Notes under the pieces: model-generated
The model's input: the letters and a program-made list of their open reading frames with translations, nothing else
What the model was told of the DNA's origin: nothing
Databases searched by the model: none
Made by a program: the position numbers and the translations under genes
Shown: positions 1 through 28,625 of the stretch, piece by piece
Layout of the letters: each line of letters opens with the position of its first letter
Position numbering within the stretch: the first letter of the stretch is position 1
IMG/VR virus record: IMGVR_UViG_3300036766_001577
Span: 1 to 28,625 of that record
Source of the DNA: a virus
Strand: one strand, 5' to 3'
DNA length: 28,625 bases

Positions 1-37
1 GGGGCTAGGGAACGCCCCGCCGCGCCCGGCTTCGGTC

Positions 38-406
38 CTACAGGACGCCCTGCGGCGCCAGGAGCATCGTGCCCTCGTACCCTGCCGCGCCCGCCGCGAT
101 GAGGCAGAAGCCCCATACGTAGTCCCCGGCCCCGGCCGTCATGACCTGGCCGTCGTTCTGGACCGTCAGCGGCGCGCCCACGGCGACCAGCGCGTCGGCG
201 TTGAACGGCACGGTGCCGAACAGCGCCACCTGCGCAGCCTCGCCCACGGCCGGCTTGTTGAGAAGCATGCCGATGCCGCGCTCGCCCTGCGCGCTGCACA
301 CGATGACGTCCCCACTGCCGTCCAGCTTCACGCCGCGGTACTGCTTCGTGATCAGCGACGCGGCCCCGCACTTGAGCCCCACCGCGGTGATCATCGGGCC
401 TTCCAT
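38..406 (-). CDS. Capsid decoration-like protein (DUF2190-like)
   Basis: A 122-residue protein with the composition of phage head decoration proteins: short Gly/Ala/Val-rich strands, an ITKQYRGVKLDGSGDVIV segment near residues 19-36, a GIGMLLNKPAVGEAAQVALFG segment in the middle and a GTMLLAPQGVL end. This resembles the DUF2190-type proteins that bind the outside of HK97-fold capsids. The start at 406 is an ATG with an AGGGAG Shine-Dalgarno 8 bases upstream; a second ATG four codons later lacks this. It ends in TAG. It follows the protease and scaffold genes in transcription order, where decoration and major capsid genes are usually found, so the major capsid gene is probably just beyond the left edge. 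The family assignment is by eye and has no catalytic residue to confirm it. Confidence 0.6.
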   Translation of the reverse strand: MEGPMITAVGLKCGAASLITKQYRGVKLDGSGDVIVCSAQGERGIGMLLNKPAVGEAAQVALFGTVPFNADALVAVGAPLTVQNDGQVMTAGAGDYVWGFCLIAAGAAGYEGTMLLAPQGVL

Positions 407-445
407 GTGCTGCTCCCTTCGTTGCGAGTCCCCGTGGTCCCGGCC

Positions 446-1420
446 CTAGGCCGTGGTGGTCTTGCGCCCCTGCTTCACCTGCTCGCGGTACGCCTCGTAG
501 AGGTCGGGCCGCTGACGCCGCGCCTGCTTCATGGCGTCGACGTGCGCCAGCGCGCCGTTCGCGGACTTCGCCACCAGCTCCGCCGCGATCGCTTCGAGCT
601 GCGCCAGCGGGCCGTCGGCGGCCAACGCGTCGGCCGCGGTCTTGCCGACCTCTCGCGTCACGCCGCCCTTCGCCTTCAGCGCCGTGTTCAGGGCGTCGAA
701 GTAGTTGGCCAGCTCCTCGCCCAGCGCGGCGTCGAACTTGGCGACCCGCTGGAGGATGGTCGCGCGGGCCTTCACCTCGCCCGGCAGCGCGTCCTGCGCC
801 GTTGCCTTCGTCACGAACGTGGCCGTCGCCTCCGCGTCCCGCTTCTCGGCCAGCTCGCGCTCCGCCGTCGCGCGCGCCGTCCGCTCGGTGGTCAGCTCCG
901 TCGCCTGGTCCGTCAGCGCCTTGGCGACCTGTGCCGCCTGCTCGGCCGGCAACCCTTCGACCACGTAGCCAGCGTCGCGCTTCTCGATCTTGAGGTCCGC
1001 CATCGCGTGCTTCCCCTGGTCGGTGGCGGCCGGGGCCGCCGTGGTGATGAGGTCCGCGCCGCACTCCGCGCAGAACTTGCCGCCGTACGCCTTCGTACCG
1101 CACTTGGGACAGGTGAACCCGTCCCGCTGGACCTGCGCGATCTGGAGGGCCAGCGCCTTCACCTGGTCGTCGGTCATGGGCGTGCCGTCCGCCGCCGCCT
1201 TCGCGGCCTGCTGCTGCGCGGCGGCCAACGCCCGCGCCTCGACGTCCTGGCCCTGCTCCTGCTTCACGATGGCGGCCGCCAGGGCCGCAATCTCGTCGTC
1301 CGTCAGCTCCAGCGTCCCGGCCTCGCGCTTGAGCACGAGGAACTGGCGCCGGTTCGCCGCCTTGGCCACGGCCGAGACTTCCGCCGCGCGGATGTCCACG
1401 AGCTCGCGGGGGGCCGGCAT
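446..1420 (-). CDS. Scaffold-like head protein with zinc ribbon
   Basis: A 324-residue protein. Residues 7-31 (VDIRAAEVSAVAKAANRRQFLVLK) resemble the opening of proteins encoded next to XkdF-type proteases in Gram-positive phages. Four cysteines at about 104, 107, 117 and 120 (CPKC...CAEC) form a zinc ribbon. Residues 140-260 are Ala/Glu/Lys/Arg-rich and probably coiled coil (TDQATELTTERTARATAERELAEK), as in internal scaffolding proteins. It lies downstream of the protease gene and upstream of the decoration gene, the usual place for a scaffold. ATG start, TAG stop, one base from the next gene upstream. The scaffold role is inferred from composition and position; the zinc ribbon inside a scaffold is unusual. 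Confidence 0.5.
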   Translation of the reverse strand: MPAPRELVDIRAAEVSAVAKAANRRQFLVLKREAGTLELTDDEIAALAAAIVKQEQGQDVEARALAAAQQQAAKAAADGTPMTDDQVKALALQIAQVQRDGFTCPKCGTKAYGGKFCAECGADLITTAAPAATDQGKHAMADLKIEKRDAGYVVEGLPAEQAAQVAKALTDQATELTTERTARATAERELAEKRDAEATATFVTKATAQDALPGEVKARATILQRVAKFDAALGEELANYFDALNTALKAKGGVTREVGKTAADALAADGPLAQLEAIAAELVAKSANGALAHVDAMKQARRQRPDLYEAYREQVKQGRKTTTA

Positions 1421-1421
1421 C

Positions 1422-1838
1422 CTAGGACTCCTCGCGCTTCGTGAGCGTCAGGAACTCGACGGTCACGAGCGCCTTGCCGGTCTGATTGCCCGCCTTCGCC
1501 GTGGTGAGCGCCAGATAGGAGCCCGCCCCGACGACGGCCTTGCTGCCCGTCGGCGTGGCGACGAGCGTGTTCCCGAACGCCGCGCCGCCGGCGTGCGAGA
1601 GGAAGCCGCCCTGCATGGGGCCGGCGCTGTTGGCCGCCGTAATGGTCGCCGCGTTCACCGCCCCGGCCGCCTTCGTGAGGCGGCTGGTGATCTTGACGAC
1701 GCGGACGCGCTCGGCGAAGTAGACGCGGTACTCCCCCAACTCGTTCGCCTCGAACGACACCGGGACGGCGTGCTCGCCCGTGAGCCCGTACGTGCCCTTC
1801 GAGAGGTCGAGCGGCCGGTTGGTGCGATCCTTACTCAT
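1422..1838 (-). CDS. Small structural-type phage protein, function unknown
   Basis: A 138-residue protein with no motif I recognise. It is rich in Ala, Gly, Thr and Val and looks all-beta (EYRVYFAERVRVVKITSRLTKAAGAV, ALVTVEFLTLT). ATG start with AGGAG eight bases upstream; TAG stop. It lies between the protease and the scaffold-like gene, so a minor head or capsid-surface role is likely. It shares general style, but no clear alignment by eye, with the 138-residue protein at 8367-8783 beside the portal gene. Both have the alternating beta/Gly pattern of small virion jelly-roll or decoration proteins. Confidence 0.55.
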   Translation of the reverse strand: MSKDRTNRPLDLSKGTYGLTGEHAVPVSFEANELGEYRVYFAERVRVVKITSRLTKAAGAVNAATITAANSAGPMQGGFLSHAGGAAFGNTLVATPTGSKAVVGAGSYLALTTAKAGNQTGKALVTVEFLTLTKREES

Positions 1839-1924
1839 TGGGGCGGCTCCTGGCCCGCGCTATGCAGGCCGCGTGAGGGTGGTCCCGCAGTCCTCTTGAA
1901 CGGTGCGCGCCGGTCCCGAGCGTG

Positions 1925-2995
1925 TCAAGCCTTCGCCGGCTCCCGCACGGCGACCCGCGCGCCAATCGAGAAGCCGGTGAGCGCGCCACTCTTGATGGCG
2001 GCCCACACTTCCGGCTGCGGCACGTGCCACGCCTGGAGCCACGAGCCCTTGCGCACGAGCTGGCCCCCGAGCGTGAAGTCCGCCGGCGCCACATAGTTCT
2101 CAACCAGCACTGCCTCGCCGTCCTGGAGGTCCGTCCGGTGCATGAGGCGCAACCGCGCGCGGCCCACGCGGTAGTCCGCCAGGAAGCGCCAGGCCGCGAG
2201 CTCGATTTCCTCGATGCTCGTCTGGTCGCCCTGGGTGTCCACCGCGTCGGGCTCCATCACGACCCCGAGCACCACGCGGCGCTCGTCGTCGGCGCTCGCG
2301 TACTTCGTCGTCACGAGCGGGGCGGGTTCGCCCGCCGGCGGCGCCCCGATCGTCAGCGTCAGCACGGGCTCCGCGGCCGCGGCCTTCGCGTGCTCGCCCG
2401 GCCAGATCCCCGTGAGCTGCTCGTGCAGCCACGCGCAGAACGCCTCGGGATCCTCGGCGTCCGTTTCGGGCGCAATGCTCTCCAGGCAGTGCTCCATGAA
2501 GCCCGGGTCCTGGACCTTCATGGCCAGCAGCGCGCGGCCCTCGTCCGTCAACGTGACAAGCGGCAAGTGGCGCAGGCCCTTCTCGACCATCTCGTCCGCG
2601 CACGCGGGACACAGCGCCCGCACGACGGCCAGCGGCAGGAAGTCGCCCTTGAGCACGCGCGCGTCGCGCACGGCCGCCACCCGGTCCCGGAACGCCGTCA
2701 CCGCCTCGTCCTTCGCGTCCACGGCCCAGCGACCCCAGCGCCGCGCGCGCCGGTACAGGTCGGCAAGTTGCACGTCCGTGAGGACAGCCAGGTCCTCGTC
2801 CGTCATGCTCGTGATGGCCTTCCGTTCCGCGGCGCTAGGCTCGTCGGCCTGCCGGCGTCCCCGTGCCCCGCTGCGCCCGAGGGCGTCGCGGTGGAACAGC
2901 TTTGCCAGGCTCGGCAAGTGTTCCTTGAGCGTGCCCAGCATCTCCTCGAGGTACGCGCGCGTGAGGCGGCGCGTCCCCTTCTCGGTGTCCGTCAT
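1925..2995 (-). CDS. Prohead protease, XkdF-like (Peptidase S78_2)
   Basis: A 356-residue protein. The last 120 or so residues carry the XkdF-type protease domain: VVLGVVMEPDAVDTQGDQTS, then the conserved helix EIELAAWRFLADYR, a histidine in RLRLMHR, and the TGFSIG segment with the presumed serine near the end. This family processes scaffold and capsid during prohead maturation. The N-terminal 230 residues are helical and charged with a CPAC pair and no domain I can name. I chose the ATG at 2995 because it overlaps the previous stop (ATGA). The open frame continues upstream to 3319 but that part is out-of-frame translation of the neighbour. Next to the scaffold and decoration genes, the assignment is consistent. 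Confidence 0.8.
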   Translation of the reverse strand: MTDTEKGTRRLTRAYLEEMLGTLKEHLPSLAKLFHRDALGRSGARGRRQADEPSAAERKAITSMTDEDLAVLTDVQLADLYRRARRWGRWAVDAKDEAVTAFRDRVAAVRDARVLKGDFLPLAVVRALCPACADEMVEKGLRHLPLVTLTDEGRALLAMKVQDPGFMEHCLESIAPETDAEDPEAFCAWLHEQLTGIWPGEHAKAAAAEPVLTLTIGAPPAGEPAPLVTTKYASADDERRVVLGVVMEPDAVDTQGDQTSIEEIELAAWRFLADYRVGRARLRLMHRTDLQDGEAVLVENYVAPADFTLGGQLVRKGSWLQAWHVPQPEVWAAIKSGALTGFSIGARVAVREPAKA

Positions 2996-3285
2996 GTGCT
3001 CGCTCCTTCGTCCGCATCGCCCACGCCGTCGGTGACGATCAGCACGTCCTCGGCCCGCTGCGCCAGGGCCAGCAGCTCCTTGCGCGTGCTGTCGGCGTCG
3101 CCCGGCGCCACACCCGCGCTCAGGTCCGCCACCAGTCCCGCGGCCGGCGCCCAGCCGTCGCGCAAGAGCACCGCCAGCATCAGGAGCTTCGGCTGCGTCC
3201 GCGCCCACTGGACGAACGTCGCCCAGCCGCCGAGGCTGGCCACGTCGCCGAGGTAGCCGTTCACGTCCCGCGCAATGTAGCTCAT
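2992..3285 (-). CDS. Hypothetical phage protein
   Basis: A 97-residue acidic, helical protein with no recognised domain. It overlaps the protease start and the stop of the gene upstream by four bases each (ATGA), so translation is probably coupled. Segments such as GGWATFVQWARTQPKLLMLAVLLRDGW give an amphipathic helix with Trp and Leu. Nothing suggests an enzyme. Its constant position between the nuclease-like head protein and the protease suggests a small head-assembly factor; that is inference from neighbours only. Confidence 0.6.
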   Translation of the reverse strand: MSYIARDVNGYLGDVASLGGWATFVQWARTQPKLLMLAVLLRDGWAPAAGLVADLSAGVAPGDADSTRKELLALAQRAEDVLIVTDGVGDADEGAST

Positions 3286-3983
3286 GCGACCCGTCCCGTG
3301 AGGAAGGCCGTCGCTTCACGGAGCGACGAGAAACCCCGCATGGTGCCGAGGCGGAAGGAGCCCACGCCGTGCGCCACGTAGTACCGCGTGCCCGAGTAGA
3401 GGCGGCCGTGGCCGAACTGGTCCCGCGCGTCCACCACGACGGTCGCCAGCCGGGCGCGTGCGCGGCGCGCCCACGACTGTTTCCGCGCCAGGCTGTCAGG
3501 GTGCATTGTCACCTTGTCGTTCGCCTGGTCGCAGAAGGTCTTGACCTCGATGCCCACCGTGCGGCCGCGCGCGTCCTGAGCCACGATGTCCACGGGGTCG
3601 TTGTCCGTCGTCGGCTTCCCGCGCAGGGCGCGCGCCACGAGGCGTTGCTGCCGATCGCCGGCGCGCTGCTTCGCGGCCGTGGCGGGCTTGTGCGTGGCCA
3701 GGGCGCGACTCGCGCGGTCGGACGGGGCCACGGTCTGTCGGTCACGTGCAGTTGGCTCTTTGGTCGCACCACCACCTCCCCCACCACCGTCTGTCCACTT
3801 CCCGTCGTCCGCACGCGCCTGGTCCGGGTCGAACTTGTGCCGCTCCGTGAGCTTCGCCCGCGCCCCGCGCAGCGCCAGCTTCTCTGTCGCCCGCATGAGC
3901 GCGCCGCAGTACGCCTCCGGGTTCTCCTTGTCCCCGTTGGCGGCCACGCACGCAGCGAAGTTCTCGTACCCAGCGAACGGCAT
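3282..3983 (-). CDS. Virion-linked nuclease candidate (PD-(D/E)xK-like C-terminus)
   Basis: A 233-residue two-part protein. The first 60 residues (FAACVAANGDKENPEAYCGALM, then FDPDQARADDGKWT) match short segments common in phage minor head and MuF-associated proteins. A run of seven glycines forms a linker. The C-terminal 135 residues look like a restriction-type nuclease: DPVDIVAQ followed by GIEVKT supply the Asp and the E-x-K of a PD-(D/E)xK site, then VTMHP, LATVVVDAR and YYVAHGVGSFRLG. This layout is that of a capsid-targeting head joined to a toxin or nuclease domain. ATG with GGGAGG upstream. It could be packaged in the particle and act on host DNA at entry, or trim DNA during assembly. 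Nuclease activity is inferred from the motif. Confidence 0.6.
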   Translation of the reverse strand: MPFAGYENFAACVAANGDKENPEAYCGALMRATEKLALRGARAKLTERHKFDPDQARADDGKWTDGGGGGGGATKEPTARDRQTVAPSDRASRALATHKPATAAKQRAGDRQQRLVARALRGKPTTDNDPVDIVAQDARGRTVGIEVKTFCDQANDKVTMHPDSLARKQSWARRARARLATVVVDARDQFGHGRLYSGTRYYVAHGVGSFRLGTMRGFSSLREATAFLTGRVA

Positions 3984-4023
3984 CCGGCCTCCCGCTCAAC
4001 GGTGTGCCCCGCGCCCACACACG

Positions 4024-4641
4024 TCAACCCTCGACCGGCCGCCGTGCCCACGCGAGGTAGCGCCCGTACGCGTCCGTCGTCTCCGGCACAGGCACGACAG
4101 CGAGGCCCAGCGCCGCCAGCCGCGCGGTCATCGGCTCGCGGTAGTGCGCCATGTGCCAGTCGTCCAGCACGAGCAGTCCGCCCGGGGCCGTCCACTTCAC
4201 AAATTGCTCGGCGTGCCGGACCCGCGTGCCGGTGCCGTCAAGGTCCACGAACACGAGGCCGAAGCAACCCGGAGCGAACGCGCCGGGATCCGCCGCGAGC
4301 AGCACGGCGAAGTCCCACAGGTTGTCTACCGGCAGGCCGAGCCCCGCGAGCTCGATGCGCGTGGTCGCCAGCCAGCGCGCCTCGTCGTCCACCGTCCACA
4401 CGTCCGTGACGGGCGGGGCTTGCTGTTGCCAGAGCCGCAGCACGGTGGACGAGAAGCCTGAGCCCAGCTCGAGGACGCGGAACGCAACAGCGGCCCCGCG
4501 TGCCTGCTCGCGCTCACAGGCGCGCCAGACCCAGGCCGCGGCCGCCACGCCGATCGCCGTGCAGTCCCGGCGCTTGTTCTTGCCGCAGTGAACGCGGTGC
4601 TGCTCCATGAGCAGCGCGAGAAGGGCGTCGTCGTCCGTCAT
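4024..4641 (-). CDS. SAM-dependent methyltransferase (class I)
   Basis: A 205-residue class I methyltransferase. Motif I is VLELGSGFSSTVLRL, with an acidic end to the next strand (VWTVDDEARW). The strand-4 region FGLVFVDLDGTGTR and the GGLLVLDDWH region follow in the order of the family. The N-terminus holds a short cysteine/lysine-rich stretch (CGKNKRRDC). It starts at an ATG overlapping the upstream glycosyltransferase stop (ATGA), with AAGGGG before it; the longer open frame upstream is not used. It closes the five-gene glycan cassette. The substrate is unknown; sugar or amino-group methylation is suggested only by the glycosyltransferase neighbours. Confidence 0.75.
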   Translation of the reverse strand: MTDDDALLALLMEQHRVHCGKNKRRDCTAIGVAAAAWVWRACEREQARGAAVAFRVLELGSGFSSTVLRLWQQQAPPVTDVWTVDDEARWLATTRIELAGLGLPVDNLWDFAVLLAADPGAFAPGCFGLVFVDLDGTGTRVRHAEQFVKWTAPGGLLVLDDWHMAHYREPMTARLAALGLAVVPVPETTDAYGRYLAWARRPVEG

Positions 4642-5444
4642 GACCCGTCCCCTTGTGCGCGCAGCGCCGCGAACGCGTCGCGGTGTCGCGCACGGATGGC
4701 CTCGACCACCGCGCGGCGGCTGGCCAGCCCCCGGCACCGGCGGCCGCTCTTCTGCGCCGCATGATGGCGGTACGTCGTCGTCACGCTGTCCACGGCGACC
4801 AGGCTGTGCCCGGTGACGAAGTACCGCAGGTGCCACTCCCACTCTTCGCCCGCCGTGAGGGCCTCGTCCCACGGCCCCGTCTCCTGCCACGCGGCGCGCC
4901 GGAACATCGTGCCCATGCCATGGAGATAGAGCCCGTGGCGCGCCACACCCCGCGGCGTCACGCGCGGATGGGTCAGCAGCCAGCTCCGCAACTTCGGTGG
5001 CGTCCAGCGCGGCGTTACGCCGTCCGCCTCCACGTACACGGGCAGCGAATAGGCGCCGCCCACCGCGGGGTCCGCTTCGAGCGCCGTTACGAGCACCGCC
5101 AGCTTGTGTGGGAGCATCGTGTCGTCGTCCTGGAGGACCGTCAGGTAGCCCCCGCGTGCCAGCGCGGCCGCCGCGTTGACGGCGGCCCCCTGGCCCCGGC
5201 GCGGGATGGCGTGCACGCGCAGCACCGGCGGGGTCGGGTCGTGCGGTGGCAGCCACGGCGCGTCGAGGCCGTCGTGGACGACGACCACCTCGTAGGCCTC
5301 GGCCGGGTACGTCTGGCGACAGGCGCTAGCGACCGCCTCCGCGAGGAGGGCCGGCCGCTCATGCGCTGGAATCAGGACCGACACCGTAGGGCGGGCTCGC
5401 TGCGCGAAGTCTTGACCGAGGCCCAGGCCGTTCCGAGCTTGCAT
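4638..5444 (-). CDS. Family 2 glycosyltransferase (GT-A fold)
   Basis: A 268-residue GT2 enzyme. The nucleotide-sugar-binding start is TVSVLIPAHERPALLAEAV (about residues 20-38), with VVVVHDG after it, the metal-binding DDD near 106-108 in LTVLQDDDTMLPHK, and the acceptor/base region TGPWDEALTAGEEWEWHLR near the C-terminus. It transfers a sugar from a nucleotide donor; donor and acceptor are unknown. I prefer the ATG at 5444, which has GGGGGTG just upstream. An ATG at 5552 would add 36 residues made largely by a 9-bp tandem repeat and has no Shine-Dalgarno sequence. It overlaps the methyltransferase downstream by four bases. Confidence 0.75.
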   Translation of the reverse strand: MQARNGLGLGQDFAQRARPTVSVLIPAHERPALLAEAVASACRQTYPAEAYEVVVVHDGLDAPWLPPHDPTPPVLRVHAIPRRGQGAAVNAAAALARGGYLTVLQDDDTMLPHKLAVLVTALEADPAVGGAYSLPVYVEADGVTPRWTPPKLRSWLLTHPRVTPRGVARHGLYLHGMGTMFRRAAWQETGPWDEALTAGEEWEWHLRYFVTGHSLVAVDSVTTTYRHHAAQKSGRRCRGLASRRAVVEAIRARHRDAFAALRAQGDGS

Positions 5445-5486
5445 ATGCACCCCCACGAGAGAGGTCCCGTGTCCGACCACCAGAAG

Positions 5487-5558
5487 CACGTCGCACATCT
5501 CGCCCACCGCGCCCACCGCGCGCACGTGGCCCACGTCGCGCACCTCGTCCATCTGCGG
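5487..5558. repeat. 9-bp imperfect tandem repeat, about 8 copies
   Basis: On the plus strand eight 9-base units follow one another, close to CACSTCGCC (for example CACGTCGCA, CATCTCGCC, CACCGCGCC, CACCGCGCG, CACGTGGCC, CACGTCGCG). It lies just before the preferred start of the glycosyltransferase gene and covers its alternative upstream start. Read on the minus strand in that frame it would give a Val/Gly/Asp-rich tail. Copy-number change would alter only the spacing or the optional N-terminus. Confidence 0.7.
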
Positions 5559-5584
5559 CAGAGCTAGCAGACCCCAGACCCCCC

Positions 5585-6121
5585 TCAGCGGTAGACCGCG
5601 GCCTGGTCCCCGAGAATCACCGCCTCGCGGTGCCCCGGGAGCCGGGCCGCGATGGTGTCCAGCGTTACCCCCAGCCACTCGGGCGTCGGGCTCGCGGTGC
5701 CGAAGCTGTGGACGTCGTCCACGAGCACGAGGTCCCCGGCCGGCCGGGCCGCCAACGCGTCTAACTCGTCCCACAACGGCAAGCCTTCGGCGCGCCCGCC
5801 CACGGGCTCCACGGTCTTGCGGAACCAGTGGGCGTCGAGGTACCAGACGACGCGGTCTGTCAGCTCCCGTGCCAGGCGCTGCACGAACGCCCGCGAGTCC
5901 CCCAGGTAGAAGTGCAGGCCCTCTATCGCGCCGTACAGCTCGACGGCGCGGGCGTGCAGGGCAGGGCTAATCTCCACACTGTGCACGACGGGGAACTGGC
6001 GCCGCGCCAAGAGGCTGCTCGCCGCGAGATAGGTTCCTGTCTCCACGAACACGCCGATGGACGCGTAGCCGGGGTGCCGGTGCCGCAGGGCGTGGAGGTG
6101 ATTCGCCTTCAAGTTCGCCAC
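5585..6121 (-). CDS. Class I methyltransferase-like protein (TylF/FkbM type)
   Basis: A 178-residue protein with VFVETGTYLAASSLLA as the glycine-poor motif I, PVVHSVEISPALHARAVELYG as the acidic strand-2 end, HFYLGDSRAFV, and WYLDAHW with LWDELDALA and LVLVDDVHSFG. This order is typical of the O-methyltransferase-like family found with glycosyltransferases in polysaccharide clusters. Start is GTG at 6121 with GAGGG about seven bases upstream; three bases separate it from the stop of the large glycosyltransferase. Motif I lacks the classical GxGxG, so it may bind SAM weakly or serve another role. Confidence 0.65.
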   Translation of the reverse strand: MANLKANHLHALRHRHPGYASIGVFVETGTYLAASSLLARRQFPVVHSVEISPALHARAVELYGAIEGLHFYLGDSRAFVQRLARELTDRVVWYLDAHWFRKTVEPVGGRAEGLPLWDELDALAARPAGDLVLVDDVHSFGTASPTPEWLGVTLDTIAARLPGHREAVILGDQAAVYR

Positions 6122-6124
6122 AAG

Positions 6125-8002
6125 TCAGACCCTCAGGCGGGCGCGCCAGCCCACGGCGTCGTCCAGGAGGTCGAGGTAGGCACGGGCCACGGCCGCCTCG
6201 TCGTGCCAGCGCGTCACGTGCCGCCACGCGCGCGCGCGGAGCTGATAGAAGTAGGCGGGGTCCCGGGCCAGTCGCTCCAGCACGGCCGCCAGCATGGCCT
6301 CGTCCTCGACCAACGTGTAGGCGGGCGCCCCGCCCGTGTGCGTCTGCCATGCCCACCAGACGGCCGCATCGCCGGCGAGGACCGGCTGGCCCATCGCCGC
6401 GGCCTCGAGGCCGCTGCACTGGAGGCCGAGCCAGAACGAATCGAACGTCAGGTCGCACACCGCCTTCGCCGCGAGCGCGGCGCGGTGCGACAGACCCGTG
6501 AGGACCACCGCCTCCACACCCGTCCGTGCGCAGGCCGCGCGGAAGGCGTCGGTCCCTTTCAGGGCGGGCTTGCTAGGGCTGTGGGCGACGCGCAGCCGAG
6601 GCCCCGGATGCCACAGCGCGCGCGCCAGGGCGCGGTAGGCGGCCACCGGCATCGGATTCGGGAGAAGATGGAGCGCGGCGCCGTACTGGAGTAGCTCGGG
6701 GTTGCTCACGAGGCGGAGGACCGCACCCCGCACGAGGTCCCGCGCATTCGCGTTCGCTGGATGCTTGCGGTAGGGCGTGCCGTGGTGGTGGATCACGAGG
6801 GCGCCGCTGGGCTGCACGCCGAGGGAGTCTAGCGCCTCGTAGTTCACATGGCAGTGCACAACATCGGCCGTCGCCACGGCGTCTTGGAGCAGCCCGCGAT
6901 CGCGCACCACGTCGTACTGTCCCGCGCCCCGGAACACGTTCTGGCGCCCGTCCGTCGCCAGCACAGCCACGTGAGGGGTCGTCACATTGAGCGCCGTGTG
7001 CAGCCGCGTGGCGACCATGCCAGGGTCGTAGGTCGTCACCTGGACGATACGGAGCGCCTCGTGGCCCGCCTCGGCCCGGTGCACGAGGGTGGGCGCGGGG
7101 CAGCGGTGCAGTCCTTCGCTGGCCGCCTGCGCGCGCTGGTGCCGGGCCTGGGCCGCGTGACGGGCCGGGGGGCGGGAGGTGTGCCGCTGGTGGTCGAGCG
7201 TCAGCCCCAGGGGCCGGTGTAGCCACCCCGGCCCCCCGTGCTGGTGCGTGGTCAGGAGCCGCGTGCCCACGTACAGCCAGTGATGCCGTCCCGCATACCG
7301 TAGGCCCGGCCGCCACGCGAACGCGCGCGGCTGGCTGTACGGGCGTCGGTAGAGCGGCGAGCGCACCGTGAGCCAGCCAACGTCGAGCGCCAGGTGACGG
7401 TCGAACACGGCCAGCCCCTCGAGCTGCTCGTCCGCGTCCACCACGAGCAGGAGGTCGCCCGGCTGGCCGGCTGTCAGGTAGGCATTGCGCTTCGTGATCT
7501 GGTCGGGCCACGGCGCCCCGTCGGGAGCGGGGAGGATTGTCACCTTGGACAGCGTGGCCAGGAACGCGAGCGTGCCGTCCGTGCTCGGTCCTTCGGCACA
7601 GCCCGCGCTGGCGTAGCAGCCGTCCACGGCGACCACGGCGTCGGCCGCCGCGTACCACGTGGGCAGCGTGCACCGTAGGGCGGGCAGGTCGTTCCAGACG
7701 TTGAGACAGACCACGAGCCGCCAGGGCTCGGCACGCGGCACCAGTGGGGGATCCCGGAGTTCACTGCCCGCGCCGCCCGGGACAAGTGCCGCCGGCCACT
7801 GGCGCCGCGGCCGCACGAGCGGCAGGGGCGTCCCTTGAGCAAGAAGCCCATAGAAGCCGCAGCCGCCGCAACTCACGGGCGCCGGGGTGCTCGCGGCGCC
7901 GTGGGGGCCGACCACCGCCAGGACCGCGCCCGCACTCGGCACGGGCGCCACGACGGCCCCACAGTCGGGACAGGTCAGGCGCAGCGGCGCCCGGCGACTC
8001 AC
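6125..8002 (-). CDS. Bifunctional glycosyltransferase: zinc ribbon, GT2, GT4
   Basis: A 625-residue fusion. Residues 11-14 and 45-48 (CPDC, CGGC) form a zinc ribbon. Residues 96-270 form a GT2-like domain: LVVCLNVWNDLPALRCTLPTW, then VVAVDGCY and the metal site VVDADEQLEG near 187-195. Residues 318-610 form a GT4/GT-B domain: DVVHCHVNYEAL, VIHHHGTPYRKH, LRVAHSPSKPALKGTDAF and CSGLEAAAMGQPVLAG, which holds the conserved donor-phosphate glutamate region. Two domains suggest two successive sugar additions. The start is GTG at 8002, overlapping the membrane-protein stop (GTGA); the open frame further upstream is out-of-frame sequence. Donors and acceptor are unknown. Confidence 0.8.
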   Translation of the reverse strand: MSRRAPLRLTCPDCGAVVAPVPSAGAVLAVVGPHGAASTPAPVSCGGCGFYGLLAQGTPLPLVRPRRQWPAALVPGGAGSELRDPPLVPRAEPWRLVVCLNVWNDLPALRCTLPTWYAAADAVVAVDGCYASAGCAEGPSTDGTLAFLATLSKVTILPAPDGAPWPDQITKRNAYLTAGQPGDLLLVVDADEQLEGLAVFDRHLALDVGWLTVRSPLYRRPYSQPRAFAWRPGLRYAGRHHWLYVGTRLLTTHQHGGPGWLHRPLGLTLDHQRHTSRPPARHAAQARHQRAQAASEGLHRCPAPTLVHRAEAGHEALRIVQVTTYDPGMVATRLHTALNVTTPHVAVLATDGRQNVFRGAGQYDVVRDRGLLQDAVATADVVHCHVNYEALDSLGVQPSGALVIHHHGTPYRKHPANANARDLVRGAVLRLVSNPELLQYGAALHLLPNPMPVAAYRALARALWHPGPRLRVAHSPSKPALKGTDAFRAACARTGVEAVVLTGLSHRAALAAKAVCDLTFDSFWLGLQCSGLEAAAMGQPVLAGDAAVWWAWQTHTGGAPAYTLVEDEAMLAAVLERLARDPAYFYQLRARAWRHVTRWHDEAAVARAYLDLLDDAVGWRARLRV

Positions 8003-8370
8003 GACGTCAGGCGCACGGCCACGAGGTAGAGCACTGCGAGGTCGAGACCGATGGCGTCCGCAACCAGGTCCGCCACGTCGGGCACGTCCGCGAACGCCGG
8101 CGGCCAGCCGACGGACCCCGCGAGGGTCCACCGTGCCTGCCGGTAGCCTTCCGTGAGTTCGATGGCCAGGCAGGCGCCCCAGAACACCGCGAGCTGCCAA
8201 CCGACCGCCACCGGGAACAGGGCCAGGAGGAACCAGAGCAGTGCCGCCCCGGCGATGTGCTGCACCTTGTCGCGGGCAGCGTACCAGTGGCCTGTGTCCA
8301 CGAGGTCCCCGCCGAGGCTCGTCCACTCCCACTTCCAATGGACGCACGCCCGCCACAGCGCACGCGTCAC
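7999..8370 (-). CDS. VanZ/DUF2279-like small membrane protein
   Basis: A 123-residue membrane protein. The segment DKVQHIAGAALLWFLLALFPVAVGWQLAVFWGACLAIEL contains one or two membrane helices and starts with the D-K-x-x-H signature of VanZ-like and DUF2279 proteins. The C-terminus (FADVPDVADLVADAIGLDLAVLYLVAVRL) matches the D-x-x-D-L-x-A-x-x-x-G pattern with a last helix. Start GTG at 8370, overlapping the stop upstream (GTGA). VanZ-like proteins often accompany surface-glycan genes, which fits the cassette; a holin-like role is an alternative given the phage setting. Confidence 0.6.
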   Translation of the reverse strand: MTRALWRACVHWKWEWTSLGGDLVDTGHWYAARDKVQHIAGAALLWFLLALFPVAVGWQLAVFWGACLAIELTEGYRQARWTLAGSVGWPPAFADVPDVADLVADAIGLDLAVLYLVAVRLTS

Positions 8371-8783
8371 GGCAACCACGTCCCGCCGACGCTGCACGTC
8401 GCGCTGTCGCCCGGCGCGTTGCCGATGACGAGCACGAGGCGGACGTTGGCGCCGATCGGCTGGGGCACGACGCTGTTGGCGACCGCCGTCACGCTCGGCC
8501 GCACCGTGAGGAAGACCGTGCCTGTGCCCACCTGCTGCACGACGCTCGCGCCCGGGACGTCGGCGAACACGCCCGACACGGGGTCGCGGTGCTGCGCCCG
8601 GAGGTCCACGGTCGGCGTGCCCGCCACCGCACTGATGCGCAGCGCGGCGGTGAGGCCCTTGGCCTTCCGCGGCACGACCAGGTCCACGTTGACGGTGACG
8701 CCGTTTGCACGCACGGCGCTCGCGAGGGCGAGGAAGTCCCAGGGGAGATGGCGGACGGAGTCCGCTGTGGTGGGCAACGGCAT
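8367..8783 (-). CDS. Small structural-type phage protein next to the portal
   Basis: A 138-residue all-beta-looking protein (VTVNVDLVVPRKAKGLTAALRISAV, VVQQVGTGTVFLTVRPSVTAV, ANVRLVLVIGN) with no catalytic motif that I see. ATG start at 8783, three bases downstream of the portal fusion stop. It precedes the glycan cassette. Its strand pattern and position suggest a head surface or decoration protein, perhaps an acceptor for the glycosyltransferases encoded next; both points are inference. Confidence 0.55.
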   Translation of the reverse strand: MPLPTTADSVRHLPWDFLALASAVRANGVTVNVDLVVPRKAKGLTAALRISAVAGTPTVDLRAQHRDPVSGVFADVPGASVVQQVGTGTVFLTVRPSVTAVANSVVPQPIGANVRLVLVIGNAPGDSATCSVGGTWLP

Positions 8784-8786
8784 GGT

Positions 8787-11126
8787 CTACTCCTTCTCCT
8801 TCGGCGGCGCCGCCGGCGCCACGGTGCAACGGCAATTGATGATGTTCTCGGGGCTGCCGCTCGGGTCGCCCGGGAACATCAGCTCTTCGCCCCCGACGTC
8901 GAAGGCGTCCGCCAGCGCGACGACCTGGCCGTTCGCTTCGGCGTGCGGGTCGCGCGTCCGTTCGTCGGGCGTGGCCAGCCATTCCTTCCCCTCGGCGCCC
9001 GCTTCCTCGTAGCCCGCCATCGCTGCGGCGTTCATGGCCCCGAGGGTTTCCGTGCGCGCGATCGTGGCGGCCCGACTGAGGCTGTCCAGCCGCAGCGCGT
9101 CGTTCACGCGCTCGGCGACCACCTCGGGGTCGAGGCCTTCATGAAGGCCGCGAATCAGCACGTCACGCAGGCGCGTCTGCGTGCGCGTACCAATCTCGGC
9201 GAGCCGGCCCTGGAACGCCTTCGCCCGCAGATAGTTCGTCGCGGCGCGCTGGAAGTCCCGGGGCACGGGGATCCGCCGGCCCGCCTTCTCGACGTGGCCC
9301 GCGGCCTTGAGCACGCGTCGAGCCAGGCGCGCCCCGGCGACGGCCGCCGGCAACATCGCCTGCTCGAGCGCGCGCTGTACGCCGAGGCGGAACGTCCGCT
9401 CAATGCCCGCGTCGAGCGCCTTGCGCAGCCACACCTCCATGCCCTCAGGGCTGGCGAACGTCGGCTGCTCGCGGCGCAGCGCCTCCACCACCGCACCGTA
9501 CTGCTGTCGCACGTACGTGGACGCGACGGCCCGCACGCGACGCTCGGCGACCGTGAGCCGGATGTCGGCCGCCTTCCAGACCGCCAGCCGGTCCGCCGGG
9601 TCCGGGTCGAGGTCCAGCGTCGCAGCCGCCATCTTGCCCGCCAGCCCCGCCGCTTCCTCGGTGCCGGGGGGCTGCGTGTCGCCCGGCGCCGCCTCGGGCT
9701 TCTTCGCGGGCGCCCCCTCGGCGCCTGGCGCGGGCTCGTTCGGCTCTGGCGTTTGGTCGGGCCGGGTCGTGCCCTCGCCTTCCGGCGTGACCGCGATGCG
9801 CTCGGGCAGGCCGGCCACGCGCCGCAGGTAGCCCTCTAGGTTCGCATCCCCGCCGACGTCGTAGCCCACGGCCGCCAGCGCCGTGACGAACGCCGCGAGC
9901 AGATTCAGGTCCCGCGTCTCCACGTCGCCCGGCACGAGGCGCGGCAGGACCGTCACCTTCGGGAACTTCGGCAGGCCGCGGTTGAGCGCGAAGAGCGGCG
10001 GCACCGCCGAGCTGTTCACCTCGTCGGCGATCGACGTGGCCCACGCGCCCACGGCCTTGCTGAACGTCGAGGTCTTGCTGTCGGCGAGCGCGTAGCTACC
10101 GACCGCTTCCCCACCCAGGAGGATGAAGTCGGCGAGGCAGACCTGGAGGATGCGCCGGTCGTACCGCTGAATGATGGCGTCGGCCGTCGTGGCATTCGTG
10201 CTGCCGCTGCCCTGCAGCAACCCGAGCCTGTAGCCCGCGTCCTCGTTGGGCACCATGACGCCTACGCGCGCGTCCACGCGAATGTCGGCCAGCATCTTCT
10301 CGAGGTCGTTGCGCAGCGCCACCAGGTCCGCCGGCGCGTTGGGCATCAGGAGTTCCTGCGGCACCTGCAACGTGGGGAGTCCGGCCAGATTCCGCTCGAC
10401 GCCGATGGCCTCGATTTCCTCCAGCCGCTTCTTGTAGTACCAGGCGCGGTAGGCATTGCGCAGCGCGCTCCGCCCCTCGGGGTTGTTCTTGAAGCGGGTC
10501 GCGGTGAAGTGCAGCGCCTTCGCACGCGGCAGCTCGACGGGCCGGTAGTCCGGCGGCGCGGCCTGGACCATGCCCACCACGTCGCCCTCGTCATTGAAGA
10601 CCCACTTGCGCCACGAGTCCTGCGAGCGGATCGGCAGCTTCCGCCAGCCGTAGAAGCCGTCCGTGAACTGTGAGCGCTTCGTGAGGTCGGTCGCGTCGGG
10701 ATTCAGCCGCAGTTTGTAGCAGACCTCGTGCCAGGACCAGCCGAACGCGAGGAAGCTAAGGGCTTCCACGAGAAAGGCATCCCACGAGTGCTCCATGTCG
10801 GTGAGGCAGGAGTTGGCGAAGTCCGCGGCGGCGCGGTCGTGCGGCTGCTCGCTCGCCGGCTCGAACGCCCACGGGACCTGCCGCATCGTCATCTGGATGG
10901 CGAACAGCAGCGCGCCCACGGCGCTGTCGTTGTCGCTCATCTCGCGGTACACGCGGATCCCGCGCGCGCCCCGCAGTTGCGGCAGCCACTCCTCGGTGAC
11001 GGTCCCGCCCCACGCATTCAAGCCGGTGCGGCCCACCACGAGCAGGGCGCGCGAGCGCTGGCCCTCGGGCGGGGCGGCGGCGGGAGGCGGGGAAGGCGCG
11101 GACGGGGCGGCGGGCGGTGCGGTCAT
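8787..11126 (-). CDS. Portal (DUF935-like) fused to Mu F-like minor head protein
   Basis: A 779-residue fusion. Residues about 60-445 resemble the Mu gp29/DUF935 portal: REMSDNDSAVGALLFAIQMTMRQVPWAF, FLAFGWSWHEVCYK, then ALHFTATRFKNNPEGRSALRNAYRAWYYKK. Residues 450-520 form a Pro/Ala/Glu-rich linker. The C-terminal part ends with the MuF signature from residue 691: RTETLGAMNAAAMAGYEEAG, KEWLATPDERTRDPHAEANG, FPGDPSGSPENIINCRC. Portal and minor head proteins are usually separate genes. ATG at 11126 has GAGGG eight bases upstream; a TTG at 11192 would extend it, without a ribosome site. The portal forms the packaging vertex; MuF proteins sit inside or at the vertex. Confidence 0.85.
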   Translation of the reverse strand: MTAPPAAPSAPSPPPAAAPPEGQRSRALLVVGRTGLNAWGGTVTEEWLPQLRGARGIRVYREMSDNDSAVGALLFAIQMTMRQVPWAFEPASEQPHDRAAADFANSCLTDMEHSWDAFLVEALSFLAFGWSWHEVCYKLRLNPDATDLTKRSQFTDGFYGWRKLPIRSQDSWRKWVFNDEGDVVGMVQAAPPDYRPVELPRAKALHFTATRFKNNPEGRSALRNAYRAWYYKKRLEEIEAIGVERNLAGLPTLQVPQELLMPNAPADLVALRNDLEKMLADIRVDARVGVMVPNEDAGYRLGLLQGSGSTNATTADAIIQRYDRRILQVCLADFILLGGEAVGSYALADSKTSTFSKAVGAWATSIADEVNSSAVPPLFALNRGLPKFPKVTVLPRLVPGDVETRDLNLLAAFVTALAAVGYDVGGDANLEGYLRRVAGLPERIAVTPEGEGTTRPDQTPEPNEPAPGAEGAPAKKPEAAPGDTQPPGTEEAAGLAGKMAAATLDLDPDPADRLAVWKAADIRLTVAERRVRAVASTYVRQQYGAVVEALRREQPTFASPEGMEVWLRKALDAGIERTFRLGVQRALEQAMLPAAVAGARLARRVLKAAGHVEKAGRRIPVPRDFQRAATNYLRAKAFQGRLAEIGTRTQTRLRDVLIRGLHEGLDPEVVAERVNDALRLDSLSRAATIARTETLGAMNAAAMAGYEEAGAEGKEWLATPDERTRDPHAEANGQVVALADAFDVGGEELMFPGDPSGSPENIINCRCTVAPAAPPKEKE

Positions 11127-11205
11127 GCGAGAAGCCCTCGGGACGAAGAAGCCCGGCGCTTCCAACGTAGGGACGCGCCGGGCCGAGGGCAAGAGTGCGG
11201 GGCGG

Positions 11206-11613
11206 TTAGCGGGGCAGCCCGTTGTGGCGGCAGTGCAGCACGTAGTCCTCCTCGACGCGCCGGGCTGCTGCCGCCAAGTTCACGTCGTACAGCGCCTCGA
11301 ACGTCTCTTCGTTACGGATGTGTTGGTCGAGCTGGCTGTGATGGCCCATACACAGCGGGACGTCGTTCCCGTGGTCCGCCCCGCCGGTGGCCCGGTGCTT
11401 GAGGTGGGCGTTCTGCGTCGCCCCGAAGCAACTGATGGCCGACGACCCCACGCGCCGGAGCTTGTTCGGCCCCAGCGTGCGCACGGTCCACGCCAGGAGA
11501 CAGGGCTGCGTCAGGACGAACGCGCGGAGGGCCGGGTCCTTGCGGCCAGGGAATAGCGCCCCGCCCTTCCGACGCGGCCGCGTACGTCGGGCGATGCGAC
11601 CGCCGCGCTTCAT
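11206..11613 (-). CDS. HNH nuclease
   Basis: A 135-residue basic protein with an HNH motif in its second half: CFGATQNAHLKHRATGGADHGNDVPLCMGHHSQLDQH. The first His, the central Asn-Asp and the last His-His give the metal-binding arrangement. It resembles HNH proteins found beside terminase and portal genes of HK97-type phages, which help cut DNA at packaging, and also Ref-like recombination nucleases. TAA stop; overlaps the next start upstream (ATGA). It lies between the terminase 1 block and the portal fusion, so a packaging-cleavage role is most likely. Confidence 0.75.
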   Translation of the reverse strand: MKRGGRIARRTRPRRKGGALFPGRKDPALRAFVLTQPCLLAWTVRTLGPNKLRRVGSSAISCFGATQNAHLKHRATGGADHGNDVPLCMGHHSQLDQHIRNEETFEALYDVNLAAAARRVEEDYVLHCRHNGLPR

Positions 11614-12110
11614 TCCGTCGCCTTCGCCGGCAGGAGCTTCTGCCAGGGGCCGCCCGCTTGGACGTCCAGGTACTCGGCCAGCCGCATCGGCTTGTGCTTC
11701 GGCCCCTCAACCAGCGTGCTTGCCATGAACGCCTCGCTGATCGGCTGCAGGCCCGTGGCCGCGGCCGAGAGCGCGGCATCGACCCACAGCGTGAGCTGGC
11801 GCCAGGCGACCCGCTCGGCCTGCTCCAGTGCCAGCTTCTCGTTCCACCGATGGGTCCGCTTCCGGCCGCCGTAGAGGCTGTCGTACACCCGGCGGATGTT
11901 CACCTGCAGCCGCACGGGCACCTCGCGCGCGCCCGCCTCGCCCGTGTCGGGCACCCGGAACGTCACCGACGCGACGTCCGTGGCGTAGTCGGTGTGCACC
12001 CCGAACCCCGAGCAGCCGTAGCGCCTGAGCATCGCCTCGAGGTGGCCGCGGCTGACGCTCGCCGACGTGCTCGTGCCGGCGGACTTCACGAACGAGCGCT
12101 GGTCAATCAT
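11610..12110 (-). CDS. Conserved phage protein, function unknown
   Basis: A 166-residue protein. Its pattern matches a family that I recognise from environmental and actinobacterial phages without a known function: an N-terminal SRGHLEAMLRRYGCSGF segment, two beta strands with VASVTFRVPDTG, then QAERVAWRQLTLWVDAALSAAATGL and EAFMASTLV. Start ATG at 12110 with an AGAGGA site upstream; the longer frame is spurious. It overlaps both neighbours by four bases, as throughout this small-gene block. Confidence 0.6.
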   Translation of the reverse strand: MIDQRSFVKSAGTSTSASVSRGHLEAMLRRYGCSGFGVHTDYATDVASVTFRVPDTGEAGAREVPVRLQVNIRRVYDSLYGGRKRTHRWNEKLALEQAERVAWRQLTLWVDAALSAAATGLQPISEAFMASTLVEGPKHKPMRLAEYLDVQAGGPWQKLLPAKATE

Positions 12111-12403
12111 GGGCTGTCCTCTTTCCCGCACTTGGCGCAGGCGATAACGGGGAACCGGCGTGTGTTGGTGGGGATGCGTCGCCATGGGCCATGCACGCAC
12201 TCGCGTTGCCGGACGGCACGCTCCAAGGCGCGGAACTCCATCTCCAGGGGGTCGGTGACAGCCAGGCAGCCGTCGCACCGACAGTCTGCCCCATGCCCCT
12301 CCGAAGGCCGAGCCTGCAGTACGGCCAGCAGGGTAGGTAGCCCCAGAATAGCCGTCGCGTCGATAGGGCTTCGAAGGAATGGCCGCGCTGGCGGCGCGGC
12401 CAT
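12107..12403 (-). CDS. Small zinc-binding protein
   Basis: A 98-residue protein with two cysteine pairs: CRCDGC near residues 48-53 and CAKC at the end, plus CVHGPW between. The pattern suggests one zinc site. ATG at 12403 overlaps the stop upstream by one base (TGATG) and its own stop overlaps the next start by four. No homologue is recognised. The N-terminal SPIDATAILGLPTLLAVLQ segment is hydrophobic but short. A nucleic-acid-binding accessory role is possible but not shown. Confidence 0.6.
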   Translation of the reverse strand: MAAPPARPFLRSPIDATAILGLPTLLAVLQARPSEGHGADCRCDGCLAVTDPLEMEFRALERAVRQRECVHGPWRRIPTNTRRFPVIACAKCGKEDSP

Positions 12404-12939
12404 CACGGCCTCCGCGACACATGCAGGGCCTCGGCCACCGCGTCCGCCCAAGGGCCTTCGTCCTCGAACACCGGGATGCCGTAGAGGGCGCATAGCGCCC
12501 GCACGTCCCCGGTGTGCCAGAGCCGCGGTTCGCAGCAGACGAGCAGCTTCCCCACGCTGTGTGCCCATAGGCCGAAGTAGAACAGGCCAAGCGGCGGGGA
12601 ATCGAGGTCCAGCGCCACGCGCGCGGAGGCGGCCATCGCTTCCGTCTCCCACATGACGGTCCGTGCAACCTGGCTCGCCTGTGAGCCGCGGAACGGTGCG
12701 AGGATGCCGAGCTGCCGCACGTTGAACGCGACCGTCAGGCGGTAGATTAGGCGTTCACCGACCTTCGCCCCCGTGGCAAGGTAGACCAGCGTCTCCGTTT
12801 GATGGCGGTACGCGTCGCCCGGGGCGAACACGCGCGCCGGCGTCTTACACCAGCACGGCCGCTCCTCGCCCTGGCGCGTCGTCTCCACGCCTGTGCCCTC
12901 GCACGTCGGACAAGGCGTAGCAATCACGGGAGCGCTCAT
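12403..12939 (-). CDS. Nucleoside 2-deoxyribosyltransferase-like protein with zinc finger
   Basis: A 178-residue protein. The N-terminus has a DnaJ-like cysteine group (CPTCEGTG, CWCK). The rest follows the nucleoside 2-deoxyribosyltransferase-like pattern: WETEAMAASARVALDLDSPPLGLFYFGLWAH, then SVGKLLVCCEPRLWHTGDVRALCALYGIPVFED. The family exchanges bases on deoxyribonucleosides or hydrolyses the N-glycosidic bond. In phages such enzymes are sometimes linked to modified-base pathways, which fits the Mom-like gene 4 kb away. The ATG at 12939 overlaps the upstream stop and has AAGGAC before it. The catalytic Glu cannot be pinned down by eye; I am moderately sure of the fold only. Confidence 0.55.
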   Translation of the reverse strand: MSAPVIATPCPTCEGTGVETTRQGEERPCWCKTPARVFAPGDAYRHQTETLVYLATGAKVGERLIYRLTVAFNVRQLGILAPFRGSQASQVARTVMWETEAMAASARVALDLDSPPLGLFYFGLWAHSVGKLLVCCEPRLWHTGDVRALCALYGIPVFEDEGPWADAVAEALHVSRRP

Positions 12940-13217
12940 GATGTCCTTTCGTCGTCCGTGAGGCGGAACCGCCCGCGCCGCACCGTCACGGCGCGCAGCG
13001 GCCCCGCGCAGTTCGCATGCCGTGTCACGAAGCCCTCGATCGCCGCGGCGGCCAACTCGGGCCGCTCGCGGGGCGGGAGCAACTCCGTCTTGTCGCAGTG
13101 CTGGCAGAACAGGTCCCCGCGCGCGGGCCGGACCACGACCCAAGGGCAGGCGCCGTGGTGCCGGTTCCGCTCGCGGACGGGGCCGGGCGCGTGGCCCCGC
13201 TGCGCGAAGTCAGCCAT
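12936..13217 (-). CDS. Small zinc-finger phage protein
   Basis: A 93-residue protein with CQHC near residue 36 and a later HANC, which together may bind zinc (FCQHCDKTELLPP, then FVTRHANCAGP). This layout is shared by small phage proteins that sit among early or packaging genes, with no assigned role. The ATG at 13217 lies inside the upstream gene's end (8-base overlap). A long open frame extends further upstream but overlaps the neighbour out of frame and is not used. Confidence 0.55.
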   Translation of the reverse strand: MADFAQRGHAPGPVRERNRHHGACPWVVVRPARGDLFCQHCDKTELLPPRERPELAAAAIEGFVTRHANCAGPLRAVTVRRGRFRLTDDERTS

Positions 13218-13470
13218 CGCGCCGAGGCGCCAAGACGGCACGCGCGAGGTCAACCGGCGTGCCGCTCGTGGGGATATAGTCGGTGGGCGCTGGCAGGCGG
13301 TCGAGTTGGAGCATGCGCACGTCCGCGCCCACGCCCGCTCGGTAGCCCGCCACGTAAGCCGCACATTCCCGGGCGTTCTCAAAGTCGGGATTGGCGCCGC
13401 CCCCGTAGAGCAGCACGCCCCGCGGCTGGTCCGTCCATACGAGGCGCGGCCGCAGAGCACTTGCGCGCAT
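13210..13470 (-). CDS. Hypothetical phage protein
   Basis: An 86-residue protein with no recognised domain. The ATG at 13470 is supported by a GGAGG four bases upstream; a GTG at 13566 has none. The fold is not evident: VWTDQPRGVLLYGGGANPDFENARECAAYVAGYR suggests a beta hairpin followed by a helix. It is the first gene after large terminase 1 in transcription order, separated by about 105 bases. Confidence 0.6.
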   Translation of the reverse strand: MRASALRPRLVWTDQPRGVLLYGGGANPDFENARECAAYVAGYRAGVGADVRMLQLDRLPAPTDYIPTSGTPVDLARAVLAPRRDG

Positions 13471-13575
13471 CCATCCTCCATCGGTTGTCGGCTGGTCGTG
13501 CGTCGCGCCCGTCAGGCGCGGCGGCCCCGAAGGGCCTTCCCCAAACGTAGGGCCACGCCCGCCCACGGCAAGAGG
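13471..13575. other. Intergenic gap after large terminase 1
   Basis: This 105-base gap follows the terminase stop and precedes the small-gene block. It contains the GGAGG ribosome site for the next gene and a short GC-rich inverted element near 13520 (GGCGGCCCCGAAGGGCC), which may form a weak hairpin. I see no convincing promoter hexamers, so transcription probably reads through. Confidence 0.35.
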
Positions 13576-14874
13576 CTAGGCCCCCTGCCAAGGCGACGTC
13601 TGCTGCAGCCGCGGGGACGCGGGGAGCCGGGGCGCCCCGGCCTGGGCCTTGCGGATCAGCGGCCGCGCCGCCCGCCACGCCATCGCCAGCGCCATCACGG
13701 CGTCGTCGTGCATGCCCTCGGGCGCCCGGTACAGCACGCCCGTCCGCGTGTACTCGTACTCGAAGTCGTAGAGCTGCTGCGTCACCAGCCCCTCGAGCAC
13801 GCCCAGCTCGTGGTCCTGGATGGCCATTTGCAGCCCTTCCATGAGCTGCTGCTTCGACGGCCCCGTGAACGCGAAGCCCTCGACGTTGTGGAGGCTCTTG
13901 GTAAGTTGGGCAGCCTGGACTTCCTCCACGAAGGGGTCGCCGACGCTCCCATGCGTGGCGTCCATGACCGTGGGCGCCCGGCCGATCGCGTTCACCACTT
14001 CCTTCTTCATGTACGCCCACGGCTTGCCGAGCATGTGGATGTAGTACGCCATCGCCGCCCGCGCGTTGAGCCCGATGCCCACCGTCGCGTCGTCGTGCCG
14101 CCCCAGGTCCCAGCCGAAGCCCACGGACGGCCCCGCCGCGAGCGCCTTGATGGTGCATGCCTTGATGTGCTCGCGCCCAAAGGGGTTGTTGGCGTCGTCG
14201 CTCGGCTCGGCCAGGTACAACTCGCGGAACACGGCGTCGGGCAACTGCTCCTGCGCGTCGGCCACCTCGTCGGCACTCAGCACGCCCGCCTCGATGGCGT
14301 CGTGCGCCGTGAGCTTCGCGTAGTGCATGGTCCGCGTAGCTGCGGGCCGCGTAGCCATCTGCTCCTCGGCCCGGCGCGCCATCTTGTAGGCCCAATTCTT
14401 CCGGCCCTTCACGTTCCCGATGATGCGCACCGGCCCGCGGGTGAAGGTCAGCGTCGAGCGGACTGCATGCCAGCTCTCGGCGCGCACGCGCGTAGCCTCG
14501 TCAATCACCGCGGCCCACACATCCTCGGCGTAGAGGTTGTCGGGTTTCTCGGCGGACTTGAACCAGAGCTTGCTCTTGTTGGGCCAGCGGATCCACATGC
14601 CGCCGTCGCTGCGGCGGAACAGGTCGGGCGGCAACGCGCGGGCCAGCCGCTCGTAGGCCACCTTCGCCTGGGGGTAGACGGGGGCGACCCACCAGAAGTT
14701 GCGGCCGGGACCGCCGAGGCGCGACACCTGCTCGGCGAGCCACTGGATGCAGCCCGTCGTCTTGCCGCTCTTCGTGCTGGCCTCGACCACCCCGTAGCGT
14801 TCGGGGCAGAAGATGGCGTCGTGCTGCTTGGGGTAGAGGGCCGGCTGGAACGTCAGCCGGACGAGCCGGGCCAT
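13576..14874 (-). CDS. terL: Terminase large subunit 1 (complete)
   Basis: A 432-residue packaging motor. Walker A is EASTKSGKTTG (about 31-41). Walker B is VWAAVIDEA with Asp125-Glu126, followed by the coupling segment RIIGNVKG. The nuclease half has the three acidic positions: VGFGWDLGRHDDATVG (Asp256), VMDATHG (Asp305) and MHDDAVMALAMAW (Asp390-391). Both ATPase and RNase H-like nuclease domains therefore look intact. ATG overlaps the stop upstream (TGATG); stop is TAG. It lies on the portal side of the packaging genes, so it is the likely working packaging motor, in contrast to the shortened terminase at 25181-26239. Confidence 0.9.
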   Translation of the reverse strand: MARLVRLTFQPALYPKQHDAIFCPERYGVVEASTKSGKTTGCIQWLAEQVSRLGGPGRNFWWVAPVYPQAKVAYERLARALPPDLFRRSDGGMWIRWPNKSKLWFKSAEKPDNLYAEDVWAAVIDEATRVRAESWHAVRSTLTFTRGPVRIIGNVKGRKNWAYKMARRAEEQMATRPAATRTMHYAKLTAHDAIEAGVLSADEVADAQEQLPDAVFRELYLAEPSDDANNPFGREHIKACTIKALAAGPSVGFGWDLGRHDDATVGIGLNARAAMAYYIHMLGKPWAYMKKEVVNAIGRAPTVMDATHGSVGDPFVEEVQAAQLTKSLHNVEGFAFTGPSKQQLMEGLQMAIQDHELGVLEGLVTQQLYDFEYEYTRTGVLYRAPEGMHDDAVMALAMAWRAARPLIRKAQAGAPRLPASPRLQQTSPWQGA

Positions 14875-15401
14875 CAGCGCACCACGGGGCGGGCGCCCGT
14901 GCTGGCCACGCCCGCCCCGCTCAGGCTACGGACGATGCTGCGCCTACCGCCGTCCCCGCCCACCGCGTGCCGCCGCTCCACAGCGACGCGGGGCACTGAG
15001 GACCAAACTAGGGTGCGTCGTGCGCGCACGCCAGACTTCACCACCGCCAGGGCGCCGCGCCAGAAGAGCTCGCGGTTGTACGTGACGCCACTCATCGTCT
15101 CGACGTGATTGCCGTCCACGAGCACGGCGGGGTACGTGTCGGGCCACAGGCGCGCGCAGAGCGGAAAGAGTTGCGGCGCGGACCAGCAGACGTTCGGCAC
15201 CACCTGGAACCCGGCCTGCACCAGGTCGCAGGTGACGACCATCGAGCGGTAGTAATTGTAGAGCTGGGCCACGAGCGGCATGTCGGCCCACGACGAGAAG
15301 TCCGGCGCCACGACACGCGTGACCCCCTTGGCGCGCATCTTGGCGACGCGCTTGTGGAAGCTCGCCTTGCCCCACATGGGGTCGATGATCCCGGCGTCCA
15401 C
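14874..15401 (-). CDS. DUF4417-like domain, frameshifted from the ParB gene
   Basis: An open frame with a DUF4417-like core: TRVVAPDFSSWADMPLVAQLYNYYRS, then GFQVVPNVCWSAPQLFPLC and a later VDGNHVETMSGV. The family is found in phages and mobile elements; its biochemical role is unknown. A GTG at 15401 is the nominal start but has no Shine-Dalgarno sequence (CU-rich sequence precedes it), and an ATG lies at 15377. The frame joins smoothly to the upstream ParB frame if one base were added, or by a -1 shift, near 15411-15415. So it is probably the C-terminal half of one ParB-DUF4417 protein. Its stop overlaps the terminase start. Confidence 0.6.
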   Translation of the reverse strand: MDAGIIDPMWGKASFHKRVAKMRAKGVTRVVAPDFSSWADMPLVAQLYNYYRSMVVTCDLVQAGFQVVPNVCWSAPQLFPLCARLWPDTYPAVLVDGNHVETMSGVTYNRELFWRGALAVVKSGVRARRTLVWSSVPRVAVERRHAVGGDGGRRSIVRSLSGAGVASTGARPVVR

Positions 15402-15709
15402 CGAGAGGACGGGAGGTCGGGCTCGTCGCGCTTGGCCGCGAGCGCCACGCGCAAGTGCCCGTCCACGAGCACGCCCGTGCGCTTGTTCACGACGACATTC
15501 TGGACCCAGCCGACGCGCTCCAGGACCGCGGCCAGGGCCGCTTCCTGCTCGGCCGGATGCACGCGCCAGTTCTTCGGGTTGGCGACCAGGGCGCTGGGCT
15601 TCGCGCGCCCATAGCCCACGATGCGGTCCCGCCACCGCGTCGGCCCCGCCTTCGCCGGCTTCGGCGTGGGCCGCTGCGCCTCACGGGCCGTCTTGCGTGC
15701 CGCCGTCAT
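15092..15709 (-). CDS. ParB/Srx N-terminal domain protein, 5' half of a frameshifted gene
   Basis: The first 100 or so residues carry a ParB-like domain: ALVANPKNWRVHPAEQEAALAAVLERVGWVQNVVVN, then LVDGHLRVALAAKRDEPDLP. This is the class of ParB-like proteins next to phage terminases, mostly of unknown function. The ATG at 15709 has a strong AGGAGGG site and lies 29 bases inside the small terminase gene. After EPDLP the frame continues with Ser/Arg/Thr-rich sequence that looks non-native. The neighbouring frame continues instead with VLSVDAGIIDP and a DUF4417-like domain. A one-base shift at about 15411-15415 restores a 278-residue fusion. So this entry is real to about 15415 only. Confidence 0.65.
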   Translation of the reverse strand: MTAARKTAREAQRPTPKPAKAGPTRWRDRIVGYGRAKPSALVANPKNWRVHPAEQEAALAAVLERVGWVQNVVVNKRTGVLVDGHLRVALAAKRDEPDLPSSRWTPGSSTPCGARRASTSASPRCAPRGSRVSWRRTSRRGPTCRSWPSSTITTARWSSPATWCRPGSRWCRTSAGPRRNSFRSARACGPTRTPPCSWTAITSRR

Positions 15710-16253
15710 CCGGTCCCTCCTCGTCCGCCGCGCGCCGCGCCGGCCGTGTGCTCAGGACGACCTGCACCTCCAGGGGGGCGTCGTCCTCGTCCCCGCCCGT
15801 GAGGGCGAGCTTGTCCCGCCGCCCCCACTTCTTGGGATCCCGCCGCTCCAGCCGCCACGCCGCCGCCGGCCAATGGGCCTTGTCCGCCGCCGCCGCTCCA
15901 ATGTGGAGCACGTCGGTGATCTCCGCGTGCGCCAGCGCCTTTTCTACTGCGTGGGAAAAGTCCGCGTGCGGACTCTCGGTATCCGCCAGCCGGTCCGCCC
16001 GGCCCCGCTTGAGCCAGTCGTACAGCGTCGTCTTGTCCACACCCGCGTACGCCGCCGCCGTCTCGGCATAGTTCCCCGCCCGGACCATCTGCACGAGGCT
16101 CTCCTGCACCTCGGGCGTGAGCTTCGTCGGCCGGCCGAGAGGTCGGGGCGTGAGCGCCGCCGGCACCGGTGGGGCCGGGGCCGCCGGCGGCGCGCGCCGC
16201 CGGCGGCGTGCCTTCGCCTTCTTCGTTTTCTTCACGGAGCGCCGGGCCGTCAC
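15681..16253 (-). CDS. terS: Terminase small subunit 1
   Basis: A 190-residue protein. A basic, Pro/Ala-rich N-terminus leads into a helix-turn-helix (GRPTKLTPEVQESLVQMVRAGNYAETAAAYAGVDKTTLYDWLKRG) typical of small terminases, which recognise the packaging site. It is followed by FSHAVEKALAHAEITDVLHIG and AAWRLERRDPKKWG, also seen in this class. The acidic tail may be disordered. Start GTG at 16253 overlaps the Mom-like gene stop by four bases (GTGA). Its neighbours, a ParB-DUF4417 gene and large terminase 1, make the pairing clear. Confidence 0.8.
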   Translation of the reverse strand: MTARRSVKKTKKAKARRRRRAPPAAPAPPVPAALTPRPLGRPTKLTPEVQESLVQMVRAGNYAETAAAYAGVDKTTLYDWLKRGRADRLADTESPHADFSHAVEKALAHAEITDVLHIGAAAADKAHWPAAAWRLERRDPKKWGRRDKLALTGGDEDDAPLEVQVVLSTRPARRAADEEGPDDGGTQDGP

Positions 16254-17143
16254 TCAACGCCTGGCACGGGGGGGGGGAGCGCCGGGGTCGGGGTTGAACC
16301 GCCCTCTCCTACCCGGCTGGTAGGCGCATCGGACACGATGCTTCCGGCGCTGGGTCCCTGCCCACGGTACATGGTCGCCCCCATCTCCGCAATCTTCGAG
16401 AACGGCAGCACCGGCACCGTGAGCCGCGCGCGCGCCGTGGGGTCGAGGAAGTAGAGGTAGCGGAGCTGGAAGCCGGGCAGCGGACGGAAGCCCGCCGCCT
16501 TGTACGCGCGCATCGAGGCCGCCCCGCGTGAACTCTCGAGGTGCACGCCTTTCGTCACCGTCGTGCGGTCGATGATTTCCCGCTCGCGCAATTGCATCTG
16601 GTGCGACGTGGCTGCCGTCCGGTTCACCACCACCGGCACCGCGGCCGTGGTCTTGTGGGCGTGCACGCTCAGTTTCGCCACCGTCTCCCCACCCGGCCCG
16701 ACCCACAGCGACGTGTTCCGCCGGATCCCGGTCAGCACGAAGCCGCTGGCCCGGTAAATCGTGCCGTCGCCCGACTGCGTGGCGTCAGCGAAGCTCACGA
16801 CCCACTGCACGTGCGGGGCGTGCCGGCGCAGGAGGCGCATCGCCACAGCCAGGGCGCGGCTCTCGCTGTTGCGGGGCAACGCGTCCGAGAACGCGAGCCG
16901 GTTCAGCTCGAGGAAGCCGTTCCAGGGCGTGCCCTCCACGAGGCCCACGAGCTTGCGCTTGTCGAGCGACGGCCCAAAGGACATCACACCTTCACAGCGG
17001 CCCCCCAGGAACACGCCGAGATGGAGCTGGGAGTTGCGGACGAACTTGCGGCTGTAGTGCCACTGCACCGTGAGCCGGCGCGCGGCGGTGCTGGCGATCG
17101 GCTGGACGCGCAGGTCCTTGACGCCCTTCACGCGCGGCTCCAT
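16250..17143 (-). CDS. Mom-like DNA modification enzyme (GNAT family)
   Basis: A 297-residue protein of the phage Mu Mom type. Recognisable parts are VQWHYSRKFVR (about 27-37), GRCEGVMSFG, FLELNRLAFSD (about 77-87), WVVSFADATQSGDGTIYRASGFVLTG (about 114-139), and the C-terminal RYLYFLDPTARARL. Mu Mom adds a methylcarbamoyl group to adenine N6 and protects phage DNA from restriction. The ATG at 17143 lies 16 bases inside the ParB-like gene's end, with AAGGC before it. The extreme C-terminus contains a ten-base C tract (minus strand), so a slip there would change only the last few residues. The substrate base is not shown by the sequence. Confidence 0.75.
   Translation of the reverse strand: MEPRVKGVKDLRVQPIASTAARRLTVQWHYSRKFVRNSQLHLGVFLGGRCEGVMSFGPSLDKRKLVGLVEGTPWNGFLELNRLAFSDALPRNSESRALAVAMRLLRRHAPHVQWVVSFADATQSGDGTIYRASGFVLTGIRRNTSLWVGPGGETVAKLSVHAHKTTAAVPVVVNRTAATSHQMQLREREIIDRTTVTKGVHLESSRGAASMRAYKAAGFRPLPGFQLRYLYFLDPTARARLTVPVLPFSKIAEMGATMYRGQGPSAGSIVSDAPTSRVGEGGSTPTPALPPPVPGVE
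16268..16277. repeat. Ten-base G tract (C tract in the Mom-like gene)
   Basis: Ten consecutive G on the plus strand, within the last codons of the Mom-like gene, encoding PPP of PALPPPVPGVE. It is long enough to slip in replication or to be misread by sequencing. A one-base change would alter only the end and the overlap with small terminase 1. Confidence 0.85.
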
Positions 17144-17838
17144 GCCTTGACCGCCGCGTCCACGAGGCGCGCGAGCGCGTTCCCGTTGCTGTTCTCGTTC
17201 CCCGTGTCGCCGAAGCTCCCGCGCCCCTTCGCCGCCACGAGGCCGGCCCGCACCCGCTCCGCCTGGTCCCGGTGCAGAGTAAACATCATCTGCTCGAACT
17301 CGCCCTTGGGGCCGGTCGGCAACGTGTCGAACGCCTCGATGCCGAGGCCTTCGACCTTCAACTTCCGTAGCAGCGCGTCCACGTCGTCGGCGTCGTAGCC
17401 CGTGCCCGGCAACCCCGCCTCCCCAACCGCCTGGAGCAGCTCTGCGAGCTGGGCTTCGTCGTACGACGCCAGGTCCGACGTGCGGTTGTCCGCCAGCGCA
17501 TACGCGACAGCCTCGGCGTCGTCGGTGTCGGCCGCGTTCACCGCGACCGCCCGCCAGCCCAGCGCCTGCGCCGCCTGCCACGTGTGATTGCCCGCGATGA
17601 TGAGACCGGTGGACCGCTGCACGACGAGCGGCTTCCGTTGCCCGAAGCGCGTGAGCGCCTGGCTCAACGCGCCGACGTCGCCCTGTCGGGGATTCCCGGG
17701 CCAGGGATGCACGTCGTCAATCGGCACCGCGAGCGCCTCGAGGTCGGGGTCCAGCCGCTCGGGACCGCGCTCGGTGGGCAGCCGCCGCACGAACCCCGGC
17801 GCGGCCTTCTTCGGAGCGGCGCGCCGGCGCGGGGTCAC
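17128..17838 (-). CDS. ParB/Srx-like nuclease-domain protein
   Basis: A 236-residue protein with a ParB/sulfiredoxin-like N-terminal domain: PIDDVHPWPGNPRQGDVGALSQALTRFGQRKPLVV, then LIIAGNHTWQAAQALGW and VAYALADNRTSDLASYDEAQLAELL. In place of the ParB G-E-R-R box it has GNHT, common in the phage versions. The C-terminal half is helical and charged with no recognised domain. GTG start at 17838 overlaps the RuvC-like gene stop (GTGA). It lies between a RuvC-like nuclease and the Mom-like gene, with a second ParB domain beside terminase 1 and a third in the 543-residue protein at 20328-21959. Confidence 0.7.
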   Translation of the reverse strand: MTPRRRAAPKKAAPGFVRRLPTERGPERLDPDLEALAVPIDDVHPWPGNPRQGDVGALSQALTRFGQRKPLVVQRSTGLIIAGNHTWQAAQALGWRAVAVNAADTDDAEAVAYALADNRTSDLASYDEAQLAELLQAVGEAGLPGTGYDADDVDALLRKLKVEGLGIEAFDTLPTGPKGEFEQMMFTLHRDQAERVRAGLVAAKGRGSFGDTGNENSNGNALARLVDAAVKAWSRA

Positions 17839-18437
17839 GCGGGACGCCGCAGCGCACCCGGCACGGCAAACAACCGTGCGGCCGTGTTATGCGCCCACCA
17901 GTGCGCCAGCACGGCCGCCATGCACACGTGTTCGCTGGACGTCGAGAGCTCCTGAGGAAGCAGCCGCCGGCCGAACTGGATCGCCACTTCACGCCGCGTG
18001 GCCCGCGCCCCTTCCCCTCGCACGCGCGGGTAGTAGCGGCCCACCGGCACTGTCAGCACGCGTCCGGCACGGACGTCGGCCGAGAAGCGCGCCGCGGCCG
18101 TGCTCGCGATTGCACCGAACGCCGCACCGAGGACATGCGTGGTCTTCGGCAGGCGGCGCGCGTGGTCCGATTGAAAGAAGGGGTCTTCGATCACCACGTA
18201 CACGTCGGGCGCGGGCGCGCCCCGCCGCCCCCGAGCCATGTCGAGCCACGTTTCCGTCGCCTCGCGGAGCGCCGCCAGCCGCAACGCCAGGGGGTCCTGG
18301 TCGGACGTCATGACGGTGCCACCCTCCAGGAACGCGAGGCGGCCGAAACCGAGGATGTCGGCGGTGAGGAAGCCGGTATGGGTAAGGCTGGGGTCCACCG
18401 CGAGCAGCCGGGGGCGGACCGGGGCGCCGTGGCTCAT
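17835..18437 (-). CDS. RuvC-like Holliday-junction resolvase family protein
   Basis: A 200-residue RNase H-fold protein. The first catalytic Asp is in LLAVDPSLTHTGFL (Asp15), followed by a glycine hairpin; VYVVIEDPFF gives the second acidic residue (Glu84); a further acidic position may be in SSEHVCMAAVLAHWW. It resembles phage RuvC-like enzymes that resolve branched DNA before packaging. The last motif is not a clean D-x-x-D-A, so activity is not certain. The ATG at 18437 was chosen; an upstream TTG at 18476 would lengthen it. The upstream gene stops 62 bases away. Confidence 0.65.
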   Translation of the reverse strand: MSHGAPVRPRLLAVDPSLTHTGFLTADILGFGRLAFLEGGTVMTSDQDPLALRLAALREATETWLDMARGRRGAPAPDVYVVIEDPFFQSDHARRLPKTTHVLGAAFGAIASTAAARFSADVRAGRVLTVPVGRYYPRVRGEGARATRREVAIQFGRRLLPQELSTSSEHVCMAAVLAHWWAHNTAARLFAVPGALRRPA

Positions 18438-18499
18438 GGCGCCAAGATGGGACCACGGCGGGCGGAACGCAAGCAACGCGCCCCGCCCACCGCACTACC

Positions 18500-18799
18500 C
18501 TACCAGAGCCGCACCTTGACCCTGGTACCCTGCGGAGTGATCGACATCGGGACAGTGGCCATGTCCGCCTCGATGGTCACTTCGGCGGGGTCGATGAACG
18601 TCACTTCGGTCCAGAGACCGCCCGGCACCTTGCGACTGCGCACCACGAACTCCTGGAGGTGGCCGCTCGCCGGCCAGTGCTCCGCCCGGCAACTCGGATG
18701 TGGTGTGACGGCCCGCACGCGACGGGGTGGCGCATGGGGCGCCCGACACTTCGGATGGCGGCGAGGCGAACGTGGCGACCGCTTGCCTCGTGGTGGCAT
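18500..18799 (-). CDS. Small basic hypothetical protein
   Basis: A 99-residue protein. The first 45 residues are very basic (PPRGKRSPRSPRRHPKCR), and the last 45 look beta (EFVVRSRKV, TEVTFIDPAEVTIEAD, RVKVRLW). No domain is recognised. ATG at 18799 begins directly after the stop of the gene upstream; stop is TAG. The basic N-terminus could bind nucleic acid. Confidence 0.5.
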   Translation of the reverse strand: MPPRGKRSPRSPRRHPKCRAPHAPPRRVRAVTPHPSCRAEHWPASGHLQEFVVRSRKVPGGLWTEVTFIDPAEVTIEADMATVPMSITPQGTRVKVRLW

Positions 18800-19138
18800 C
18801 TACTTCTTCCCTCCCTTCTTCGGCGGCTTCTTCTTCGAGCGCCCGCTGCCCAGGAGCCCGAGCACCCGCGCCTTCGTCGGTGCCGGCGGCTCCGCAGCCG
18901 GGGCGTCGTGCACCTCCGGCCGCAGCCCGAGCTGCTCCGCGAACGCCGGCACGATGCGCTCCATGATGTACGTCGCCCGCAGCTCCAACTGCCGGGCCGC
19001 GCCGTCCTCGCCGAGGTCCGTGAGGCCCTTGGCCTTCTGGCGCAGGTTGCCCGCGTGGAGCGTGACCGCCTTGGCCACCAGTGCGCGGTCCTTGGCGCTG
19101 AGGCCTTCGAGCGTAGGCGGGTTGAGCGTGAGGTCCAT
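18800..19138 (-). CDS. Hypothetical protein, Lys-rich C-terminus
   Basis: A 112-residue helical protein (LSAKDRALVAKAVTLHAGN, AARQLELRATYIMERIV) ending in a lysine/glycine-rich tail (SKKKPPKKGGKK). No domain is recognised. ATG at 19138; AAGGAG lies about 13 bases upstream, a long spacing. It stops in TAG directly before the next gene's ATG. The tail suggests DNA or RNA contact. Confidence 0.5.
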   Translation of the reverse strand: MDLTLNPPTLEGLSAKDRALVAKAVTLHAGNLRQKAKGLTDLGEDGAARQLELRATYIMERIVPAFAEQLGLRPEVHDAPAAEPPAPTKARVLGLLGSGRSKKKPPKKGGKK

Positions 19139-19140
19139 CG

Positions 19141-19944
19141 TCACAGGGAAGCTCCTTTGTGTGAGGGGGTCCCGCTCGGCACGGGCAGGCCGCGCCCGAG
19201 CATCCGCGCGGCCGTGCGGCGCCGCGTCGCCAACAGCTCCTTGTCGCCCCACCGCTCCACGGCACGGTGGTATTCCTCGAGCAGCCCGAGCTGGCCGAGA
19301 TAGTTCCAGACGGACTTCTCCTTGACGCCGACCTCGGCTGCCATCTCGGCCACGGTCCGTCGCAACGCGAACCGCGCGCGATACCAGGCCGGATCCCGCG
19401 CCCACGGCGAGGGAACCGCGCGCCCCTTGGCAAGCAGGCCCAGGACCTCGGCCGCGTGGCTGACGGCGGTTGGCGTGCACCCGAGCTGCCGCGCGACCTT
19501 CACGAGGCTGCCCCGGCCGTTGAGGCGAGCGCGGAGCCAGCCGGGCTCGTAGAGCTTCGGGAACTTCGGGCGCCGCAGCCGCGCCGCCTCGTACGGCGTG
19601 CGCGCCACGTGCAGGCCCCACTTCCGCAGGTGGTACAGGGCGGCGTGCGACACGATGCCGGCGGCCTGCGCCATCGCATACTGCGTCATCCCGGCACGGA
19701 CGCGCGCGACCCACCACGCCTTCGTGTTGTGCGCGTACTGCGCCGGGTCGGTGATCACCCCGAGGCGCCTGGCCCACTGGCGCACGGAGTGAACTTCGCA
19801 GCCCAGCGCTGCGGCGGCTTCACCAGGCGCCTTCCCCTGCGTCAGCAGCAGCCGGCGCAGGACCGCCTCGCTCATCCAGGGCCGGTTCTGCTTCGGCGGC
19901 TCGATGTCGTGCCGCCGCCGCCACATCGCCACCGACTGCACCAT
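19141..19944 (-). CDS. Tandem helix-turn-helix protein, 3' part of a frameshifted gene
   Basis: A 267-residue open frame made of at least four repeats of about 40-45 residues, each a helix-turn-helix. Units: EAVLRRLLLTQGKAPGEAAAALGCEVHSVRQWARRLG; GMTQYAMAQAAGIVSHAALYHLRKWG; GWLRARLNGRGSLVKVARQLGCTPTAVSHAAEVLG; AWYRARFALRRTVAEMAAEVGVKEKSVWNYLGQLG. A fifth starts in the upstream frame. The nominal ATG at 19944 has only weak ribosome-site support. Its N-terminus (MVQSVAMWRRRHDI) is the second half of a repeat whose first half is in the other frame, so the two frames probably belong to one gene joined by a -1 shift near 19963-19970. Likely a DNA-binding regulator. Confidence 0.6.
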   Translation of the reverse strand: MVQSVAMWRRRHDIEPPKQNRPWMSEAVLRRLLLTQGKAPGEAAAALGCEVHSVRQWARRLGVITDPAQYAHNTKAWWVARVRAGMTQYAMAQAAGIVSHAALYHLRKWGLHVARTPYEAARLRRPKFPKLYEPGWLRARLNGRGSLVKVARQLGCTPTAVSHAAEVLGLLAKGRAVPSPWARDPAWYRARFALRRTVAEMAAEVGVKEKSVWNYLGQLGLLEEYHRAVERWGDKELLATRRRTAARMLGRGLPVPSGTPSHKGASL

Positions 19945-20327
19945 GCACCCGAGGTCCTGTCGCTGCGCCGGAGCTGCTCGAACTGGCGGTGCATCCACGC
20001 CGGATCGCGCAGGACCTCCATCCGGACCTTCCCGCGGAACGGGCGCCGTTCCTCTTTGAGCTTGACCCGCTTGCAGCGGGCACAGAGGGCGAGCGCGGCG
20101 ATCGCCGGCGGCTCCACATCGCCGGCCGGGGCCTCGGGCTGGAGCGCGAGCGCCGCGAGCCCGAGGTCGAGCGCACGGTTGCCGGGCGCCTCGCCGAGGA
20201 GGCGGCGGAGCGCCGCGTGCACGACGCGGGGCCGCACCGCCCGGTCCGGCACGGTCCACGCCTCGCGCACGGCGTACGCGACGGCATCCACGATGACGCC
20301 GCGCACGCCGAACGTGGGGGACGGCAT
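19872..20327 (-). CDS. 5' half of the split tandem helix-turn-helix gene
   Basis: A 151-residue open frame. Residues 1-90 are helical; ALCARCKRVKL holds a Cys pair that may bind metal; LRDPAWMHRQFEQLRR begins a helix-turn-helix repeat. After this point the frame turns into low-complexity Gly/Arg sequence (WRCGGGGTTSSRRSRTG) that looks non-native, while the neighbouring frame continues the repeat as DLGCMVQSVAMWRRR. One missing base near 19963-19970 would explain both. ATG at 20327 begins directly after the ParB stop. True as a gene; its last 40 residues as given are doubtful. Confidence 0.55.
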   Translation of the reverse strand: MPSPTFGVRGVIVDAVAYAVREAWTVPDRAVRPRVVHAALRRLLGEAPGNRALDLGLAALALQPEAPAGDVEPPAIAALALCARCKRVKLKEERRPFRGKVRMEVLRDPAWMHRQFEQLRRSDRTSGAWCSRWRCGGGGTTSSRRSRTGPG

Positions 20328-21959
20328 CTAGCCGTGCCGTCCCTTCTTCGCCTTCGGGGCCTTGGCCTTCTTCGCGTGCTTGGCCTCGAGCTCACGGCGG
20401 ACCGCCTTCACGTCCACCTTGAGCGGCTTCGCCAGCGCCAGCAGCACGTCCTCGTGCCGCCCGTACGGGGCGTCCTCCGAGTACCGCGCGGCTCCGATCT
20501 CCAGCAACAGCACCGCCGCCTGTTCGAGCGTCCGCGCCTTGCGGAACTCCTGGGCCAGCGCGTCCTGCTCGAAGCGCGGCTTGCCGAGCGGGTTGCCGGT
20601 GGCTTCGGCCGTGCGCCGCCGGCACATCTGCTGCAGGGTGTCGTGCCACGTGTGTTCCATCAGGTCGGGCACCACGAGCGGCAACAGCTTCACCGCCCGC
20701 GCCGGCGCAGCCGCCAGCTTCCGCATCACCTCACAGTAGAGCCCGAACCGCACGGCGCGGTCCCGGTTCTGCTGTTTGCGCTTCGCGCTGTCGAGTGTCG
20801 CCGCCCGCTTCTCCGCCGGCGAGAAGTTGCGGTCCCGCTCGGCGCGGGGCATGTGGGTCTTGCACTTCGCCCCACCCAGGCAGATAGGCAGCACCGTCCC
20901 CGCCTTGAGCCGGCCGCTCCCCTGCACGCGATAGCCGCCGTAGTATCGGCCCGCGGGCACGACCACGACGCCGAGGGTCCGGTACGTACAGGCCCCCGCG
21001 CCCGCTGGCCGCCACGTCTCCCCGACATGCACCTCCTTCCGCAGGATCAATCCCGCACTGGCTTCGGTCCACTCCGTCGCCTCCGTCACGAACGCCGCGT
21101 GCGTGTCCTGCTGGCGCGCCGTCGTGAGCGCGGCCGCGTAGAACGCGCCGAGCTTCGCCATCCAACAGGCGCCGTCCGTGCAGCGGGCGTCCTTCGGCCG
21201 CACGATGCCCGCGAACAGGCCCGGGTCGGCCGCGTTGTTCGTCGCCTTCGCACAGGCCGTACAGGCGCCCGCGTCCGACAGGAGCGTGGCGCTGTCCAGC
21301 GCCCACAGGGCGTCGGCCAGGGTGCGGGTCTTCCCGGCCAGCACATCCCGCAAGCGGTAGATGCTCGGCACCTCCACGTGCCGCCCCTGTGCGTCCGGCG
21401 CGTCGAACCCCCCGCGTCCGGTGACCGTCCGGACTTCCTGCTTCAAGACCTCGTACTGCACGGCGGCCGAGAACAGCGCCAACGCGAGGCAGTGGTCGAG
21501 AGGTAGCGCCCCAGCCTCGTACAGCTTGCGGGCCTCGGGCACGAGGTGACGGAGCCGGAGCCGGCTCACCACGTGCCGCACCGTGCGACCCGCGATGTGG
21601 GCCACCGTCGCCGTCGTGGCGCCCGGCCGCGCCAACCGTTCGCCGTAACTGTCGGCCTCCTGGAACGGCGTCAGGTCCTCGCGCTGGAGGTTCTCGATGA
21701 GCTGAACGTCGGCCGCCTCGTCGTCTGTCAGCTCGAGCACCCGGCAGGAGACCGCGTCCAGTTGGAGCTTCACGGCGGCCGCCAGGCGGCGGTTGCCGGC
21801 GACCACCTCGTACGCCCCCTCGGGACGCGGGAGCGGCCGCACGATGAGCGGTTGGAGGATGCCCGCTTCCGCGATGTTCGCGGCCAGCGCGGCGACGTCG
21901 AGCTTCTCAGGCCCGCGTGCGTTGTGCGCGGACGGCCGCAGGAACGCCGTGCCGACCAA
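20328..21959 (-). CDS. ParB-family protein, nominal TTG start after an in-frame amber
   Basis: A 543-residue protein. The ParB N-terminal domain is clear: LRPSAHNARGPEKLDVAALAANIAEAGILQPLIVRP, then AYEVVAGNRRLAAAV (the ParB box) and VQLIENLQREDLTPFQEADSY. A ParB helix-turn-helix follows near VAHIAGRTVRHVVSRLRLRHLV. A middle part has several cysteines (ACTACAKAT, CTDGACW) that may bind metal, and the end is Lys/Ala-rich. Similar proteins occur in plasmids and phages in partition or regulation. The nominal start is TTG at 21959. A far better start, ATG at 22040 with AAGGAGG eight bases upstream, is in the same frame but separated by a TAG at 21975-21977. No ParA is visible. Confidence 0.75.
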   Translation of the reverse strand: MVGTAFLRPSAHNARGPEKLDVAALAANIAEAGILQPLIVRPLPRPEGAYEVVAGNRRLAAAVKLQLDAVSCRVLELTDDEAADVQLIENLQREDLTPFQEADSYGERLARPGATTATVAHIAGRTVRHVVSRLRLRHLVPEARKLYEAGALPLDHCLALALFSAAVQYEVLKQEVRTVTGRGGFDAPDAQGRHVEVPSIYRLRDVLAGKTRTLADALWALDSATLLSDAGACTACAKATNNAADPGLFAGIVRPKDARCTDGACWMAKLGAFYAAALTTARQQDTHAAFVTEATEWTEASAGLILRKEVHVGETWRPAGAGACTYRTLGVVVVPAGRYYGGYRVQGSGRLKAGTVLPICLGGAKCKTHMPRAERDRNFSPAEKRAATLDSAKRKQQNRDRAVRFGLYCEVMRKLAAAPARAVKLLPLVVPDLMEHTWHDTLQQMCRRRTAEATGNPLGKPRFEQDALAQEFRKARTLEQAAVLLLEIGAARYSEDAPYGRHEDVLLALAKPLKVDVKAVRRELEAKHAKKAKAPKAKKGRHG

Positions 21960-22359
21960 AGTGATCGGCGCGGCCTAGACGCGGTCCGCCAACGTCGGCG
22001 CCGCGGTCGGCGAGGGAGTAGCAGCTTGCGAACGTGCCATCGGTACTGCCTCCTTGGGAAATGGCGGGGTCCAGCCCTTCGGTGAGCAACGCGAGCGCGC
22101 GCCCCACGCGATCGTACGCGTCGGAGGACACGTGCCCATGCCAGCCCGGCCCGCCGCTGGTGAACTGACAGCCGGTCGCGGCCAGGAACAACGCCCGCCC
22201 GACCGGGCGGGCCAGACGGCTCGTCAACGCCACGCAGCCCGCGCACGGCCCGCCGTTCCCATGCAGGCACAAGCGCCGCGCCAGCGCACGAGCGAACTCC
22301 TTCCCCACGCGCTCCGGCGTGCAGCGCGCGTGGTCGAGCATCCCATCGGCGGCGCTCAT
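21907..22359 (-). CDS. Hypothetical protein overlapping the ParB start
   Basis: A 150-residue protein with no recognised domain; the middle is Cys-containing (RRLCLHGNGGPCAGCVALTSR) and helical, with VGRALFLAATGC. ATG at 22359 overlaps the stop of the small gene upstream (ATGA). Its end overlaps the ParB ribosome site and leader by 134 bases, far more than the 1-29 bases seen elsewhere. This suggests its true stop was lost, or that the last 45 residues are not native. Treat the C-terminus with caution. Confidence 0.5.
   Translation of the reverse strand: MSAADGMLDHARCTPERVGKEFARALARRLCLHGNGGPCAGCVALTSRLARPVGRALFLAATGCQFTSGGPGWHGHVSSDAYDRVGRALALLTEGLDPAISQGGSTDGTFASCYSLADRGADVGGPRLGRADHFGRHGVPAAVRAQRTRA
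21975..22040 (-). other. ParB leader: in-frame ATG with strong RBS, then TAG
   Basis: ATG at 22040 with AAGGAGG at 22049-22055 opens 21 codons (MARSQAATP...LADRV) in the same frame as ParB and then meets TAG. After the TAG the frame reads AAPITLVGTAFLRPS into the ParB domain with no other stop. A CAG-to-TAG change would give LADRVQAAPITL. So the ParB protein is either started again at TTG, read through, or the TAG is a mutation or a base error. Confidence 0.75.
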
Positions 22360-22574
22360 GCCGTCCGCCGCTGGGCCAAGAGGGACCGCGCGGCCGTGAA
22401 CGAGCCGAAGCGGTAGTAGTACGCCTTCACCCCGGGGCCGCCGTACCGCGCCGCGGCCGCAACGTCCCGCGTCGTCGCGGGCCGACCGAGCGCGTGGTCG
22501 AGCGCCAGGAGGTAGCCGAGGAGCGCGGCGTTGAACCGTCCTTCTCGTCTAAGCCGCAGGCAATAGGCCGGCAC
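22356..22574 (-). CDS. Small homing-endonuclease-associated repeat protein
   Basis: A 72-residue protein with one motif resembling the homing endonuclease-associated repeat: ALLGYLLALDHALGRPATTRDVAAAARYGGPG, then AYYYRFGSFTAARSLLAQ. That repeat binds DNA as a helix-turn-helix-like unit. The start is a GTG at 22574, decided by a near-perfect AAAGGAGG seven bases upstream, and lies 26 bases inside the winged-helix gene's end. No catalytic domain is attached, so a DNA-binding accessory role is likely. Confidence 0.6.
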   Translation of the reverse strand: MPAYCLRLRREGRFNAALLGYLLALDHALGRPATTRDVAAAARYGGPGVKAYYYRFGSFTAARSLLAQRRTA

Positions 22575-23106
22575 GGCGCATCCTCCTTTCCAGGCGAGCG
22601 TCCCGTGCGGCCACGTGCGCCCGTCCTTCGTCGCAGCCCGGGCAGCGGCATGTACCGCCAGCCCACTGCATGGCTTGATAGACCTGGCCCCAACAGCCGC
22701 TCTCGGTGTGGCGCTCGAGGCCCGGGACGAGGTAGAGGGTCGGCACGGCCGCGCGGACCATCTCGCCACAGCGGCGCCCGCTCGTGCCCGCCGGCCAGCC
22801 CTGCAGCACATCACTTTCGCTGGCGTTGAGGCCGTGGGCACCGAGACCGATGGCCGTCCTGAGGATCAGTAACCGTTGCTCCTTCGCGTGCCCCGCCGCG
22901 ACCATCGCGGCCTCGTGCGCCGAGGGCTTGTCGGAGTTCCGCGCGCGCGGTGGCTCCAGGGGCGGGGAGCCGAGGTCCGGCACGTGCGCCCGGCGCCGCG
23001 GTGGGAACAGTTCCGCCTGGCCGAACAGCGGACAGGTCGGAAGATGGCCGGCTGGTAACCGGGGCATGCATGTGCACGCCGGCTCGGCGCAGACAGGAGC
23101 GCTCAT
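22549..23106 (-). CDS. Winged-helix DNA-binding protein with N-terminal cysteines
   Basis: A 185-residue protein. The N-terminus has several cysteines (CAEPACTCMP, TCPLF) that may bind metal. A central winged-helix-like region follows: NSDKPSAHEAAMVAAGHAKEQRLLILRTAIGLGAHGLNASESDVLQGW, then SGRRCGEMVRAAVPTLYLVPGLERHTESGCWGQVYQAM. The SDKPTSHEAA pattern occurs in phage regulators or recombination-linked proteins. A second Cys pair (CRCPGC) lies near the end. ATG at 23106 overlaps the stop upstream. Role unknown. Confidence 0.55.
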   Translation of the reverse strand: MSAPVCAEPACTCMPRLPAGHLPTCPLFGQAELFPPRRRAHVPDLGSPPLEPPRARNSDKPSAHEAAMVAAGHAKEQRLLILRTAIGLGAHGLNASESDVLQGWPAGTSGRRCGEMVRAAVPTLYLVPGLERHTESGCWGQVYQAMQWAGGTCRCPGCDEGRAHVAARDARLERRMRRAGLLPAA

Positions 23107-23534
23107 CCGCCCCCCTCGGCCGCAGGCACTTCGACCTTCCGCAGCTCCACGCACAGGACGGCATTCGTCCCCAGGATCCCGGTGCCGTCGAACGGTAACG
23201 CGAACTCGACCCCGCGCGGGCCGAGCGCCACGGCGTCCGCCAACTCCTCCACGGTCGGCGTGCGGCTGGCCGGGATGGACTCGTTCGGCGGGAACGGACT
23301 CACAAGGTTGGTGAACACAGAGACCTGCGCGCGCCAGCCCGACGGCGAGAGCCAGATGATGGCGTGGAGGTGATGCTTCTCGTCCGGCAGCTGCGCCTGG
23401 AACGCCCGGATGGTGCCCTGCTGCGCCGTCTGCCGAATCGCGTCCGGCACCGGGACGTTCGCCCAGGGGAACCGCCGGCGCGACTGGTCCCCGTTGCCCC
23501 GCCCTCCGCGCAGGGACAGGATGCGGGACCTCAT
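23103..23534 (-). CDS. Hypothetical protein
   Basis: A 143-residue protein with mixed alpha/beta content (HHLHAIIWLSPSGWRAQVSVFTNLV, GVEFALPFDGTGILGTNAVLCVELRKV). No domain is recognised. It overlaps both neighbours by four bases. It is in the early block beside the Gam-like gene, which suggests an accessory role in DNA protection or recombination; that is inference only. Confidence 0.5.
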   Translation of the reverse strand: MRSRILSLRGGRGNGDQSRRRFPWANVPVPDAIRQTAQQGTIRAFQAQLPDEKHHLHAIIWLSPSGWRAQVSVFTNLVSPFPPNESIPASRTPTVEELADAVALGPRGVEFALPFDGTGILGTNAVLCVELRKVEVPAAEGGG

Positions 23535-24178
23535 GCGCCAGCAGTAGCGGGAGCCTCGTCACCTTCCCGCAGAAGATGAAGGGGCGGCGCCGACCACGTG
23601 ACGGCGTCGGGCGGGACCGGGTTCGGCTTGGCGAAGGGCTCGTCCCGCTCGGGGATGGTCGTGCACCCGTCCGGCACGTCGCCGGTCTCCCGCACGTAGC
23701 GGTCCAGCGCCGTCTTGTCGAGCTTCCACGTCCGCTTCTCCTCGTACAGCCGGTCGTGGAGCTGGTGATTGTGCGCGAACTGCTCCAAGAGCACCGCGTC
23801 CGTCACCTCCACACGCATCGGCCGCTTGCGGCGGCCGAGCTGCCCGGCCTCGACCACGAGCGACTTCTTGCCGGGCGGGAACTGGAGCGGCCCCCGCACG
23901 ATGAGGTCCAGCACCACGCGCTCGATGCGGGCCACGCGTTCAGTGAGCGGACGCGCGGCCACTTCCCAGCGCCCCGCGATCGCGGCGACGTCGGCCTTCG
24001 CCGCCGCAGTGAGCGTGTGCAACTCGAACTCGGCGACCGCCAGGGCGCGCAGGCCCCGGTTGGCCACACTGAGCAGCACGGCCTGGTCGAGGATGGCGGT
24101 CCCGCCACCTTCCAGTTCCTCCAGGAACGCGTCCGCGTCCTCGAGCGGGACCGGGAGTTGGGCTTCGGGATAGGTCAT
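23531..24178 (-). CDS. Host-nuclease inhibitor Gam-like protein
   Basis: A 215-residue protein of the Mu Gam type: a long helix near residues 30-95, then the conserved beta-rich end GKKSLVVEAGQLGRRKRPMRVEVTD, VLLEQFAHNH, TWKLDKTALDRYVRETGDVPDGCTTIPE. Mu Gam, a relative of Ku, coats DNA ends and blocks host exonucleases. ATG at 24178 with GGAGG four bases upstream; overlaps the initiator stop (ATGA). It follows the replication initiator, so it would protect phage DNA ends early in infection. Confidence 0.75.
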   Translation of the reverse strand: MTYPEAQLPVPLEDADAFLEELEGGGTAILDQAVLLSVANRGLRALAVAEFELHTLTAAAKADVAAIAGRWEVAARPLTERVARIERVVLDLIVRGPLQFPPGKKSLVVEAGQLGRRKRPMRVEVTDAVLLEQFAHNHQLHDRLYEEKRTWKLDKTALDRYVRETGDVPDGCTTIPERDEPFAKPNPVPPDAVTWSAPPLHLLREGDEAPATAGA

Positions 24179-25188
24179 GATTCCTCCGATGGTAGGGGGG
24201 TTGGCGGCGCCGGGACGATGTACCCGGCCTGTAAGAGGTTGGGCTGCACGAGCGCCGAGGGGACGTCGGCGCCGAAGGGGTAGACCACCCCCCGGAGTAG
24301 GAGGTGGGGTTGCTTGTTCGCCAGGTAGCGCGGCTCCGCCACGGCCTGGCCCATCGCGCGGCGCATGACATCCCCGAACCGCTGGGGGGCGACCATCGGT
24401 TCCCGTGGGGCGGGCGGCGGCGGGCGCACGGCGGCGGGCCGGTCGTCGGCCGGCGGCGGGTCCCAGGGCTGGTCCCATTCACGCCCCGGGCCATAGAACC
24501 GGCGCATCTGCATCACGGCCCGACGGCCCGTGATGCCGGCCGCGTCACAGTAGCGTTTGTACCGCCGCGTGGCAGCCAGCATCGCTTCGGGCGATTCCCC
24601 GTCAGTGACCGACGCGTGCCAGGAGGACCAGGCTAGGTGCCGGGGGTCTCCTCCTGCCCGCTCCGGGTAGTCGTGCACCGCCTGGCAGAATACGGGGTCA
24701 TCGGTTCCTGTCTTGGGCTTGCGTCGCGAGGCCTTATGTGTAACGGCGCCAGCCGTTACACTCGAACTCCCTCTAACTAACTCAGGCCGCAAGTTGCGGA
24801 GGGGCTGGTCCGCAGATTGCGGAGATGCGCTACACCGCAATTTGCGGGGTTGCGAACCGCTGCTCGCCGCTTCCCAAGCCGCGACCACGGCATCTGGCAC
24901 CGCGAGATTGTACGCCGGGCTGAGGCGCCCGGATTGCGTGGCCCCACGATCCACGCGCTCGACCCAGCACGCAGCCCGGGCCTCCCGGAAGTACCGCGCG
25001 ACCGAGTCCACAGAGCACCCGCATTCCCGGCCGAGCGTTTCCTGGCTGGGGAACGGCTGGGGGGACTGGAGCGACCGATGCTGGTCCAGGGCGACGAGGA
25101 AACATCGGGCACCCGTGCTGAGCTCGTGGTGCCCCGATAGCACGAGGGCGCGGAACGACCACCGGGGTAGGAGGATGGCGTCAGGCAT
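24175..25188 (-). CDS. Replication initiator-like protein (helix-turn-helix 36 type)
   Basis: A 337-residue protein. Its N-terminal 110 residues follow the helix-turn-helix 36 pattern of phage O/RepA-like initiators: LSTGARCFLVALDQHRSL, PFPSQETLGRECGCSVDSVARYFREARAACWVERVDRG. A less ordered region near 120-160 is encoded by three 13-bp palindromic iterons, as in lambda O. The C-terminal part is Pro-rich with LLRGVVYPFGADVPSAL and may contact other replication proteins. The start overlaps the terminase 2 stop by eight bases. It probably binds its own iterons and opens the adjacent AT-rich DNA. No helicase or DnaC-type gene follows, so host helicase loading would be needed. Confidence 0.65.
   Translation of the reverse strand: MPDAILLPRWSFRALVLSGHHELSTGARCFLVALDQHRSLQSPQPFPSQETLGRECGCSVDSVARYFREARAACWVERVDRGATQSGRLSPAYNLAVPDAVVAAWEAASSGSQPRKLRCSASPQSADQPLRNLRPELVRGSSSVTAGAVTHKASRRKPKTGTDDPVFCQAVHDYPERAGGDPRHLAWSSWHASVTDGESPEAMLAATRRYKRYCDAAGITGRRAVMQMRRFYGPGREWDQPWDPPPADDRPAAVRPPPPAPREPMVAPQRFGDVMRRAMGQAVAEPRYLANKQPHLLLRGVVYPFGADVPSALVQPNLLQAGYIVPAPPTPLPSEES
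24738..24761. repeat. Perfect inverted repeat, 10-bp arms, beside the iterons
   Basis: The arm GTGTAACGGC is followed by loop GCCA and then its exact reverse complement. It is inside the initiator gene, about 25 bases from the first iteron with an AT-rich stretch between. It may be a binding site or a hairpin used at the origin; in RNA it would be a strong stem. Confidence 0.75.
24787..24847. repeat. Three 13-bp palindromic iterons
   Basis: Consensus CCGCANNTTGCGG, each close to a perfect palindrome. The second shares an 11-base core with a site in the control region at 27372-27384. See the origin entry for spacing. Confidence 0.8.
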
Positions 25189-26239
25189 CGGCCACAGGAG
25201 GGGCCGTCAGGCGCACCTCCTCCTCCGCGAGCCACGCCAGGGTACGGGTGCGCTCGGCCTCCGCGGTGCACCGATCGTAGAGCATCTGGGCGAGTTCGGC
25301 GGGCGTCTTCTGCCGGTAGACCAGCTCCCGGTAGAGCCAGCCGCGGCCGTGCTCGTCGAAGCTGCACCAGTACGCGACGCCGGGGTTGGGATCGTAGCCC
25401 CAATCCAGCCCGCCCTCGCGCTCGTGCCACTCGGGGACCTCGAAGGGCTCCACGGTGTGCAGCGCGTGCTTCCACTCGGCGAAGAACTGGCCCGCGAACG
25501 CATCCCAATTGCCGTACAGGAACGCCTCGCGCTCGGCCGAGGGCAGGCTGCGGAGGCGGCTGACGTACCGTTCGTCGAGGTGCGGGTTGTCGGCGACGAG
25601 CGCCTGGATGAAGAGGTATTTCCGGGGGTCGTACTCCGGGTCCTCGTCGTTCGACACGGTCTGCGTGATGAAGTGCTGTTTGAGCCAGACGTGCGCGGCG
25701 CCGCCGGGGTTGGTGGCGTAGACCATCTGCGGGGTGAGGCCCGGCTTCGTCGTGCGGCAGCGCGAACTGAGCTTCACGAGCCACCGGGGATCGAACTGCC
25801 CGGCCTCGTCGATGCCGATGGCGTCCCACTCGGTCGAGAGGTAGCCGCTGAAGTCGCCCTCGTTGTCACAGTGGCCGAACTGCAGGACGCTCCCCGTGGC
25901 CCGGAAGCTCAGCCGGTGCTTCTGCTGATCGTAGCGCGCGATCTCCGGCGGGACTTCGGTCGGCAGGTCGAGGAGGTGCGTCTTCTCCAGGTCGGTGAAC
26001 TGGCGCCGCAGGAGCAGGACGCGGGCGTTCTTGACCCGCAGGCAGATGAGGATCAGGTGCCAGCGCAGCCCGTGACTCTTCCCGCCGCCGGCTGCCCCGC
26101 CGTACAGCACGTTCTCGGCGCCCGAGGCGTGGAGGGCGCGCTGCTTGGGCTCGGGGTCGTACAGCACCCGGGGCTCGCCGACAACCTGACCCGTCGCGGG
26201 ATTGATCGACTTCAGGAGGACGCGGAAGCGGTCAGCCAT
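25181..26239 (-). CDS. Terminase large subunit 2, nuclease domain truncated
   Basis: A 352-residue terminase ATPase. Walker A is LYGGAAGGGKSHG (about 46-57). Walker B is WDAIGIDEAGQF with Asp144-Glu145, then the coupling segment MVYATNPGG. The nuclease domain begins with GGLDWGYDPNPG (Asp279), but the other acidic motifs are missing because the gene ends soon after (YDRCTAEAERTRTLAWLAEEEVRLTAPP). Family members are usually 430-500 residues, so about 100 residues of nuclease are lost. The stop overlaps the initiator start by eight bases. It is more like the GGAAGGGKS class than terminase 1, so it is not a recent duplicate. Confidence 0.85.
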   Translation of the reverse strand: MADRFRVLLKSINPATGQVVGEPRVLYDPEPKQRALHASGAENVLYGGAAGGGKSHGLRWHLILICLRVKNARVLLLRRQFTDLEKTHLLDLPTEVPPEIARYDQQKHRLSFRATGSVLQFGHCDNEGDFSGYLSTEWDAIGIDEAGQFDPRWLVKLSSRCRTTKPGLTPQMVYATNPGGAAHVWLKQHFITQTVSNDEDPEYDPRKYLFIQALVADNPHLDERYVSRLRSLPSAEREAFLYGNWDAFAGQFFAEWKHALHTVEPFEVPEWHEREGGLDWGYDPNPGVAYWCSFDEHGRGWLYRELVYRQKTPAELAQMLYDRCTAEAERTRTLAWLAEEEVRLTAPPVADA

Positions 26240-26714
26240 CGGCGACCCGGTCAGCCTGCTTCCACCGCCGCAGCATCGCCCGCCTGTCCCGACGCGTGAG
26301 TTGTACGTCGCGTTCGACGACGGCGACTATCCGCGCGCGCGGCGTGGTCCACGTCGGGAAGTGGTCCTCTGTCGAGGGGACGAGAGCCCCGAGTGGCACG
26401 ACGCGGTAGAGGTCGCCCGCGCTGCGTCCCGCGTACCAGCGCGCATAGCCGATGTCGGTAGTCAGGTAGACCGCCTTGAGCACGCTCGGCGGATCAATTG
26501 GGGCATCGTCAGGAGCCAGGGCGAGTTGCGCAAGGAGCGGCGCCGCCTTCGGCCCCATCGTCCCGAGCCAGCGGCGGTACTCATCTACTCGCAGGACCCG
26601 GCCTGTAGCTCGCGCGACGCACACCGGGCACCCGTCCGTGACGTGAGGCGGGGAGGGCTCCAGGATGGCCCCGACTCCGAGACCGCGCGCGCCGCCGTGG
26701 AAGAAGGTCGTCAT
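26232..26714 (-). CDS. ADP-ribosyltransferase-like phage protein
   Basis: A 160-residue protein resembling small phage proteins of the Arr/ADP-ribosyltransferase-like type. Key parts are FFHGGARGLGVGAILEPS at the N-terminus, SVLKAVYLTTDIGYARWYAGRSAGDLYRVVPLG (about 79-111), ALVPSTEDHFPTWTTPRARIVAVVERDVQLTRRD and a basic end. The H-G, Y-L-T-T and S-T-E-D positions fit an ART core, which uses NAD+ to modify a protein or RNA. Two Cys (CPVC) may bind metal. It sits between small and large terminase 2, overlapping both neighbours. The target is unknown. Confidence 0.6.
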   Translation of the reverse strand: MTTFFHGGARGLGVGAILEPSPPHVTDGCPVCVARATGRVLRVDEYRRWLGTMGPKAAPLLAQLALAPDDAPIDPPSVLKAVYLTTDIGYARWYAGRSAGDLYRVVPLGALVPSTEDHFPTWTTPRARIVAVVERDVQLTRRDRRAMLRRWKQADRVADG

Positions 26715-27316
26715 TCGACCTCCGCCCGGATCAGCCCCGGTGTGCCCTCGACGATGATCTGCACCGCCACCGCTGGCCCCGCTGAGTCGGCCTTGAGGCG
26801 GCCCGTCATGCGTAGAACTCTTTCCAGGGCCGCGCCCTTGTCGTGGAGCGTGACCTCCAGGTGCTCGTCGATCAGGTGCGTCGCGGTGCCGCTGCTGTCG
26901 GGCCGCAGGGTGCGCTTGATCTTGACCGACTTCACGGCCGCCATCGCCCGGTCGGTGACTTCTCCCGAGCCCTTCACGGTGGCGAAGGGGCGTCCTTCGC
27001 TGTCCTCGCCCCAGCTCATCACGTCGGAGAGCCGGGAGGTGGCGAGCGCCATGTTCTCCCGCACCGCCTGCTCGGCTTCGTCGTTCAGTGCAGCGTCGAT
27101 GGCTTCGGAGCCAAGGCGAATTGCGAGTGAGACGCTACCCTTTGCTACCAGTCGGGAGGAGTGCGCGCCTGCGGCCTCGTCGGTCGCCGGGTGGTAGCCT
27201 GCCCTGCGGTAGGCCTGGCTGGCGTTCCTGTCGATCAAGTATTCGCGGACGAAGAGCCGTTGCCGGGGCTCCAGTGCCGCCAGGGCCTCGTCGAACGTCT
27301 GGGGTAGCTGCACCAC
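26711..27316 (-). CDS. Terminase small subunit 2
   Basis: A 201-residue protein with the small-terminase helix-turn-helix pattern: LEPRQRLFVREYLIDRNASQAYRRAGYHPATDEAAGAHSSRLVAKGSVSLAI. The rest (AALNDEAEQAVRENMALATSRLSDVMSWG) is helical, with a beta-rich end. It resembles the Terminase_2 type, distinct from small terminase 1. AGGAGG lies five bases before a GTG at 27316; a second GTG at 27313 is equally possible. The open frame goes further upstream through the control region and is not used. It starts the leftward module with its own control region. Confidence 0.7.
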   Translation of the reverse strand: MVQLPQTFDEALAALEPRQRLFVREYLIDRNASQAYRRAGYHPATDEAAGAHSSRLVAKGSVSLAIRLGSEAIDAALNDEAEQAVRENMALATSRLSDVMSWGEDSEGRPFATVKGSGEVTDRAMAAVKSVKIKRTLRPDSSGTATHLIDEHLEVTLHDKGAALERVLRMTGRLKADSAGPAVAVQIIVEGTPGLIRAEVE

Positions 27317-27371
27317 GGCGACCTCCTGATTGCTCGGCACCTTCGCACGACGGGCGGCGGAGCCAAAACCC

Positions 27372-27431
27372 TCGCAATCTGCGAAAAAACTTGCATTTTG
27401 CGGGACATTTGCCGGTCTTGCATAATGCAAG
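27372..27431. promoter_or_regulatory. Three operator-like palindromes
   Basis: TCGCAATCTGCGA (27372-27384), TTGCATTTTGCGG (27391-27403, imperfect) and CTTGCATAATGCAAG (27417-27431). All fit YGCA-NNN-TGCR, and their centres are 19 and 27 bases apart. The first shares its 11-base core with an origin iteron. Two overlap the rightward promoter hexamers. Confidence 0.7.
27398..27426 (+). promoter_or_regulatory. Sigma70-like rightward promoter
   Basis: -35 TTGCGG (27398-27403), 17-base spacer, -10 CATAAT (27421-27426), five of six matches at -10. It lies on top of operator-like sites, so it is probably repressible. The first rightward start codon follows about 100 bases downstream. Confidence 0.55.
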
Positions 27432-27528
27432 TCATTGTCCTGTCCTACCTTGCGTGATGGCATGGCATATGCCCTAAGATAGCCTAGACGCCAGGGCAAT
27501 CCCGCCCGGCGAGACACAGGAGTAGACG

Positions 27529-27813
27529 ATGGCCCGCACACACCAGCCCGCGATGACCGTGACCTGCACCGACGGCACGCTCTCCCCTCTCGGCTACCTC
27601 TCGGACTGGAGCGCCTTCCAGGACGGCGAGACGCTGTACGTCCGCAGTCGCCGCGGCGCCGCGTACCAGATCGCCCAGGACGACCAGCCGTCCGACACCA
27701 CGCTGACCCTCCCCGACGGCTCGACGCGGCGGATGCGGGCGGTCTGCGGGATGGATAGGGTCCGGGTCGGCCAGCTCGCCGGTGGCCAGCCGTTCACCAC
27801 GTGGACGCTCTGA
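27529..27813 (+). CDS. Small hypothetical protein, first rightward gene
   Basis: A 94-residue beta-rich protein (TVTCTDGTLSPLGYL, LYVRSRRGAAYQIAQDD) with no recognised domain. ATG at 27529 preceded by AGGAG. Its stop overlaps the next start (TGATG). The promoter and three operator-like sites lie upstream, so it is probably expressed from the control region and may be a lysogeny or early regulator. Confidence 0.6.
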   Translation: MARTHQPAMTVTCTDGTLSPLGYLSDWSAFQDGETLYVRSRRGAAYQIAQDDQPSDTTLTLPDGSTRRMRAVCGMDRVRVGQLAGGQPFTTWTL

Positions 27814-28208
27814 TGGCCACCTACCGCGCCGCCTACATCGGGCAGACGGTCCTGACTGGACTGGAGCACACGCGCCTCTCGGACGATGCTCTGCTGGCCG
27901 AGGCGCGAGCCGAGGCCGAGCGGGCGAGCCTTCTCACGGACGACCCCTCCGAGACGGCCGCGCCCGTCGGCGCGGCGATCCTCCGCGCCCGCTTCGCGGA
28001 CGCCGTGACCATCGGCCTGTGGACGGACCCCACGATCTCGGACATCGCCCTCCTCCGCGCGGCCATCGCGGCCTCGGGGCTCTCGGCCCGGCGCTACGCC
28101 ACCGAGGTGCTGACCCGCGACGAGCGCACGGTGCGGCGCTGGCTCGCCGGCGAGAGCCCGATCCCGCAGGCCGTGCTGCGCTACCTCCAGGGGCAGCCCA
28201 GGGCGTAG
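27813..28208 (+). CDS. Helix-turn-helix protein
   Basis: A 131-residue protein whose last 55 residues form a Xre-like helix-turn-helix: ALLRAAIAASGLSARRYATEVLTRDERTVRRWLAGESPIPQAVLRYLQ. The N-terminal part is helical and acidic (SDDALLAEARAEAERASLL). ATG at 27813 overlaps the preceding TGA (TGATG); a GTG at 27801 is a less likely start. It is a candidate repressor or Cro-like protein for the palindromes in the control region. Binding to those sites is inference. Confidence 0.65.
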   Translation: MATYRAAYIGQTVLTGLEHTRLSDDALLAEARAEAERASLLTDDPSETAAPVGAAILRARFADAVTIGLWTDPTISDIALLRAAIAASGLSARRYATEVLTRDERTVRRWLAGESPIPQAVLRYLQGQPRA

Positions 28209-28235
28209 CGCCCGCGGTCCCTGACGTCGGGACGT

Positions 28236-28263
28236 CGCCCGCCTCAGTGCATCGGGGCGGGCG
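28236..28263. terminator. Hairpin between convergent genes
   Basis: CGCCCGCC at 28236-28243 pairs with GGCGGGCG at 28256-28263 across a 12-base loop, 27 bases after the rightward operon. There is no U-tract, so termination is uncertain. Confidence 0.35.
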
Positions 28264-28283
28264 CGGTGCGTCTCAGCCATCGT

Positions 28284-28343
28284 TCCCTCCCTCAGCGTCG
28301 GCAGGATGGCGAGGCAGTCGCCGGTTAGCACGGTTGCCGTCAT
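28284..28343 (-). pseudogene. Remnant of a DNA methyltransferase (N-terminal stub)
   Basis: Starts with ATG at 28343 overlapping the upstream stop (ATGA) with AAGGCGGG before it. The first 18 residues include TGDCLAILPTL, the characteristic opening of phage and type II DNA adenine/cytosine methyltransferases, where TSPPY should follow. After about 20 codons the frame continues into unrelated sequence antisense to the rightward genes, and no methyltransferase motifs remain. So it looks like a gene cut off by rearrangement, with the control module now at its place. Confidence 0.5.
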
Positions 28344-28625
28344 CCCGCCTTCTCGCAGGGCACGGCACCGGGCAGCGCACCCAACAGGGCCACAGGCTCG
28401 TGCGGCGCGCGGAGATCGGCGCTGATGAGCGGCGGGGAGATGACGGTCACGATTCCGCTGGCCAGCGGTGGGTCGATGATGTCGGCGACCAGCCCGCCGC
28501 CGATGTCCTGCTCGTGGCTGGTGCGGTCCAAGAGGACGCAGCTGCAGCGGGTGCAGCGTTGCCGGCCGTCCACGGGTGAGCGGCGGCCGTCAGACTGATG
28601 CGCGACGGCAACCCATTCGCTGAGG
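28340..28625 (-). CDS. C-terminal part of a hypothetical protein, cut by the window edge
   Basis: The open frame runs to the right edge without a stop (EWVAVAHQSDGRRSPVDG...), so the start lies outside. It contains CTRC near the middle and a beta-rich, Pro-containing end (GIVTVISPPLISADL). No family is recognised. The stop overlaps the start of the methyltransferase stub, so the two were probably one operon. Confidence 0.55.
   Translation of the reverse strand, partial: LSEWVAVAHQSDGRRSPVDGRQRCTRCSCVLLDRTSHEQDIGGGLVADIIDPPLASGIVTVISPPLISADLRAPHEPVALLGALPGAVPCEKAG

Follow-up and report, generated by a model that had tools for sequence, protein, structure and literature searches.

Gene content and organization of the locus

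The window, a stretch of 28,625 bp with about 72% GC that makes up the complete IMG/VR record, carries nearly all of its genes on the minus strand, with the terminase, Mom-family, and portal genes leading into the head genes. Between a portal-MuF fusion and an XkdF-like protease lie five further minus-strand genes (Table 1), which are backed by conserved homologues and, in part, by the GC3 coding bias. This cassette had been described in an earlier sequence-only reading, whose coordinates proved right as outer limits, while several gene starts were corrected: the fusion glycosyltransferase to GTG 8002, the second methyltransferase (MT2) to ATG 4641, and the stand-alone GT2 probably to ATG 5444, which stands behind GGGGG. 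A longer fusion frame (743 aa from 8356) was rejected because it runs into the upstream gene, which is read in a different frame, and the homologues stop short of it.

The same reading had all five genes overlapping. Overlaps of 4 nt were found at three junctions, namely between the small membrane protein gene and the fusion, between GT2 and MT2, and between the small probable structural gene upstream of the cassette and the membrane protein gene. The fusion and the first methyltransferase (MT1), however, are separated by 3 nt, and MT1 and GT2 by 32 or 140 nt depending on which of two candidate GT2 starts is used. Therefore, overlap is not general to all cassette genes.

Table 1. Coordinates of the cassette genes and their flanking genes in the window
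Feature	Position	Strand	Basis
Small membrane protein, 123 aa	7999..8370	-	GTG start 8370; two hydrophobic segments
GT2(GT-A)-GT4(GT-B) fusion glycosyltransferase, 625 aa	6125..8002	-	GTG start 8002; homologues, AlphaFold model
MT1, class I SAM-dependent O-methyltransferase-like, 178 aa	5585..6121	-	GTG start; homologues, model
Stand-alone GT2 glycosyltransferase, 268 aa	4638..5444	-	PF00535; start ATG 5444, alternative 5552
MT2, SAM methyltransferase-like, 205 aa	4024..4641	-	ATG 4641; PF13578 below cut-off, homologues
Small probable structural protein, 138 aa, upstream of the cassette	8367..8783	-	Weak phrog_5707 match, coding bias
Portal-MuF fusion, upstream boundary	8787..11192	-	PF06074 E 6e-31, PF04233 E 1e-18
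XkdF-like head maturation protease, downstream boundary	1925..2990 (start approximate)	-	PF14550 E 3e-25

Several other minus-strand genes of the window were noted as well. The upstream boundary gene joins Mu-type portal and MuF head-morphogenesis domains in a single 801-aa protein. At 446-1420 lies the gene of a 324-aa protein of the head module that contains a zinc-ribbon motif and is possibly scaffold-like, and the nearby fusion likewise carries CxxC..CxxC at its N-terminus. The first 39 residues of the 3282-3983 product are 55-58% identical to the product of a small gene lying between portal and protease in three other loci (L070, L086, L174), whereas the remainder differs from these and weakly resembles NOV_C. 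Two distinct genes resemble terminase small subunits (15681-16253, Sf6-like below cut-off; 26711-27541, Terminase_2), and the 432-aa product of 13576-14874, which found no match in Pfam, is 48% identical to a homologue encoded in L168, a locus with a GT4 gene behind the major capsid protein (MCP).

The MCP and the tail tube protein of the window phage are absent from the 28.6-kb contig. Since no homologues of its XkdF, scaffold-like, or cement genes were found in the collected loci, its MCP type could not be inferred.

Stand-alone enzymes and the small membrane protein

Both methyltransferases named in the sequence-only reading found support, each by a different route. MT1 had no match in Pfam, but its predicted model (pLDDT 92) was clearly that of a class I methyltransferase, with COMT/TrmR-type folds at Z ~15 and a Rossmann methyltransferase fold carrying acidic SAM-binding residues; E27, G29, and D96 were invariant, and E50, D135, and D136 nearly so. 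MT2 matched PF13578 with 22.7 bits, under the cut-off of 26.3, and has homologues of 32-47% identity whose genes come immediately behind the fusion in L058, L059, L062, and L068. The stand-alone GT2 was assigned with PF00535 at 62.5 bits against a cut-off of 23.3 (E 6e-17), as had been read from the sequence; its DDD and EE motifs are conserved, and below the cut-off it also matches EpsD and similar enzymes of exopolysaccharide synthesis.

The small protein encoded at the upstream end of the cassette has transmembrane candidates at residues 36 and 99. It had been called VanZ-like, an identity that was abandoned: PF04892 gave no match even at E 10, although 10 of the 14 control genomes do match this family. 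Pfam, NCBIfam, and PHROGs yielded no family match, the cassette loci contained no homologue, and the 50,697 phage records searched no relative, which places this gene outside the conserved core.

Architecture of the fusion glycosyltransferase

The fusion consists of a variable N-terminal module (residues ~1-75), a GT-A half (~80-310), and a GT4 half (~315-620). The AlphaFold model, based on a 15-row alignment, had a mean pLDDT of 84, both halves being predicted confidently and the N-terminus with low confidence, and together with the structure matches it bore out the GT2-GT4 fusion proposed earlier. The GT-A half, which in Pfam has a PF13704 match below the cut-off, aligned with ThuS (Z 16.5) and SunS (Z 15.4) over ~204 residues, while the GT4 half aligned with SenB, BshA, and PimA (Z 17-18) and also with the T4 DNA alpha-glucosyltransferase (Z ~15.9). 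Because the GT4 half fills the rankings of the structure searches (VIA-align, Foldseek), few GT-A chains were listed, and there may be GT-A families nearer than SunS and ThuS. In profile comparisons, the GT-A half was weakly similar to GmaR (E 1e-4) and reached E 0.44 with SunS.

The sequence-only reading had held that GT domains lacking catalytic residues would speak against it. These residues were examined and found to be invariant, with the DADE motif of the GT-A half and K482 and E533 of the GT4 half retained across 13-15 homologues. The GT4 half has a GT-B fold in which the Lys and the final Glu of the E-x7-E motif are present and the first position of the motif is not Glu.

The N-terminus of the window enzyme does contain the CxxC..CxxC zinc ribbon-like motif noted previously, but this motif occurs only in the window among the 15 fusion homologues, most others having a module of ~45 aa in its place. 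A relative of the 45-aa module is a stand-alone protein downstream of the MCP in L061, and a DUF7302/DUF7210 match was found among the open reading frames behind MCPs without sugar genes; for these reasons the N-terminal module may have been borrowed from a small head protein. The 45-aa module at the glycosyltransferase N-termini of L052, L058, L062, L073, and others likewise resembles small stand-alone proteins encoded after the MCP, and it may serve to anchor the enzyme on the capsid.

The match to the T4 enzyme raises the question of whether the glycosyltransferases hypermodify the phage DNA, placing a sugar on a modified base as a protection against restriction. A Mom-family protein is encoded on the same contig (PF25680, E 6e-52; 16250-17581, minus strand), whose portal is Mu-like. 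It suggests DNA base modification apart from the cassette and leaves such a role as an alternative for some of the enzymes; diverse phage DNA glycans have been described in papers cited in PMC12619734. However, the best structural matches are glycosyltransferases acting on small molecules, lipids, and peptides, and the cassette sits in the head module, away from the Mom-type gene. No thymidylate synthase-like hydroxymethylase was found in the window, which is a fragment, and only two of the 11 contigs searched have one. DNA modification would also leave the correlation with the MCP ends described below unexplained, and we regard it as very improbable.

Conservation and genomic position of the cassette

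A scan of viral contigs with the single fusion protein gave no match, and relatives were reached by a scan with MT1 and subsequently with alignments. In the contigs recruited by MT1, with homologues of 50-52% identity, MT1 again lies between the fusion and GT2, with gene order and orientation unchanged. Profile scans of the viral contigs then returned 26 loci for the fusion and 72 for MT1, with some contigs counted twice. The homologues of the fusion in viral contigs are 37-51% identical; in L052, L053, L086, and L087, those of MT1, next to the fusion, are 50-57% and those of GT2, following MT1, 37-46% identical. A check of gene order in related phages, as had been suggested, indicated that the core order fusion>MT1>GT2 is identical in four environmental phages (L052, L053, L086, and L087). 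In two of these (L086, L087), one more GT-like gene separates MT1 from GT2. Relatives of MT2 come after the fusion in phages that lack MT1 and GT2 at that place.

The fusion gene was found after the MCP gene, directly or across a short gap, in 12 loci (L052, L053, L058, L059, L062, L063, L068, L070, L071, L077, L086, and L087), and the next structural gene after the cassette, where the contig continues, is usually a phrog_442-type head-tail adaptor; both the MCP and the adaptor were identified by PHROGs. GT4-only versions occupy the same slot behind the MCP in L073-L076 and also in L084, which belongs to a Burkholderiales MAG, and in L066/L067 the fusion lies between the large terminase and the portal. 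In the window, the cassette is located between portal and protease and not behind the MCP. Thus, the cassette enzymes occupy several positions, all of them in head modules and beside different portal types, and their clustering goes beyond chance.

No relative of the fusion or of the window GT2 was found in the 50,697 phage records, and the cassette does not occur in the named phages with the nearest portal relatives (Arthrobacter phage Kovu, Microbacterium phage ValentiniPuff). A genome scan gave only two MAG loci, and in 399 genomes from the order to which one of these belongs, the same locus was the only strong match. The fusion family is therefore essentially viral in the collections searched.

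Modification of the host surface for superinfection exclusion had been named in the sequence-only reading as an alternative. As considered here, the enzymes would alter glycans or glycolipids of the host surface in the course of infection or lysogeny, with superinfection exclusion or serotype conversion as the outcome. The EpsD-type matches of GT2, the resemblance of the GT4 halves to PimA/WaaG-type enzymes, the small two-TM protein adjoining the cassette, and an integrase over the cut-off in three of the 11 contigs with a cassette or sugar genes are consistent with it. However, no integrase exceeded the cut-off in the other eight contigs, which are fragments and include the window, and the Pfam hits of the window, itself a fragment, comprised no GtrA, flippase, or membrane glucosyltransferase. 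The glycosyltransferases have no convincing transmembrane segment, their genes lie in the head module in many lineages, and a surface target would leave the correlation with the MCP C-termini unexplained. The positive evidence for host-surface modification is thus small, and we consider it unlikely; like DNA modification, it found little support.

Association of sugar genes with the C-terminus of the major capsid protein

In phages carrying the cassette, the MCP almost always ends in Ser. This was analyzed in a first MCP family, in which dereplicated relatives of the same MCP with a glycosyltransferase gene behind it (n = 46) were compared with those having the adaptor close behind it (n = 7). 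Ser or Thr was present within the last three residues in 45 of the 46 MCPs with a glycosyltransferase, 42 of them with a terminal Ser, and in none of the seven without. Sister MCPs illustrate the difference, ending in VVLDEPAS with the glycosyltransferase (L232) and in VVLDEPAA without it (L216, L218). On the tree of this family, the presence of the glycosyltransferase changes three times, with two of the changes forced by supported branches.

A second MCP family, associated with other sugar enzymes, gave a corresponding result, with terminal Ser in 15/15 MCPs with sugar genes versus 0/9 without; the labels of this family were partly assigned by reading translations, and L240 rests on methyltransferases only. 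Its tree has four trait changes, all concordant. The genes behind the Ser-ending MCPs encode rhamnosyltransferases, methyltransferases, UDP-GlcNAc 2-epimerase, UDP-sugar dehydrogenase, galactosyltransferase, cytidylyltransferase, and LicD, whereas connector and completion proteins predominate behind the MCPs not ending in Ser. The group Pfam tally lists rhamnosyltransferase, epimerase, UDP-sugar dehydrogenase, LicD, and methyltransferases for the former and connector proteins for the latter. Five loci (L248, L250, L253, L254, and L256) encode a UDP-sugar dehydrogenase and, mostly, a UDP-GlcNAc 2-epimerase behind the MCP, and thus their own nucleotide-sugar supply; several of them also carry rhamnosyltransferase-like and methyltransferase genes. 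In the head module of L240, one protein (9468-10400) combines a methyltransferase with a domain of the CTP-dependent riboflavin kinase type (DUF120).

The correlation comprises about seven independent events on the best trees and five on supported branches, and neither sign test alone reaches 0.05; the Fisher p-values computed for the association ignore kinship. Long open reading frames in these loci have a background of about 10% terminal Ser. Among the named-phage controls, HK97 gp5 ends in SSGS with no known glycosyltransferase or glycosylation, and the ten other MCPs have no terminal Ser; a terminal Ser is therefore not a sufficient mark. Further exceptions are L170, which has a glycosyltransferase and an MCP ending in Val, L276, whose MCP ends in Ser with no sugar gene recognized, and L300/L314, with weak MCP matches ending in Ser and no sugar genes recognized. 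With such exceptions, the final residues of the capsid protein indicate whether sugar genes are present, and the data suggest that the Ser end marks where the sugar is attached.

The tail tube proteins of phages with the full fusion also end in Ser (L053:13095-13637, L086, L087, L058, and L052), while those of the glycosyltransferase-free relatives L218, L223, and L225 end in LDAV, and GT4-only phages lack the Ser end.

Comparison with known glycosylation systems

Mycobacteriophage capsid and tail tube proteins have been reported to be glycosylated at the C-terminus (PMC12619734). Che8 is named among the phages with glycosylated virion proteins in PMC12363180, and the virion glycosylation of Che8, Corndog, and Myrna is attributed to Freeman et al. 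(2023) in PMC12619734, PMC12363180, and PMC11256854. The Che8 MCP ends in NKTGS and its tail protein in SDGS; Ser ends were also found among the cassette relatives, the window's own two proteins being off the contig. Che8 and the window phage both encode glycosyltransferases, with intact active sites in the window. However, the Che8 enzymes gp108-110 are encoded near the genome end and the window cassette in the head module; the combination of a GT2-GT4 fusion with two separate methyltransferases is unlike Che8; and the hosts of the cassette phages, where indicated, are proteobacterial. Profiles of the fusion and of its GT-A half gave no convincing homology with gp108 or gp110 (E 0.02-0.25, probability under 3%), while MT2 and GT2 were weakly similar to gp108 (E 1e-5 and 0.002). 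The cassette is thus functionally closest to mycobacteriophage virion glycosylation, but its key enzyme is not a Che8 homologue.

The glycocin S-/O-glycosyltransferases SunS and ThuS have the GT-A fold (fusion residues 75-310) and a DxD-type motif in common with the fusion, but they act on a bacteriocin peptide, have no GT4 fusion, and are similar to it in sequence only at noise level (E 0.4). SunS is SPbeta-prophage derived according to its PDB name. GmaR (PDB 22ao), a flagellin glycosyltransferase, has a protein acceptor as well, in a different domain context and with a different acceptor. The GT4 enzymes BshA, PimA, SenB, and PglA have the GT-B fold and the active-site Lys and Glu of the GT4 half; they differ in having small-molecule or lipid-linked acceptors and no GT-A fusion.

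Proposed function

The cassette, in our assessment, glycosylates the phage's own virion, probably on the C-terminal Ser of the MCP, an interpretation we hold with good though not full confidence. Virion-protein modification, already suggested from the position of the genes, is well supported by the conservation in head modules, most often immediately behind the MCP gene, by the peptide glycosyltransferase-like GT-A half, and by the co-occurrence of sugar genes with Ser/Thr MCP ends in two families. These points, like the gene content, the intact active sites, and the predicted folds, are computational results, and the activity is predicted. Regarding enzyme activity, sugar identity, step order, the acceptor, and its transfer to the window phage, we infer the following scheme. 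The SunS/ThuS-like GT-A half of the fusion would place the first sugar on a head-protein side chain, the GT4 half would add a second, and the stand-alone GT2 a further one, after which MT1 and MT2 would cap the sugars by O-methylation. The finished coat would be a short methylated oligosaccharide on the capsid subunits. Judging from the relatives, from which the acceptor is transferred because the window's MCP is missing from the contig, the likeliest acceptor would be the C-terminal serine of the MCP and, in some phages, also that of the tail tube protein.

Within virion glycosylation, the acceptor in this phage might instead be another head protein, such as the products of 1422-1838 or 8367-8783 or the cement protein. 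The cassette lies between portal and protease with small structural genes adjacent, the 1422-1838 product ends in Ser, and the fusion could be directed to another target through its variable N-terminal module. Given the location between portal and protease, a different acceptor in the window phage is quite possible, but homologous enzymes elsewhere adjoin the MCP and go with its Ser/Thr end, and we rate this alternative as the less probable course.

Implications

Experimentally, phage capsid glycosylation is known from a few mycobacteriophages, and here a different, conserved enzyme set was found in the head operons of many environmental phages. We tentatively propose, as an idea a little short of evenly balanced, that in tailed phages the terminal MCP serine might be a portable tag for glycosylation, used by several unrelated phage-encoded sugar-enzyme sets directly behind the MCP gene. 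These sets comprise the GT2-GT4 fusion, rhamnosyltransferases, and LicD-like and galactosyltransferase-like enzymes, some with their own nucleotide-sugar synthesis genes. The scheme names a specific acceptor, proposes an order of the enzymes, and yields a predictor at genome level that could be tested on any phage; it also prompts one to ask for what reason phages of free-living bacteria cover their capsids with (methylated) sugars. If the terminal serine does serve as such a tag, capsid glycosylation would be widespread in uncultivated phages and not a mycobacteriophage oddity.
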